64,000 nt of DNA. Source: Microbacterium sp. LWH13-1.2 (lineage in GTDB: Bacteria > Actinomycetota > Actinomycetes > Actinomycetales > Microbacteriaceae). Of this stretch, positions 1 through 64,000 are shown piece by piece. The notes beneath the pieces were generated by a model, which did no database searches, was not told where the DNA came from, and saw only the letters and a program-made list of their open reading frames with translations. How positions within the stretch are numbered: position 1 is the first letter of the stretch; each line of letters opens with the position of its first letter. The DNA lies in NCBI RefSeq assembly GCF_038397735.1, contig NZ_CP151635.1, forward strand, positions 1,922,001 through 1,986,000, written 5' to 3'. The translations under genes were made by a program, and so were the position numbers.

Positions 1-3083
<3,083 letters not shown>

Positions 3084-3255
3084 AAAAGAAATGCATACGA
3101 CACCGGGAAAACGGTGACGCAGCGAGTTTGATGCTGACCAAAGAGACAAATCATTGCTGACTTTATCCGTTGCCAACCCCACAAGGAGGTTGGTCTTTGA
3201 TCCAAAGGAATCTCATCCAGCCGAAGCTGAATCGAGGTTATTTGGCATTTGACAA

Positions 3256-3277
3256 GTGCACGCTGTTGAGTTCTCAA
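3256..3277 (-). promoter_or_regulatory. rrn leader antitermination-like block
   Basis: The reverse strand reads TTGAGAACTCAACAGCG followed by TGCAC, about 60 nt downstream of the predicted rrn promoter. This leader block is widespread upstream of actinobacterial 16S genes and recurs in degenerate form in the 16S-23S spacer. The antitermination role is inferred. Confidence 0.55.
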
Positions 3278-3333
3278 GGATCGGATGCTCCCACGACCCA
3301 GTCATCACAACCAGGCCCGAAGGGCAACTTCTC

Positions 3334-3361
3334 TATCTTAGCCACCCCGACTCGCTTGTCA
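3334..3361 (-). promoter_or_regulatory. rrn operon promoter
   Basis: On the reverse strand there is a perfect -35 TTGACA (3361-3356), a 16-bp spacer and a -10 TAAGAT (3339-3334). It lies about 250 bp upstream of the 16S 5' end, as expected for an rRNA promoter with a long leader. I saw no second equally good promoter. Confidence 0.7.
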
Positions 3362-3679
3362 AATCAGCGCGCCGTGCAGATCTTGGATCCGCTGCGCAGC
3401 TGTTGACAGCCGCAGATTGGGTGGATCTCCCATCCTAGACGCAGGCGTCTGTTCTCACAAGTGAGTGGAGTGGGAGGTGGTTCTCCGCTTGAGGGGGGTG
3501 AAGCTCTCGGCCTCTCCGCTTCCCTGTGGGGCGAACAAGTAATAAGTTACGTGGGTTCCGGGGTTCTGGCAAATCGAGGCACCACCCCCGGGCGTGTCGC
3601 ACCCGATGCTATCCGGGGTTTTCCCAGTCCAGGCTGGATTATCGCCTTGGATCGGCGTCACGAGTACGATCGCAGCGTG
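3362..3679. other. Intergenic stretch between rrn promoter and CoA-transferase gene
   Basis: About 320 bases without a convincing gene. The rightward reading frame of the next gene stays open back to 3461, but that part (Gly/Ser-rich, no ribosome site) does not look coding. A TTGACA at 3403-3408 on the forward strand has no good -10 at proper spacing. Confidence 0.5.
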
Positions 3680-5011
3680 ATGCACCCCCCGATTCCCTCC
3701 CCCTCCGCTGCCCTGGTGGAGCGGGTGTTCTCCGAGCTCGGCTTGACGGACCAGAAGGTGGATCTCGACGTCGTGCCACCGCATCCCGTCCCCCTCCCCT
3801 CACGCCTGGCCACCGCGGATCTCGCGTGGGCGAGCGTGTGCGCAGTCGGCCTGGTGGCCGGCATCCGCGAACGTCCCGATCCGGATCGCATCTCAACCGC
3901 CTACAGGAGCGATCGTGTTCTCGCGGTCGATGGCATCGCGCCCGACGTCTGGTCGGCGCACTCGGGGTTCTGGCGCTCGGCCGACGGATGGGTGCGCACC
4001 CACGGCAACTATCCGCACCACGCCCAGCGGCTCCTCACCGGGCTCGGACTCGATCCGGGCGCGAGCGGTGACGACGTGCGCGAGGCCATCCTGGAGTGCA
4101 CGACGACCGAGGCGGTCGGACTCATCACCGCAGAACGCGGCCTCGCCGTCCCCGTGCTCGGCGAGGACCCTCACCTCGATGCGCGGTGGCGCTCCGCTCC
4201 CCTGCTCGATGTCACACGGCCGGATGCCGTGGATAACCGCGGTCGTCTCCGCAGCACTCCGCTCGCGCAGGACCGCGGTGCACCACTCGCCGGCATTCGC
4301 ATCCTCGACCTCACGCGCGTGATCGCAGGCCCCGTGTGCACCCGGACTCTCGCGCTGCTCGGCGCCGACGTGCTCCGAGTGGATCCGCCAGACCTGCCGG
4401 AGCCCGAATGGCAGCACCTCGACACCGGCCACGGCAAGAGAACGACGTTGCTCGAGGCGAGAAGCGAGCGCTTCCGCGAACTCCTCGCCGCCGCGGATGT
4501 CGTCGTGCTCGGATACCGGCCGTCATCGCTCGACCACCTCGGCCTGTCCGCATCCGCGCTGACCGAGCGGTATCCGGGGCTGGTGATCGCCCAGCTGAGC
4601 GCCTGGGGCATGGACGAGCCGGATCGAGCCGGCTTCGACAGCCTGGTGCAGGCCGCATCGGGGATCTCGCTGATCGAGTCGCCCGACGGCGATCGGCCAG
4701 GAGCACTCCCTGCCCAGGCACTCGACCACAGCGCCGGCTACCTGCTCGCGACCGCTGTCATCGCGCTGCTGGAGCGGCGTCGACGCGAAGGCGGCAGCTG
4801 GACGGTGCGCACGTCACTGCGTCGGGTGGCCGCTGAGCTGCTCGGGATGCCTCGCGCCGATGAGCCGGAACCTCCGCGCGAGGTCGACACCGGCGCTCAC
4901 TCCACGACGTTCGACGTCGCCGGGCGGAAGGTCACCACGGCGAGTGCCGCACTTCCCGGGCTCGAGTTCGCGGCGCCGCATCGCTGGGGGTCGGATCAGC
5001 CGCGCTGGTGA
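3680..5011 (+). CDS. CaiB/BaiF-type CoA-transferase family protein
   Basis: 443 aa, read rightwards. The second half carries the start of the family III CoA-transferase fold: LAGIRILDLTRVIAGPVCT, then LGADVLRVDPP, then AGFDSLVQAASG, whose Asp matches the family's catalytic aspartate region. The first ~200 residues are poorly conserved to my eye and the usual long C-terminal domain is short, so the architecture is unusual and activity cannot be assumed. The start was set at ATG 3680, with GTG 3677 just upstream as alternative; neither has a strong ribosome site. It stands alone on this strand and overlaps the next, convergent gene by 16 bp. Family fairly sure; substrate unknown. Confidence 0.75.
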   Translation: MHPPIPSPSAALVERVFSELGLTDQKVDLDVVPPHPVPLPSRLATADLAWASVCAVGLVAGIRERPDPDRISTAYRSDRVLAVDGIAPDVWSAHSGFWRSADGWVRTHGNYPHHAQRLLTGLGLDPGASGDDVREAILECTTTEAVGLITAERGLAVPVLGEDPHLDARWRSAPLLDVTRPDAVDNRGRLRSTPLAQDRGAPLAGIRILDLTRVIAGPVCTRTLALLGADVLRVDPPDLPEPEWQHLDTGHGKRTTLLEARSERFRELLAAADVVVLGYRPSSLDHLGLSASALTERYPGLVIAQLSAWGMDEPDRAGFDSLVQAASGISLIESPDGDRPGALPAQALDHSAGYLLATAVIALLERRRREGGSWTVRTSLRRVAAELLGMPRADEPEPPREVDTGAHSTTFDVAGRKVTTASAALPGLEFAAPHRWGSDQPRW

Positions 5012-5793
5012 TTCCGGCGGAAGAGGGGCAGGGCCAGGCACAGCGCGAGGGTCAGCGCGCCCCACAGCGCGCAGGCCGGAGGCAGTATCCGATACGCGAG
5101 GTGCTGATACGTGAACTCCTCGGTGAAGGGACCGTACGCCAGGTATCCGATGACCGTGGCCGTCACCAGCACCACCGGAAGCGACAGCCACCACGAGATC
5201 CGGACTCCCGCAGGCAGTGTCCTGGCCACCTCGCCCCGCGGTTCGGTTCGACGCAGGCGGAGCGTCGCCCAGATCGCGATCACCACAAGGCCGATCACGC
5301 TCGACCCGTGCTGCAGCCACTTGTAGCCGGTCAGAGGGCCCCACATCTCGTCGAGCGCGGGGAAGGCATCGACGCCCCAGCGCCCCTCGTGCGTGAAGAG
5401 ATCCCAGACGATGTGCGACAGCACCCCCAGGATCAGCGAGACGGCGAGCAGCACCGGGTACAGCCGGCGCGTCGACCCGGCACCCACAGCGAGTCGTGCC
5501 GCCTCCGCTCCCGATCGGGACCACTCGGCAGGAATCCGGGTCGCCAGCCAGAGCGGGGCGAATTCACCGACGGCCGGACGGAGCACGACCCGCCAGATGA
5601 CGAACAGCACGAAAGCGACCAGGGCAGTCCACACCACGTTGTCGAACGTGTGCGTGAACGAGTAGTCGAGGCCGACACCGCGCAGGAACAGGGGAAGGTC
5701 GGGCGTCATCGCGCCGATCGCGATCGCGGCCGGCACCAGCGGAGTGCGGATGAAGGGCAGTGCGACCAGGGCGTGGCTCGGTGTGAACGGCAT
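4996..5793 (-). CDS. DUF4184-family integral membrane protein
   Basis: 265 aa. It begins MPFTPSHALVALPFI, the usual opening of DUF4184 proteins, with AIGAMTPDLPLFLRG soon after and several hydrophobic helices. The segment LSHIVWDLFTHEGRWG holds conserved His and Asp residues, which recalls the metal-dependent hydrolase-like YdjM/DUF457 group. The start ATG at 5793 has an AGGAG site 8-9 nt upstream, while the frame open upstream is not supported. It overlaps the end of the convergent CoA-transferase gene. Function unknown beyond a membrane protein. Confidence 0.8.
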   Translation of the reverse strand: MPFTPSHALVALPFIRTPLVPAAIAIGAMTPDLPLFLRGVGLDYSFTHTFDNVVWTALVAFVLFVIWRVVLRPAVGEFAPLWLATRIPAEWSRSGAEAARLAVGAGSTRRLYPVLLAVSLILGVLSHIVWDLFTHEGRWGVDAFPALDEMWGPLTGYKWLQHGSSVIGLVVIAIWATLRLRRTEPRGEVARTLPAGVRISWWLSLPVVLVTATVIGYLAYGPFTEEFTYQHLAYRILPPACALWGALTLALCLALPLFRRNHQRG

Positions 5794-5888
5794 CCGATGT
5801 CTCCTGTCGGTTCGGCCGGTGTGAAGCGTGACGGCGGCCACCCGAGAACAGCCCAGGTGACCGCCGTCTCGCGATCAGAAGTCGATCG

Positions 5889-7190
5889 TCAGGCGAGGAA
5901 GACTCCCGCAAGGGTCTTCTTGCCGCGGCGGAGCACGGAGACGCCGCCGGGCAGGGTTCCCTGCACGGTGGCCGCCTCGTCATCGACGCGTTCGCCGTCG
6001 AGCGACACGCCGCCCTGACCGATCGCACGGCGAGCCTCGGACAGGCTCGAGACCAGCCCCGTCGCGACGAGCGCGTCGACGACCGACGAGCCCTCGTCGA
6101 CCGTGACGTTCGGGAGCTCTTCCAACGCGGTGCGCAGCGTCGATGCGTCCAGCGCGGTCAGATCCCCCTGGCCGAACAGAGCATCGGATGCCGCGATCAC
6201 GGCGGCCGTCGCATCGATCCCGTGGACCGTCGCGACGACCTCGAGCGCCAGGCGCTTCTGCGCGGCACGCCGGAACGGCTCGGACTCGACGAGCGCCTCG
6301 TACTCCTCGATCTCGGCGCGGGTCAGGAACGTGAAGACCTTCAACCGCTCGATGACGTCGGCATCCGCCGTGCTGAGCCAGAACTGGTACATCCGGTACG
6401 GGCTGCACATCTCCGGATCCAGCCAGATCGCATTGCCCTCGCTCTTGCCGAACTTGGTGCCGTCGCTGTTCGTGATCAGCGGCGTGCCGATCGCGTGCGC
6501 GGCGACGCCCTCGGACCGACGGATGAGATCGGTGCCGCTGGTGAGGTTGCCCCACTGGTCGGAGCCGCCCGTCTGCAGGACGCAGTCGTACTGGCGGTAC
6601 AGCTCGAGGAAGTCCATGCCCTGCAGGATCTGGTAGCTGAACTCGGTGTAGCTGATGCCCTCATCCGAATTCAGTCGCGCGGCGACTGCATCCTTCTTGA
6701 GCATCGTGCCCACACGGTAGTGCTTGCCGATCTCGCGCAGGAAGTCGATCGCCGACAGCGGCGCCGTCCAGTCGAGGTTGTTCACGATGCGGGCGGCGTT
6801 GTCGCCCTCGAAGCTCAGGTAGCGCTCGACCTGCGTCCGCAGGCGTCCGACCCACTCCTCGACGGTCTCACGCGTGTTGAGCGTACGCTCGGCAGTGGGC
6901 CGCGGGTCTCCGATGAGGCCGGTCGAGCCGCCGACCAGGCCCAGCGGCCTGTGCCCGGCGAGCTGGATGCGACGCAGCGTCAGCAGCTGCACCAGGTTGC
7001 CGAGGTGCAGGCTGGCAGCAGTCGGGTCGAAACCGCAGTAATACGTGATCGGGTCCCCGGCGAGAAGGGCGCGCAGCGCCTCCTGGTCAGTGGACACATG
7101 GACGAGGCCGCGCCACAGCAGTTCGTCCCACACGTTCTCGAACGTGGGGTCGATCGCCGGCGGGGCGGTCGTCAGATCGGTATTCGACAC
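5889..7190 (-). CDS. tyrS: Tyrosine-tRNA ligase
   Basis: 433 aa, normal for bacterial TyrRS. It charges tRNA-Tyr with tyrosine in the cytoplasm. The class I signatures are present as HLGN (in AASLHLGNLVQ) and KFGKS (in SDGTKFGKSEG). Tyrosine-pocket segments such as YCGFDPTA and SYQILQGMDF are present, and a C-terminal S4 RNA-binding domain reads GQGGVSLDGERV. The start was placed at GTG 7190, which has GGAG 6-7 nt upstream; the frame remains open to 7274 without support. It is read leftwards, about 60 bp after the membrane gene of the satD pair. Confidence 0.97.
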   Translation of the reverse strand: MSNTDLTTAPPAIDPTFENVWDELLWRGLVHVSTDQEALRALLAGDPITYYCGFDPTAASLHLGNLVQLLTLRRIQLAGHRPLGLVGGSTGLIGDPRPTAERTLNTRETVEEWVGRLRTQVERYLSFEGDNAARIVNNLDWTAPLSAIDFLREIGKHYRVGTMLKKDAVAARLNSDEGISYTEFSYQILQGMDFLELYRQYDCVLQTGGSDQWGNLTSGTDLIRRSEGVAAHAIGTPLITNSDGTKFGKSEGNAIWLDPEMCSPYRMYQFWLSTADADVIERLKVFTFLTRAEIEEYEALVESEPFRRAAQKRLALEVVATVHGIDATAAVIAASDALFGQGDLTALDASTLRTALEELPNVTVDEGSSVVDALVATGLVSSLSEARRAIGQGGVSLDGERVDDEAATVQGTLPGGVSVLRRGKKTLAGVFLA

Positions 7191-7252
7191 GCGCTCCAGG
7201 CTATCAGCGGTCAGTGCCTGCCATTCGCCTCCGCACGGGCGGATCGCCGCTG

Positions 7253-8113
7253 TCAGCTGTGGGCTGCCCACCACACCAGGAACGCCGCGCCGAGACCGAT
7301 CACCCAGCTCACGAGACTGCCCACCAGGAAGTACTCGGCCCGCGCCCCGGTCTCACCGTCGCGCGAGATCTCGGGGAATCGCACGATGCCCTTGGCCGCG
7401 AGCATCGCCGCGAGGATCGGGTAGGCGGCGGCCAGAGTGAGGATCATCACCAGGATGCGCTCGAGCGGCCCGATCAGCCGGCCGCCTTTGAATCCCGCAC
7501 GAGGATCGGACGCCGGGATACGGGCGGTCGCCCCCTCGACAGCCGCGTCCTCGGCAGTCGCGCCCTCGACAGCCGCGTCCTCGACCGCGGCGTCATGCCC
7601 CTGTTCGGCGGCGACGCCGTCGGAGGCGGCAGGGATCGAGACCTCGGTGTCGGACGCGACGAGCCGCAGCTCGGCGGGACGCCAGGTGTGCTCGCCGTCG
7701 AGCGCGGCGCGCACCACGAGGTTCGAGGACTCGAGCAGGAAGACAGCCGCGCCCAGGGTGAGTATCGCGAGATCGAACGGGACGTCGCCGACGGGTGAAC
7801 GCAACGTCCACACCGAACCGATCAGACCGGCATCCGCTCGAGCACCGAGCCACACCACGGCACCGATGCACAGCACGCCGAGCAGCACGGCGGGCCAGAA
7901 CCCGAGCGGTGCCGGTCGCTCCGACGGCATGCACCAGACCCACAACGCACCGACGACCAGACCTGCGAGCATCGGCAGCAGCGCATCGCTCACGCTGCCG
8001 AGGAGCAGCAGGATGACGGCCACCACGAGGTAGCCGATCCACCGACGCGGTGCGAACTGCCGCACGAGATCGGCGGCACCCACCGCCAGCAGCAGGAATC
8101 CGGCGACGATCAT
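7253..8113 (-). CDS. Membrane protein encoded with SatD-family gene
   Basis: 286 aa. Four N-terminal hydrophobic helices, a soluble middle part (about 120-200), then two C-terminal helices. The middle contains a short tandem repeat of about ten residues (EDAAVEGATA twice), which is a 30-bp duplication in the DNA around 7530-7585. The start ATG overlaps the satD stop as ATGA, so translation is probably coupled. In many actinobacteria and firmicutes a membrane protein accompanies SatD-like proteins; it may be the effector of a SatD-controlled unit. Function unknown. Confidence 0.75.
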   Translation of the reverse strand: MIVAGFLLLAVGAADLVRQFAPRRWIGYLVVAVILLLLGSVSDALLPMLAGLVVGALWVWCMPSERPAPLGFWPAVLLGVLCIGAVVWLGARADAGLIGSVWTLRSPVGDVPFDLAILTLGAAVFLLESSNLVVRAALDGEHTWRPAELRLVASDTEVSIPAASDGVAAEQGHDAAVEDAAVEGATAEDAAVEGATARIPASDPRAGFKGGRLIGPLERILVMILTLAAAYPILAAMLAAKGIVRFPEISRDGETGARAEYFLVGSLVSWVIGLGAAFLVWWAAHS

Positions 8114-8754
8114 GCGTTCGATCCTCTCAAGGCGGCCACTCCCTCGATCAGTGCGGCGCTCCCCGCGCTCCTCAGCGACTTCGAGACGCTCGGCTGCGAG
8201 ATGCCCTCCTCGGCCGCCAGCTCATGCTGAGATCTGCCGATCAGGCGCCCGTAGGTGAGACGGCGCTCGCGCTCGTTCATCGCGCCGACGAGCTCGTCAC
8301 GGACGAGGAGGTAGGCGTTCGATGCGGCGATCACGCTGTCCATGACCTCATCCTGCCCGGGAGCACCGACAATCCATGTGCGCGTGCGCGGCACGGCGCG
8401 GCCCTCCCTCGCATGCACGGTCTCGATCGCGGCTCGCGCGGCGTACCAGCCGGGGCCGTCGGCGAGTTCGCCGTGCACGGAGTCGACCGCGCGCACGTCG
8501 CCGACACCGATCCCGAAGCGGAAGGCGATGCCGTCGGGAAGAGCGAGCTGGATCATCAGGAGCGACACCATCGCGTCTTCGAGCGCAAGGTAGACACCCT
8601 GCTGCTCGTCGCCTACCGTGGGCGTCAGCGGCTGCTGCGCGAGGGGCAGATCACCCTCCACCCGCCTGATGGTGTCGTCGAGGATGCGCTGCGCCGCCGA
8701 CCGATCGTCGAGCTGACGAGAGCCCACGATATCGGCGAGTACGGCGATGACCAT
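8110..8754 (-). CDS. SatD-family protein with C-terminal HTH
   Basis: 214 aa. It begins MVIAVLADIVGSRQLDDR, typical of the SatD family, and ends in a helix-turn-helix (SQHELAAEEGISQPSVSKSLR, about 177-197) of the type used by phage-like or sigma-like regulators. It is first in a two-gene leftward unit and coupled to the downstream membrane gene. A perfect 6-4-6 dyad lies directly against the start codon, suggesting autoregulation through its own HTH. The family name comes from a streptococcal acid-tolerance locus; its molecular function is not established. Confidence 0.85.
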   Translation of the reverse strand: MVIAVLADIVGSRQLDDRSAAQRILDDTIRRVEGDLPLAQQPLTPTVGDEQQGVYLALEDAMVSLLMIQLALPDGIAFRFGIGVGDVRAVDSVHGELADGPGWYAARAAIETVHAREGRAVPRTRTWIVGAPGQDEVMDSVIAASNAYLLVRDELVGAMNERERRLTYGRLIGRSQHELAAEEGISQPSVSKSLRSAGSAALIEGVAALRGSNA

Positions 8755-8770
8755 GTGATAACCGTATCAC
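8755..8770. promoter_or_regulatory. Perfect dyad at satD start (candidate operator)
   Basis: GTGATA-ACCG-TATCAC is a perfect inverted repeat that begins one base upstream of the satD start codon. A weaker dyad, TATGCCC-TATTT-GGCTATA, lies at 8785-8803 between the two divergent starts. Both sit where a repressor would block the divergent promoters. Binding by SatD itself is inferred. Confidence 0.5.
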
Positions 8771-8776
8771 GAATAA

Positions 8777-8805
8777 CTTCCATTTATGCCCTATTTGGCT
8801 ATAGT
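8777..8805 (+). promoter_or_regulatory. Promoter of the DUF1349 gene, probably leaderless
   Basis: A -10 TATAGT lies at 8800-8805. A weak -35 (CTTCCA, 8777-8782) is 17 bp upstream. The start codon at 8814 is 8 nt after the -10, so the transcript would begin at or just before the ATG. No ribosome site is present, which fits a leaderless mRNA. Confidence 0.5.
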
Positions 8806-8813
8806 CTCGGAAC

Positions 8814-9401
8814 ATGCCTGAATCACACATCATCCCCTGGGCCGACGGCTCCTGGACACACGCACCTGCCGCTCTCGCCACAGAGGGCGAGAGCCTCGCC
8901 GTGACCGCCGTGGAGGGCAGCGACGCCTGGCGTCACACCGCCTACGGCTTCGTGCACGACACCGAGCATGCGCTTCTCGCTCCCCTGGCGGTGGGAGACG
9001 CGATGGACGTCACCTTCCGCGCACCGTGGGACGGCCAGTTCGACCAGGCAGGTGTCTTCGTGCGCATCGACGACGAGCACTGGATCAAGGCGGGCGTCGA
9101 GTATGCCGACGAGCATCTCGGCCTCGGAGCCGTCGTCACCGACATCCGCTCCGACTGGTCGGTCGGGTACGTCGACGACTGGCACGGCAGCGAGATCACC
9201 GTCCGCGTGAGCCGCTGGGCGGATGCCGTGATCGTGCGCGCACGTGCGGACGACGGCGAATGGCGCCTCGTCAGGGTCGCTCCGTTCGACGGCGATGCCG
9301 CCGCATCCGCCGGTCCTTTCCTCGCCGGGCCCACGCGTTCCGGTCTCGTCGTGCGTTTCACCCGCTGGACTCGTTCGGCCGCCGACGCCGCGCTGCACTG
9401 A
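8814..9401 (+). CDS. DUF1349 domain protein
   Basis: 195 aa. The whole protein matches the DUF1349 (YesU-like) beta-sandwich pattern: WKHTAYGF-type start (WRHTAYGFVHDTEH), GQFDQAGVFVRIDDEHWIKAG, and a GLVVRFTRW ending. Members are concanavalin-like jelly rolls, some near carbohydrate genes; no catalytic role is known to me. It is divergent from the satD pair, sharing a 59-bp region with dyads, and ends before a strong hairpin. Confidence 0.85.
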   Translation: MPESHIIPWADGSWTHAPAALATEGESLAVTAVEGSDAWRHTAYGFVHDTEHALLAPLAVGDAMDVTFRAPWDGQFDQAGVFVRIDDEHWIKAGVEYADEHLGLGAVVTDIRSDWSVGYVDDWHGSEITVRVSRWADAVIVRARADDGEWRLVRVAPFDGDAAASAGPFLAGPTRSGLVVRFTRWTRSAADAALH

Positions 9402-9435
9402 GCCGCGTCGACAGACCATCAGCGGAGAACCGAAA

Positions 9436-9472
9436 GGCCCGCGGAGACTCTCGTCGAGAGTGTCCGCGGGCC
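9436..9472. terminator. Bidirectional terminator between DUF1349 gene and argH
   Basis: A long hairpin: GGCCCGCGGA pairs with TCCGCGGGCC, and ACTCTC with GAGAGT inside, around a 3-nt loop. T-containing tracts flank it on both sides. It separates a rightward gene from the end of the leftward arg operon. Confidence 0.85.
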
Positions 9473-9512
9473 GTTCTGCGTGGTGCGAGTCGTCGCGCCG
9501 CCGAGACGCCGG

Positions 9513-13076
<3,564 letters not shown>

Positions 13077-13080
<4 letters not shown>

Positions 13081-13994
13081 GCGTTCGTCCCTGCGCTTCC
13101 CATGACCACTTCTGTTCCGATTCCCTTGCTGGTGAAGAGTTCGACGAGCACCGAGTGCGGCACGCGTCCGTCGATGATGGCGGCGGCGTCGACGCCGCCT
13201 TGGATCGCATCCAGGCAGGCCTTCATCTTCGGGATCATGCCGGATTCGAGTGTCGGGAGCATCTCGATGAGCGCCTCCGAGGTGAGGTGCGAGACGAGCG
13301 AGTCGCGGTTGGGCCAGTCGGCGTAGAGCCCGGGGACATCCGTGAGGATGACGAGCTTGCGTGCGTTCAGCGCCACGGCGAGGGCTGCAGCCGCGGCATC
13401 CGCGTTCACGTTGAGGGACTGACCGGGGTGGTCGAGATCGGGCGCGATGCTGGAGACCACCGGCACTCGGCCGGCAGCCAGGTGGTCGAGCACGGGCGTC
13501 GGGTCGACCTCGACGACGTCTCCGACGCGACCGAGATCGATCTCCTCGCCGTCGATCACCACGCCTCGACGACGACCTCCGAAGAGCCCCGCGTCCTCCC
13601 CGCTGAGACCGGTCGCGATCGGACCGTGCGAGTTGATCTTCGAGACGAGCTGCGGGTTCACCTGACCGGTGAGAACCATGCGCACGACGCTGATGGCCTC
13701 GGTGTTCGTGACGCGGTAACCGCCCTTGAACTCGCTCGGGATCTCGAGCCGCTGCAGCATGTCGGAGATCTGCGGCCCACCGCCGTGCACGACCACCGGC
13801 TGCACGCCGACGTAGCGCAGGTAGGCGATGTCCTGCGCGAACGCCTCCTGCAGCTCGTCCGAGACCATGGCGTTGCCGCCGTACTTGACCACGACGATCT
13901 GGTCGCGGAACTTCTTCAGCCACGGAAGCGACTCGATGAGCGTCGCGGCCTTGACCGCGGCGACGTCTGGCGTGGTGTCCTGGATGTCGGTCAT
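13077..13994 (-). CDS. argB: Acetylglutamate kinase
   Basis: 305 aa, amino-acid kinase fold. It phosphorylates N-acetylglutamate. The N-terminal phosphate loop [10 protein letters not shown], the substrate loop [10 protein letters not shown] and [11 protein letters not shown] are all present. The N-terminal extension of about 25 residues and PFK-type C-terminus resemble the arginine-inhibited hexameric class, so feedback control by arginine is likely but inferred. ATGA overlaps on both sides. Confidence 0.96.
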
Positions 13995-15148
13995 GAGGCG
14001 TAGGCGCTGTTCTCGTGCACGTAATCGTGGGTGAGGTCGTTCGTGAGGATCGTGGCCGTGGCGTCGCCGACCTTGAGGTCGATCACCAGGTGCGTAGCAC
14101 GGGGCGTCAGGTCGACCTCCTCGCGGGGGCGATCGGGGCCGCCTTCGCTGCACACGCGCACGCCGTTCATCCAGACATCCACGTCGTACGGGTCGAACTG
14201 GGCGTTCGTGGTGCCGATCGCGGCGAGCACTCTGCCCCAGTTGGGGTCGTTTCCGAAGATCGCCGCCTTGAACAGATTGTTGCGGGCGACCGAGCGGCCG
14301 ACCTCCACCGCTTCGCCCTCGGAGACCGCGTGCTGCACCTCGATGGTGATGTCGTGGCTCGCGCCCTCGGCATCCCCCTGCAGCTTGACCGCGAGCTGCT
14401 GGCACAGCTCCCGCAGTGCGGCCGAGAAATCCTCGAGGTCGGGAGTGACGCCGGACGCGCCGTTCGCGAGCAGGGTGACCTGGTCGTTCGTCGACATGCA
14501 TCCGTCGGAGTCGAGCCGGTCGAACGTGGTTCCGGTCGCGGCACGCAGCGCGGCATCCGCCTCGAGCGGCTCGAGCACGGCATCCGTGGTGATGACGACC
14601 AGCATGGTCGCAAGGCCGGGGGCGAGCATGCCCGCGCCCTTGGCCATTCCGCCGATGCTCCAGCCGTCGCGGCTGACGACGGCGGTCTTCGACACGCTGT
14701 CGGTGGTCATGATGGCCTCGGCCGCGACCTCGCCGCCGTCGGCCGACAGCTCGGCGATCGCCTGCTCGGTGCCCGTGAGCACCTTGGCACGGAAGACCTC
14801 GTCGCCGACGCCGATGAGACCGGTCGAGCACACGAGCACGTCGCCGGCGCTAATGCCGAGGAGCTCTGCGGCCCGCTCGGCGGTCTGGTGCGTGGTCTGG
14901 AAGCCGAAGCTGCCGGTGAAGCAGTTCGCTCCCCCCGAGTTCAGCACGACCGCCTCGACCACGCGATCGGCGACGGCCTGCTGCGACCAGATGATCGGGT
15001 TGGCCTTGGCACGGTTGCTCGTGAAGACCGCGGCGCCGACTTTGCGCGGGCCACGGTTGACGACCACGGCGACATCGGGCTTGCCGGTCGTCTTGAGGCC
15101 GGCGGCGACTCCGGCCGCCTCGAATCCTGCGGGGGCGGTGACGCTCAC
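13991..15148 (-). CDS. argJ: Bifunctional ornithine acetyltransferase / N-acetylglutamate synthase
   Basis: 385 aa. It recycles the acetyl group from acetylornithine to glutamate. As in the family, the precursor should cut itself before the Thr of the ATML motif (in [17 protein letters not shown]); that motif is intact. GGANCFTG and NDPNWGR are also conserved. It is second in the operon, coupled by ATGA to argC and argB. Since no argA or argE is present here, it supports the cyclic pathway. Confidence 0.96.
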
Positions 15149-16197
15149 GGCGCGACTCCGTTCACTGAGAGAGCGCGGGACTCGGGCAGCCCCAGCGCGA
15201 GGTTCATGGACTGGATGGCAGCGCCTGCGGTGCCCTTGACGAGGTTGTCGACGGCGGTCACCACGGTCACTCTGTTCGCCGCGCGATCGATGGCGAGACC
15301 GATCAGGGCGGTGTTCGCACCGACGACGTCGGCCGTGCGCGGGAACTGACCGGTCGGCAGGAGCTGCACGAAGGTCTCGTCACCGTAAGCCTCTTCCCAC
15401 GCGGCCCGGATCTCGGCATCGCTGACGCCATCGATGATCGGTGCGGTCGACGTGGCGAGGATCCCCCTCGACATCGGCACGAGCACGGGCGTGAACGAGA
15501 TGCGGATGCCGTCGGGCGCCGCTCCGGACGCCGCGGCGAGCGCCTGGCGGATCTCGGGGATGTGCCGATGGGTGCCGCCGACCGCATAGGGGTTGGCGCT
15601 GCCGAGGATCTCGCTCGCGAGCAGGTTGGTCTTGAGGCTCTTGCCTGCGCCCGAGGGGCCGACGGCGAGCACCGAGACGATGTCCCCCGCGTCGATCACT
15701 CCCGCGGCGACCCCCGGAGCGAGGCTCAGACTCACGGTCGAGGCGTTGCACCCGGGCGCGGCGATCCGCGTGGCGCCACGCAGCATCTCCCTCTGCTTGA
15801 CGCCGCCGACCAGCAGCTCGGGCACGCCGTACGCCCAGGGCTCGTGGAAGTCGCCCCCGTAGAACGAGTCCCATGAGTCCTGCGAGGTGAGTCGGTGGTC
15901 GGCTCCCGCATCGATCACGAGCGGGGTGTCGCCGAGCGCGTCCGTGTACTGGCCGGACTGACCGTGCGGGAGAGCGAGGAAGACGATGTCGTGCCCTGAG
16001 AGGATCTCGGGGGTCGTGTCCTGCAGCGTGAGATGGGCGAGAGAGCGCAGATGCGGCTGATGCTGCACCAGCGGTTGGCCTGCATTCGAGTGCGCCGTGA
16101 CGGTGCGGATCTCGATGTCGGGATGCGACGCGAGGAGGCGCAGGATCTCGCCGCCCGCGTAGCCGGATGCGCCGGAGACGGCGACGGAGTACGTCAT
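15145..16197 (-). CDS. argC: N-acetyl-gamma-glutamyl-phosphate reductase
   Basis: 350 aa, first structural gene of the arg operon. It reduces acetylglutamyl phosphate with NADPH. The Rossmann motif GASGYAGGE opens the protein; the catalytic Cys lies in [11 protein letters not shown], and GTHRHIPEI is the conserved His region. The start ATG at 16197 is preceded by AAGG at about 8 nt. The upstream 240 bp hold a candidate leader peptide and alternative hairpins. Confidence 0.97.
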
Positions 16198-16218
16198 GCT
16201 TCTACCTTAACGGTCGGG

Positions 16219-16272
16219 CCCCGTGTCGAACTCGGGGTGCAGTGTCGGGAACCGGGGCGGCGACACCGGCAC
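16219..16272 (-). promoter_or_regulatory. Alternative stems between leader ORF and argC (candidate attenuator)
   Basis: In the leftward RNA, GTGCCGGTGTCG (16272-16261) can pair with CGACACTGCAC (16247-16237). The 3' end of that arm also belongs to a second, competing hairpin, CCCCG (16237-16233) with CGGGG (16223-16219). The two stems share base 16237 and are adjacent, so one can exclude the other. There is no U-tract, so control of argC translation is as plausible as termination. Confidence 0.35.
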
Positions 16273-16311
16273 TCGACCGCCGTGCGTGTGCAGGCAGAAG
16301 CGCAGGGTCGC

Positions 16312-16395
16312 CTAGAGTCGGCGGCCGCTGCGGCGTCGGCGCACGGCGATGACGCTCGGAGCGAGCGTCAGAGTTGCGGTGGCGGCCGAAGGCAT
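16312..16395 (-). CDS. Candidate Arg-rich leader peptide of the arg operon
   Basis: 27 codons ending in VRRRRSGRRL: six of the last nine residues are arginine (codons CGC and CGA). The ATG lies exactly 6 nt after a -10-like TATCGT (16407-16402), so the mRNA would begin at the A of the start codon, the common leaderless layout in actinobacteria. It ends 114 bp before argC. Such an Arg-codon run is what ribosome-mediated attenuation of an arginine operon would need. No homologue was checked and it may be chance in GC-rich DNA. Confidence 0.4.
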   Translation of the reverse strand: MPSAATATLTLAPSVIAVRRRRSGRRL

Positions 16396-16427
16396 GCCGC
16401 GACGATAGCGCGCTCGTCGCGGCATGC
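16392..16427. terminator. Hairpin after the thiamine fusion gene
   Basis: A perfect 14-bp inverted repeat (GCATGCCGCGACGA / TCGTCGCGGCATGC) with an 8-nt loop starts 14 bp after the thiamine gene's stop. It has no U-tract but is very stable. The putative arg leader promoter and its ATG lie in the same hairpin, so the site may act both as end of one operon and start of the next. Confidence 0.6.
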
Positions 16428-16431
16428 GCAA
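16402..16431 (-). promoter_or_regulatory. Candidate promoter of the arg operon
   Basis: On the reverse strand TTGCGC (16431-16426), an 18-bp spacer, and TATCGT (16407-16402). The transcription start would coincide with the ATG of the 27-codon leader ORF at 16395. Only the TTG of the -35 matches consensus. Confidence 0.35.
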
Positions 16432-16441
16432 ATCCGATCCG

Positions 16442-18592
16442 TCACGCAGAGGCGGCAGAGGCGAACGGTGCGGCGAAGAAGGCGAGCTCGTGAGCGCTCG
16501 ACACCTCGAAGGCTCTGAGCATCCGAGCCCGGGCGGCCGGGGCGGCGGTCGCCGCAGCGGCCGAGACCAGGGCGATCGCCTGGTCCGTGGCGTCCTCGAA
16601 CGCCGGGTCCGCGTAGGTTGCGAGCCAGGAGGCGTACGGATGCCGGGGATCCCGCGCATATTCGCCGAACTCCCCCGCGTGCAGACGCTGGCCGAGGTCG
16701 GTGTAGAGCCAGAAGCACGGCAGAACCGCGGCGATGAGTTCGGCGTAGTCGCCTCCGAACGCCACGGAGCGCAGGTGGTCGAGGTAGGCCACGGTCGCAG
16801 GAGCGGGAGCGACCGAGAACATCGCCGCATCCACTCCCTCATCCGGAGTCAGCCACGACGCATGGAGCTCGAGCTCGCCGATGATCGCTCCCTCGGCGGA
16901 GCGCGCCCAGAATGCCTGCTCGTGCGGAGTGGGTGCGAGGCGTGAGGCTTCGGCGAGCACGCGGGCGTACTCGCGGAGGTACAGCGCGTCCTGCGCGAGG
17001 TAGAACAGGAACGGCTCCCGAGCGAGAGTGCCGCCGGCCAGTCCGCGGATGAAGGGGAGTTCGTCGATCCCCGCCCTCACATCGGCCGTGCGCGCCCACC
17101 ACGCGGCCCGGATCTGTTCCGGCGTCGGTCTCGTCTCGAGCCCGCCGCGCTCCCACAGCCCCGCGAAATGGCTGACCGGTCCGTGACCGCGTCCGACATG
17201 CAGCGGCTCGCTCTCGCGCAGTGACTCGCGCAGCCACGCCCGGGTCGAGGCGACGGCGTCGACGGCCGTCTCGCCACGAGCCAGACGGGTGGCCAGCGCG
17301 GAGGAGAGCGAGCACCCCGTGCCGTGTGTGTTCGCGGTGCGGATCCGAGTGCCCTGGTACTCCCGTCTCACTCCCTCGGCGGCGTCCACGAGCGCATCGG
17401 GGACGTCGTCCCCGGCGAGATGCCCGCCCTTGACGAGCACCGCCGCCCCGATCGCCGTCGACAGATCCTCCGCTGCGGCGAGCGCTTCATCCCACCCCGC
17501 GATCGTCCGCCCGGCCAGCACGGCGAGCTCGCCGAGGTTGGGGGTCACGACATGTGCACGCCGGAGGAGCTCTCGAACTGCCGCCTCGGCATCTTCATCG
17601 AGCAGCCTGTCGCCGCTGGTGGCGACCATCACCGGGTCGACGACGACGATCGGCGGCCGAACGGCATCGAGCCAGTCGGCGACCGTGCGGGTGACGTCGG
17701 CGTTCGCGAGCATCCCGATCTTGACCGCGTCGATGACGATGTCGTCGGAGATCGCATCGAGCTGCTCGCGCAGGAAGGCCGCAGGCGGCACATGCACGCC
17801 GCGCACGCCGATGGTGTTCTGAGCGGTCAGCGCGGTGAGCGCCGCCATGCCATATCCTCCGTTCGCGGCGATCGACTTGAGGTCGGCCTGGATCCCCGCT
17901 CCACCGGAAGGGTCACTCCCGGCGATGCTGAGCACCCTCGGCGTGCCCGCCGCGCGCCAACGACGCACGAATGCCCCCGCGGTCTCGGCCGGATCCGCAG
18001 CCGCGCACAGCGCCGAGACCACGGCGAGGCCGGCCGCGCCCGCAGCCCGCAGCCGTTCGGTGTCGTCGATCGCCACGCCCCCGATCGCCACGCACGGTAT
18101 CTCGGCCGCCTCGACGAGGGTGCGGAACCCCTCGATGCCGAGGGCGGGCGGATGGTCGGGCTTGGTGGTGGTGGGGCGGATGACGCCGACGCCCAGATAG
18201 TCGACCGTGCCGGGCGGCAGCGCGCGCACAGCCTCGAAGTGCTCCAGGCTGTTCGCCGTGAGGCCGATGAGCGCCTCGACGCCCAGAGCTTCTCGTGCGC
18301 GCAGCACCGGCGCGTCGCCCTGCCCGAGATGCACGCCGTCGACGCGCGCGCCCTGCTCCCGCGCGGCGAGGGCAGCATCCAGGCGGTCATTCACGACCAG
18401 CAGTGCACGACCGTCGATCACGCGCGAGAGCTCGACGAGCTGCGTCGCGATCTCGGCATCCGTCGCCGTCTTGTCCCGCAGCTGCACGACGCGGACACCC
18501 CCGTCGACGGCGCGGCGGACGGTCTCGACGAGACCGCGTTCCCCGCAGAGATCCGGGTCCGTCACCAGATACAGCGAGAGGTCCGCGATCAC
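16442..18592 (-). CDS. Trifunctional thiamine protein: ThiE-ThiD-TenA fusion
   Basis: 716 aa, three enzymes in one chain. Residues ~5-210 are thiamine-phosphate synthase ([25 protein letters not shown]). Residues ~219-478 are HMP/HMP-P kinase ([48 protein letters not shown]). Residues ~494-712 are TenA-type thiaminase II / aminopyrimidine aminohydrolase, with the expected Asp535, Cys626 and Tyr630 ([11 protein letters not shown]) and Glu702. Together they salvage the pyrimidine, phosphorylate it and join it to thiazole phosphate from ThiM. The start is GTG 18592, overlapping the thiM stop (GTGA); the frame upstream is a shadow of thiM. It is controlled with thiM by the TPP riboswitch. Confidence 0.95.
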
Positions 18593-19437
18593 AGCGCATG
18601 CTCCTCGACGCGTGCCGCACCGCCGATGTCGTGCGGCTCCACGGATGCGAGCGCGTCGAGGAGCTCGACCGCGAAGCTGCCAGGTCCCGAGGCCCGTGCG
18701 GCGGCGCGTTCCGCAGCGATCGTGTACACCAGGCTCGCCGACGCGACGGCGGTCAGCGGATCGATCCCCGCGGTGCGGGCGGCCCCCAGGAAGGCGGCCA
18801 TCACGGCGCCCAGTGCGCACCCGCCACCGGTGACCCTGGTGAGCAGCTCGTCGCCGTTCGCGATCCGCACGACGCGCCGCCCGTCGGTGATCAGGTCGAC
18901 CGGCCCCGAGACGGCGACGACCGAGCCGTGACGGGCCGCGAGTGCGAGGGCGGCGTCGGAGGCGGCATCCGTGGTGTCGGTGGCATCGACCCCACGCCCT
19001 CCGGCGCTGAGTCCTGCGAGTGCGAGGATCTCGGACGCGTTCCCGCGGATCGCCGTGGGGCGCCGGGCGACGAGGTCGTGCGCGAGCGCGGTGCGCACGG
19101 GCAGCGAACCGATCGCGACCGGATCGAGCACCCAGGGAGTGCCGGAGGCTGCGGCACCGGCGACGGCTTCGAGGATCGCGGCCCGCTGCTCGGGGGTCGG
19201 AGTTCCGAGGTTGATCAGCACTCCGGACGCGACGCCCGCGAAGAGGCCCGCCTCGTCGACGATGTCGACCATCGCGGGTGCTGCCCCGAGAGCCAGCAGC
19301 ACGTTGGCCGTGAAGCCCGTGACGACGGAATTGGTGATGCAGTGGGTCAGCGGTGGTGACTCACGGAGCGCGGACAGCAGCTCGGCGGCCGAGGCCACCA
19401 GGGTCGATTCGGATTCTGGACGCAGACGATCGCTCAA
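18589..19437 (-). CDS. thiM: Hydroxyethylthiazole kinase
   Basis: 282 aa. It phosphorylates the thiazole moiety for thiamine salvage. [18 protein letters not shown] and [15 protein letters not shown] form the substrate site, and [16 protein letters not shown] is the conserved catalytic-loop Cys region. The start is a TTG at 19437, chosen because a GAAGGG site lies 8 nt upstream, inside the 3' side of the TPP riboswitch. A GTG 13 codons in is possible. It is coupled to the ThiE-ThiD-TenA gene. Confidence 0.93.
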
Positions 19438-19441
19438 TGCG

Positions 19442-19514
19442 ACATCCCTTCGCTAGTACGAACTAGATCAGGTTCGACGGGTCTGTTCTCAGCCGCGGAT
19501 GCGGCACCCCGTGT
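19442..19514 (-). promoter_or_regulatory. TPP riboswitch (THI element)
   Basis: The leftward RNA contains the invariant parts in order: ACACGGGGTGCC, GGCTGAGA, ACCCGTCGAACCTGATCT, then GTACTAGCGAAGGGATGT. The last segment includes the GAAGGG that serves as ribosome site for thiM, so TPP binding probably blocks translation directly. Confidence 0.95.
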
Positions 19515-19544
19515 CACTGCTCGAAGTCTAGCGACGACCGGACA

Positions 19545-20510
19545 TCACCCTCGCCGCTGCAGCAGGTCCATCTCGTCCACGCGGGTGAGCCCCGCGCGCC
19601 TGTCACGGTCGACCCCTCGCTCCTGCTCGTCGGCGACGACGGCCGCGACGGTCTCGTCGAGCGGGCGCAGGTTGCCGCCCGCGGCGCGATACCGGGCGTT
19701 GGTGCGGGTCATGAAGCCGGTCATCCCGGCGGGCAGCCAGAGGGGCAGCGAGCGCTCCCCCGCCCAGTACCCGACGCCGTTCTCGATCAGCCACTCGTCA
19801 TCGGCCGTCACCGTGTCACCCCCGTGTGCGGCACTCCGTCGCACGGTCGCGAGCACCTCGGCGAGCGGATGCAGGTCGCCGATCGCGTTGACCACGCCCG
19901 TGGCATGCGTCGTGGCGACGAACTCCGACAGATCGTCGACGTCGATCACCTGCGCGCTGCGCCCCTCGGCATTCGGCAGCAGAACGGGCCCGTCGACCGC
20001 GCGCAGGAAGGCCGCAGCCCAGTATCCGAAGCGATCGCTCGGGTCGCCCTCGCCGACGATCAGCCCGGGGCGTGCGATCAGCGCTCGCTCACCGAGGGCA
20101 CGCACGGCGTTCTCGGCCGCGACCTTCTGCGCGCCGTACTCGTACTCGTCACCCGGCTTCGCCGGTGCATGAACGGGAGCCGTCTCGTCGGCTCCCACCG
20201 TCGCGTCGTCGGAGTACACCGACATCGACGAGACATACGTCCAGCGGGCGGCCCGTTCCCCGAGCGCGGTCACCGCCGCCTCGACGTGGGCCGCATCCGA
20301 TGAGACATCGATCACGTGGTCCCAGTCGCGACCCGTCACGGCGTCGTAGGCCGCAGGGTCCTCCCGGTCGGCCAGCACGAGGCTCGCCCCCTCGGGAGAC
20401 GGGCGTCCTCCCCGTGCGAGGCACATCACGGTAGCCCCGTTCACCAGCATCCGCCGGGCGATCCGGCCCGACAGCCAACCCGTTCCGCCGAGGATCAGTA
20501 CGTCTGTCAT
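19545..20510 (-). CDS. NAD-dependent epimerase/dehydratase family protein
   Basis: 321 aa, extended short-chain dehydrogenase fold. The nucleotide motif is LILGGTGWLSGRIAR; SSMSVYSDD and the Tyr-x3-Lys pair (YEYGAQKVAAEN) supply the catalytic residues. The substrate is unknown; similar actinobacterial proteins are annotated as reductases or epimerases. It is leftward, upstream of the TPP riboswitch, and separated from it by about 30 bp; it is probably a separate unit whose transcript may read into the thiamine operon. Confidence 0.85.
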   Translation of the reverse strand: MTDVLILGGTGWLSGRIARRMLVNGATVMCLARGGRPSPEGASLVLADREDPAAYDAVTGRDWDHVIDVSSDAAHVEAAVTALGERAARWTYVSSMSVYSDDATVGADETAPVHAPAKPGDEYEYGAQKVAAENAVRALGERALIARPGLIVGEGDPSDRFGYWAAAFLRAVDGPVLLPNAEGRSAQVIDVDDLSEFVATTHATGVVNAIGDLHPLAEVLATVRRSAAHGGDTVTADDEWLIENGVGYWAGERSLPLWLPAGMTGFMTRTNARYRAAGGNLRPLDETVAAVVADEQERGVDRDRRAGLTRVDEMDLLQRRG

Positions 20511-20537
20511 GCACCCATGCCATCAGCATCCGTGCAC

Positions 20538-20558
20538 GAGCGGAAGGGTCTTCCGCTC
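20538..20558. terminator. Small hairpin after the DUF402 gene
   Basis: GAGCGGAA-GGGTC-TTCCGCTC is a perfect 8-bp stem just after the DUF402 stop and before the epimerase start. It lacks a U-tract, so termination may be partial. Confidence 0.5.
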
Positions 20559-20574
20559 AGGGCGGATGCCGTGC

Positions 20575-21291
20575 TCACGACCTGTGCAGGTCACCCAGCC
20601 CGGCAAGCACCGGCACCGTCCACGAGGAGTCAGGGCGCCACTGCCGCCACTCCGGATCGAACGGCCACTCGCCCGCATGGAACGACTCGATCGCGGCGTC
20701 CGCGTGTCGCTCGATCTGCGCGGCCTGCTCGCGCGTGAGGCGCCCCTGAGCGATGGCCGCGACCAGCTCGTCCTCATCCTTGAGGTGCACGCGGCCGTCC
20801 GGTTCGATCTCGACGTCGAGGATGTGATCCGACGAGTAGGTGTCGCGGTCGGTGCGCAGGTGAGCGTTCTCGAGGTTCACGTACCATCCGGCGAACTGCC
20901 AGTCCGACCCGCTCACCTCGCTCCAGAACAACCACACCGACCACGCGGCGCCCGTCGGGGCGATGCGGAGGATGCCGTTGCCCCACCACTCCTCGACGAT
21001 CCGCGTGCGGGGCTCGAGCCAGCGACGCTCCAGCGGGACCGCGCGTATCCGCTCGCCCTCGGGCGTCCCCTGCCCCTCCTGGAGGGTTCCCGGCGCGAGC
21101 CAGGCCACGAGACCGCGCTCGTCGTCGCGCACGACGCGCATGGGCGTGATGGTCGACGGGTCACCCGGCTGCCAACCCGGCTTGCGGTAGTGCCAGTCGA
21201 TCTGATCGCCCGGCTGCAGGAAGGGCCCGTCTCCCATCGCTCTGACGCCGTCCGGCACCGCCGCGGGGGTGCTGTGGGGAAGGATGCTCAT
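20575..21291 (-). CDS. DUF402 domain protein
   Basis: 238 aa. The DUF402 region is recognisable by the FAGWYVNLENAHLRTDRDTYSSDHILDV-like segment (shown in parts: WYVNLENA, SSDHILDVEIEPDG, VHLKDEDEL) followed by the R-x-T-x-EQA helix. The family includes nucleoside-diphosphate phosphatases and RNA-associated proteins, with metal-binding Asp/Glu residues. The N-terminal ~100 residues form a Trp-rich beta domain. Starts at ATG 21291 or GTG 21294; the ATG is preferred. The substrate is not known here. Confidence 0.8.
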   Translation of the reverse strand: MSILPHSTPAAVPDGVRAMGDGPFLQPGDQIDWHYRKPGWQPGDPSTITPMRVVRDDERGLVAWLAPGTLQEGQGTPEGERIRAVPLERRWLEPRTRIVEEWWGNGILRIAPTGAAWSVWLFWSEVSGSDWQFAGWYVNLENAHLRTDRDTYSSDHILDVEIEPDGRVHLKDEDELVAAIAQGRLTREQAAQIERHADAAIESFHAGEWPFDPEWRQWRPDSSWTVPVLAGLGDLHRS

Positions 21292-21376
21292 CACGACACG
21301 CTACCTCGGGCACCCGCGGGATTCGGGTCGGCTCGGCGAGGCGATCGCATCCAGATTCGACGCCACGACCACCGCC

Positions 21377-21411
21377 TCGCGAACCGCCCCGTATCGGGGT
21401 GCGGCTCGCGA
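21377..21411. terminator. Terminator after pheT
   Basis: TCGCGAACCGC pairs with GCGGCTCGCGA, with CCCCG/CGGGG continuing inside around GTAT. It starts 10 bp after the pheT stop. The stem is strong and ends the leftward pheST operon. Confidence 0.8.
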
Positions 21412-21420
21412 AGCGATGGA

Positions 21421-23925
21421 TCAGTCGCGCAGCGTCGCGCCGAAGCGCTCGGAGGCGACGGCGACGCCGGCGAGCTTCGCCTCGGTGGCCTCGGCCGCCG
21501 TGAGCGTGCGGTCGTCGGCGCGGAACCGCAGCGCGAACGTGAGGCTCTTCTCCCCCTCGGAGAGGCCTTCTCCTCGGTAGTCGTCGACGAGACGGATCGC
21601 CTCGAGCAGCGCACCGGCGCCTTCCGTCAGCGCGGCGCGGACCGCGCCGGCCGGCACGTCGGCGCCGAGCACGAGCGAGACGTCCTGCGTGGCGGCGGGG
21701 AACGTCGACAGGGAAGCGGCGACGGCGCGAGGCTCAGCCAGCGCCAGGATGCCGTCGAGGTCGAGCTCGAGAACCGTGGCGCGGCCGGGAAGGTCGGCGC
21801 CGGCGGCGACGTCGGGGTGGAGCTCGCCGACATAGCCGACCTCGACACCGCCCACCGACAGGACGCCGGTGCGCCCGGGGTGCAGCGCCGTACGCTCGCC
21901 CTGGGCCACCTCGATGTCCACGCCGGCAGCTGCGGCGATGACGCGAGCCGCGTCCAGCGCTTCCGACAGACCGGCCGCTTCAGCCGCACGGCCGGGCTGG
22001 CGTGCCACGACATTGCCCGTGAACAGCGCCGCGACGTGGCGGTGCTGCGGCGGGATCGACGCGTTCAGCGCGGCGAGCGTCTCGTCCGACGGACGCACGC
22101 CGAGCGGCGGAACCTCATCGGTGCCGTACTCGACACCAGGCTCGGGCAGGAAGACGACGCCGGTCTCGAACAGGGCGAGATCTGTGAGACCGCGGGAGAT
22201 GTTGCGATGCGCGGTCTGCAGGAGCCCCGGGATGAGCGAGCGACGCAGGAACGGTGCGGATCCGTCGAGCGGGTTCGCGATGCGGATGCTCGGCACGTGC
22301 TCGCCCGACGCGGAACCGTGCAGGTCGTTCTCCGACTCGGTGGTGAACGGGAAAGACGGCGTCTCGACGAGTCCGGCGGCGGCCAGCGCGTCGGCGACGC
22401 GGCGACGACCCTGCTGGTGCGGCGTCAGGCCGCGACCCGATGGCGGCGTGGGCAGCACCGAGGGGATTCGGTCGAGCCCGTGGATGCGGGCCACCTCCTC
22501 GGCGAGCGACCACTTGTCGGTGAGGTCGGGGCGCCAGGTCGGCGGAATGACGATCCACCCGGCATCCGCCTCGGTGACCTCCGCGCCGATCGTCGTCAGC
22601 GCACCCTCGATCTCGGCGTCGGTGTAGTCGACGCCGATCAGGCCCTGGACGAATCCGCGCGGAAGCTCGATGTCGCCGACGAAGATCTCGGCGAACAGTG
22701 CGCCGCCCTCGTCGGTGAGCGTGCCGCCGGCGAGCTCGACCATCAGGTCGGCGGCGCGCCGTGCGGCGACGAACGGGACGAGCGGGTCCACTCCGCGCTC
22801 GAAGCGCTTGGAGGCCTCACTCGGCAGCTTGTGACGACGCGCGGTGCGCGCGATCGTGATCGGGTCGAACGTCGCGGCCTCGATGAGCACGTTGTGCGTG
22901 GTGTCGCTCATCTCGGTGGTGCCGCCGCCCATGACACCGGCGAGCCCGATCGGACCGGACTCATCCGTGATGAGCAGGTCTTCGGTGTGGAGCGTGCGCT
23001 CCTGACCGTCGAGCGTCGTCATCTTCTCGCCGACGGCCGCACGGCGCACCGTGATTCCCCCCGCGAGCTTGTCGAGGTCGTAACCGTGCAAGGGCTGGCC
23101 GAGCTCGAGCATCACGTAGTTGGTGATGTCGATCAGGATGCCGAGCGAGCGCATGCCTGCGAGCGACAGGCGAGCGATCATCCACGGCGGGGTGGGGCGC
23201 GACGGGTCGACGTCGCGGACGACACGGGTGACGAACTCGCTCGCTCCGACGCGGCCGCGCACGGGGGTGGCGTCGTCGACGATCGCCGTATGACCGGTTC
23301 CGGGCTGGAGTTCGGCGAAGTCGCGTTCGGCCGGGTCGCGGAACGTCGCTCCGGTGGCGTGCGAGTACTCGCGTGCGACACCTCGGAGCGAGAACGCGTA
23401 GCCGCGGTCGGGCGTCACGTTGATCTCGACCGCGACATCGTCGAGACCGAGCAGGCTGATCGCGTCGGTGCCGACGGGAGCGTCGATTCCGAGGTCGGCG
23501 AGAACGAGGATGCCGTTGTGCTCGTCACCGAGACCCAGCTCACGCGCTGAGGCGATCATGCCGTCGGACACATGACCGTAGGTCTTGCGGGCGGCGATCG
23601 GGAACGGCCCAGGCAGCACAGCGCCCGGCAGCGTCACCACGACCTTGTCGCCGGCGACGAAGTTGTGCGCACCGCAGACGATCCCGCGGATGCCGCCATT
23701 CGCCTCGCCGACGTCGACCTGGCACCAGTTGATCGTCTTGCCGTTGGACTGCGGCTCCCCTTCGAGGGAGACGACCTGTCCGACCACGACGGGACCCGAG
23801 ATCTCGAAGCGGTGGATATCCTCCTCCTCGAAGCCGACGGTGACCATCGCCGCCAGAACGTCTTCGGGCGTCGCATCCGCTGCCAGATCGACGTACTCAC
23901 GCAGCCACGAAAGCGGGACGCGCAT
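21421..23925 (-). CDS. pheT: Phenylalanine-tRNA ligase beta subunit
   Basis: 834 aa, normal length. Domains in order: EMAP/tRNA-binding-like N-terminus (MRVPLSWLREYVDL, then GKTINWCQVDVG and GIVCGAHNF), the B3/B4 editing domain, B5 repeat (LGVRPSDETLAALN is in the later core), catalytic-like core and the C-terminal FDX-ACB domain (STFPAATQDVSLVL). It forms an alpha2-beta2 synthetase with PheS. The start ATG at 23925 overlaps the pheS stop as TGATG, so the very long open frame upstream is rejected. Confidence 0.97.
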   Translation of the reverse strand: MRVPLSWLREYVDLAADATPEDVLAAMVTVGFEEEDIHRFEISGPVVVGQVVSLEGEPQSNGKTINWCQVDVGEANGGIRGIVCGAHNFVAGDKVVVTLPGAVLPGPFPIAARKTYGHVSDGMIASARELGLGDEHNGILVLADLGIDAPVGTDAISLLGLDDVAVEINVTPDRGYAFSLRGVAREYSHATGATFRDPAERDFAELQPGTGHTAIVDDATPVRGRVGASEFVTRVVRDVDPSRPTPPWMIARLSLAGMRSLGILIDITNYVMLELGQPLHGYDLDKLAGGITVRRAAVGEKMTTLDGQERTLHTEDLLITDESGPIGLAGVMGGGTTEMSDTTHNVLIEAATFDPITIARTARRHKLPSEASKRFERGVDPLVPFVAARRAADLMVELAGGTLTDEGGALFAEIFVGDIELPRGFVQGLIGVDYTDAEIEGALTTIGAEVTEADAGWIVIPPTWRPDLTDKWSLAEEVARIHGLDRIPSVLPTPPSGRGLTPHQQGRRRVADALAAAGLVETPSFPFTTESENDLHGSASGEHVPSIRIANPLDGSAPFLRRSLIPGLLQTAHRNISRGLTDLALFETGVVFLPEPGVEYGTDEVPPLGVRPSDETLAALNASIPPQHRHVAALFTGNVVARQPGRAAEAAGLSEALDAARVIAAAAGVDIEVAQGERTALHPGRTGVLSVGGVEVGYVGELHPDVAAGADLPGRATVLELDLDGILALAEPRAVAASLSTFPAATQDVSLVLGADVPAGAVRAALTEGAGALLEAIRLVDDYRGEGLSEGEKSLTFALRFRADDRTLTAAEATEAKLAGVAVASERFGATLRD

Positions 23926-24965
23926 CACACCACCATCCCGTACTGCTCGCTGAAACGGACATCGCCCTCTGCCATGTCCCGCATGTCCTGCACATCGCTG
24001 CGGAACATGAGTCCGCGTTCGACGCCCATACCGAAGGCGAAGCCGCTGTAGACGTCGGGGTCGATCCCCGCCGCACGCAGCACGTTCGGGTTGATCATGC
24101 CGCAGCCGCCCCACTCGATCCAACGGGCGCCGCCCTTGAAGGTCGGGTGCCACAGGTCGAGCTCGGCAGACGGCTCGGTGAAGGGGAAGAAGTTCGTGCG
24201 GAAGCGCGTCTTCGCCTCCGGTCCGAAGAGCTGACGCGCGACGTGGTCGAGCGTGCCCTTGAGGTGGGCCATCGAGATGCCCTTGTCGACGACCAGACCC
24301 TCGAACTGCGTGAAGACGGGGAGGTGCGTCGCATCGAATTCGTCGGTGCGGTACACACGGCCGGGGCACAGCACGTAGATCGGCACGTCGCGGTCGAGCA
24401 TCGAGCGCACCTGCACGGGACTCGTGTGCGTGCGCATCACGAGATGGCGCGAGGGCGGGTCGACGTAGAAGGTGTCCTGCTCCTGGCGAGCGGGGTGGTC
24501 GACGTCGAAGTTCAGCGCGTCGAAGTTGAACCACTCGTGCTCGAGCTCGGGCCCTTCCGCGATCTCCCAGCCCATACCGACGAAGATGTCGGAGATCTGC
24601 TCGCTGAGGAGGGTGAGCGGATGCCGCGCGCCGACGCGGGTCCGAGAGGGAACGGCGGTGATGTCGATGCGCTCGGATTCGAGACGGGCGGCGACCTCGG
24701 CGGCTGCCAGCTCCTCCTCCTTGGCGGCGAGGGCCTTCGTGACCTGACCGCGCCCCTGCCCGACGAGCTTGCCGAAGGCCGCCTTGTTCTCGGGAGCCAC
24801 CTGCCGCATCGAGGCGTTCAGGGCGGCGAGAGGCGAGCCGTCTGCGACATGAGCGGCTCTCGCCGCCTTCAGTTCGGTGGTATCGGCGGCCGCACTGATC
24901 GCTTCGAGTGCGGCCGCGACGGCGGCCTCGACCGCTTCCGGGGTGATTTCGGGAGACTCAGACAC
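23925..24965 (-). CDS. pheS: Phenylalanine-tRNA ligase alpha subunit
   Basis: 346 aa, class II synthetase catalytic subunit. The N-terminal coiled-coil arm is followed by motif 1 (GMGWEIAEGPELEHEWFNF), motif 2 (DEFDATHLPVFTQFEG) and motif 3 (GFAFGMGVERGLMFRSDV). The active site recognises phenylalanine and ATP. It is coupled to pheT and follows a small membrane gene on the same strand by 49 bp. Confidence 0.97.
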   Translation of the reverse strand: MSESPEITPEAVEAAVAAALEAISAAADTTELKAARAAHVADGSPLAALNASMRQVAPENKAAFGKLVGQGRGQVTKALAAKEEELAAAEVAARLESERIDITAVPSRTRVGARHPLTLLSEQISDIFVGMGWEIAEGPELEHEWFNFDALNFDVDHPARQEQDTFYVDPPSRHLVMRTHTSPVQVRSMLDRDVPIYVLCPGRVYRTDEFDATHLPVFTQFEGLVVDKGISMAHLKGTLDHVARQLFGPEAKTRFRTNFFPFTEPSAELDLWHPTFKGGARWIEWGGCGMINPNVLRAAGIDPDVYSGFAFGMGVERGLMFRSDVQDMRDMAEGDVRFSEQYGMVV

Positions 24966-25014
24966 GAGACAGGAGTCTACCGGGACGGCAGACCGCTCCT
25001 TCCGGGGGCCGGGC

Positions 25015-25650
25015 TCAGAGCGGGCCGAACATCGGCACTGCGCCCAGGGGCACCCACGTGACCCGATCGCGCTCGAGCGCGGCCACGAGCCGCTGGTCCC
25101 GCTCCGCCTCGCGACGCAGCGTCTGACGCCCCCGGCCGATGACCGCGGCCGGGATCACGAACACCGAGACGAGCAGGAGTGCGAATCCTGCGTCGAGGAC
25201 GAGGAGCGGCACCGGGTCGACCGAGGAGACGATTCCGGGGATCAGGAAGACGTTGAGCGCCCCGAAGATGCTGGTTGCGGCGATGAGGCCGCCTCCGAGC
25301 GAGCCGGCACCCCGGGTCGTGTACGACGTGCCGGGTTTCGGGATCCAGCCTCTCACCCGTGCGAGGAGCACGCCGGAGACGACGGCGACGATGCCACCGA
25401 TGATCATCGACGGCACGTATGCCGAAGGCGGCATGCCGACCGCCAGCAGGACGAGCCCGAAGACGACGGACGACGAGCCGAGCGCGAGGAACGAAGCCCA
25501 CATCCCACGGCGCATCGCGCGGGCATCGGCGACCTCACGCAGCCGGGACCGGGAGTCCGTGCCATGCAGCGCGGCCAGGTCAGCATCCATCCACTCCGCG
25601 AGCGTGCGGCTCGTCGCAGGCGGATAGGCGGAGACCGGCTCGATACGCAT
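25015..25650 (-). CDS. Hypothetical membrane protein
   Basis: 211 aa. A soluble N-terminus of about 50 residues is followed by four hydrophobic helices (roughly 52-73, 79-99, 118-140, 148-170) and a charged Arg-rich C-terminal tail. No domain is recognised. The start could be ATG 25650 or GTG 25653. It lies between the ABC importer genes (12 bp gap) and pheS, so it may be co-transcribed with the importer. Confidence 0.7.
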   Translation of the reverse strand: MRIEPVSAYPPATSRTLAEWMDADLAALHGTDSRSRLREVADARAMRRGMWASFLALGSSSVVFGLVLLAVGMPPSAYVPSMIIGGIVAVVSGVLLARVRGWIPKPGTSYTTRGAGSLGGGLIAATSIFGALNVFLIPGIVSSVDPVPLLVLDAGFALLLVSVFVIPAAVIGRGRQTLRREAERDQRLVAALERDRVTWVPLGAVPMFGPL

Positions 25651-25662
25651 CACGACGGACGC

Positions 25663-26583
25663 TCAGATCGGGCCGGGGCCGTCCTTGCCCGCGACACCGC
25701 CCCCGCGCTGCAGGGTGATGAGCTCGGTGTCGGTGCCGTCGCCGTGCTGGCGCGGGTCCCCGGCTGCCTGGATCGCCTTGACCTTCGGCGAACGGCGGGT
25801 GCTGATCTCCACCCACTTCGCGATGCCGGAGAGAATGAGGCACATGACGATGTAGATGCCGCCGATCACGAACGCCGACTGCAGGATCGGACGACCCTGC
25901 TGCGACGTCAGCTGCTTCGCGTAGTACAGCAGCTCCGGGTAGGTGATGATGAACCCGAGGGCGGTGTCCTTCATCGTCACGACCAGCTGCGCGACGATCA
26001 CCGGGAGCATCGCCCGGATCGCCTGCGGCAGGAGGATCAGTCGCATGACGCCGCTCTTGCGGAGACCGATGGCGTACCCGGCTTCCTTCTGTCCGCGGGG
26101 CAGCGACTCGACGCCGGCGCGAAGCACCTCGGCGAGGACCGACCCGTTGTAGGCCATGAGGGCGAGCACGACGGCCCAGTACGGATCCATCTTGATGCCG
26201 ACCACGGGAAGCCCGTAGTAGAGCAGCATCATGAAGACCAGAACCGGGACCGCGCGGAACAGCTCGGTGATCGCAGTGATGGGGATGCGGATCCACGCAT
26301 GGTCGGACAGCCGCCCGATCGCGAGCAGGAATCCGAGGATCACGCTCAGGAGCGCGGCGAACCCGAAAGCGGCCAGTGTGTTGCCGAGCGCCTTGAGGAT
26401 GCCCATCCACACGTTGGAGAACGTGAAGACGTACCACTTCTCTGCCGAGAACTGGCCGGTCTCGACCATTCGGAAGACCACGAATCCCACGGCGACGAGG
26501 ACGAGGACGATCGTGAGGGCGGCGATGATGCGGTTGCGGGCGATCGCCCGGGGACCCGGGACGTCGTACAGTACGGAACTCAT
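25663..26583 (-). CDS. Amino-acid ABC transporter permease (GluD-like)
   Basis: 306 aa, binding-protein-dependent permease of the His/Glu/Gln family. TMs are clear, and the EAA-type loop reads EAGYAIGLRKSGVMRLILLP. The C-terminal tail after the last helix is polar and longer than usual (WVEISTRRSPKVKAIQAAG onwards). ATG 26583 overlaps the upstream permease stop by ATGA. With its partner it forms the membrane channel for a polar amino acid, most likely glutamate. Confidence 0.9.
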   Translation of the reverse strand: MSSVLYDVPGPRAIARNRIIAALTIVLVLVAVGFVVFRMVETGQFSAEKWYVFTFSNVWMGILKALGNTLAAFGFAALLSVILGFLLAIGRLSDHAWIRIPITAITELFRAVPVLVFMMLLYYGLPVVGIKMDPYWAVVLALMAYNGSVLAEVLRAGVESLPRGQKEAGYAIGLRKSGVMRLILLPQAIRAMLPVIVAQLVVTMKDTALGFIITYPELLYYAKQLTSQQGRPILQSAFVIGGIYIVMCLILSGIAKWVEISTRRSPKVKAIQAAGDPRQHGDGTDTELITLQRGGGVAGKDGPGPI

Positions 26584-27236
26584 CGCGCGATCCTCCATCG
26601 GTTCTCGAGATATCGCTGCAGCCAGCTCAACAGCAGCACGAGGGCGACGAACACCACAGCGACCCAGAGCAGGACCTCCATGGGGTTGCCGGGTCGGTCG
26701 GCGGAATCGTTGACAGTCGATCGCAGAGCCGCGAGCTCGGCGACCGAGAACCCGGCAGCGACGGTCGTGTTCTTCAGCAGGGCGATGAACACGCTCATCA
26801 TCGGCGGGACCACGGAGCGGAACGCCTGCGGGAGGATCACGAGACCCATCACCTGGCCGAAGGGCAGACCGATCGCTCGCGCGGCTTCGGCTTGGCCGAC
26901 CGGAACGGTGTTGATTCCCGCCCTCAGCACCTCCGCCACGTAGGTGGCGGTGTAGATGCCGATGGCGAGGATGCCGAGCACCAGGTTCGACAGCTCGGGG
27001 AGGCCCAGCTGCGGGTACCCGAAGATGAAGAAGAAGAACACGAGGGTGAGCGGGGTGTTGCGCACGGTGTTCACGTACACGGTGCCGACGCCCCGGGCGA
27101 TCGGCACGGGCGACACGCGCATCGCCCCGACGATGAGGCCGAGGATCAGCGCGATGACCCCACCGGCGAAGAACACGAGCAGCGTGTTGCTGATCGCCTC
27201 TCCCCAGAGATCGAGGTTGCCGAAGATGACGTCCAC
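26580..27236 (-). CDS. Amino-acid ABC transporter permease (GluC-like)
   Basis: 218 aa permease with five or so helices and the EAA loop EAARAIGLPFGQVMGLVILP. NTVRNTPLTLVFFFFIFG is the typical N-terminal gate segment of this family. The start is GTG 27236 with AGGGAGG just upstream. It is coupled to the second permease. The order gluA-gluB-gluC-gluD is as in Corynebacterium glutamate importers. Confidence 0.92.
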   Translation of the reverse strand: MDVIFGNLDLWGEAISNTLLVFFAGGVIALILGLIVGAMRVSPVPIARGVGTVYVNTVRNTPLTLVFFFFIFGYPQLGLPELSNLVLGILAIGIYTATYVAEVLRAGINTVPVGQAEAARAIGLPFGQVMGLVILPQAFRSVVPPMMSVFIALLKNTTVAAGFSVAELAALRSTVNDSADRPGNPMEVLLWVAVVFVALVLLLSWLQRYLENRWRIAR

Positions 27237-27261
27237 GCCACCCTCCCTTCTTCAGACTGTG

Positions 27262-27289
27262 CGGGCGGCCCCCCGAAGGAGGCCGCCCG
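27262..27289. terminator. Intercistronic hairpin after gluB
   Basis: CGGGCGGCC pairs with GGCCGCCCG around ten bases, between the binding-protein gene and the permeases. Such hairpins often stabilise the binding-protein mRNA or cut downstream expression, giving more binding protein than permease. Confidence 0.7.
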
Positions 27290-27296
27290 GGTCAGA

Positions 27297-28205
27297 TCAG
27301 TACGCGTCGACTTCGGGCTGCTCGACCTCGATGCCGCTGGAGCCGAGGTTCGCGTCGAAGATCGCCTGCCAGATGTCGCCACCGTCGGTGAAGAGCTCGT
27401 TGATGTGCGTGCGCAGTGCGTCGTCGCCCTTGGTGAGGCCGACGCCGTAGCGCTCCTCCGTGAAGAGGCCGCCGGTGACCTTCACGTCATCCGGGTACTG
27501 AGCCGCGTATCCGATCAGGATCGCCTGGTCGGTGGTGACCGCGTCGACCTTGCCGTCGATCAGGTCCTGGACGCAGGCGGAGTACAGGTCGTACTCCTGC
27601 GTCTTGATGTCGGGGAAGTTCGCCTTGATGTTCTGGATCGGCGTCGAGCCGGTCGCCGAGCAGACGGTCTTGCCGTTGAAGTCCTCGAGCGCCTCGGCGT
27701 CGTCCGCATCCGCAGCGACCAGGAGCCCCTGTCCGGTGATGAAGTACGGGCCGGCGAAGTCGATGAGCTCCTTGCGCTTGTCGTTGATCGAGTAGGTGCC
27801 GACGTAGTAGTCGATGTCACCGTTGGTGATCGCCTGCTCGCGGTTCGCCGAGGCGATCGGCTTGAACTCGATCTTGTCCTCGTCGTAGCCGAGCGAGGCC
27901 GCGATCCAGCGGGCGATGTCGACGTCGAAGCCGGTGCGCTCCCCCGTCGTGACATCCAGGTAGCCGAGACCGGGCTGGTCTTCCTTGACGCCGACGATGA
28001 CCTTGTCGCGCTCCTGGATGGCGTCGAACGTCGGGCTGCCCTCGAGCTGGACGTCTTCGGCGACCTCGAACCAGGTGGAGTCCTCGCCTTCGTCGCTGCC
28101 GGTTCCGGCGCCAGGGCTGGACGGGCTGCCGCTGTTGCAGGCGGTCAGCGCGAACAGTGCCACCGTCGCGATCCCGATTCCTGCCAGTGTGCGTGTGCGT
28201 CGCAT
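27297..28205 (-). CDS. Glutamate-type solute-binding lipoprotein
   Basis: 302 aa. Lipoprotein signal with lipobox LTAC, lipid-anchored Cys23. The mature protein is a family 3 periplasmic binding domain: DKVIVGVKEDQPGLGY, GFDVDIARWIAASLG, NREQAITNGDIDYYVGTYS, then the second lobe. The start at ATG 28205 has AAGGAG upstream; the frame opens at 28235 without support. It captures the substrate for the two permeases; glutamate is inferred from gene order and similarity to GluB. Confidence 0.93.
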   Translation of the reverse strand: MRRTRTLAGIGIATVALFALTACNSGSPSSPGAGTGSDEGEDSTWFEVAEDVQLEGSPTFDAIQERDKVIVGVKEDQPGLGYLDVTTGERTGFDVDIARWIAASLGYDEDKIEFKPIASANREQAITNGDIDYYVGTYSINDKRKELIDFAGPYFITGQGLLVAADADDAEALEDFNGKTVCSATGSTPIQNIKANFPDIKTQEYDLYSACVQDLIDGKVDAVTTDQAILIGYAAQYPDDVKVTGGLFTEERYGVGLTKGDDALRTHINELFTDGGDIWQAIFDANLGSSGIEVEQPEVDAY

Positions 28206-28251
28206 GTGCGTCTCCTTCGTGTGCTGTGTGTGCAAAGGTCTGTGAAGCTCG

Positions 28252-28998
28252 TCAGTGCGTGAGGAGCTTGGAGAGGAAGTCCTTGGCGCGATCGCTCTTC
28301 GGGTTCGTGAAGAACTCCTCGGGAGTCGCCTCCTCCACGATGCGCCCGTCGGCCATGAAGACCACGCGGTTGGCGGCCTTGCGGGCGAAGCCCATCTCGT
28401 GGGTGACGACGATCATGGTCATGCCGTCGTGGGCGAGCTCGACCATGACGTCGAGAACCTCGTTGATCATCTCGGGGTCGAGCGCGCTGGTCGGCTCGTC
28501 GAAGAGCATGACCTTGGGCTGCATGGCGAGAGCACGTGCGATCGCGACGCGCTGCTGCTGTCCGCCCGAGAGCTGCGCGGGGAGCTTCGATGCCTGCTGG
28601 GCGACCCCGACGCGCTCGAGGAGCGTCATGGCCTCCTTGTCGGCGTCCGCCTTCTTCATGCCTCTCACCTTGATGGGGCCGAGGGTGACGTTCTCGAGGA
28701 TCGTCAGGTGCGCGAAGAGGTTGAACGACTGGAACACCATGCCGACGTCGGCGCGCAGGTTCGCGAGTCCCTTGCCCTCGGCGGGAAGCGCCTTGCCGTC
28801 GATGCTGATCGTGCCGCTCGTGATCGTCTCGAGCCGGTTGATCGTCCGACACAGCGTCGACTTCCCCGAGCCGGAGGGGCCGATCACGACGACGACCTCA
28901 CCGGCGTTCACCGTGAGATCGATGTCCGTGAGCGCCTGGAAGTCGCCATAGTGCTTCTGGACGTTGTCGACCACGACGAGAGGCTTACCAGAGGTCAT
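28252..28998 (-). CDS. Amino-acid ABC transporter ATP-binding protein (GluA-like)
   Basis: 248 aa. Walker [15 protein letters not shown]-loop [10 protein letters not shown], signature [15 protein letters not shown], Walker [14 protein letters not shown] and the H-loop VVTHEMGFA are all intact. First gene of the importer operon. Two ATGs stand in tandem (29001, 28998); the second has GGAG at better spacing. It powers the importer in the cytoplasm. Confidence 0.95.
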
Positions 28999-29105
28999 CA
29001 TTTCTCCAAACTAGCCAGGTCGGACACGTGGCTCCATACAGTCGCGGCGACATTTACACGTTCGTAACCACGACAAGGGCGCGATCGCTCGGAATCATCG
29101 GAGTG

Positions 29106-29135
29106 CCCCACGGCCCGCCCCCGCGAGCCGTGGGG
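29106..29135. terminator. Hairpin upstream of the glu importer
   Basis: CCCCACGGC pairs with GCCGTGGGG around a C-rich 12-nt loop. It is probably the last of the terminating hairpins behind the TAXI gene, or part of the importer leader. Confidence 0.5.
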
Positions 29136-29225
29136 GCGCCCCTGCCGCTGCGTTCCTCCCCCAAGCGGGACGAAGTGGCAAGCCTCCGATCGGATCCGAT
29201 CACGAGACGACCCGAGGGATGGACG

Positions 29226-29256
29226 GAGCCCGCGCCTGCATGAGTGGCGTGGGCTC
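29226..29256. terminator. Hairpin behind the TAXI gene
   Basis: GAGCCCGCGCC pairs with GGCGTGGGCTC (one G-T pair) around a 9-nt loop, about 100 bp after the TAXI stop. Confidence 0.6.
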
Positions 29257-29310
29257 TGTGACATCTGAATTCTCCGTCGAATCGATCGCGATCGACCCCC
29301 AGATTGGCAG

Positions 29311-29333
29311 AGCCCCGCCTGCGAGAGCGGGCT
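29311..29333 (-). terminator. Hairpin directly after the TAXI gene
   Basis: AGCCCCGC pairs with GCGGGCT (one bulged base) about 20 bp after the TAXI stop. It is the first of a series of hairpins. Confidence 0.5.
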
Positions 29334-29354
29334 TCTTGAGGATTTCTTGAGGGC

Positions 29355-30335
29355 TCAGTCCCGCTGGCCCCGGTAGTACTCGACCGCTCCGGGGTGCAGC
29401 TCGACAGGCCCCGTGAAGATGGCCTGTCTGCGGTCGAGGAGAGCGGCCGCGGGGACGTCCTGCGCGATTCGGGTTCGGGCGCCGAACAGGCCCGTGAGGA
29501 TGTCGTGGACGACGGCATCCGGGGTGCCCGTTGCCGTGACGAGGTAGTTCGGGACCGCCATCGTGGGCTGCGATTCGTCGAGTCCGTAGAGGCCGACGGG
29601 GAAGTCCGACGGCCGATAGGCGTCGGAGAAGCGTGCATTGATCGCGTTCACCCAGGTCTGATCGATCGGGAGCAGACGCACGGGTGTCGTCAGTGCGAGT
29701 TCCGCGATACCCGGCGTGGGGATGCCGCCGACCCAGAAGAAACCGTCGATCTCGGATCGTTCCAGCGCGCCGATGGAGTCGCGAAGCCCGAGTTGCGGGT
29801 CGCCGATCGACGTGATGTCGACGGCGGCCGCATCCAGCGCTCGAGCAGCGATGACATGGACCCCCGAGTTCTCCGCGCCGAGCGACACCGTCATCCCCGT
29901 GAGGTCGCCGATCTCGTCGATGTCCGAATCCGCGCGGACGACCACATGGAGGTACTCGTCGTAGAGCCGGGCGACTGCCCTCACCGGCAGGGGATCATCG
30001 AAGGCTCCGGCGCCCGCGACCGCGTCCGCAGCCGCATCGCCCTGGGCGAAGCCGAGAAGCGCGTCTCCCGCGCTCACTTGCAAGAGGTTGTCGACCGAGC
30101 CCGCCGACTCCTCCGCGACCACGTCGACGTCGAGCGACGCCGAGAGCTCGTCTGCGAGCTCGGAACCGTACGCGAAATAGACTCCGTCGGATCCTCCGCT
30201 CGCGATCTCATACCTCGAGTCGTCCCATTCGCTCGCTCGAGTACTGCATGCGCTCGACGCCCCGACGACGAGCAGCACGGCGATCGCTGCGGAGATCCGC
30301 GTCCAGGTCCGGCGAGCGCCGCCTCGCCCACTCAT
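29355..30335 (-). CDS. TAXI-family solute-binding lipoprotein linked to a two-component system
   Basis: 326 aa. Lipoprotein signal with lipobox SSAC near residue 30. The mature part is the TAXI-type TRAP binding fold: EIASGGSDGVYFAYGSELAD, GFAQGDAAADA, VRAVARLYDEYLHVVVRAD, ISLGAENSGVHVIA-like segment, and FFWVGGIPTPGI. No TRAP permease is present nearby. The ATG overlaps the histidine kinase stop (ATGA). This linkage suggests that it senses a ligand for the kinase and does not feed a transporter. The ligand is unknown; TAXI proteins often bind carboxylates. Confidence 0.88.
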   Translation of the reverse strand: MSGRGGARRTWTRISAAIAVLLVVGASSACSTRASEWDDSRYEIASGGSDGVYFAYGSELADELSASLDVDVVAEESAGSVDNLLQVSAGDALLGFAQGDAAADAVAGAGAFDDPLPVRAVARLYDEYLHVVVRADSDIDEIGDLTGMTVSLGAENSGVHVIAARALDAAAVDITSIGDPQLGLRDSIGALERSEIDGFFWVGGIPTPGIAELALTTPVRLLPIDQTWVNAINARFSDAYRPSDFPVGLYGLDESQPTMAVPNYLVTATGTPDAVVHDILTGLFGARTRIAQDVPAAALLDRRQAIFTGPVELHPGAVEYYRGQRD

Positions 30336-31708
30336 CGGGCAGCTCCGTCCGGGAGCAGCAGCGTGACCAGCAGACCGCCGCCGCCGGGCGACTCGACCCG
30401 GAGCTCGCCGCCGATCGACCCGAGCAGGTCGGTGGCGATCGCAAGCCCCAATCCCGATCCCGGTGTCTCGCCGCTGTCGTCGCTGCGCCAGAATCGGTCG
30501 GCCGCGTTCGTCGCCTGCTCGGGCGTGAGGCCCGGCCCGTGATCGCGGACGGTCAGGCGACACACATCGCCGTCACGTCCCGCACCGATCTCGACGACCG
30601 CACCCGAGGGCGAGAACTTGACCGCGTTGTCGATGACCGCATCGAGTGCGCTCTCGACGATCGTGCGATCTGTGACGCTCAGCACAGGGTCGCTCCCGAC
30701 CGCGTGCGTGCGGATCCTCCGCTGCGATGCCACCTCGCTCCACGCATCGGCCCGTCTGGTCGCGAGAGTCGTGAGGTCGACGGCGGAGATCGTGGTGTCC
30801 GCACGTCCTCCTCGGGCAAGGCCGAGCAGAGCCTCGAGGATCCGCGCCATCCGCCTCCCCTCCTCCCGCGTCTCCTCGACGTCGTCGTCCCACTCGCGGT
30901 CGAGGCCCGTCGCGAGGTGCTCGACGCGCAGCAGCAGCGCGTTGAGCGGATTGCGCAGCTCGTGCGAGGCGTTGAGTGCGAACTCCTGCTGACGCGTCAT
31001 CACCCTCTCGATCTCGTCCGCCATGCCGTTGAACACTCGGGTCATCCGGCGCAGCTCCGGAGGGCCCGTGTCCTCCGCGACCCGAGCATCCATCTCGCCG
31101 CGTTCGATCGCGACCATGGCCTCGTCCAGGCGACGCACCGGAGACAGCACCCATCGCGCGAGCTGGAAGACGAGAAGCACTCCGAGCCCGATCGACACGA
31201 TCGACACGAGCGCCAGCACGAAGACCTGCTGCACGATCTCGGTGCGCGGCGCCTCGACATCGGCCGACACCATCACCGCTCCGATGACGTCGCCGTCGTC
31301 GAAGACCGGCTCGATTATCGAGGAGTCCGCAGTGCCCCAGGGGAAGACAGGTTCAGGAGCCTCCGCTCGACGTCCGGAGAGGGCGAGCCGGACCCTGGCC
31401 GCTTCGTCCTCCGCGATCACCTCGGCATCGCTGTTCCCCGACGCCCAGACACTTCCCGTGAGATCGAACACCCTGACATCGATGCCGTAGACCTCTTCGA
31501 AACGCCTGACCTCGGCGTCGATCACGGTGGTGCTCCCCGAGCGCAGCGCCTGCCGCGCGCTCGTCACGAAGTACCCCACATCCCCGAGCTGCTCGGTGTA
31601 GAACGCCTGCTGGATGCTGCGGGTGGCGCTCCACGCCGCCGCTCCGCCGAGCGAGAGCAGAATCGCCACCAGAGGAACGAGGAACACCACGATGAGACGC
31701 CTGCGCAC
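30332..31708 (-). CDS. Sensor histidine kinase
   Basis: 458 aa. Two transmembrane helices (~5-26 and ~161-184) enclose an extracellular sensor domain of about 135 residues. Then come HAMP (to ~240), HisKA with phospho-accepting His249 (NASHELRNPLNALLLR), and the ATPase domain with N361 (DNAVKFSP), DHGPG (389-393) and GSGLGLA (417-423). The start is GTG 31708, 6 nt after the regulator stop. Its extracellular part resembles TctE-like tricarboxylate sensors in layout. Confidence 0.95.
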   Translation of the reverse strand: MRRRLIVVFLVPLVAILLSLGGAAAWSATRSIQQAFYTEQLGDVGYFVTSARQALRSGSTTVIDAEVRRFEEVYGIDVRVFDLTGSVWASGNSDAEVIAEDEAARVRLALSGRRAEAPEPVFPWGTADSSIIEPVFDDGDVIGAVMVSADVEAPRTEIVQQVFVLALVSIVSIGLGVLLVFQLARWVLSPVRRLDEAMVAIERGEMDARVAEDTGPPELRRMTRVFNGMADEIERVMTRQQEFALNASHELRNPLNALLLRVEHLATGLDREWDDDVEETREEGRRMARILEALLGLARGGRADTTISAVDLTTLATRRADAWSEVASQRRIRTHAVGSDPVLSVTDRTIVESALDAVIDNAVKFSPSGAVVEIGAGRDGDVCRLTVRDHGPGLTPEQATNAADRFWRSDDSGETPGSGLGLAIATDLLGSIGGELRVESPGGGGLLVTLLLPDGAAR

Positions 31709-31714
31709 CGGACG

Positions 31715-32383
31715 TCACCCCACCAGCCGGTAGCCGACGCCGCGCACGGTCTCGATCAGGCTGACCTGGCCGACCTTGCGCCGGATCGCGCCGACATGAA
31801 CCTCCAGCGAATGTCCGAAGCCCCGCCAGTCGGTGTTCCACACCTCGCGGATCAGGCGCTCCTTCGGTACTGCGACGCCCGGATATCTGGCCAGGACCGC
31901 GACGATGTCGAACTCCTTCCGCGTGAGCTCGATGGGCACTCGGTCGATGACGACCTGGCGGGCGATGAGGTCGATCTCGACATCTCCGCCCTGGAGTCGC
32001 ACGTGAGCCTCCGACTCCGGGCGCACCGGCCTCGAACGGCGAGTGACCGCCTCGATGCGGGCGAGGAGCTCGTGAACGTCGTAGGGCTTGACGACGAAGT
32101 CATCCGCGCCGGCTCGCAGACCTCTGATCCGCTCCGCGACCTGATTGCGTGCGGTCACGATGACGATCGGGACCTCCGAGCGACCCCGGATACGACGGCA
32201 CAGATCGATGCCGTCGACGTCGGGCAGTCCCAGGTCGAGAAGGACGACCTCGGTATCGGCGCCCAGCATCTCCAAGGCGGACGCGCCGTCGGCTGCCCTC
32301 GCCGTGGCATACCCCGATCGCGCGAGGAAGGCCTCGAGCGCAGCGGCGACGCGCTCGTCGTCCTCCACGATCAGAATCCGCAT
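31715..32383 (-). CDS. OmpR/PhoB-family response regulator
   Basis: 222 aa. Receiver domain with acidic pair E7-D8-D9, phospho-acceptor Asp50 (VVLLDLGLPDVDG), and Lys of VVKPYD. The C-terminal winged helix ends in RGVGYRLVG. First gene of the RR-kinase-TAXI unit. It probably controls genes for uptake or use of the ligand sensed by the other two; no target is visible nearby. Confidence 0.95.
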   Translation of the reverse strand: MRILIVEDDERVAAALEAFLARSGYATARAADGASALEMLGADTEVVLLDLGLPDVDGIDLCRRIRGRSEVPIVIVTARNQVAERIRGLRAGADDFVVKPYDVHELLARIEAVTRRSRPVRPESEAHVRLQGGDVEIDLIARQVVIDRVPIELTRKEFDIVAVLARYPGVAVPKERLIREVWNTDWRGFGHSLEVHVGAIRRKVGQVSLIETVRGVGYRLVG

Positions 32384-32457
32384 CGACTCCGGGTCCCCTT
32401 CTCCGCTCGAGCAGGCACAAACCTATCAGTCGTGCCGGCTCACCTCGGATGGGGCGA

Positions 32458-33276
32458 TCAGGAGAGGGATTCCGCCCGCTGGGCGAAGGCGCTCTCATAG
32501 AGGCACACGCTCGCCGCCGTCGCGAGGTTCAGCGACTCGGCGCGACCGAAGATGGGAAGCTTGAGCACCTGATCGGCCTGAGCCAGAGCGTCGTCCTCAA
32601 GACCCCGTGCCTCGTTACCGAACAGCCACGCGGTCGGCTGCGCCAGGACACCGTCTGCACGCGCCCGCAGCAGATCGTCGCCCTTCACATCAGCAGCCAC
32701 CACCCGCAGTCCGGCGGCGTGCGCCTTCGTCACGACGTCGTCGAGCTCGGCGCCCACAGACACCGGCAGGTGGAACAGCGAGCCGGTGGTGGCCCTGACG
32801 ACCTTGGGGTTGTACGGATCGACCGTCCGGCCGGTGAGGATCACCGCATCGGCGCCCGCCGCATCTGCGGCCCTGATGATCGTGCCGAGGTTGCCCGGGT
32901 CACGGATCTCCTCGCAGATCGCGACGAGACGAGGAGATGACGCGAAGACGTCGCGCACCGAGGTCGGGGTCTGCCGGACGACCGCGACGAGTCCCTGCGG
33001 CGTCACCGTGTCGGCCATCGCATTCAGCACGTATTCCGTGACGTACTCGACCTCGACGTCGGCCTCGGCCGCCTTCGACCGGATGTCGGGGTGCTTCTCC
33101 CACCCGGTCGGGGTCGCGAAGAGCTCGACGATGGCTTCGGGGCTGTAGGTCAGCGCCTCGCGGACGGCCTGGGGGCCTTCGAGGAGGTACAGACCCGTCT
33201 CACTGCGCGCGCTGCGCTTGGTCAGCTTCGCGACGGCTCGGACTCGGGGCGAACGGGGGTTCTCCAGCACGTTCAC
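32458..33276 (-). CDS. TrmH/SpoU-family RNA 2'-O-methyltransferase
   Basis: 272 aa. The N-terminal substrate-binding domain (L30e-like) is followed by the SPOUT methyltransferase domain: [22 protein letters not shown] (motif 1, conserved Asn/Arg), [29 protein letters not shown] (motif 2, read in parts), and [19 protein letters not shown] with [17 protein letters not shown] (motif 3). It probably methylates 23S rRNA or tRNA ribose. It lies downstream of rplT but behind a strong hairpin. Confidence 0.93.
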
Positions 33277-33323
33277 AGTCTAGAGAACAGCAGGCACCTC
33301 GCTGCGCATACACCGGGGAAACA

Positions 33324-33359
33324 ACAGAGGACGCCCTCCCGAAGGAGAGCGTCCTCTGT
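33324..33359. terminator. Terminator after rplT
   Basis: ACAGAGGACGC pairs with GCGTCCTCTGT, and CTCC with GGAG inside around CGAA. It stands 13 bp after the rplT stop and separates it from the methyltransferase gene. Confidence 0.85.
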
Positions 33360-33372
33360 GGTGAAGAGCTGC

Positions 33373-33759
33373 TTACGCGGCCGACTTCGGAGCGTTGACG
33401 TCAGAGGGCAGAGCCTTCTTCGCCGTCTCGACCAGCGTCGTGAAGGTCGCTGCGTCGTTGACCGCGAGGTCGGCGAGCATGCGACGGTCGACGGTGACAC
33501 CCGCGAGACCGAGGCCCTGGATGAAGCGGTTGTACGTGATGCCGTTCTGGCGTGCAGCGGCGTTGATGCGCTGGATCCACAGGCGACGGAAGTCACCCTT
33601 GCGCTTGCGACGGTCGCGGTACGAGTAGACCAGCGAGTGGATGACCTGCTCTTTGGCCTTGCGGTACAGGCGCGAACGCTGACCGCGGTAACCCTTTGCG
33701 CGCTCGAGGATGACCCGGCGCTTCTTGTGGGCGTTTACCGCCCGCTTGACTCTTGCCAT
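33373..33759 (-). CDS. rplT: 50S ribosomal protein L20
   Basis: 128 aa. [19 protein letters not shown] and the signature [19 protein letters not shown] are diagnostic. It binds 23S rRNA early in assembly. Third gene of infC-rpmI-rplT. In other bacteria L20 represses this operon; no matching leader was identified here. Confidence 0.98.
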
Positions 33760-33791
33760 TTTCCTGTGTTCCTATTCGTGCGTTCGGGCGC

Positions 33792-33986
33792 TCAGCGACC
33801 GAGAAGCTTCTTCGCGACCTTGGTGTCAGCCTTCGACAGCACCTGGTCCTGGTTGAGGCGGCGGGTGCGACGGCTCGACTTGTGCTCGAGGTTGTGGCGC
33901 ATTCCGGCCTGCTGCTTCTTCAGCTTGCCGCTGCCGGTGATCTTGAAGCGCTTCTTAGCACCCGAGTGGGTCTTCTGCTTCGGCAT
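33792..33986 (-). CDS. rpmI: 50S ribosomal protein L35
   Basis: 64 aa, [18 protein letters not shown], a typical L35. Highly basic, in the invariant infC-rpmI-rplT order, with ribosome site GAAGAGAAG upstream. Confidence 0.98.
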
Positions 33987-34058
33987 CTTCTCTTCCTTCG
34001 TATGGCGCCTTCTCAGGCGACGGTGTCAACCCGCGGTGCGGGAGTCTTGGGGCGGGAG

Positions 34059-34685
<627 letters not shown>

Positions 34686-34939
34686 GCGTAACTCCTTAGA
34701 CGATGGGATTCGGCCACCAGGACGCAGTCAGCATCCCGGGCGAAATCAGAATCGTCCCACCCACCGGCATTCAGACGCCGGCTCCGCACCCTGCCTGCCG
34801 GATCCGTCTGACGACGCGATCCGGTGGAGTGCAAGACCCGGTAGCCTGGAACGGCAAGCGCGGGTGGGAAGTGAATCCTCTTTCGTACCGGAGCATGACG
34901 CTCCGGAGCCCGACACAGTCTAACAGAAGGCAAGGCGAA

Positions 34940-35338
34940 GTGACGAACCAGGCATCGGACGAGGCTGCACGCGAGCGCGAAGAGCGCTGGGCACGGCAGG
35001 AGGAGGCGGCGTCCTCCGCCACTCGGGACATCGCGGACGTACCCGCTGTCGAGGTCATCACGACCGCGGCGGTGCACCTCATGAGCGCGGCAGCGGTCAA
35101 GCTCGGCCTCGCCGACGACCCGCGCGCGGCTGAGCAGCTCGATCTCGACGAGGCTCGCAAGCTCATCAACTCTCTGGCCGGTCTGATCACCGCCGGCGCA
35201 CCCGAGATCAGCGACATGCACGCACGCTCGCTACGCGACGGCCTGCGCTCTCTGCAGCTCGCGTTCCGCGAGGCATCGACCATCCCCGACCCGATCGGCA
35301 AGGGGCCGGGCGAGAAGTGGACAGGGCCGGTCAACTAG
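34940..35338 (+). CDS. DUF1844 family protein
   Basis: 132 aa. After a charged N-terminal region (~1-35) comes the DUF1844 helix pair: VEVITTAAVHLMSAAAVKLGL, then EARKLINSLAGLITAGAP. The start is GTG 34940 with AAGG about 5-8 nt upstream; the longer frame has no support. It is divergent from infC, with which many actinobacteria pair it. Function unknown. Confidence 0.88.
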   Translation: MTNQASDEAAREREERWARQEEAASSATRDIADVPAVEVITTAAVHLMSAAAVKLGLADDPRAAEQLDLDEARKLINSLAGLITAGAPEISDMHARSLRDGLRSLQLAFREASTIPDPIGKGPGEKWTGPVN

Positions 35339-35422
35339 CCTCTTGCGCTCGGATCTCGCGGTCCGGGCTCCGGGCCTTCCGTCGCACCCGGTACTCCCCG
35401 TTCGCTGAGCGAGCGGGGCGAG

Positions 35423-35824
35423 TCAGGGCTCCAGGATGAGCGGCGGGGCGGTGGAGGCTCCCCCGCACTGACCGGTCGGAGGCGTCCAGTCGATGGCGTG
35501 CTCGGACTCTCGCAGAAGCGATCCGTCGGCGCCGAAAAGACGGATCGTCACCGTCTCAGGTGCACGCATGTCGAGATTCAACGTCCATTCGGCGCCGTCC
35601 TGATCGGCCCAGAAAATCGTCGACACCGATCCCGTCGGCGGAATCTCAGCTGCGCGCGGCGAGCACTCGTCATCGACGCAGAACTGCAGCTCGGCGATGC
35701 CGTCGATCGCGCTCGCGTCGACCGTCAGCGTGTTGATCCAGCCGATTGCCGGGCAGGCGGTCGCGCAACCGGTGAGGGCCAGCAGGAACACTGGTGTGGC
35801 GATCGCGGCTGCTGCTCTGCGCAT
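35423..35824 (-). CDS. Hypothetical lipoprotein
   Basis: 133 aa. Signal peptide with lipobox LTGC (Cys20) and a second Cys at 24. The mature domain is a small beta protein with four further Cys residues (CVDDEC and GQCGG) that may form disulfides. No family recognised. It is leftward and convergent with the DUF1844 gene. Confidence 0.75.
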   Translation of the reverse strand: MRRAAAAIATPVFLLALTGCATACPAIGWINTLTVDASAIDGIAELQFCVDDECSPRAAEIPPTGSVSTIFWADQDGAEWTLNLDMRAPETVTIRLFGADGSLLRESEHAIDWTPPTGQCGGASTAPPLILEP

Positions 35825-35863
35825 GCCGCCACCCTAGCGAAGCCGAACCGGCCGACAACGCGG

Positions 35864-36688
35864 TCAGACCGAGCGGCGGAGCTTCACGGTCAGAGAATCC
35901 GCGAGCACCGCGATGCGGTCGTCTGCCGCCCAGCGCTGCGCGAGACGCGCGAGCACGGCGTCGAGCACCTCGCGCTCGAGGCCGTCGATCAGTTCGAGGA
36001 TGACGATCAGCTCGGGACCGCGCAGACGCGCATCCGGATCGCCGGCGGCGACCGCCACGTCGATGACCGCGAGCTCGTGCGCGATGCTCTCCTGCAGAGC
36101 GGTGAAGACCTCGGGAGACAGGAAGCTCGGCTCCCACCGATGCCCCTGCGCTATCGCCCACACAGCGGGGCGACGGAACACGAACTCGGTCTCGGAAGTG
36201 GGATCGAGAACGATCAGGTCGGTGTCCTCTGCGGATGCCGACAGCGCCACGCGCGTGGCCTCGACCGGGATCGGCCGCGCGGTCGCGTCCCAGCGCTGCA
36301 TCGCCTCGACGGAGGAGAACACGGGCTGCACGCGCCGGCCGTCGGGTGCAGCCACAGTGACGATCGACAGCTCCTGCGTCTTGTCGACCGTGAGCCCGCT
36401 GGGTGCGACTCCCTCTTCGCCCTTCTCGGCGATGAGCGGAATCAGCACTCGGGCGGTGCGAAACGCGTCGACCACCTCGGCCTGGGCGCCGGCTCCCGCA
36501 CGGAAGCGAAGGAGCGCGTCGAGGAGGGCGGGGTCGGCAGAGCCATCATCGCCCGCATGTGGGTTCGACTCGAAGCTTCGCCCCTCCCAGGGCACACCCG
36601 CGGAGTCGCCTCGGTTCCCCGCGGCGTGATCGTGCGCGCCATGGCCCTCGGGGCCGTGACCGCAGGGGTCGTCAGTCTCCCGCGACAT
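35864..36688 (-). CDS. SseB-family protein
   Basis: 274 aa. The Gly/His/Asp-rich N-terminal 50 residues may be flexible or metal-binding. The SseB domain begins near [18 protein letters not shown], continues with [20 protein letters not shown] and ends about residue 165; a second related part follows. The start ATG 36688 overlaps the priA stop by 17 bp. SseB-like proteins are found beside hisA in many actinobacteria; the function is not known. Confidence 0.82.
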
Positions 36689-37418
36689 CCAGAGCCTCAG
36701 CCAGCGTGAACGCCCCGGCGTACAGGGCCTTGCCGACGATCGCGCCCTCGACGCCCAGCGGCACCAGCTCGCGGAGCGCGGCGATGTCGTCGAGGTTCGC
36801 GATGCCGCCCGATGCGACGACGGGCTTCGGTGTGCGCGAGGTCATCTCGCGAAGGAGTTCGAGGTTCGGGCCCTTGAGCGTGCCGTCCTTGGTGACGTCG
36901 GTGACGACGTACCGGCTGCAGCCGGCATCCTCGAGGCGCTCGAGGACCTCCCAGAGGTCGCCGCCCTCCTTGGTCCAGCCACGTGCGGCGAGAGTGGTGC
37001 CGCGGACATCGAGGCCCACGGCGATCGCCTCGCCGAAGCGACCGATCACGTCCGCCGCCCACTCCGGGTTCTCGAGCGCGGCGGTGCCGAGGTTGATGCG
37101 CGTCGCACCGCTCTCGAGAGCGGCCTCGAGCGTCGCGTCGTCACGGATTCCGCCCGACAGCTCGACGTTGACGTTCTTGAACTGCTTGATGACCTTGCGG
37201 AGGATCGGGGCGTTGCTGCCGCGACCGAACGCCGCGTCGAGGTCGACGAGGTGGATCCACTTCGCGCCCTGCGCGACCCACTCCCCTGCCGCATCCAACG
37301 GGTCGCCGTAGCTGGTCTCGGTGCCTGCCTCGCCCTGCGTGAGGCGGACGGCCTTGCCACCCGCGACATCGACAGCGGGGAGCAGAGTGAGAGAAGGGGA
37401 CTGCGCGAAGTCGTTCAT
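36672..37418 (-). CDS. priA: Phosphoribosyl isomerase A (HisA/TrpF)
   Basis: 248 aa, (beta/alpha)8 barrel. [19 protein letters not shown] gives the N-terminal catalytic Asp, [10 protein letters not shown] the phosphate site, and [15 protein letters not shown] the second catalytic Asp with the C-terminal phosphate loop ([12 protein letters not shown]). In actinobacteria without trpF this enzyme serves both histidine and tryptophan synthesis. The dual role is inferred from the lineage. Confidence 0.94.
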
Positions 37419-37573
37419 GACGTCCTCAGGTGAGATGGGAGGGCCGATTCGTCGGCACGAGAGTCGACACTAGCCCGCGTGTCCGCCCGCTCCAAAATGA
37501 TGACGGCAGAGAACGACGGACGCCACGCGGTAGCCTCGAAGACGCCCCTGTTCGGTCGGTGAGGAGATGTTCC

Positions 37574-39412
37574 ATGGTGCGCGATGCGGAAGCACGTGGA
37601 AGCGGACCCCTGCGTCGGGGCAATCCGATGCCTCCCGAGGTTCCGGAGAGCGGCAAGCCCGAGCAGCCCCGGCAGGAGCCCGAGCAGCCCCGGCAGGAGC
37701 CCGAGCAGAGCCCGCAGGCAGATGCCGAGCAGAGCCCGAGGGCTTCGCACCCGTCGACGCCCGCAGCAGATGACGCCGACCCGCCAGCCGCGAACGCCCC
37801 CGCCGCGAACGATGGCGGTGCCGTGGACTGGTCGGCGCCGACGCCGACGCCCCCACGATCCCCTGCAGCGAGTGTGGCGTCGAGCGCTCCCGCGCCGGGA
37901 ACACGCGCTGCGGCAGCGGCTGCCGCAGCGGCAGCGCCTGCCCTCCCTCAGACGAACGCGCCGGCGCAGGCACGGGCGACCTCCGCATCCGCGGACGCCG
38001 GCCGACCCGCTGCTCTGACCCCTCCCCCCGTCCAGCAGGCCGCGCGCGCCGAGCCGCAGCAACCCGCTGTCCCGCCCGCACCTGCCAGGACGACCCCCAC
38101 CGGGGGACCTTCGGCCGTGCCGGTCGCGCCGATCGTGCCGGCGGTCCCCGCGCCACCTGCACAGCCTGCGACCACGCCGCTCCGCCCCTCGACCGCACCG
38201 GCATCACAGGCATCACAGGCATCACCGAGCTTCTCCGCTCCCCCGGCGACCGTCCCATCGGCTCCGAATCCGGGCGCTCCGGACACTCGCCCCACCGCGA
38301 TCCTCCAGGCGCAGGGCCCGGTCCAGGCGCAGCCCCCTGTCCAGGCGCAGGGCCCGGTCCAGGCGCAGGCCCCTGCCACAGCGACGCCGATCCCGCCCGC
38401 CGCGGTCGCGCCCGGCGCCACCGCACCCAGGGCCACCGCACCGGCGCAGACGGAAGCAGCAGCCTCCTCTCGTCGCCGCCAACGGGAGCAGGGAGTCGAA
38501 CGCCGCTCCTTCCTGCAGGAGGAACGACGGGAGGAGCCTGCCCGCCGGGGCGGTCGCGGATTCCTCAATCGTGTCGGGTTCTCCCTCGGACCCAATGCGC
38601 GTGAGCGTGCGATGCGCGACGACGAGCACGAGGTCAGCCGCCATTGGCCGGGTCCGCGCACCGTCGCTGTCGTCAACGGCAAGGGCGGGGCTGGTAAGAC
38701 TCCCGCCACGGTGCTGTTGTCGGCCGTGTTCGCCCAGTACGGCGGCGCGGGCGTGCTGGCCTGGGACAACAATCAGACCCGAGGCACGCTCGGATGGCGC
38801 ACCGAGACCGGCGCTCACGACCGCACCCTGCTCGAGCTCCTGCCGCAGACGCAGCGCCTGCTCGGCGCCCAGGGCCAGTCGGCCGATCTGGCGCACTTCG
38901 TGCACCACCAGCCGCAGGAGAAGTACGACGTGCTGCGGTCCAAGCCCATCCGGCTGGCCCACGAGAATCGTCTCAGCCCGGCGGATGTGGACTCGATCCA
39001 CGCGGTCGCTGCGAAGTTCTACCGACTGATCATCATCGATTCGGGCAACGACGAATCCGATCCGATGTGGTTGCGCATGATCGACCTCGCGGATCAGATC
39101 GTCGTCGCGACGACGACGCGCGACGACCACGCCGAGGCCGGAGCGCTGCTTCTCGAAGCGCTCGAGGACCGCGACGAACGCTCAGCGCGCCTCGCGCGCG
39201 AATCCGTGGTCGTGGTCAGCCAGGCCGACCCCAAAGCCTCATCCGCGGAGATCGCAGAGGTCGTCGCGGGGTACCGGCCGCTGGCGCGTGAAGTCGTCGA
39301 CATCCCGTTCGATCGCGAGATGGTCGACGGACACCTCCGTCTTCGTGCGCTCTCGGCGCCCACTCAGCAGGCGTGGCTGTCGGCCGCAGCCGCGGTCGCG
39401 CGCGGTTTCTGA
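37574..39412 (+). CDS. ParA/MinD-like ATPase with long Pro/Ala-rich N-terminus
   Basis: 612 aa. Residues 1-~330 are low-complexity Pro/Ala/Gln (tandem EQPRQEP, VQAQGPVQAQ, poly-Ala) followed by a basic patch. The ATPase starts near 360: KGGAGKT (370-376) is a deviant Walker A as in ParA/MinD, then LAWDNNQTRGTLGWR, LIIIDSGNDESDP and a D-rich switch. Similar proteins occur in actinobacteria as membrane or secretion-linked MinD-like ATPases. ATG 37574 has GAGGAG 7 nt upstream. It runs against the his genes on both sides, separating hisH from priA. Partner unknown. Confidence 0.88.
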   Translation: MVRDAEARGSGPLRRGNPMPPEVPESGKPEQPRQEPEQPRQEPEQSPQADAEQSPRASHPSTPAADDADPPAANAPAANDGGAVDWSAPTPTPPRSPAASVASSAPAPGTRAAAAAAAAAAPALPQTNAPAQARATSASADAGRPAALTPPPVQQAARAEPQQPAVPPAPARTTPTGGPSAVPVAPIVPAVPAPPAQPATTPLRPSTAPASQASQASPSFSAPPATVPSAPNPGAPDTRPTAILQAQGPVQAQPPVQAQGPVQAQAPATATPIPPAAVAPGATAPRATAPAQTEAAASSRRRQREQGVERRSFLQEERREEPARRGGRGFLNRVGFSLGPNARERAMRDDEHEVSRHWPGPRTVAVVNGKGGAGKTPATVLLSAVFAQYGGAGVLAWDNNQTRGTLGWRTETGAHDRTLLELLPQTQRLLGAQGQSADLAHFVHHQPQEKYDVLRSKPIRLAHENRLSPADVDSIHAVAAKFYRLIIIDSGNDESDPMWLRMIDLADQIVVATTTRDDHAEAGALLLEALEDRDERSARLARESVVVVSQADPKASSAEIAEVVAGYRPLAREVVDIPFDREMVDGHLRLRALSAPTQQAWLSAAAAVARGF

Positions 39413-39427
39413 CGCGCAGCGACCAGC

Positions 39428-39447
39428 GCGTCCCGCCTCAGGGACGC
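39428..39447. terminator. Small hairpin between convergent ParA-like gene and hisH
   Basis: GCGTCCC-GCCTCA-GGGACGC, a perfect 7-bp stem overlapping the last codons of hisH. It probably ends the rightward transcript. Confidence 0.5.
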
Positions 39448-40079
39448 AGGCTGTCGACCCAGTTGCGGAGCAGCTGGATACCGGCCTCGCCGGACTTCTC
39501 GGGGTGGAACTGCGTGGCCGAGAGCGGACCGTTCTCGACGGCGGCGAGGAACGGGTCTCCGTACGTCGTCCACGTCAGCACAGGCTGCGGGAACGGCGGG
39601 ATGACGTCGAGTTCCCACGACTGCGCAGCGTATGAGTGCACGAAATAGAAGCGTTCGTTCTCGATCCCCTTGAAGAGCACCGAGTCGGCGCCGGATTCGA
39701 CGGTGTTCCAGCCCATGTGCGGCAGCACCGGAGCGTTCAGTTCGGTGACGGCTCCCGGCCATTCACCGAGACCCTCCGAATCGTGACCGCGCTCGACGCC
39801 GTGGGAGAAGAGCACCTGCATTCCGACGCAGATGCCGAGGACAGGTCGCCCGCCGGCGAGCCGCCGATCGATGATCTCGTCGCCGCCATGTGCGCGAAGC
39901 GCGTCACGAACGGCCTGGAAGGCACCCACGCCGGGCACGACGAGGCCGTCAGCCTCGAGCGCCTCCTTGCGGTCGCGCGTGAGCACTGCATCCGCCCCCG
40001 CCGCGAGGAGCGCCTTCACCGCAGAGTGCACGTTGCCGGACTCGTAGTCGAAGACGGCGACCCGAGGAGCAGTGCTCAC
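39438..40079 (-). CDS. hisH: Imidazole glycerol phosphate synthase, glutaminase subunit
   Basis: 213 aa class I amidotransferase. Catalytic Cys in [10 protein letters not shown], His and Glu in [13 protein letters not shown], and the oxyanion segment VPGVGAF. It supplies ammonia to HisF, which is not in this window. The start is GTG 40079, overlapping the hisB stop (GTGA). Confidence 0.95.
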
Positions 40080-40693
40080 AGCGCACCCTTGGTCGACGGG
40101 ATGCCGTCGACCAGCGGATCGAGCGCCTTGGCCTGGCGGAACGCACGTGCGAAGGCCTTGTACTCGGCCTCGGCGATGTGGTGCGGGTCGCGCCCGCCGA
40201 GCACACGCACGTGCACCGTCAGACCGGCGTTGAACGTGATGGCCTCGAAGGAGTGACGCACGAGGGAGCCCGTGAAGTGACCGCCGATGAGGTGGTGCTC
40301 GAAGCCTGCAGGCTCCCCGGTGTGCACGAGGTACGGACGGCCCGAGATGTCGACGACGGCCTGTGCCAGCGCCTCGTCGAGCGGAACGAGGGCGTCGCCG
40401 TAGCGGGAGATCCCCGACTTGTCGCCCAGCGCCTCCCGGATGGCCTGGCCGAGCACGATCGAGATGTCCTCGACCGTGTGGTGCGCGTCGATCTGCGTGT
40501 CGCCGGATGCGCGCACGGTGAGGTCGGTGAGCGAGTGCTTCGCGAACGCCGTCAGCATGTGGTCGAAGAACGGCACCGACGTGTCGATACGGCTCGCACC
40601 GGTTCCGTCGAGGTTCAGCTCGAGCTCGACGGTGGACTCCGACGTGCTGCGCACACGCGTGGCGGTGCGCGGGGTCTGGGCGGGGGTGCTCAT
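40076..40693 (-). CDS. hisB: Imidazoleglycerol-phosphate dehydratase
   Basis: 205 aa, monofunctional type. Paired Mn-binding His motifs: [25 protein letters not shown] and [15 protein letters not shown]. It makes imidazole acetol phosphate for HisC. Coupled by overlaps to hisC and hisH. Confidence 0.96.
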
Positions 40694-41784
40694 GAAGCCG
40701 ATCCTATCGAGGCGAGGGCATCGAGGAATGCGGTGGTCTCCGCCTCGGTGCCGGCGGTGACGCGGAGGTGTCCGGGGATCCCGACGTCGCGGATCAGCAC
40801 TCCCCGGTCGTACAGCTGCTGCCAGACCTTCTGCGGCTCTGCCACTCCTCCGAAGAGGACGAAGTTAGACCACGACTCGTGCGGGGTGTAGCCGAGCGCC
40901 TCGAGGGTCGCCGAGATGCGATCGCGCTGCTCGACGATCTCCTCGACCATGCCCAGCATCACATCGGAGTTGCGCAGCGCTGCGACGGCTGCGGCCTGCG
41001 TCAGCGCACTGAGGTGGTAGGGCAGCCGCACGAGGCGCAGCGCGTCGATGAAGGCCGGATCGGCGGCGAGATAGCCCACGCGGGCGCCCGCGAACGCGAA
41101 CGCCTTGCTCATCGTGCGCGAGACCGCGAGCCGCGGGCGCCCCTCGAGCAGGGTCAGCGCGGAGGCTGCGTCGCGCGGAGCGAACTCCTGGTACGCCTCG
41201 TCGACCACGACGATGCCGCGGGATGCCTCATAGACGGCCTCGACGACGTCGAGGCCGAGCGGCGTGCCCGTGGGGTTGTTCGGCGAGCAGATCAGGATGA
41301 CGTCGGGGTCGACCTCCGCGACCTGTGCGGCCGCCTCGTCCGGTGTGATCGTGTAGTCGGGCTGCCTGGTGCCCGCGATCCATCGTGCTCCCGTGCCCTG
41401 CGAGATCAGCGGATACATCGAGTAGGTCGGTGCGAAGCTGAAGGCCGTGCGACCAGGGCCGCCGAATGCCTGCAGGATGTGCTGCAGCACCTCGTTCGAC
41501 CCGTTGCCCGCCCAGATCCGGCTGGCGTCGAGGCCGTGACCGAGGTATTCGGCGAAGCCCTCGCGCAGTGTGGTGAACTCGCGGTCGGGGTAGCGGTTGA
41601 CGTCACGAAGCGCGACCGCGATGTCATCGAGGATGTCGCTTGCTACGGCATCCGGAATCGGATGAGTGTTCTCGTTGACGTTGAGGGCGACCGGCAGCGG
41701 CGCCTGGGGGGCCCCGTACGGCGTGAGCCCTCGGAGGTCGTCGCGAAGGGGGAGGTCAGCGAGTGATGCAGTCACCCTTCCCAT
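40690..41784 (-). CDS. hisC: Histidinol-phosphate aminotransferase
   Basis: 364 aa, fold type I PLP enzyme. [35 protein letters not shown] and the Schiff-base segment [17 protein letters not shown] are present. The start is ATG 41784 (no ribosome site, possibly leaderless) or GTG 41775; the frame upstream is not supported. First gene of the hisC-hisB-hisH run. Confidence 0.95.
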
Positions 41785-41857
41785 GGTAAGCGTCGTGAAC
41801 CCCACGGATGCGCGCGGTGACAGAGAATGAAGCCCGCCCGTCGCCCGCGCCGATCGC

Positions 41858-42220
41858 TCACTCGGAGTACTGCGCGGGGATCGCCAGTTCCTGGCCGATC
41901 TGGAGGGCGCCGCCACGGAGCATGTTCAGGCGTGTGATGTCACCGATGACCTCGCGCGGGTCTGCACCGGGTGCGATGCCCTCGGCGATCGACCAGAGCG
42001 TGTCGCCCGGCATCACGGTCACGGTGGCGAAGGAAGCCGCCGCGACCTGCTCACCCGAGGCCATCGCACTGCCGCCGCTCAGCGCGGCGAAGGCGATGCC
42101 CGCCGCGAGCGGGAGTGCGGCCAGCGCGAGCACGACGCGACGACCGCGCACCGTCAGACGGAGCTTCGTCGCCGGACGTGCCGGGAGGACTGCTGCGTTG
42201 CTGAAGGCGATGGTGCTCAT
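41858..42220 (-). CDS. LysM membrane protein next to lexA (candidate SOS division inhibitor)
   Basis: 120 aa. Basic N-terminus, one transmembrane segment (~29-52), then a single LysM peptidoglycan-binding domain (TVMPGDTLWSIAEGIAPGADPREV to IGQELAIP). ATG 42220 has GAGGAG upstream. It is divergent from lexA over a region rich in LexA-like half sites. This is the layout of YneA in Bacillus and DivS in Corynebacterium, small membrane proteins that stop division after DNA damage. That role is inferred from layout and domain, not shown. Confidence 0.85.
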   Translation of the reverse strand: MSTIAFSNAAVLPARPATKLRLTVRGRRVVLALAALPLAAGIAFAALSGGSAMASGEQVAAASFATVTVMPGDTLWSIAEGIAPGADPREVIGDITRLNMLRGGALQIGQELAIPAQYSE

Positions 42221-42325
42221 GTCGTGCTCCTCTGCATCTACCGCGTGAGCGGTGAAGTTGGCGTAGCGTTCGCATTCGCGCCTCGGCCGGGAGCCGTGAA
42301 TGCGAAGCTACGTTCCGAAGTTATC

Positions 42326-42402
42326 TTCGAATTCGAACATCTGTCAAGCGTTCTTCGAAAAACTACCCGCGAATCAGAAGACACGCTCGAACAGATCTTC
42401 CA
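42326..42402. promoter_or_regulatory. LexA-box-like cluster between lexA and the LysM gene
   Basis: The actinobacterial SOS box is TCGAAC-N4-GTTCGA. This region has TCGAAC-ATCT-GTCAAG (42333-42348) and TCGAAC-AGAT-CTTCCA (42387-42402), each with one perfect and one degenerate half. A perfect palindrome TTCGAATTCGAA lies at 42326-42337. They sit where LexA would control itself and the divergent gene. Confidence 0.55.
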
Positions 42403-42501
42403 CATCTGGCCGATTCTCGGATACGGTTTCGATACGAACACCCCACCACGGGCCTCCGACATTCGAACTGAGACGCCGGAATCGCACACCTGAGGAGCAC
42501 C

Positions 42502-43188
42502 ATGAGCGACAACTCCGCCACCGACGCCGAGGTTCCGCGCACCCGTCGCCGGAAGAGCCTGAGCCCCAAGCAGATGGCGATCCTCGAGGTCATCCAGACG
42601 TCGATCAGCAGGTACGGCTACCCGCCGAGCATGCGCGAGATCGGAGACGCGGTGGGACTCAAGTCGCTGTCGAGCGTGACTCATCAGCTCGGGCAACTCG
42701 AACTCAGCGGCTACCTGCGCCGCGACCCCGGCAAGACCCGCGCCATGGAGGTCCTGATCGATCTTCCCGGCACGAGCGGCGAGAACCCGGCAGACGTCGC
42801 GACTCCCGTGGGCGATGCCGCCCTGGTTCCCCTGGTCGGCCGGATCGCCGCCGGCGTTCCCATCACCGCCGATCAGCAGGTCGAGGAGATCTTCCCGCTC
42901 CCGCGCCAGCTCGTCGGCAAGGGCGATCTCTTCATGCTGAAGGTCTCCGGAGAGTCGATGATCGACGCTGCCATCTGCGACGGCGACTGGGTCGTCGTCC
43001 GCTCGCAGGGCAGCGCGGAGAACGGTGAGATCGTGGCGGCGATGCTCGACGGCGAGGCGACGGTCAAGGTGCTCCGCCGTCGTGACGGCCACACCTGGCT
43101 GCTGCCGCGCAACTCCGCATTCGAGCCCATCCTCGGTGACGAGTCCGTCATCCTCGGAAAGATCGTCGCGGTACTGCGCGCCGTCTGA
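42502..43188 (+). CDS. lexA: LexA repressor
   Basis: 228 aa. N-terminal winged helix ([27 protein letters not shown]) and C-terminal self-cleaving S24 domain. The scissile Ala117-Gly118 (VGRIAAGVP), catalytic Ser152 (VSGESM) and Lys189 (ATVKVL) are intact. It represses SOS genes until RecA filaments trigger cleavage. ATG 42502 has GAGGAGC upstream. Confidence 0.98.
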
Positions 43189-43233
43189 CGGCCTCCGAAC
43201 GCACGGCTCAGGAGCCACGCCTAGGCTCGAAGC

Positions 43234-45093
43234 ATGTCTTCGCCGTTCGGTACCTGGACCTCCCCTTTCTCTGCAGCCCGGATCGCCGCGTCCTCTCCGA
43301 GGATCGACGGCTCGGCATTCGTCGGCGACGAGATCTGGTGGGGAGAGTCGATTCCTTCCGAGGGTGGTCGGCTCACCGTGCGCAGCTCGACCGGCGCCGA
43401 GATCCTCCCTGCTCCGTGGAGCGCCCGCTCCCGCGTCCACGAGTACGGCGGTGGAGCGTGGACCGCGGACGCCGAGGGCACGCTCTACTTCGTCGACGCG
43501 AAGGATCAGCGGGTGCGCCGGATGCGCCGCGGAGGCGAGCCCGAGCCGCTGACACCCGCAGGCCCCGCCCACGGCGGTCTGAGACTGCAGCAGGGGCGGC
43601 TCTTCGCCGTCCGTGAGGACCTCACCAGCACCCCTCATCGTCGCGGCATCGTCGAGATCCCCGTCGACGGCTCCGCGGCGGCGGACCCGACACTGGTGAG
43701 GACCGTCGTCGAGGGCGACGCCTTCTACGGGCATCCGGCGCTCTCACCCGACGGGTCACGGATCGCCTGGGTGCAGTGGACGGGCGCGCAGATGCCCTGG
43801 CAGCGCGCCACGCTCACGATCTCCGATGGGGTCGAGACCCTCGAGCTGCCGACGCGTGCGGCCCTCCAGCCCGAGTGGACGGGCATCGACGAGCTGTTGT
43901 ACGCGGATGACCCGAGCGGCCGATGGGCGCTGCATCGCCAGGAGCTGGACCGTCTCGACGTCGCTGCGCCTGCCGTGCGTGTCGACGACGTCGACGCGGA
44001 CACGGGATACGGCCTCTGGGTGCTGGGCAACCGCTGGTATCGCCCCCTCGACGACGGCCGGATCGTCGCGGTGCGCACGAACGGACGCGACGAGGTCGTC
44101 CTGCTCCACGCGGACGGAAGTGCCCGCACGCTCGCCGTGCCCGCCGACGGCCATGTCAGCGTCGACGACGTCTCGGGATCCCGCGTCCTTCTCTCGGGTA
44201 ACAGCTCGACCACGACACCCGGCGTGTGGTGCGTCGACGTCGACTCCGACGAGGTGACCGCGGTCACCGGAGCAGAACCGAGCGACGCGGCGTGGATGCC
44301 CCCCGCCGCACCGATGCTCATCGACGGTGCGCACGGTCCGGTACATGCGTTCGCCTATCCGCCTGCCCACCCCACGGCCTCGGCACCGGCGGGAGAGCTT
44401 CCTCCCTACGTGGTGCTCGTCCACGGCGGTCCCACAGCGCACGTGACGGGAGCCGTGTCGGCCGTCATCCCCTTCTACACGAGCCGGGGCATCGGTGTGC
44501 TCGACGTGAACTACGGCGGTTCGACCGGGTACGGGCGCGCATACCGAGAACGACTCGACGGAGAGTGGGGCGTGGTCGACGTCGACGACGTGATCGCGGC
44601 CGCGAGAGGCCTCGCCGAGACGGGTGTCGCGGATCCTGCGCGCATCGCGATCCGTGGTGGCTCCGCCGGCGGTTGGACCGTGCTCTCCGCTCTCGTGCGC
44701 GGCGGGACCTTCGCCGCGGGGATCAGCCGATACGGTGTCACGGACCTCCGGATGCTGGCCGAGCACTCCCACGACTTCGAAGCGCACTACATCGAGGGCC
44801 TTGTGGGTCCACTGCCCGAGGCCGAGGAGCTGTACGTCGCCCGCTCACCGCTGACGCACGTCGACCGTATCGACGTGCCCGTGCTGCTCATGCAGGGCGC
44901 GGATGACCGTGTCGTGCCGCCTGCGCAGTCGGAAGCCGTGCGCGACGCCCTCGACGCCCGAGGCATCGATCACGAGTATGTCCTGTACCCGGGCCAGGGC
45001 CACGGATTCCGCTCGACCGAGACGATCGTCGACGCCCTCGAGCGTGAGCTCGCGTTCCTCGGGCGTGCGTTCGGATTCACCCCGTCGAGCTGA
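43234..45093 (+). CDS. S9 (prolyl oligopeptidase) family peptidase
   Basis: 619 aa. An N-terminal WD/beta-propeller-like part (~1-370) is followed by the alpha/beta hydrolase domain: VVLVHGGPTAHVTG, nucleophile Ser477 in RGGSAGGW, Asp557/558 in GADDRVVPP and His590 in GQGHGF. Members are acylaminoacyl or dipeptidyl peptidases acting in the cytoplasm; no signal peptide is seen. Rightward after lexA; its stop touches the end of convergent smpB. Confidence 0.94.
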   Translation: MSSPFGTWTSPFSAARIAASSPRIDGSAFVGDEIWWGESIPSEGGRLTVRSSTGAEILPAPWSARSRVHEYGGGAWTADAEGTLYFVDAKDQRVRRMRRGGEPEPLTPAGPAHGGLRLQQGRLFAVREDLTSTPHRRGIVEIPVDGSAAADPTLVRTVVEGDAFYGHPALSPDGSRIAWVQWTGAQMPWQRATLTISDGVETLELPTRAALQPEWTGIDELLYADDPSGRWALHRQELDRLDVAAPAVRVDDVDADTGYGLWVLGNRWYRPLDDGRIVAVRTNGRDEVVLLHADGSARTLAVPADGHVSVDDVSGSRVLLSGNSSTTTPGVWCVDVDSDEVTAVTGAEPSDAAWMPPAAPMLIDGAHGPVHAFAYPPAHPTASAPAGELPPYVVLVHGGPTAHVTGAVSAVIPFYTSRGIGVLDVNYGGSTGYGRAYRERLDGEWGVVDVDDVIAAARGLAETGVADPARIAIRGGSAGGWTVLSALVRGGTFAAGISRYGVTDLRMLAEHSHDFEAHYIEGLVGPLPEAEELYVARSPLTHVDRIDVPVLLMQGADDRVVPPAQSEAVRDALDARGIDHEYVLYPGQGHGFRSTETIVDALERELAFLGRAFGFTPSS

Positions 45094-45570
45094 TCAGTCT
45101 CCGGTGCGGTTGCGCAGGCGCATCGCCCGCTCGGCCTCGCGCGTGTCCTGACGTTCGCGCAGGGTCTGACGCTTGTCGAACTCGCGCTTTCCCTTCGCGA
45201 GAGCGATCTCGACCTTGGCACGCCCGTCGGAGAAGTACAGCTTGAGCGGGATCAGGGTGTAGCCGCCGGCCGACACGGCATGCTGCAGCTTCGCGATCTC
45301 TTCACGGTGCAGCAGCAGCTTGCGGATGCGCTTGGCAGAGTGGTTCGTCCAGTGGCCCTGCGAGTACTCCGGGATGTGCACGGAGTCGAGGAAGACCTCG
45401 TTCCCCTTGACGAACGCATATCCGTCGCTCAGGTTCGCGCGCCCCTGACGCAGCGACTTCACTTCGGTGCCGGTGAGCACCATCCCCGCCTCGTACGACT
45501 TCTCGATGTTGTAGTCGTGACGTGCGCGACGATTGGTCGCGATGACCTTCTCCCCGCGTTCCCTGGGCAT
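45094..45570 (-). CDS. smpB: tmRNA-binding protein SmpB
   Basis: 158 aa. NRRARHDYNIEKSYEAGMVL, LTGTEVKSLRQGRANLSDGY (read in two parts) and the basic tail are typical. It works with tmRNA to rescue stalled ribosomes. It follows ftsX by about 100 bp, as usual in actinobacteria. No ssrA gene is seen in the window. Confidence 0.97.
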   Translation of the reverse strand: MPRERGEKVIATNRRARHDYNIEKSYEAGMVLTGTEVKSLRQGRANLSDGYAFVKGNEVFLDSVHIPEYSQGHWTNHSAKRIRKLLLHREEIAKLQHAVSAGGYTLIPLKLYFSDGRAKVEIALAKGKREFDKRQTLRERQDTREAERAMRLRNRTGD

Positions 45571-45671
45571 GATTCTCTCCTGATCCGCGTCGCGCAGTGG
45601 TTCAAGAGCCCGATGCCGGGCGCACGACAGCCTGTCAGTCTATACCGACGACGCACCCGCCGGCGACGTGG

Positions 45672-46586
45672 TCAGGTGCGCAGCCAGCGGCGGATCGCGA
45701 AGCCGGCCGACAGCGCGGCCAGGACGACGCCGATACCGATCAGCACGGGCACGACGACCGCGGCATCCTGCATGGTCACCCAGGTGGTGATGAACGGGAC
45801 CCGCCCTCGCAGATAGCCGTTCACACCGAAGTGCACCCCCGCGACCACCGCGGCACTCGCGAGCACAGAGCCGAGGAAGGCGGCGAACACGCCCTCGAGC
45901 ACGAACGGCGTCTGGATGAAGCGGTTCGAGGCTCCCACCAGGCGCATGATCCCGATCTCCTTGCGTCTGGCGTACGCCGACAGCCTGATGGTCGTGCCGA
46001 TCAGAAGGATGGCGGCGATCAGCATGAGCACGGCGATGCCGACCGCGATGTACGTGGCGACCGTCAGCGCGGAGAACAGCGGCTCGAGATACTGCAGCTG
46101 GTCGGTGACCTGCTCGACACCTGCCACGCCGTTGAACGCCTCTGCTATCACCTGGGATTGCCCCGGGTCCTTCATCGTCACGAAGAAGACCTCGAAGGCC
46201 TGCTCCGGGGTGATGACGCTCGCCTGATCCTCCCCCAGCTGCTCCACGAGCTTCGCGTACGTGTCCTCCTTGGAGTCGTAGCTCACCTCGCTGATCAGCG
46301 GTGCGAGCGCCTCGCCCTCGAGCTGGGCACGCACGGCATTCACCTGCTCTTCCGAGGCACCGCCGTCGACGCACGTCTTCTGTTCCGAGAGGTCGGAGCA
46401 CATGTAGACGGCCACCTGCGCGCGTTCGGTCCAGTAGCCGCGCATCGTGCCGATCTGGGCCTGCATGAGGATCGCGGCGCCGACGAACGTCAGCGACACG
46501 AAAGTGACGAGAACGACCGAGATGACCATCGAGATGTTGCGGCGGAGGCCTCCGAGGGCCTCGGTGAGGATGAGTCCGATTCTCAT
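45672..46586 (-). CDS. ftsX: Cell division protein FtsX
   Basis: 304 aa with four transmembrane segments (one near 20-43, three C-terminal) and a large extracellular loop with a Cys pair (VYMCSDLSEQKTCVDGG). With FtsE it forms an ABC-like complex that activates peptidoglycan hydrolases through the extracellular loop. ATG 46586 overlaps the ftsE stop (ATGA). Confidence 0.96.
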   Translation of the reverse strand: MRIGLILTEALGGLRRNISMVISVVLVTFVSLTFVGAAILMQAQIGTMRGYWTERAQVAVYMCSDLSEQKTCVDGGASEEQVNAVRAQLEGEALAPLISEVSYDSKEDTYAKLVEQLGEDQASVITPEQAFEVFFVTMKDPGQSQVIAEAFNGVAGVEQVTDQLQYLEPLFSALTVATYIAVGIAVLMLIAAILLIGTTIRLSAYARRKEIGIMRLVGASNRFIQTPFVLEGVFAAFLGSVLASAAVVAGVHFGVNGYLRGRVPFITTWVTMQDAAVVVPVLIGIGVVLAALSAGFAIRRWLRT

Positions 46587-47644
46587 GAGGTCGGCCCCAC
46601 TTCCTCGGCACCGTCGTCGGACAGACCGAGACGATCGGCGACGCCGAGCTCGGCGACGTCGACCTGCGGAAGCAGGATCGGATTCGTGAGCGGACCGACG
46701 GATGCCGGCGCTTCGGCGGGCCTCGCGTCGGCGATCGGCGGCTCGATGGGGGCGGCCTGGGCCTCAGGGGTCTCGGATGCCGTGGGCACGGCGTCGGGGG
46801 ATGCGGCTGCGGCCTTGCGCTGCGCGCTGAGCTCTTCAGCGAGCGCAGCGCGGACCACGGACAGGTCGGCAGTCTGGCGCTGCACCTCCTGCACTGCGGT
46901 GAGAGCAGCGGCTGCCGCAGCTCCTCGAATCTCTTCGGGCACGAGACGGGGGATGTTGGAGGTGTCGCCGTACCCGCCGTGCACCTCGTCGCGCACCATC
47001 TCGCCGTCGCGGAGCTCGATGACTCGACGCTGCATCTGATCGACGAAGGCCGCTTCGTGCGTGGCCATGAGAACGGTGGTGCCACCGGCGTTGATCCGGG
47101 CGAGCAGCTGCATGATGTCGACCGAGGTCGCCGGGTCGAGGTTTCCCGTGGGCTCATCCGCGAGCAGCACCTGGGGCCTGTTCACGAGCGCCCTGGCGAT
47201 CGCGACACGCTGCTGCTCACCGCCGGACAGCTCATGCGGCATCCGCTTCTGCTTGCCGTCGAGTCCGACCAGAGCGAGTGCCTCCGGCACCGCCTGCTGG
47301 ATGAATCCGCGCGAGGAGCCCGTGACCTGCAGGGTGAATGCGACGTTCTGGTAGACGGTCTTCGACGGCAGGAGGCGGAAATCCTGGAACACGGAGCCGA
47401 TGTGGCGACGGAAGTACGGCACCTTGCGGTTCGCGAGCGATCGCAGGTCGCGTCCGAGAACGGCGACGCGGCCGGTCGTCGGCACGTCCTCTCGGAGGAT
47501 GAGTCGCAGACAGGAGGACTTGCCAGACCCCGATGCACCGACGAGGAAGACGAACTCCCCGCGTTGCACTTCGAAGTCGACAGCGGACAGAGCGGGGCGT
47601 GAGGTCCCGCGATAGCGCTTCGTGACGTTCTCGAACCGAATCAT
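46583..47644 (-). CDS. ftsE: Cell division ATP-binding protein FtsE with long C-terminal tail
   Basis: 353 aa. Residues 1-~225 are a standard ABC ATPase: Walker A GASGSGKSSCLR, Q-loop VFQDFRLL, signature [16 protein letters not shown], Walker B VLLADEPTGNLDP. The remaining ~125 residues are an Ala/Pro/Glu-rich tail not found in short FtsE proteins, with a helical segment (AALTAVQEVQRQTADLS) first. The tail may bind other division proteins. The usual neighbour prfB is 2.8 kb away behind two inserted genes. Confidence 0.95.
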   Translation of the reverse strand: MIRFENVTKRYRGTSRPALSAVDFEVQRGEFVFLVGASGSGKSSCLRLILREDVPTTGRVAVLGRDLRSLANRKVPYFRRHIGSVFQDFRLLPSKTVYQNVAFTLQVTGSSRGFIQQAVPEALALVGLDGKQKRMPHELSGGEQQRVAIARALVNRPQVLLADEPTGNLDPATSVDIMQLLARINAGGTTVLMATHEAAFVDQMQRRVIELRDGEMVRDEVHGGYGDTSNIPRLVPEEIRGAAAAAALTAVQEVQRQTADLSVVRAALAEELSAQRKAAAASPDAVPTASETPEAQAAPIEPPIADARPAEAPASVGPLTNPILLPQVDVAELGVADRLGLSDDGAEEVGPTS

Positions 47645-47782
47645 GGCTGTTCGAGCCTAAGCGCGCCGTGTCTCCTGCTCGCGAGCGACACCCCGCGCAC
47701 CCGCGGAGTGTCGTCCCGCACTGCTATACATGGAGGTGCCGATCCATGCCGTCTGCGTGGACCACAACTCCGAGGGGGAACC

Positions 47783-49252
47783 ATGACGACGCCTGCAGGC
47801 TGGTATGACGACGGATCCGGGCGTCAGCGCTGGTGGGACGGCACGCAGTGGACAGAGCACTTCGCTCCGGTCGCAGAGCCTTCCGCGACCGAGGCAGAGC
47901 CTTCCGCGACCGAGGCAGAGCCTTCCGCGACCGAGGCAGAGCCTTCCGCGACCGAGGCAGATACGTCCCTCTCCGAGTCCTCATTCGCCGGCTACGACAC
48001 GGCAGCGACCGATGACGGCGCCGCCGCAGTCGATGAATCCCCCGGTGCCGATGCGACCCCTGAGTCCGCAGCAGCCGCCGAGACCGCGGCCTCGCTCGAC
48101 TCCGTGGCGGCCGTCGAGAGCCCTTCATGGAACGCGCCCGCCGGCGAGTCCATCGCAGCCGACTCGGGCTCCTCGTCGCCCGTAGACGAGGTCGCAGCTC
48201 CCGAGTCCGCCGCATCGTGGTCGACCCCCGAGACTCCTTCCGACGCATCGTCGACGGAATACACCGCGCCCGGCGCCACCACGCCGCTCGACGGCAACGT
48301 CCCTCCGTACGCGAACGCCGCGCCCGCCTACCCCGGCAGCGCGCCCGCCTACCCCGGCGCGGATGCAGGACAGACGCAGGCCTATCCCGCACCCGGCTAC
48401 CCGGGGGCGACCCCCAGCCACCCCGGTGCCAGCGCCTATGCGCCGGCAGGTCAGGCCTACGGCGCTGCGGGCGGCTACCCGCCCGCATACGCAGGTGCCG
48501 CACCCGCAGCGTCGACCAAGCCGTCCGTCCTCGGCATCGTCGGCCTCGGCCTCGCAGCCCTCGGCACGATCCTGTCGTGCGTCCCCGTGATCCTCGGATT
48601 CGGGTGGCTGCTGCTCGCCGCCGGCTTCATCGTCTCGCTGATCTCGCTCTTCCTCAAGGGCAAGAAGTGGCCGGGCATCTCGGGCCTCATCCTCTCCGTG
48701 GTCGGCGCCATCGTCGCCGTCGTGATGGCGTTCGTCTTCATCTTCGCGACCGTGGCCGAAGCAGTGCGCGATCTGCCGACCGCACCCCCGTCCAGTGACT
48801 CCGATACCGACAACGGCACCGACCCCGGCACCGACGACGGAGACACGGGCCCCACGGATGTCGTCGAGGGCGAGCTCGGCTCCCCTGTCACGATCGAGCA
48901 GATGTCGGGCACCAGCGAGGTCACGATCAACTCGGCCACGTGGGCGACGTCGGACGGATCGAGCATCCCCTCCACCAACGGCGGCTATGTGATCCTCGAC
49001 GTCACGTTCACCGGCGTCTCGGGCACGAGCTACATCAACCCGTTCTACTTCGCACTCGAGACCGCCGAAGGCGCCGAAGGCACCTACGACTACTACGTCG
49101 ACGGAATCGTTGCGGAGGAGCTCGCCGCCGGTGACACCGTCAACGGCAAGATCACCTTCGACGTCGCGCAGAGTTCCTCGTACGAGATCATCTTCACCGA
49201 TGAGCTCCTGCAGGAGGTCGCACGCGTCTCGTTCACTCCGTCCGCCGGCTGA
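47783..49252 (+). CDS. DUF2510 membrane protein with DUF4352-like extracellular domain
   Basis: 489 aa. The N-terminal DUF2510 motif (TPAGWYDDGSGRQRWWDGTQWT) is followed by a long Ser/Ala/Glu-rich region with four AEPSATE repeats, a Pro/Tyr/Gly/Ala-rich stretch (NAAPAYPGSAPAYPGAD), and two transmembrane helices (~250-275 and ~295-325). An extracellular beta domain of about 120 residues (LGSPVTIEQMSGTSEVTINS onward) resembles DUF4352. ATG 47783 has GAGGGGG upstream. It is a paralogue of the next gene. Function unknown; probably envelope. Confidence 0.83.
   Translation: MTTPAGWYDDGSGRQRWWDGTQWTEHFAPVAEPSATEAEPSATEAEPSATEAEPSATEADTSLSESSFAGYDTAATDDGAAAVDESPGADATPESAAAAETAASLDSVAAVESPSWNAPAGESIAADSGSSSPVDEVAAPESAASWSTPETPSDASSTEYTAPGATTPLDGNVPPYANAAPAYPGSAPAYPGADAGQTQAYPAPGYPGATPSHPGASAYAPAGQAYGAAGGYPPAYAGAAPAASTKPSVLGIVGLGLAALGTILSCVPVILGFGWLLLAAGFIVSLISLFLKGKKWPGISGLILSVVGAIVAVVMAFVFIFATVAEAVRDLPTAPPSSDSDTDNGTDPGTDDGDTGPTDVVEGELGSPVTIEQMSGTSEVTINSATWATSDGSSIPSTNGGYVILDVTFTGVSGTSYINPFYFALETAEGAEGTYDYYVDGIVAEELAAGDTVNGKITFDVAQSSSYEIIFTDELLQEVARVSFTPSAG
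47873..47956. repeat. Four 21-bp tandem repeats in the DUF2510 gene
   Basis: Four exact copies of GCAGAGCCTTCCGCGACCGA plus G, in frame, encoding AEPSATE each. Exact identity at DNA level suggests recent expansion or contraction by slippage. Confidence 0.95.
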
Positions 49253-49275
49253 GCTTCGAGCACGGAGCACCAGGC

Positions 49276-50427
49276 ATGACGACCCCGGCGGGGTGGTACG
49301 ACGACGGTTCAGGCCGTCAGCGTTGGTGGGACGGAGTCGCGTGGACGGAGCACACCGTCGCGGCGCAGGCTCAGACCATCGCGCCGGCTTCTGCCAGCAC
49401 GCAGCAGCAGGGTTCCGCGCAGCGGCCGGATTCCCCACAGCAGCAGGCGGCACCGCAGGACACCGCCGCTGACGGCATCGCCACGCCCGCTGTCGACGCT
49501 CCCGGGCAGTCGACAGCGGGCGTGGATCCGGTCGTCGGCAGCCCGACATCCCCCGCGACCGAGTCTGCGACGTTCGAGCCACCGTACATTCTGCAGACGG
49601 CGAATTCGGCCGCCGCGCACCCCGGGCCCGCTGCAGGTGCGCCCGTCTGGGGTCAGGCGCCGGTGTACGGCCAGCAGGGCACTGCCTACCCCGCACAGGG
49701 TGCGACCGCTCCCTTCGGAGTGATCGCTCCCCCGCCGGCGAAGCCGAAGCTCTCTGTTCTCGGCATCATCGGTCTCGCCGTCGCGGTGATCGGACTCGTC
49801 CTGTCCTGCTTCCCCTCGATCGCGATCGCAGGCTGGGTGCTGTTGGGAGTCGGTTTCGTCGTCTCCTTGGTGTCGGTGTTCCTCCGCGGAACGAAGTGGC
49901 CGGGAATCGTCGGCATCGCCGTGAGCGTTCTCGGAAGCATCGTCGCGATCGCGGTGACGCTCCTGTCGCTCAGCACGGCTGCCCCCGACGCGACAGCACC
50001 GACATCATCGACCGGCTCCTCATCGGATGGCGAGGAACCCGACGAGTCGGCGGCTGAGGGTGCCGAGAGGGTCTACATCAACGACCTCGAGGTCGGTCAC
50101 TGCCTCCCCCTGGTCGAGTGGGAGGACGAGGTCTACGACCTTCCGGTCGTCCCGTGCGATCAGCCGCACACCGATGAGGTCTACTTCATCTTCGATGCGC
50201 CGGACGGCGACTTCCCCGGTGACGCCGAGCTGCAGAACCTCGCGACCGAAGGCTGCGACGCCGCCTTCGAGGAGTTCATCGGCATCCCGTACGCGGACTC
50301 GGTGCTCGACAACTACTGGTTCGTGCCCACGGAGACCTCATGGAAGCGCATGGACGACCGCGCCATCCAGTGCATCGTGTTCGACTACGAAGAGGTCACG
50401 GGAACGCTCGAAGGCGCCGCCCGCTGA
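49276..50427 (+). CDS. DUF2510 membrane protein with septum-formation-type domain
   Basis: 383 aa. DUF2510 motif at the start (TPAGWYDDGSGRQRWWDGVAWT), a Gln/Pro/Ala-rich linker, two transmembrane helices (~157-210) and an extracellular domain with the pattern VGHCLPLVEWEDEVYDLPVV-PCDQPHTDEVYF and later Cys residues, as in the actinobacterial septum formation family. Its first half is a clear duplicate of the preceding gene (start 23 bp after it). It ends 7 bp before the convergent prfB stop. Confidence 0.83.
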   Translation: MTTPAGWYDDGSGRQRWWDGVAWTEHTVAAQAQTIAPASASTQQQGSAQRPDSPQQQAAPQDTAADGIATPAVDAPGQSTAGVDPVVGSPTSPATESATFEPPYILQTANSAAAHPGPAAGAPVWGQAPVYGQQGTAYPAQGATAPFGVIAPPPAKPKLSVLGIIGLAVAVIGLVLSCFPSIAIAGWVLLGVGFVVSLVSVFLRGTKWPGIVGIAVSVLGSIVAIAVTLLSLSTAAPDATAPTSSTGSSSDGEEPDESAAEGAERVYINDLEVGHCLPLVEWEDEVYDLPVVPCDQPHTDEVYFIFDAPDGDFPGDAELQNLATEGCDAAFEEFIGIPYADSVLDNYWFVPTETSWKRMDDRAIQCIVFDYEEVTGTLEGAAR

Positions 50428-50434
50428 GACGAGC

Positions 50435-51544
50435 TCAGTCCTCGTCTTTGCGCTTGCGCCAGCGGATGCCCGCCGAGATGAATCCGTCGAGGTCACCGTC
50501 GAACACGGCAGCGGGGTTGCCCGACTCGTGCCCGGTGCGCAGATCCTTGACGAGCTGCTGACCGTAGAGGAAGTACGAGCGCATCTGGTCGCCCCAGCTC
50601 GCCGTGATGTTGCCGGCGAGTTCCTTCTTCTTCGCGGCCTCCTCCTCCTTCTGGAGCAGCAGGAGGCGGGTCTGCAGCACGCGCATGGCGGCGGCGCGGT
50701 TCTGGATCTGCGACTTCTCGTTCTGCATCGACACGACGATGCCGGTCGGGAGGTGTGTGAGGCGCACGGCGGAGTCGGTGGTGTTGACCGACTGGCCACC
50801 AGGGCCCGACGAGCGGAACACGTCGACGCGGATGTCGTTCTCGGGGATGTCGACCTCGGTCGCCTCCTCCATGAGCGGGATGACCTCGACCGCGGCGAAC
50901 GAGGTCTGACGCTTGTCGGCAGAGCCGAACGGGCTGATGCGGGCCAGACGGTGCGTGCCGGCCTCGACAGAGACGGTGCCGAACGCGTAGGGCGCGTCGA
51001 TCTCGAACGTCGCCGACTTGATGCCTGCGCCCTCGGCGTAGGAGGTGTCGAGAACCTTGACGGGGTACTTGTGACGCTCGGCCCACCGCAGGTACATGCG
51101 CATGAGCATCTCGGCGAAGTCGGTGGCGTCGTCGCCACCGGCACCGGAGCGGATCGTGATGATGGCCGAACGCTCGTCGTACTCGCCGTCCATCAGCGTC
51201 TGGACCTCGAGCTGGTTGATGATCTCGGTGAGAGCGCTGAGCTCGGCGCGCGCCTCGACGGCCGATTCCTCATCGCCCATCTCGTTCGCGAGCCCGACCA
51301 GCACCTCGAGGTCGTCGAGTCGCGAGCCGATGCCCTCGACCCTGGCGAGTGCCGACTGCCGATGGCTGAGCGCGCTGGTCACCTTCTGGGCGCGCTCGGG
51401 GTCGTCCCAGAGGTCCGGCACACCGGCCTCCTCGCTGAGACGTGCGATATCGGAACGGAGCGTATCGACGTCGATGACCTCGCGAATGTCACCGTAGGTG
51501 AGTCGCAGGGCCTGGATGTCGGCGGAGAGATCGAGTTCGAGCAT
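50435..51544 (-). CDS. prfB: Peptide chain release factor 2
   Basis: 369 aa. The catalytic GGQ is in GPGGQSVNTTDSAVR, and the UGA-recognition SPF tripeptide is in ARISPFGSADK. It releases peptides at UAA and UGA. The frame is uninterrupted from MLELDLSADIQ, so the programmed frameshift known in many other prfB genes is absent. Divergent from the MFS gene. Confidence 0.97.
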   Translation of the reverse strand: MLELDLSADIQALRLTYGDIREVIDVDTLRSDIARLSEEAGVPDLWDDPERAQKVTSALSHRQSALARVEGIGSRLDDLEVLVGLANEMGDEESAVEARAELSALTEIINQLEVQTLMDGEYDERSAIITIRSGAGGDDATDFAEMLMRMYLRWAERHKYPVKVLDTSYAEGAGIKSATFEIDAPYAFGTVSVEAGTHRLARISPFGSADKRQTSFAAVEVIPLMEEATEVDIPENDIRVDVFRSSGPGGQSVNTTDSAVRLTHLPTGIVVSMQNEKSQIQNRAAAMRVLQTRLLLLQKEEEAAKKKELAGNITASWGDQMRSYFLYGQQLVKDLRTGHESGNPAAVFDGDLDGFISAGIRWRKRKDED

Positions 51545-51604
51545 GTCGCGTCCAGCCTAACGTGCCGCCTGCTCGCGCGGGGACTGCATGAGAACGGGGG
51601 TAGC

Positions 51605-52891
51605 GTGAAACGAGTGAGCAACGCATCCACGGTCCTGAGGCGATTCGGACCGATGGTGTACCTGCCGACGATCCTCTTCTCGCTCGGCGAGGGGGCGGTC
51701 ATTCCGCTGATCCCGGTGATCGCCGCGCGCATGGGCGCCGATATCGCGTTCGCCGCGCTCGTGGCATCCGCACTGGTCGTCGGTCAGCTCTGCGGAAACC
51801 TTCCTGCAGGTTGGGCCGTGGGCCGCATCGGCGAACGCTTCACGATGGTGATCGCCGGCGTGATCGCGATCGGCGCCGGCGTGGGCATGGTCTTCGCGCC
51901 GTCGCTGGGCGTGCTCGCGGCATCCGTGTTCCTCCTCGGCTTCTGCGCCGCCGCCTTCGGTCTCGCCCGTCACGCCTTCATGACGACGAGGGTGCCGATC
52001 GCGTTCCGCGCCCGTGCGCTCTCACTGCTGGGCGGCAGCTTCCGTCTGGGGATCTTCGTCGGCCCGTTCGTCGCCGCGGGGCTGCTGCAGCTGTTCGGGT
52101 CGGAGACTGCTGCGATCTGGTTCTTCCTCGGCTGCCTGATCGTCATGGTGCTTCTCGTGCTGTTCGGTCCGGATCCCGAGAAGACGATCCCGCCGACCAC
52201 CGCGGTGCGCACAGCTCCCCTGTCTGAGGACTCCGGGGAGCCGGTCACCGGCTCGATCCCGACCGTCGGCCGTACGGGCATCTTTCGTACGATGTGGCAG
52301 CAACGCACCGTGCTCGGTCGCCTCGGTCTCGCCGCCGCGTCGCTGTCAGCGGTGCGTTCGGCCCGACAGGTCGTGCTGCCGTTGTGGGGCCTCTCGCTCG
52401 GTCTCGATGCGTCGACGATCGCCCTCGTCGTCGGGATCTCGGGTGCGATCGACTTCGCCCTGTTCTATGCGAGCGGTCAGGTTATGGACAGATTCGGTCG
52501 CCTCTGGGCGGCGATGCCGGCGATGGTCCTCATGGGTGCCGGATTCCTCGCGATGTCGTTCACGCATGACCTCGACGCAGCAGTGCTGTGGTTCGGCATG
52601 TTCGCCGCGGTGCTCGGCGTGGGCAACGGGCTGTCGAGCGGCATCCTCCTGACGCTGGGCGCCGATGTCGCGCCGAAGCAGCAGCCGGCCGCGTTCCTCG
52701 GCTCGTGGCGCACGTTGACGGATGCCGGCGGGGCCATCGCTCCCCTGATGGTGTCGGGGATCATCGCGATCGCCTCGCTGCCGATAGCGGCCGCGGCCAT
52801 GGGCGTGATCGGCCTGGTAGGCGCCTGCGGGTTCATCCGCTGGATCCCCCGGTTCGTTCCTCGCACGAAGGAGAAGCCTCATGAGCGGTGA
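51605..52891 (+). CDS. Major facilitator superfamily transporter
   Basis: 428 aa with about twelve hydrophobic helices and a central polar loop (~195-235). GWAVGRIGERFTM matches the MFS loop 2-3 motif and VMDRFGRLWA its repeat in the second half. A drug or small-metabolite exporter is likely; the substrate is unknown. GTG 51605 was chosen for the GGGGG upstream; GTG 51614 is possible. It overlaps the NUDIX gene by 11 bp. Confidence 0.9.
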   Translation: MKRVSNASTVLRRFGPMVYLPTILFSLGEGAVIPLIPVIAARMGADIAFAALVASALVVGQLCGNLPAGWAVGRIGERFTMVIAGVIAIGAGVGMVFAPSLGVLAASVFLLGFCAAAFGLARHAFMTTRVPIAFRARALSLLGGSFRLGIFVGPFVAAGLLQLFGSETAAIWFFLGCLIVMVLLVLFGPDPEKTIPPTTAVRTAPLSEDSGEPVTGSIPTVGRTGIFRTMWQQRTVLGRLGLAAASLSAVRSARQVVLPLWGLSLGLDASTIALVVGISGAIDFALFYASGQVMDRFGRLWAAMPAMVLMGAGFLAMSFTHDLDAAVLWFGMFAAVLGVGNGLSSGILLTLGADVAPKQQPAAFLGSWRTLTDAGGAIAPLMVSGIIAIASLPIAAAAMGVIGLVGACGFIRWIPRFVPRTKEKPHER

Positions 52892-53435
52892 GCTTGCCGC
52901 AGATGTACGTCGACTGGTCCTCGGGGCCGCGGCGGCTTCCGACCATGAGAGAGCGACGCAAGCCGACTTCGCGACGTTCTTCCCCGACGAGTATGGCCCC
53001 GTGTCTCGCGACGACGGCCCCGACCACGCCACGGCGTCAGCACTCGTGTTCGATCCGACACTCACCCGCACGCTTCTCGTGTTCCATGCCAAGGGGCAGT
53101 TCTGGGTGCAGCCGGGTGGGCATCTCGAGTCCGATGATGGGTCGATCGCGGATGCCGCTTTGCGCGAGCTGCGGGAGGAGACAGGTGTCGTCGTGTCGGG
53201 TCTCGCCGAGCCTCTCGTGTACGACCTCGATCATCACGGGCTCTCGTCAGCCTTCGGCCGGTGTTCCTCGCATCTCGACATCGGGGTCGCCGTCGTCGTC
53301 CCGGACAGCGCGGCGCTGATCGTGAGCGACGAGTCGGAGGATGTGCAGTGGTGGCCGATCGCTGCGCTCCCCGATCAGGTGCCGCCGGGGTTCGACTTAC
53401 GCGTACGGAGATTGCGCGACCGGCTTCCCTCCTGA
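52881..53435 (+). CDS. NUDIX hydrolase
   Basis: 184 aa. The Nudix box reads GGHLESDDGSIADAALREL followed by REETGVV, with the REExxEExG core intact. It hydrolyses a nucleoside diphosphate linked to another moiety; the substrate is not predictable. Co-transcribed with the MFS gene. Confidence 0.92.
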   Translation: MSGELAADVRRLVLGAAAASDHERATQADFATFFPDEYGPVSRDDGPDHATASALVFDPTLTRTLLVFHAKGQFWVQPGGHLESDDGSIADAALRELREETGVVVSGLAEPLVYDLDHHGLSSAFGRCSSHLDIGVAVVVPDSAALIVSDESEDVQWWPIAALPDQVPPGFDLRVRRLRDRLPS

Positions 53436-53463
53436 CGGGTGACAGGCTCTGCCGGGCCGGACA

Positions 53464-53880
53464 TCATCTCAGCGCCGTGCGACTCGTGCCGGTCGCCTCG
53501 AGCTGCACACCGTCGGAGATGAACAGCGACAGCAGCGGCGGATTCCACTCGGCGGCGACCGTCACCCGAGCCGAGAGTCCGTCGGGTGCGGTGGCTGACA
53601 GCAGATTCGCGTCGCCCGGCCACTCGGCGACCAGCGCGACCGCCTGCTCTCTGACGCCCTGATCGGTGAGGTCGGCGTGCACCGTCGCCCCGTCGACGAC
53701 CACCGTGAACCCGTCGGCTCCGGCGAGCGCTGCCGCGTCGGCGAGCGCGTCGAGCCGCTTCTGGGAGATGTACAGGTCGGTGGCGCACACGCTCACGAAG
53801 ATCAGTGCGAGAGCGAGCAGCGCGTATCCCAGCGTGAGGAGCAGCACGCTCCCGTCGTCGTCTCTCACCCCGCGCCCCAT
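53464..53880 (-). CDS. TadE-like / secretion-associated pilus protein (last gene of tad operon)
   Basis: 138 aa. After a short N-terminus (RDDDGSVLLLTLGYALLALALIFVSVCATD) comes one transmembrane helix, then KRLDALADAAALAGADGF, the pattern of Rv3660c/TadG-type helicase-secretion neighbour proteins, and an extracytoplasmic beta domain. Its start overlaps the previous gene by 16 bp. It probably belongs to Flp pilus assembly. Confidence 0.82.
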   Translation of the reverse strand: MGRGVRDDDGSVLLLTLGYALLALALIFVSVCATDLYISQKRLDALADAAALAGADGFTVVVDGATVHADLTDQGVREQAVALVAEWPGDANLLSATAPDGLSARVTVAAEWNPPLLSLFISDGVQLEATGTSRTALR

Positions 53881-54296
53881 AGCCTCGAGACCTTCTGCAC
53901 CGCGGTTCCCTCGACAGAGACGGATGCCGCCTCATCCAGCCCGAAGATCGCCGGAACGAACGGCAGCGAGACCCTCGCTGCAACCACGACCGTGATCGTC
54001 GCACCCGCGGACGGGCAAGCCGCGATCTCGGGACCGCAGGTCACGGTCACATCGGCCGAATCGGGGTCGATGCCGTATTGCTCTGCGACGCTCGCGAGCA
54101 CGCGTTCTCCGCTCAGCTCCGCACTGTCCGCATCCGACGCGAGGGCGATGGCCCGCGCCGTGTGTCGGGCCGCCGCCTCCGCGCCGAGCGCCTGCTCCTG
54201 GATCGCGCCGAGCGCGATGATCAGGTAGACGAGCGGCACGAGCAGCACCACCCCGACGGCGATGAACTCGAGAGCCGCGGAGCCGTCGTCATCCAT
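53865..54296 (-). CDS. TadE-family pilus protein
   Basis: 143 aa. DDDGSAALEFIAVGVVLLVPLVYLI is the TadE-type N-terminus: a Glu five residues into the hydrophobic stretch, as in pseudopilins. An extracytoplasmic domain with two Cys (CGPEIAAC) follows. ATG 54296 overlaps the upstream stop in ATGGATGA. It is one of two TadE paralogues in tandem, minor pilus components. Confidence 0.85.
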   Translation of the reverse strand: MDDDGSAALEFIAVGVVLLVPLVYLIIALGAIQEQALGAEAAARHTARAIALASDADSAELSGERVLASVAEQYGIDPDSADVTVTCGPEIAACPSAGATITVVVAARVSLPFVPAIFGLDEAASVSVEGTAVQKVSRLWGAG

Positions 54297-54699
54297 CGCC
54301 GAACGACTCTTCCGGAGCATGCGCCTCCACCTCCAGCGCGAAGGGGATGCCGATCAGCCCGATCACCGGCAGTGTGGTCCGCACGCGCACGTCGATCGTC
54401 GGCTGCCCGAGCGACGTCGAGCGCCCGATGGTCACGTCCTCGGCATACGCCTCTCCGACAGCACGGACGATCTGTGCGCGCGCACGCTCTGCGCCGTCCT
54501 CGAGGCTCGTGTCGGCGAGTGCAGCGTGATACGCCCCCTCGACGGCCGAATCGTGCACGACGTTGCGGACGTACACCGCAAGAGCGAGCTGCATCACGGC
54601 GAGCGTGAGCAGAGTGAGCAGGGTCCCCACCATCACGAACTCGACCGCGCTCGAACCGCGTTCGTCGAGAAGTCGGCGACGGATCGTCGGGTTGGGCAT
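54289..54699 (-). CDS. TadE-family pilus protein
   Basis: 136 aa. LDERGSSAVEFVMVGTLLTLLTLAVMQLAL is the processing-type N-terminus, followed by a periplasmic-type domain ending FALEVEAHAPEESFGDG. First intact gene of the pilus operon on this side; the gene before it is truncated by the mobile element. The genes for ATPase and platform proteins, usually upstream, are not in the window. Confidence 0.87.
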   Translation of the reverse strand: MPNPTIRRRLLDERGSSAVEFVMVGTLLTLLTLAVMQLALAVYVRNVVHDSAVEGAYHAALADTSLEDGAERARAQIVRAVGEAYAEDVTIGRSTSLGQPTIDVRVRTTLPVIGLIGIPFALEVEAHAPEESFGDG

Positions 54700-54714
54700 G
54701 GGAGCACTCGCCCG

Positions 54715-54840
54715 TCAGATGCCCGACACGCGTTGGATCGCCTGTTCGAACAGAGTGCTCAGTGCGGGACCCGCGACCGCCCAGATCAGCACGACGAGTC
54801 CGGCGGTCATGAGTGTGACGAGAACCCAGCCTCTAGTACT
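54715..54840 (-). pseudogene. 3' remnant of a small pilin-like tad gene
   Basis: The leftward frame ends ...RGWVLVTLMTAGLVVLIW, continuing AVAGPALSTLFEQAIQRVSGI and a stop 15 bp before the TadE start. It is the hydrophobic C-terminal half of a short Flp-pilin-like protein of the kind that precedes tadE in actinobacteria. Upstream the frame runs into the integrase region without any start of such a protein. The 5' half should lie at the far end of the mobile element, outside the window. Confidence 0.65.
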
Positions 54841-54849
54841 CTTGCACCT
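54825..54849. other. Left attachment site (attL), approximate
   Basis: The host pilin frame is intact up to about 54836 and the integrase ATG is at 54850, so the junction lies in this short interval. Serine integrases typically lie next to one att site and share only a few bases between sites, so the crossover dinucleotide cannot be fixed without the right end. Confidence 0.5.
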
Positions 54850-56382
54850 ATGTCTGACCCTCGCGACCTCGTGGACCTGTATCTGCGGCTCAGCGTAGAC
54901 CGCGACGGCAAGGACTCCCTAGAGCGCCAAGAAAAGGACCTTCGAGCCTGGGCGACGCGGGAGGGTCTGACAGTGCGCACCGTCTGGGCCGACAAGGTGT
55001 CGGGATTCAAGAAGGTGAATCGCGACGACTTCGACGGGGCCGTATCCGCTGTTAGCTCGGGCGAGGTCGGCACGCTCGCCGTGTGGAAGTTGGATCGTCT
55101 CTCGCGTCGCGGCGCCGGTCAGGTCGGTCTCGTGCTCGATGATGTCGAGGAAGTCGGCGGGCGTCTCTTCTTCCTCAAGGATTCACTCGATTCCACAGTG
55201 CCCGGTCACCGCATGGTCATCTTGGTTGTCTCGGAACAGGCGCGGGCTGAGTCCGCGAATACGTCTCTTCGAGTCCGCGACAAGATCGCCAAAGATGCCG
55301 CGAAGGGCATTCCCAAGAAGGGCACGCGGCCATTCGGGTATGAGCCTGACGGGATCACCCTTCGACCCTCAGAGGCCGACCTGATCCGCGATGCTGTGGC
55401 CGACGTGCTCGCCGGTGAGCGGTCCATGCTCAGGATCGCGAAGGATTGGACGGAGGCCGGGGTGCTCACTGACGGCATGAAGCGGGAGCGCCGGGGCAAG
55501 GACGGTATCAAGAAACCAGCACTCCGCCGTTGGACGGCCACCACGGTACGGAGTGTGCTTCTCCGGGAGCGTAATGCGGGCCTCTTGGTGCATGAGGGTG
55601 TGGTGATGCCGGTGAGCCTGATCCAGTCGATCATCACTCTGGAGGATCACGACAATCTCAAGGCACGTGTCAAGGTCGGCATTCCTCTGAGTGGGCGCGC
55701 ACACTCTCTACTGGGCGGGATCATCCGGTGCGGAGAGTGTGACGCCACCATGCACGGCACGATTGCCTACTCACAGCGCAAGGGCGGGCCTAGGAACGTC
55801 TATCGCGTTTACAAGTGCCAGAACACCCTCTACGACAAGAGCCGCCGCCACGCGAGCATTCAGGCGCCCATCGCTGATGATCTGTTCGTCGGGTTCATCT
55901 TCCGTGATCTGTTTGTCGATGAACTCCACTCCCCCGAGACGGACGACCGGACAGCGGCGCTCAAGGCCGTCACAGCCCGCCTGGCGAGCTTGGTGGAGAG
56001 CATCGAGCACGTGGGTCATGTCCTGCTGGACCCAAGCCTGAAGAGCCTACACAGCCAAGCGCGGGGTGAATTGAAGGTGCGCGAAGCGGAGCGATCCGGG
56101 CTCGAGCAAGAGCGAGACGCTTTGCTGGCCCAGACTGTGGACGGTGGCGCTCTCGCCGCTTTTATAGCGGAATGGCGAAGCCGGGGCGAAGGGTTTTCGG
56201 ATGAAGCCGACATGGAGGATTGGAACCGGCGCTTTTGGGCTGCGTGGGAGGGTGTTGGCCTGGACGGCCAGCGGGCCATGATCCGAGCGCGATACAGGCC
56301 CTCGGTTCGAGTGGGAGGGCGGGGCGTCGGCAGAATCAGCCCCCACCCCATCAATCCAGTCACGTTCGGGCAACCGGTCTAG
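54850..56382 (+). CDS. Large serine recombinase (integrase)
   Basis: 510 aa. N-terminal resolvase domain: LYLRLSVDRDGKDS with catalytic Ser15, and VWKLDRLSRRG. The recombinase domain follows (KGIPKKGTRPFGYEPDG, ~152-168), then a zinc-ribbon with Cys294, Cys297 and Cys323; the usual fourth Cys seems replaced by His334. A coiled-coil segment (~385-435) comes before the C-terminus. It integrates and, with a helper, excises the element at att sites. It starts 10-15 bp from the junction. A TACTCT at 54837 with 7 nt to the ATG suggests a leaderless message. Confidence 0.95.
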   Translation: MSDPRDLVDLYLRLSVDRDGKDSLERQEKDLRAWATREGLTVRTVWADKVSGFKKVNRDDFDGAVSAVSSGEVGTLAVWKLDRLSRRGAGQVGLVLDDVEEVGGRLFFLKDSLDSTVPGHRMVILVVSEQARAESANTSLRVRDKIAKDAAKGIPKKGTRPFGYEPDGITLRPSEADLIRDAVADVLAGERSMLRIAKDWTEAGVLTDGMKRERRGKDGIKKPALRRWTATTVRSVLLRERNAGLLVHEGVVMPVSLIQSIITLEDHDNLKARVKVGIPLSGRAHSLLGGIIRCGECDATMHGTIAYSQRKGGPRNVYRVYKCQNTLYDKSRRHASIQAPIADDLFVGFIFRDLFVDELHSPETDDRTAALKAVTARLASLVESIEHVGHVLLDPSLKSLHSQARGELKVREAERSGLEQERDALLAQTVDGGALAAFIAEWRSRGEGFSDEADMEDWNRRFWAAWEGVGLDGQRAMIRARYRPSVRVGGRGVGRISPHPINPVTFGQPV

Positions 56383-56476
56383 TCCCCCGCATGTTCGATG
56401 CGGGCGTGCCCCTTCGACCACCGACCAGACAGCCTGACCCCGTGCCCGCGAAGATGCCTCAGATATATTCGCGAGC

Positions 56477-57172
56477 ATGGAGCAACGCTACGTATTCGAC
56501 CTGACGTTCCCGACGGGTAATCCCGAGCAGAGGGTTCACCTGAAGTTCGAAGGTGGTGGAGACGAGCTGGTGTTTCCACTCATCGCCGCCGCCTTCGCAC
56601 GGCTGGGGCGACACGAAGACGGCACAACCGGCTTCTTGCTCTCACCTGCGGACGCACTCGACCATGACCAAGGCGTCGAGGATTCGCAATTCCTACTCCT
56701 CGAAGGACACGAGACAGCGCATGACCTTCGATTCCTCATCGGTCCGAACGACGACGCGGTGTTCCTGCGCACCGGCGGGTGGGGCGGCACGGGCCTTCCC
56801 GAGATGTACAACTGGGTGCTCAGTGATCTGCTGCCGTTCGGACGCACCTTTTTAGAAGTCTACGGAGCCGTGGAGTTCATCAAGGTAGCTGGCCGTGCAG
56901 TCGAAGCCAGGAAGAACCGAGAACTGCGGCGCGAGGCAGAGGCATGGCTAAGGTCCGACAGCAAGGAAGTGTGGGGCTTGCTACTAGACGCGGTTAGGCG
57001 CTCAGATGCTTGGCCCGTCGACGACCTGACTAGAACGTTCGCGTTGTCGATCACGGACGCAACGCGCCTGATGACAGTGTGCGGATACACGTACGATCCG
57101 GCCTCGCGGTGCTACTACCGGATGAACGCGTACCCCGGACTGTTCGACCAGTTGGACGGCGGAGGCGCGTGA
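56477..57172 (+). CDS. Hypothetical protein of the mobile element
   Basis: 231 aa, acidic, soluble. A beta-rich N-terminal half (YVFDLTFPTGNPEQRVHLKF, then GGWGGTGLPEMYNW) is followed by an amphipathic helical part (VEARKNRELRREAEAWLRSD) and a small C-terminal domain. I recognise no family. No obvious ribosome site precedes the ATG. It ends 6 bp before the convergent gene. Confidence 0.65.
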   Translation: MEQRYVFDLTFPTGNPEQRVHLKFEGGGDELVFPLIAAAFARLGRHEDGTTGFLLSPADALDHDQGVEDSQFLLLEGHETAHDLRFLIGPNDDAVFLRTGGWGGTGLPEMYNWVLSDLLPFGRTFLEVYGAVEFIKVAGRAVEARKNRELRREAEAWLRSDSKEVWGLLLDAVRRSDAWPVDDLTRTFALSITDATRLMTVCGYTYDPASRCYYRMNAYPGLFDQLDGGGA

Positions 57173-57178
57173 TCGGCC

Positions 57179-57460
57179 TCAGAAAGGGCTGAACCTGGCA
57201 CGGATCGCATCATGCAAGGTCGGCTGCGACGGGTAACCCTGCTGCCTAGGATCAAACGACCCGTCTTCGAGGCGGTAGACGGTCGCCTGAAGTCCGAACT
57301 GTCGATGTGCCTGCCATGCGTGCTCGCCGGTTCGTAGCACATTGATCTCTACGGCGCTCGTCTCCCCGTGGAACTCGATGATGAATTCGTAACCCACCGG
57401 CTTCTTGATTGCGTCGTCTGGTTGGAGGTCGTCGTGGTCTTTCGTCATGTACTTAGCCAT
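57179..57460 (-). CDS. Hypothetical small protein
   Basis: 93 aa. A Lys/Asp-rich start (MAKYMTKDHDDLQPDDA) is followed by a compact mixed alpha/beta sequence with GYEFIIEFHGETSAVEINVLR. No family recognised. It could start at GTG 57466. Convergent with the preceding gene, a layout often seen in element cargo. Confidence 0.5.
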   Translation of the reverse strand: MAKYMTKDHDDLQPDDAIKKPVGYEFIIEFHGETSAVEINVLRTGEHAWQAHRQFGLQATVYRLEDGSFDPRQQGYPSQPTLHDAIRARFSPF

Positions 57461-57597
57461 GCGCACAGATTACGTCCAACGAGAATGTCAGCGTTCCCCT
57501 GCGATCGACCCCGGCTTCTACATCTGACACTACGCATCGATCATCTGCACGGCGTTGGACCGGGACCGAACGAGCGGAGATCAAGACAAGGGCCGGA

Positions 57598-57741
57598 TCA
57601 TCGCGGCAGGACTAGCCGCCCACACTCCCAGCACTGCCAGATGGGGCCGCGATGCGTCGTGCAGACGGTCATCGAGATAGAACAGTGGGCGCACGTGGGT
57701 GGGTTCGCGAGGTCTAACGCGGGTAAGTGGGAGTCATTCAC
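57598..57741 (-). CDS. Zinc-ribbon-like mini-protein
   Basis: 47 aa from GTG 57741. It has two CxxC knuckles, CAHC (17-20) and CWEC (37-40), with another Cys and a His between (VCTTHRGPIWQ). The spacing fits a zinc ribbon. Trp/Cys-rich mini-proteins of this sort occur in actinophages. No ribosome site is visible at the GTG, so the start is uncertain. The opposite-strand frame is longer but unlike protein. Confidence 0.5.
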   Translation of the reverse strand: MNDSHLPALDLANPPTCAHCSISMTVCTTHRGPIWQCWECGRLVLPR

Positions 57742-57778
57742 GCTGGAAAACGTACTCAGCGATCCGCCCTGTCAGCGC

Positions 57779-57787
57779 TTATCCACA
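57779..57787 (+). other. DnaA box (consensus)
   Basis: TTATCCACA, a perfect DnaA-binding consensus, followed by the AT-richer GATATACACACAAG. It is a single box, so an origin cannot be claimed from it alone. Confidence 0.45.
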
Positions 57788-58048
57788 GATATACACACAA
57801 GAATGTAGCTGGGAGTTCGCTGGGAAGATGAAGGCACGATGTAGTCGCGCACTGTCTGCATAGCGGTGGATGGCGGCCTATGCCGACCCACAGCGGCCTT
57901 TTGGGCTACCTAGTACATGGGACCTAGACCCGTTACTCACCTTGTTACTCCCTCGGGATGTCTGTCGCCGCTCGTAGACTGAAGACGCAAGGTTCCGCCT
58001 CCCGATGACACCACACAGTGTCACCGGGAAACGACAACCGAGCACAGA

Positions 58049-58088
58049 GAAAGCCCCCGAGCCTGACAACTCATAAAGGGGGGCTTTC
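58049..58088. terminator. Rho-independent-like hairpin
   Basis: GAAAGCCCCC pairs with GGGGGCTTTC around about 20 nt. The A/T ends of the stem give it U-rich flanks on both strands. It probably ends transcription towards either side. Confidence 0.65.
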
Positions 58089-58260
58089 ACTGCGGAACAG
58101 GGCGACCTCAGTCCTCACAGGGACAGGGCCGGGGGCCGCTTCGTAGCTACCAACTGCGGAGCGGCCTTCCTGTCAGTGTACCTAGCCGAAATCTACGCGT
58201 GGGGTCAGACATTCCGCCTGAGCCTCCCGTCCACCTACCTCCCTGCTCTACGCTCAGTGC

Positions 58261-58458
58261 ATGGATAGATGGTTCACCGCGTACTTCAGACGCGACAACT
58301 CCGCGACGGGCAACACGGCTGTTCTTCTTTCAGAGGATGGCACCTATCCGGCGCGCCTCGCCTGGGAAGGCGGAGTGTACGAACTCGACTTCGCGCACGA
58401 TACGGCACCTGAAGCCCACTACGAGTACATCCATGACCTTCCGGAGAACTCGAACTAG
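58261..58458 (+). CDS. Hypothetical small protein
   Basis: 65 aa (MDRWFTAYFRRDNSATGNT...), acidic in its second half (FAHDTAPEAHYEYIHDLPEN). No ribosome site of note and no family. It stands alone, convergent with the resolvase gene. It could be a small regulator or spurious; codon use looks coding. Confidence 0.45.
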   Translation: MDRWFTAYFRRDNSATGNTAVLLSEDGTYPARLAWEGGVYELDFAHDTAPEAHYEYIHDLPENSN

Positions 58459-58482
58459 GCGGCAGGATCACGCCTCAAGGTT

Positions 58483-59043
58483 TCAGGCCGATTGAAGCAC
58501 GCGATACAACGTTGCAGGGCTGATCCCCACCATGCGCGCGATGTCGGCGCGAGTGTGATCACCGGAGCGAACTAGGGCCATGATCGTGGCCAGCTTCTTG
58601 GCATCCACCACTGACGGACGCCCGCCCACGTTCCCCTTGGCCTTCGCGGCTTCGAGACCGGCACGAGTGCGCTCAGCCATCGTGGCCCGCTCAAGCTCTG
58701 CGAACGCGGCGAGGATCGTCAGCATGGCCTTACCCATAGGACCAGCGCTGAGGTCGATCTGTTCCGTCAGACTCTTAAAGGTCACGCCCCGGTCGATCAG
58801 GGTCTCGATAACCTCCAGTACGTTGCGGGTGTTGCGGCCAAGGCGGTCGAGCTTCCACACAACGAACGTGTCTCCACGGTCCAGCCGGTCGAGTGCCTTG
58901 TCGAGTTCGGGGCGGGATGCCAACGCGCCACTCACGCCGTGATCCGTGTAGACCCGATCCACCTTCGCCTTGGTCATAGCCAGGTCCTGGGAGGCCGTGT
59001 CCTGATCCTTGGTGCTGACTCGCGTGTATCCGATGATCGCCAT
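58483..59043 (-). CDS. Small serine recombinase (resolvase/invertase type)
   Basis: 186 aa. IGYTRVSTKDQDTASQ carries the catalytic Ser10, followed by VVWKLDRLGRNTRN and AELERATMAERTRAGL, then a Hin-like C-terminal HTH (TRADIARMVGISPATLYRVL). The length and domains match Tn3-type resolvases. In a circular element it would resolve multimers; an invertase role is possible. A dyad directly at the start codon may be its site. No transposase is nearby. Confidence 0.93.
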   Translation of the reverse strand: MAIIGYTRVSTKDQDTASQDLAMTKAKVDRVYTDHGVSGALASRPELDKALDRLDRGDTFVVWKLDRLGRNTRNVLEVIETLIDRGVTFKSLTEQIDLSAGPMGKAMLTILAAFAELERATMAERTRAGLEAAKAKGNVGGRPSVVDAKKLATIMALVRSGDHTRADIARMVGISPATLYRVLQSA

Positions 59044-59048
59044 GCCTC

Positions 59049-59096
59049 AATACTCTCAAAACCCATCTGTCTCATCAAGACCTTGTGAGAGATATT
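59049..59096. promoter_or_regulatory. Candidate res/operator site of the resolvase
   Basis: AATACTCTCA (59049-59058) is repeated inverted as TGAGAGATATT (59086-59096), with an inner TCTCA/TGAGA pair at 59070 and 59086. It lies 5 bp upstream of the resolvase start, the usual place of res subsites. Confidence 0.4.
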
Positions 59097-59184
59097 TCTG
59101 CGATACCTTTTTGGGATCAGATCGGCACCGTACCGGCGCTCTCACCCACCCATCGTTTTTGATAGAGAACGTTCCAGGCATAGG

Positions 59185-59228
59185 ACAGCCCGCCCCATCG
59201 GACCTTGACGAAGGACGGGGCGGGCTGT
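59185..59228. terminator. Strong hairpin, third after the small-gene operon
   Basis: ACAGCCCGCCCC pairs perfectly with GGGGCGGGCTGT (12 bp) around 20 nt. It lies between the small-gene operon and the resolvase gene, both leftward. Confidence 0.75.
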
Positions 59229-59235
59229 GGAGGGT

Positions 59236-59261
59236 GTCACCCTTCCCTGTGAGAGGGTGAC
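59236..59261. terminator. Hairpin, second after the small-gene operon
   Basis: GTCACCC pairs with GGGTGAC around 12 nt, 7 bp from the neighbouring hairpin. Confidence 0.6.
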
Positions 59262-59264
59262 GGG

Positions 59265-59297
59265 TCTGTGCGCGCTGACAGAAGAAGCACGCACAGA
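59265..59297. terminator. Hairpin, first after the small-gene operon
   Basis: TCTGTGCG pairs with CGCACAGA around 17 nt, 8 bp after the last gene's stop. It is followed in the leftward direction by two more hairpins. Confidence 0.6.
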
Positions 59298-59305
59298 GGA
59301 CTTTT

Positions 59306-59533
59306 CTACTTCTGGGATTCCTCGGCGGCGAGAGCGGCCAGGCGAGCGACCTCGGCACGCTCGCCAGCGGTGAGGGTGGCGTGCTCGCCGCGCATCAGAC
59401 GGTCGGCCTCGCCTTCGCCGGTGAGCATCTTGCGGATATCCGCCTCAGTCCACGTCGTGAACTCTGCTTGCTCTACCTTCGCGGCCTTCTCTTGCTCGCG
59501 CAGAAGGGCGGCGAGTGCGTAGATGTCAGTCAT
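59306..59533 (-). CDS. Hypothetical small protein (last of four coupled genes)
   Basis: 75 aa, helical and charged: MTDIYALAALLREQEKAAKV with a coiled-coil look, then ADIRKMLTGEGEADRLM and an Ala-rich end. The start ATG 59533 overlaps the upstream stop in ATGACTGA. No family recognised. Confidence 0.6.
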   Translation of the reverse strand: MTDIYALAALLREQEKAAKVEQAEFTTWTEADIRKMLTGEGEADRLMRGEHATLTAGERAEVARLAALAAEESQK

Positions 59534-59672
59534 TCTTGGTTCCAATCCCTGCGAGGGTGCGCACGGTCACGTCGAGGTCTGCTACTTCGTCTTCGCTCAA
59601 CACGATTTCGCCGCGCACGTGAGCCAGGAGGGCGTCGAGGGTGGCGAGGAAGGCGTCATCCGTCACACTCAT
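59526..59672 (-). CDS. Hypothetical mini-protein (third of four coupled genes)
   Basis: 48 aa: MSVTDDAFLATLDALLAHVR, then GEIVLSEDEVADLDVTVRTL and a short tail. It fits exactly between its neighbours, with ATGA overlap upstream and an 8-bp overlap downstream, which supports it as a real gene despite its size. Acidic and helical; function unknown. Confidence 0.6.
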   Translation of the reverse strand: MSVTDDAFLATLDALLAHVRGEIVLSEDEVADLDVTVRTLAGIGTKND

Positions 59673-60070
59673 CTGTAGTCCTCATTCAAATGACGGAGCA
59701 CTTCGCCGTGATCGCGCCAGACCTTCTGGACGGCAAGCTTGCGGGCGGCGGGATCACTAATCTTGCGCGAGTACTCCAGCTTGGCGAACGCGGCCTTGAA
59801 AACTTGATACTCGTCGTCCTCACCGATCACCATGTCTTCGGGGGCTGGGCCAGTACCGAAGCGCTGACTGCCCCACTTTTGCACCTGCTCCTGCGGCGTA
59901 AGGTCCAAGAATGAACTCCCTAGACGATCCTTGGTCAGTTCGTATGTCTCCGGTGAGACCGTAAACGTCTCACCACGGGAGAGAACTCGGCCTGCGGCGG
60001 CGTCACCGGCGGCAGAGAAGGCGGGGAGGGTCAGCCCCGTGGCGCGGCAATGAAAAATCTTGTCAGTCAT
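59669..60070 (-). CDS. Hypothetical protein (second of four coupled genes)
   Basis: 133 aa. MTDKIFHCRATGLTLPAFSA, SRGETFTVSPETYELTKDRLG, then a helical half (VFKAAFAKLEYSRKISDPAAR). The ATG overlaps the preceding stop (ATGA). The size and coupling resemble small phage structural or head-joining genes, but I see no diagnostic motif. Confidence 0.6.
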   Translation of the reverse strand: MTDKIFHCRATGLTLPAFSAAGDAAAGRVLSRGETFTVSPETYELTKDRLGSSFLDLTPQEQVQKWGSQRFGTGPAPEDMVIGEDDEYQVFKAAFAKLEYSRKISDPAARKLAVQKVWRDHGEVLRHLNEDYR

Positions 60071-60576
60071 CGGGAAACTCCTAGGTACTTCGCGAGCGTT
60101 CGGGCGAACGCTTCGAGTTCGGGGAAGGTGTCAACGGCGCTCAGGAGAGCAAGACCGGCTTGGGGATCGCGGCGGATCATGACTTTCACAGCCTCTGTGA
60201 ACAACTCGGCCTCGGCCATGTACTCCGCCGATGAAGTGTCCGTAATGCCTAGCTCATCGATGAGCTTCGTCAGTACGTCGGACTCCGCCTTAATCATTCG
60301 AGCCTGATGCACTGGGCTACCGGTGAGCTTCGCCTGTCGGCGGGAGTCTCGGGCGTGATCCGCCGCTTCGATCAGCCGTGTGAGCACGTTCGCGGTCGTC
60401 GGTTCACCGTCGAGTACGCGCGCAAGCTCGCTCTTTCTGGCAATGGCGTAGCGTCCGACGCTCGACGTGGCGAGCGACATTTCCTTGGCGATGACGGAAT
60501 AGGGCACGCCGTCATCAAGCATTGTGTTAATGCGCGTGATTTGCGGGTGCAGTGCCACCGTGCTTTGTCGTGTCAT
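60067..60576 (-). CDS. HTH protein, possibly small-terminase-like (first of four coupled genes)
   Basis: 169 aa. The N-terminus forms a homeodomain-like helix-turn-helix (HPQITRINTMLDDGVPYSVI, then AKEMSLATSSVGRYA), followed by long helices (ARMIKAESDVLTKLIDELGI) and a C-terminal AVKVMIRRDPQAGLALLSAV. This order, HTH then oligomerising helices, fits small terminase subunits of actinophages as well as DNA-binding regulators. No large terminase gene is beside it. ATG 60576 has AGGAAG 8 nt upstream. Confidence 0.6.
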   Translation of the reverse strand: MTRQSTVALHPQITRINTMLDDGVPYSVIAKEMSLATSSVGRYAIARKSELARVLDGEPTTANVLTRLIEAADHARDSRRQAKLTGSPVHQARMIKAESDVLTKLIDELGITDTSSAEYMAEAELFTEAVKVMIRRDPQAGLALLSAVDTFPELEAFARTLAKYLGVSR

Positions 60577-60606
60577 ATGCGAACTTCCTAATAGAGAGTA
60601 GGAGGA

Positions 60607-60686
60607 GCGCAGAGGGACCAACGTTTTCGATCAGCCCACGGCGAAGGAGTCCAGACGAACTATCCGTGGGATCAACGCCTCTGCGC
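60607..60686 (-). promoter_or_regulatory. Structured RNA or terminator between initiator gene and small-gene operon
   Basis: A nested fold: outer stem GCGCAGAGG (60607-60615) with CCTCTGCGC (60678-60686), inner stem CCCACGG (60635-60641) with CCGTGGG (60664-60670). It lies just upstream of the four-gene operon, in its leader, and after the initiator gene. It could be a terminator, an attenuator or a small RNA. Confidence 0.45.
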
Positions 60687-60867
60687 CCTTCCTATGCTTT
60701 CTACTATCGCGCACTGGCATCCCAGAATGCGGGTCTCATCCCAGTGGATTTCGGGAAGCTCTCGCGCATTATCCAAAAATAGCTGATGCGATCTGCGGGC
60801 CTCTAATTCTCTCCAGGTCCACGGATACCTGACATTGCACACTAGGCGCTGATAATGGCGCACGGTG

Positions 60868-61512
60868 TTATTGGAGGCCATCGAGCGGGAGTGCGCCAAT
60901 CTCCGAAAGAAGCTCATCCATCCAATCAACCTGACTCTCTGCCGCGCCGGAGCGAGCCGGAGGCTCAGCGACGACAGGCGCGGGCGAGGAGGATTTATCC
61001 GACGAGGGGTTCTTCTCTTCCTGCGGATTCCTATTGTGGTTCCCCGTTTGCCACTCAGTGGTTCCCCGTTTGCCACTCAGTGGTTCCCCGCTTGCCACTG
61101 CTGGCTCAACAGTGGTCTCCTGCTTTCCGCTGCCCCAGTCGCGGTCCTTCACCTGCATAACATCCGTCACCAGTTGGTTGCGGACGAACCGGTACTCAGT
61201 CACTGGGGAGCCTCCGCCTGGGTTTCGATGCTTCCCAGTCGCAACCAGCACACCGGTCCGTTGCAGGTACGCGAGAACCTTTCGCACCGTAGGCTTGCTC
61301 ACTCCAGCTTCGTCGGCGAGCGTTCCCACGGATGGTCGAATGCGTTCTCCGCTCTTAAAAACACCGTGTCGCGAGAGCATCATGCTTACTGCGACGAACG
61401 GGGCGCGTCGGATCTTCGCCTTAGCGAGAGCGGCGTTGGGGAAGTGTTGCACGAACTCCTGGAACTCGAACGGCTTCAGGGCATCGGTCTTCCGGGTACG
61501 GTCTTGTACCAT
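60868..61512 (-). CDS. Winged-helix replication-initiator-like protein
   Basis: 214 aa. Residues ~10-110 form a winged helix with the segments FVAVSMMLSRHGVFKSGERI, PSVGTLADEAGVSKPTVRKV and YLQRTGVLVATGK, typical of phage or plasmid initiator and replisome-organiser proteins with an HTH. The second half is low-complexity and polar, and ends in an acidic helix (QVDWMDELLSEIGALPLDGL) that may bind a helicase or its loader. The repeat tract at 61036-61101 is in the linker. The initiator role is inferred from domain, repeats and leader; a transcription factor is possible. Confidence 0.7.
   Translation of the reverse strand: MVQDRTRKTDALKPFEFQEFVQHFPNAALAKAKIRRAPFVAVSMMLSRHGVFKSGERIRPSVGTLADEAGVSKPTVRKVLAYLQRTGVLVATGKHRNPGGGSPVTEYRFVRNQLVTDVMQVKDRDWGSGKQETTVEPAVASGEPLSGKRGTTEWQTGNHNRNPQEEKNPSSDKSSSPAPVVAEPPARSGAAESQVDWMDELLSEIGALPLDGLQ
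61036..61101. repeat. Three 22-bp tandem repeats (iteron-like) inside the initiator gene
   Basis: Two exact copies of GTGGTTCCCCGTTTGCCACT plus CA (61036-61057, 61058-61079) and a third with one internal change and a diverged end (61080-61101). Each unit has AGTGG...CCACT ends, so it is itself a dyad. The length is not a multiple of three, so each copy is read in a different frame: selection seems to be on the DNA, as for origin iterons. Confidence 0.85.
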
Positions 61513-61519
61513 TTTCTAG

Positions 61520-61607
61520 TTTCCAATTCATCGTTACCTCTCGGTCGGTCGAGAGGGAGCCAGCCCCGGTGCGGATGAATTGGGAAACGACGCGCCGGGG
61601 CTGGCTC
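61520..61607 (-). promoter_or_regulatory. Initiator-gene leader with interlocking stems
   Basis: In the leftward RNA, GAGCCAGCCCCGG (61607-61595) pairs perfectly with CCGGGGCTGGCTC (61569-61557). The loop of that stem carries TTTCCCAATTCATC (61587-61574), complementary to GATGAATTGGAAA (61532-61520) just before the initiator ATG. A small hairpin (CCTCTCG/CGAGAGG, 61556-61537) lies between. The two long pairings interlock as a pseudoknot or exclude each other. This suggests control of initiator expression, as in plasmid copy-number leaders. Confidence 0.6.
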
Positions 61608-61688
61608 ACCTAAGTGTGCGGGGTTCCGACATCCGCTGACGCCATATATATACGCCTCTTTACTACAATCGTCCAAAACGCGACAGGA

Positions 61689-62366
61689 TCAATTGGGGCG
61701 CTGTCGAGTTCGCCACTCGCGTTGATACTCTGCGGCGGCGGATCGACATTCGTCGCACCGGCACTTGTTGTTCGAATATCTCGAAATGGTGCCGTGCGGT
61801 GACACTGTGCCGTCCGGTCGTCGGAGGTTCCGCTTCTTCCTGCTCGCGCTCTTCGCTGCTCGGCAGACATCACAGCGACAGCGATTCTTGTTGTAGGCGG
61901 TGAGGCCGTGCTCGGGGGCTTGCTTGCGCGGCCTGGGTTCCGGCTTGACCTTGGCTACCGGCTTGTCGACGTACTTCTTGTTCTGACCCATCAGCGAACG
62001 GCGCTCTCGGATCTGCTCTTCAGTAGGCGTTCGAGTGATCGGTCCCCATGTCACGATTACCGGCCTTGGGCCGTCGTGCGTTGTGCCTTCCTCTGTCCAG
62101 CGACGCCCGCCTACGGGCTTCTGAGCGGCGCCTGACGGCTTTGGAGGGTTGCTTGCGGCCCATCGAGCGCGGTCTGCAAACTCGGCCTTAAGAGAGACCG
62201 CTAGGTCTGCACGCACCCTGCGCTCTTCATCTCTGGCCTTTACCACGATCAGAGCGCGGTCGACATCCGTCTGGGCGTCGGCGGCGAGCATCGTCAGGTA
62301 TCGACGGCGTAGCTCTGGGAGTGCGTCGAGCTCGTAAAGGGCTGAGACTGCATCTGAGAAGTTCAT
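61689..62366 (-). CDS. Protein with duplicated CRCxxC zinc-knuckle-like motif
   Basis: 225 aa. The N-terminal ~90 residues are helical, the middle is Pro/Lys-rich, and the C-terminus carries two copies of an HG-x4-Y-x4-CRCDxCR motif: Cys163/165/168 and Cys202/204/207, each with a preceding His-Gly and a following basic helix. This motif is frequent in actinophage and actinobacterial HNH-associated proteins and probably binds zinc and nucleic acid. ATG 62366 has AGAAGGG upstream. It lies upstream of the initiator leader on the same strand and may be co-transcribed. Confidence 0.6.
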   Translation of the reverse strand: MNFSDAVSALYELDALPELRRRYLTMLAADAQTDVDRALIVVKARDEERRVRADLAVSLKAEFADRARWAASNPPKPSGAAQKPVGGRRWTEEGTTHDGPRPVIVTWGPITRTPTEEQIRERRSLMGQNKKYVDKPVAKVKPEPRPRKQAPEHGLTAYNKNRCRCDVCRAAKSASRKKRNLRRPDGTVSPHGTISRYSNNKCRCDECRSAAAEYQREWRTRQRPN

Positions 62367-62570
62367 ATCCCTTCTACCTATCGCGCGAACTCGCTCGGCC
62401 TATTTCGGTGGCCCTACGACATCGAGATATGCCCTGAGGTTCCCGCACACGTGCCGCTATGTATGCCGTCCGAGGATTGCAGTGACGCCGACGGCGGCTG
62501 GGGGCGAGGTGCGGCGCGCGTCGCCACTAGTCTGGGCGGATCAGCTGAACCCGCCGTCGTGGAGATCGAT

Positions 62571-63866
62571 ATGCCACCTGCCTGCCCTTGCCAAGACGCG
62601 CACCGCCGACTTATGGACGTCCACGAAGACATCCATCGTGCGAGCGAGTCGTACTTCGATGCAGAGGAGTTCCGCCGGTTTCTTAACTCCGCCATACAGA
62701 ATTCTCGCGGGGTGAGCTTCCTACTTCAGAAGCGCAAGTCTCGATGGAACAACTTCGATGACTGGTATCTCAAGTGGCAGGACGAAGCGCGGGCCAATGA
62801 GGTCATGCGCTGGGGCGTTCAATCGAGAAACCGCATAGTTAAAGAAGAGGACTTGCGCACGCTCAGCGTCGCGGAGGTCACGTACTACGGGCCGCGCCTT
62901 CGCGAGGGCGAGGACGTGATCAACGTCCCACCGTCGTCCACGGTTGACGACATCATCAACGTCTACCGGGATCTGATCGCCCGCGATCGCCCAACCGGTC
63001 CTGGCACCATCCGAGTCTCCCGCAAGTGGTTCGACGATCAACTCCCACAGCATGAGTTGATTGCGGCCCTCCGCGAGCTTTACGCGGGGATCGCGAAATT
63101 GATTCAAGTTGCACACGAACAGTCCGGGGTCGGAGTGTGCGAACTAGGCGGGTTTCGGCGTCCGTGCGTCGACGCCAGCATAAGCGACGCCCCTCGGTGC
63201 TTTCCGCTCGCCCCGCCATCGGCGAGCATCGATGTGACGACCGGAACCATCTACGACGTTGAGTACGGAATCATCGAGATGGACGAGGACGCGGCTCTGC
63301 GCTCGATGGAGAAGTACGGGGAACCGATCGCGTTCGATAAGGGAGTGTTCGACGACGTGCCCGCTCGGATGGCGATGTCAAAAATCTTCCTTGAGAAGGA
63401 CGGGTATGCAGGATCGGTGCTCCTGTTTTACAGAGGCCTCAAGGTTGTTCGAGGCATACCGCTCGCGATCCCCGTCGACCAACCACGGGAGTTGATCTTC
63501 GAGCATGCAATCGAGATGCTAGGCGCAATGACCTTCGATGGAGTCATGTTCGCCTCTGAGACGTGGATTACGACGCTGGACGCACGCACCGGTAAACCAA
63601 AGAAGCGTTGGGCTAGCGGCTCGCCGCAGCAGACCGAGTTCTACGACAAAGATCCCGTCGGAGGTCGCGACGAGGCCCTCGTCGTCTACGGGCTTTCGAA
63701 GGACGGTCGTGCGCGCACGATCGCCGAGTTGTTCAGAAAGACGTCGGCAGGCTACGAGTACCGGACGTTCGTCGACAGCGACGACCCCAAGGATGTGCCT
63801 CAGATGCTGATGGGGCCGGTCTCCCGCGCCTGGGGCACTCACCGCGGGCAAAGGTCGAGCGAGTAG
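62571..63866 (+). CDS. Large unknown protein of the mobile element
   Basis: 431 aa, soluble. The N-terminal third has helical segments with LLQKRKSRWNNFDDWYLKWQ and WGVQSRNRIVKEEDLRTLSV, a WYxxWQ...RNxIVKEgDL pattern I have seen in widespread hypothetical proteins without assigned function. The C-terminal half is beta-rich (DVEYGIIEMDEDAALRSMEK, VLLFYRGLKVVRGIPLAIPV). ATG 62571 was chosen for GGAG 8 nt upstream; an upstream ATG at 62451 lacks support. It is divergent from the CRC-motif gene and could be cargo such as a defence gene, but nothing diagnostic is seen. Confidence 0.6.
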   Translation: MPPACPCQDAHRRLMDVHEDIHRASESYFDAEEFRRFLNSAIQNSRGVSFLLQKRKSRWNNFDDWYLKWQDEARANEVMRWGVQSRNRIVKEEDLRTLSVAEVTYYGPRLREGEDVINVPPSSTVDDIINVYRDLIARDRPTGPGTIRVSRKWFDDQLPQHELIAALRELYAGIAKLIQVAHEQSGVGVCELGGFRRPCVDASISDAPRCFPLAPPSASIDVTTGTIYDVEYGIIEMDEDAALRSMEKYGEPIAFDKGVFDDVPARMAMSKIFLEKDGYAGSVLLFYRGLKVVRGIPLAIPVDQPRELIFEHAIEMLGAMTFDGVMFASETWITTLDARTGKPKKRWASGSPQQTEFYDKDPVGGRDEALVVYGLSKDGRARTIAELFRKTSAGYEYRTFVDSDDPKDVPQMLMGPVSRAWGTHRGQRSSE

Positions 63867-64000
63867 TTCGACGGCCTGCACTTGATCGTGATCGGGCAGT
63901 AGTCGGCTCTTGGCACCGAGAGCGGCCACGGGCTGAGGTCAAAGCGCTTGTAGCGCCGAACCGGGAAGCGCCTCAGTGCTCGGTCCAGACTTCGCTCTCC
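63839..64000 (-). CDS. Partial gene at right edge (C-terminus only)
   Basis: The leftward frame is open from the window edge to a stop at 63839. It reads ERSLDRALRRFPVRRYKRFD, then LSPWPLSVPRADYCPITIKC and RPSNYSLDLCPR. Composition is protein-like with two Cys near the end. It overlaps the convergent gene by 28 bp. Function cannot be told from 53 residues. Confidence 0.35.
   Translation of the reverse strand, partial: GERSLDRALRRFPVRRYKRFDLSPWPLSVPRADYCPITIKCRPSNYSLDLCPR

What the first reader, a model, noticed from the sequence alone, without database searches (positions are those of the whole stretch)
54715..54849. Serine-integrase element integrated inside a Flp-pilin-like gene of a tad operon
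The leftward pilus operon is intact for two TadE genes and a TadE-like gene, but the gene before them is only a hydrophobic C-terminal fragment that ends at the start of a large serine recombinase. The pilus ATPase and platform genes are not on this side. Integration would therefore split the pilus operon and remove a pilin, and excision would restore it: a possible on/off switch for pili, like the excision-controlled genes of other bacteria.
Basis: partly seen in the sequence, partly recalled or inferred. Interest (0 to 1): 0.72.

Follow-up and report, generated by a model that had tools for sequence, protein, structure and literature searches.

The report
Mobile element splitting a pilus gene
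A 12-kb mobile element has inserted into a small pilus-operon gene of a Microbacterium, and different elements have cut the same operon again and again in related species, possibly because its pilus lets the cell take up DNA that could wash such elements out.

Summary
Window 54715-54828(-) is the C-terminal half of a Flp-sized gene in a Microbacterium chromosome. The N-terminal half lies 12,170 bp away, directly behind tadC, tadB and tadA. The element's ends are palindromic around the TG of codon Trp10, and a relative (G163) has the empty site. So a serine-integrase element split the tad-1 operon.

It is not a one-off. Of 315 same-genus genomes with this gene, 26 have it interrupted. In an unselected block, 22 of 97 have tad-1 cut in this gene, tadC or tadA, at about eleven recurrent codons. 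The inserts range from 7 kb to 50 kb; one was checked and is a prophage. Sister integrases hit different genes of this operon. Nine genomes in seven other genera of the order show the same split.

In Micrococcus luteus, deleting tad-1 genes abolishes natural transformation (PMC4322843). I read this as the actinobacterial form of mobile elements disabling competence, which protects them from being cured. That cause is inferred; nothing was tested in Microbacterium. A regulated on/off pilus switch is not supported: where resolved, elements, codons and integrases differ between species. My literature searches listed no paper on tad as such a target.

The parts
54715..54828 (-). C-terminal half of the split Flp-sized tad-1 gene (from codon Trp10 to the stop)
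   Evidence: intact copy in G163
54827..54828 (-). inferred crossover dinucleotide TG (first two bases of the Trp10 codon), left junction (attL)
   Evidence: palindrome centre of the joined element ends, 14/30 matched positions here and the same position in G330, G249, G299
54829..54849 (.). element-side attachment arm between crossover and integrase start (the arm palindrome also reaches into the integrase start codon)
54850..56379 (+). large serine recombinase (integrase), 510 aa
   Evidence: Pfam Resolvase, Zn_ribbon_recom, Recombinase
54828..64000 (.). integrated element, left 9.2 kb; it continues to G000:C1:1988998 (12,170 bp in all)
54289..54699 (-). TadE gene of tad-1, cut off from tadABC
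   Evidence: PF07811 1.4e-9
53865..54320 (-). second TadE/TadF-like gene of tad-1
   Evidence: conserved beside TadE in relatives; no Pfam hit
53464..53880 (-). TadG-like distal gene of tad-1
   Evidence: conserved beside TadE in relatives; no Pfam hit
58483..59043 (-). small serine resolvase of the element; closest counterparts in the elements of G330, G017, G355
   Evidence: PF00239 1.4e-42; 42-46% identity
59669..60070 (-). element ORF, 133 aa, shared with some sister elements
   Evidence: 30-42% over 78-88 aa to ORFs of G355, G017, G330
60067..60621 (-). element ORF, 184 aa, shared with some sister elements
   Evidence: 22-26% over 140-168 aa to ORFs of G017, G330
60868..61512 (-). replication-initiation-like protein, 214 aa
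   Evidence: phrog_391 2.8e-7; GntR-type HTH 3e-6
62451..63866 (+). element cargo ORF, 471 aa, unknown function
   Evidence: phrog_19262 2.6e-15

Best explanation
A 12.17-kb integrative element used its large serine integrase to recombine its attP with an attB inside the Trp10 codon of a small pilin-like gene of the tad-1 operon. This truncates that protein and separates tadABC from tadE/F/G (shown from sequence). The tad-1 operon is a preferred target of many independent serine-integrase elements across Microbacterium, and the same gene is split in other genera of the order (shown). Because the M. luteus counterpart builds the DNA-uptake pilus, each insertion most likely makes the cell non-transformable; this shields the element from removal by homologous recombination with imported element-free DNA, so elements that hit tad-1 persist (inferred, about 0.55-0.6).
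For: Split gene with both halves and an empty site in a relative. Integrase domains. Palindromic attP arms centred on codon positions 1-2: 16 of 20 pilin-gene loci scored and 14 of 15 tadC/tadA loci scored. Recurrence: 26 of 315 same-genus genomes with the pilin-like gene interrupted; 22 of 97 with tad-1 cut in an unselected handle block. Enrichment: 40 of 115 integrase hits within 15 kb of tad-1 where about 1 is expected, and 17 of 115 with a Pfam-ranked sample. Specificity: of 37 integrase hits in 45 ComEC-tested genomes none lies within 15 kb of ComEC. Sister integrases at different sites of the same operon: with the label correction. Uptake gear kept: ComEC-family gene in 45 of 45 genomes, second tad locus with a Flp-type gene in the own genome. 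M. luteus: deletion of any tad-1 ORF except tadB abolished transformation (PMC4322843).
Against: No transformation has been measured in any of these strains, and natural competence of Microbacterium is not shown here; the ComEC family is weak evidence, since it also rings in 10 of 14 control genomes, E. coli among them. The M. luteus deletions may be polar, and that Mlut_07530 is the homologue of the split gene rests on gene order, not on its sequence. Other tad genes are not more decayed in interrupted loci: real frame breaks in 2 of 54 interrupted against 2 of 76 uninterrupted loci, so insertions may be young or reversible. None of the 29 integrase loci read abuts tad-2 or comEC, whose loss should protect equally. 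Eight genomes, possibly nine, carry two insertions in the operon, which one disabling cut would not need.
Confidence: 0.6

Rival explanations
1. Safe harbour: the tad-1 genes are well conserved at DNA level and dispensable, so integrases that use them as attB are simply tolerated; no benefit comes from loss of the pilus.
For: Crossovers fall on the first two bases, the less variable ones, of conserved codons; operons with a first insertion often carry a second, as expected for an already dead locus.
Against: Several integrase lineages have sisters that hit another gene of the same operon, and 40 of 115 hits lie at one locus; many other conserved dispensable genes exist, though no matched control operon was surveyed here.
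Confidence: 0.2
2. Superinfection exclusion: the Tad pilus is a phage receptor, and prophages or satellites that break it keep competitors out.
For: The G162 insert is a prophage with terminase, portal, head and tape-measure genes, and six inserts of 40-49 kb occur in other genera. Tad pili as receptors of Caulobacter phages are recalled from memory, not looked up.
Against: Nothing here shows that actinophages use this pilus, and the own element, in which no phage structural gene was found among the ORFs scanned, does the same.
Confidence: 0.13
3. Regulated switch: the element excises under some condition and restores the pilus, as comK prophage or sporulation-gene elements do.
For: Excision at the TG core would restore the reading frame; neighbouring tad genes are mostly intact.
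Against: No element is conserved at the locus through the genus; integrases, codons and gene content differ where resolved; no directionality factor was recognised. A close relative (G162, TadE 98.5% identical) carries a prophage with a distant integrase at another codon.
Confidence: 0.07

Closest known systems
Prophages in comYC (competence pilin), comFA, comK and MGEs in comM (PMC4774983, passages seen; comYC again in PMC12637031, passages seen; comM in A. baumannii, PMC11472951, passages seen)
   Same: Mobile elements insert into coding sequence of DNA-uptake or competence genes, a pilin included; related integrases hit different competence genes (comK and comFA).
   Different: The species in the passages seen are Firmicutes and Proteobacteria. 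Here the target is the Tad-type pilus of Actinobacteria, with about eleven sites in one operon. I looked only for serine recombinases, so other insert types here may be missed. The words tad, Flp and Actinobacteria do not occur in the main text of PMC4774983.
Large serine recombinase atlas (PMC10083194, passages seen)
   Same: Reports strong enrichment of competence genes among serine-recombinase target genes and many unrelated enzymes on one target gene.
   Different: 'Pilus' and 'ATPase' do not occur in its main text; its supplement could not be read here, so a tad entry there cannot be excluded.
tad-1/tad-2 competence pilus of Micrococcus luteus (PMC4322843; sections 7 and 8 read, passages elsewhere)
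   Same: Two tad loci in the same layout: tadA-tadB-tadC-small ORF-tadE/F-tadG (the small ORF by position), and a second locus with fused tadB/C and a 77-aa Flp.
   Different: No mobile element is reported there in what I read; function was tested in M. luteus, not in Microbacterium.
Gene-intervening elements excised in development (gin in gerE, PMC5595907, search listing only; comK prophage switch, recalled)
   Same: A recombinase element splits a short coding gene and precise excision would restore it.
   Different: No sign of a conserved, host-timed element; repeated independent insertions instead.

Membership tests
Large-serine-recombinase integrative element | Integrase with N-terminal resolvase domain, recombinase domain and zinc ribbon | tested here: met
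   Pfam hits over cut-off
Large-serine-recombinase integrative element | attP with imperfect inverted-repeat arms around a 2-bp core, integrase gene next to it | tested here: met
   14/30 matched pairs for G000, same centre in G330, G249 and G299; integrase starts 22 bp from the core
Large-serine-recombinase integrative element | Empty site in a relative | tested here: met
   G163, flanks contiguous
Large-serine-recombinase integrative element | Excision with a directionality factor | not testable with these tools
   no reads or strain; no factor recognised by the family searches made
Mobile element that disables natural competence | Target gene needed for DNA uptake | tested here: inconclusive
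   shown for M. luteus tad-1 only (PMC4322843); ComEC-family gene and second tad locus present here
Mobile element that disables natural competence | Distant integrases converge on the pathway in many species | tested here: met
Mobile element that disables natural competence | Carrier strain is non-transformable and regains it on loss of the element | not testable with these tools
   needs strains
Excision-controlled gene switch | Same element kept at the same place through a lineage | tested here: not met
   26 of 315 genomes interrupted; the resolved ones by different elements at different codons
Tad/Flp pilin | Short prepilin with G/XXXXEY processing site | tested here: not met
   length fits (65-66 aa) but the motif is G/DVPGW; no significant Pfam hit. 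One UniRef member is named Flp pilin (P0050)
Prophage | Terminase, portal and head genes | tested here: not met
   none among the own element's ORFs scanned; met for G162's insert at another codon

The most novel reading that the evidence does not exclude
In Micrococcales the Tad-type competence pilus is a standing battlefield: serine-integrase elements, from 7-kb elements to prophages, repeatedly evolve new attachment sites inside the same operon (pilin-like gene, tadC, and tadA including the Walker-A lysine codon), so that in Microbacterium about a quarter of species carry a broken uptake pilus. Tad-driven transformation, and its use to purge mobile DNA, would then be widespread in Actinobacteria.
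Probability: 0.5. Interest if true: 0.82.

Novelty: new variant of a known kind. Interest (0 to 1): 0.66.

Why it matters
It would carry the conflict between natural transformation and mobile elements, known from pneumococcus and other Firmicutes or Proteobacteria, into the Actinobacteria and onto a different uptake machine. It also gives an indirect argument that Tad-dependent transformation works well beyond Micrococcus luteus, and it predicts which strains should be non-transformable. The data include natural sets of related integrases with different, codon-exact target sites.

Tried and rejected
Named relatives by integrase: scans of genome contigs and viral contigs with the own integrase found none; the second genome-contig scan, with TadA, gave names.

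The pattern search for the intact gene cannot tell insertions that lie behind the pattern; it was combined.

Decay of other tad genes as a test of permanent loss: one search flagged 6 of 54 interrupted and 6 of 76 uninterrupted loci; one search showed that the tadA stops and the tadE1 stops sit at the gene's end, which leaves 2 of 54 (G041, G251) against 2 of 76 (G070, G077). No difference. The P value printed belongs to an earlier count (4 against 2) and is not used.

Attachment centres: G192, G251 and G194 gave no centre agreeing with a group, and G276 a tie; L170 disagreed, L171 agreed but at chance score (8/30), L177 agreed only narrowly, and L162 was listed but not scored. L173 and L175 were left out because their matches overlap at the cut.

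G101's integrase was labelled as a pilin-site enzyme in the tree; searches show that it abuts a tadC cut near codon 297, so that label is wrong and its pairing with G355 (same tadC site) is not a switch.

The count of integrases near tad-1 inside the 45 ComEC-tested genomes (25 of 37) is no evidence, because 37 of those 45 genomes were picked for a cut tad-1; only the 0 of 37 near ComEC is used.

Isolated phage Maja: integrase 47% to a codon-15-site enzyme, clear palindrome behind the integrase gene, but its central bases differ from the pilin-gene core, so its target stays unknown.

Rejected: the canonical Flp gene as the target, because it is in the second locus.

Full report
What is there. 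The window is G000:C1:1922001-1986000 of a complete 3.77-Mb chromosome. The named records closest to its TadA are Microbacterium, the best being Microbacterium sp. Leaf320 at 96%. At 54715-54828 on the minus strand lies the C-terminal part of a Flp-sized gene, followed downstream by TadE (PF07811), a second TadE/F-like and a TadG-like gene. A 510-aa large serine recombinase starts at 54850 on the plus strand.

The far end. PF00437 and PF00482 searches put a pilus ATPase at G000:C1:1991039-1991872 and two platform genes at 1990179 and 1989148, all on the minus strand, 3 to 6 kb right of the window. In L002 the N-terminal half (MNTLRHSHGGGLTVARELLDDERGDVPGW) follows tadC at once and then runs into element DNA and a stop. 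In G163 the same gene is whole; each flank of the element aligns there and the two matches meet (88.6% over 1514 bp and 90.6% over 816 bp). Element length between crossovers is 12,170 bp.

How it got in. I laid the element's two ends together in a script (about 64 bp) and asked where they are most palindromic, given that the two central bases must be the same on both sides. For G000 the centre is the TG of Trp10 (14 of 30 positions paired; 7.5 is the plain expectation); G330, G249 and G299 give the same centre. This is how a serine-integrase attP looks (general knowledge); the integrase gene begins 22 bp from the core.

A recurrent event. With an intact relative's protein as query, 360 of 366 same-genus genomes gave a match at E<=1, many of them weak. 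A DNA pattern for the intact motif hit 303 of 366. Of the 63 without it, 12 have a C-half; 51 have no convincing trace of the gene. Fourteen more match the pattern but are cut within or behind it. So 26 of 315 genomes with the gene have it interrupted: 18 with both halves on one contig (1.1 to 50.6 kb apart), three with halves on different contigs, five with only the C-half found. G113 has an intact copy plus a scar and is not counted. In 21 of the 22 N-halves printed (G113's scar included) the reading frame meets a stop within about 30 codons; in G194, a 1.1-kb insert without an integrase, none is seen in the stretch printed.

Several sites, one operon. Palindrome centres group the pilin-gene insertions: codon 10 (G000, G330, G249, G299), codon 13 (G355 alone), codon 15 (G162, G109, G138, G099), codon 20 (G322, G175, G305, G065, G003) and codon 19 (G086, G263); 16 of 20 loci scored give one of these centres, G192, G251 and G194 do not and G276 is a tie. 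Loci around integrases that lie near an intact pilin-like gene, and the block census below, showed cuts in tadC at codon 286 and in tadA near codons 83, 159, 204-209 and 295; G101 and G355 have tadC cut near codon 297 instead. Of 15 tadC and tadA loci scored, 14 centre on codons 286 (7 of 7), 83 (4 of 4), 208 (1 of 2) or 295 (2 of 2, one of them at chance score). In every group so resolved the core is the first two bases of a codon; codon 208 is the lysine of the GATHAGKT motif (Walker A, from general knowledge).

How common. Handles G000-G106 with the pilin-like gene make 97 genomes, examined whatever their state: 22 have tad-1 cut, 9 in the pilin-like gene and 13 in tadA or tadC; an integrase next to a cut was seen in 19 (not in G041, G044, G081). 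G040 (integrase just before tadA), G067 (contig ends in tadA) and the odd 1.9-2.8-kb spacers of G016, G104 and G106 were not counted as cuts. Only serine recombinases were sought.

Is tad-1 special? About 1 is expected by chance for a 3.5-Mb genome, contig breaks ignored. That query was itself a tad-targeting enzyme, so I repeated with the Pfam Recombinase family: of 150 rows (again a capped list, best scores first) 115 were usable, and 17 are within 15 kb, 38 farther, 60 on other contigs. In 45 genomes with ComEC located, none of 37 integrase rows lies near ComEC. Of 29 integrase loci read with 1.5-kb flanks (L015-L043), 14 abut tad-1 genes and none tad-2 or comEC. No other operon was surveyed as a matched control.

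Integrase tree. 66 serine integrases, 15 of them from outside tad-1, cluster by site (18 label changes, least possible 11, shuffled mean 43.8). Sister relations cross genes: four codon-10 enzymes with the tadA-83 enzymes (96/79, below the strict mark; G249's codon-10 enzyme lies elsewhere), codon-20 enzymes with twelve of sixteen tadC enzymes (100/99), a codon-15 enzyme with the tadA-159 enzymes (100/95), codon-19 enzymes with two of the three tadA-295 enzymes (100/95). One row (G101) carried a wrong site label, found. Some branches are long and their placement unsure.

Beyond the genus. Among 376 genomes of the order (own genus included), 298 match the gene at E<=0.05. Of 19 low-scoring ones re-examined, nine (G453, G466, G396, G596, G671, G566, G520, G586, G689) show separated halves, some by weak matches; they fall in seven other genera of five families, six of the nine with halves 40-49 kb apart. 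An integrase lies beside a half in six loci with 1.5-kb flanks (G671, G596, G520, G566, G466, G396) and in the fetched G586 locus; none was seen for G453 and G689.

What the elements are. G162's 37.6-kb insert is a prophage: tape measure, portal, terminase and head genes; the other large inserts were not typed. The own element has no phage structural gene among the ORFs scanned, a replication-initiation-like gene and a small resolvase. Compared with 17 other elements, its resolvase has its best matches in G330, G017 and G355, two further ORFs have weak matches in some of these, a 97-aa stretch of a third in G263, and the rest none. It carries a SLATT-type membrane protein (Pfam SLATT_5 2.1e-25; PADLOC RTasSLATT 3e-48).

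What it does. In M. luteus two tad loci form the DNA-uptake pilus. Deleting any ORF of tad-1 except tadB abolished transformation, and tadB loss cut it more than 100-fold; polar effects were not excluded (PMC4322843, sections 7 and 8 read). The own genome has the same pair: tad-1, and a second locus with tadA, fused tadB/C and a 77-aa Flp with SGAATAEY. A ComEC-family gene is present in 45 of 45 genomes tested, 37 of them interrupted, in G192 in two pieces; the family also rings in 10 of 14 control genomes, so this says little by itself. Prophages in comYC and other competence genes, and their explanation as defence against curing by recombination, are described in PMC4774983 and PMC12637031 (passages). 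Serine-recombinase targets are enriched in competence genes (PMC10083194, passages). Putting these together, loss of DNA uptake is the likeliest effect and protection from curing the likeliest reason.

Against my reading. No strain has been tested. The pilin-like gene lacks the Flp motif. Doubly cut operons (G003, G086, G138, G263, G355, G101, G189, G305, and possibly G268, where one deletion could explain both) fit a dead-locus view too. Frame breaks in neighbouring tad genes do not differ (2 of 54 against 2 of 76 loci). Searches for earlier reports listed no paper on mobile elements in tad operons; the library lacks most subscription journals and no supplements could be read.

Noticed in passing
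L002:12310-12966 (G000:C1:1988310-1988966): SLATT_5 membrane protein matching PADLOC's reverse-transcriptase-associated SLATT model (3e-48); no reverse transcriptase was noticed in the element (none was searched for).
   Followed up: partly
window 47708-50427: Two neighbouring related genes that both hold MTTPAGWYDDGSGRQRWWDG, looking like a tandem duplication.
   Followed up: no
L159 (G113:C1:255000-264000): An N-half scar of the pilin-like gene with element-like sequence, and some 2.6 kb farther on a complete copy: looks like a locus where a whole gene was regained beside an old attachment remnant.
   Followed up: partly
L195, L259, L261 (G016, G104, G106): 1.9-2.8 kb of extra DNA between tadC and the intact pilin-like gene without a serine integrase; possibly old remnants.
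   Followed up: no
L393:2869-2929: Arthrobacter phage Maja carries both a serine and a tyrosine integrase, and a palindrome (20 of 30 pairs) right behind the serine integrase gene that looks like its attP; central bases differ from the pilin-gene core.
   Followed up: partly
L169, tadA codon 208: One attachment site sits on the Walker-A lysine codon of the pilus ATPase gene (centre resolved in this locus only).
   Followed up: partly
L355 (Microbacterium yannicii PS01): tadC is split at codon 286 by only about 0.4 kb with no integrase seen, like a decayed insertion.
   Followed up: no
L387 (marine actinobacterium PHSC20C1): tadC match stops at codon 288 and no match to the pilin-like gene follows within the roughly 6 kb held: possibly the tadC-286 type of insertion outside Microbacterium.
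   Followed up: no
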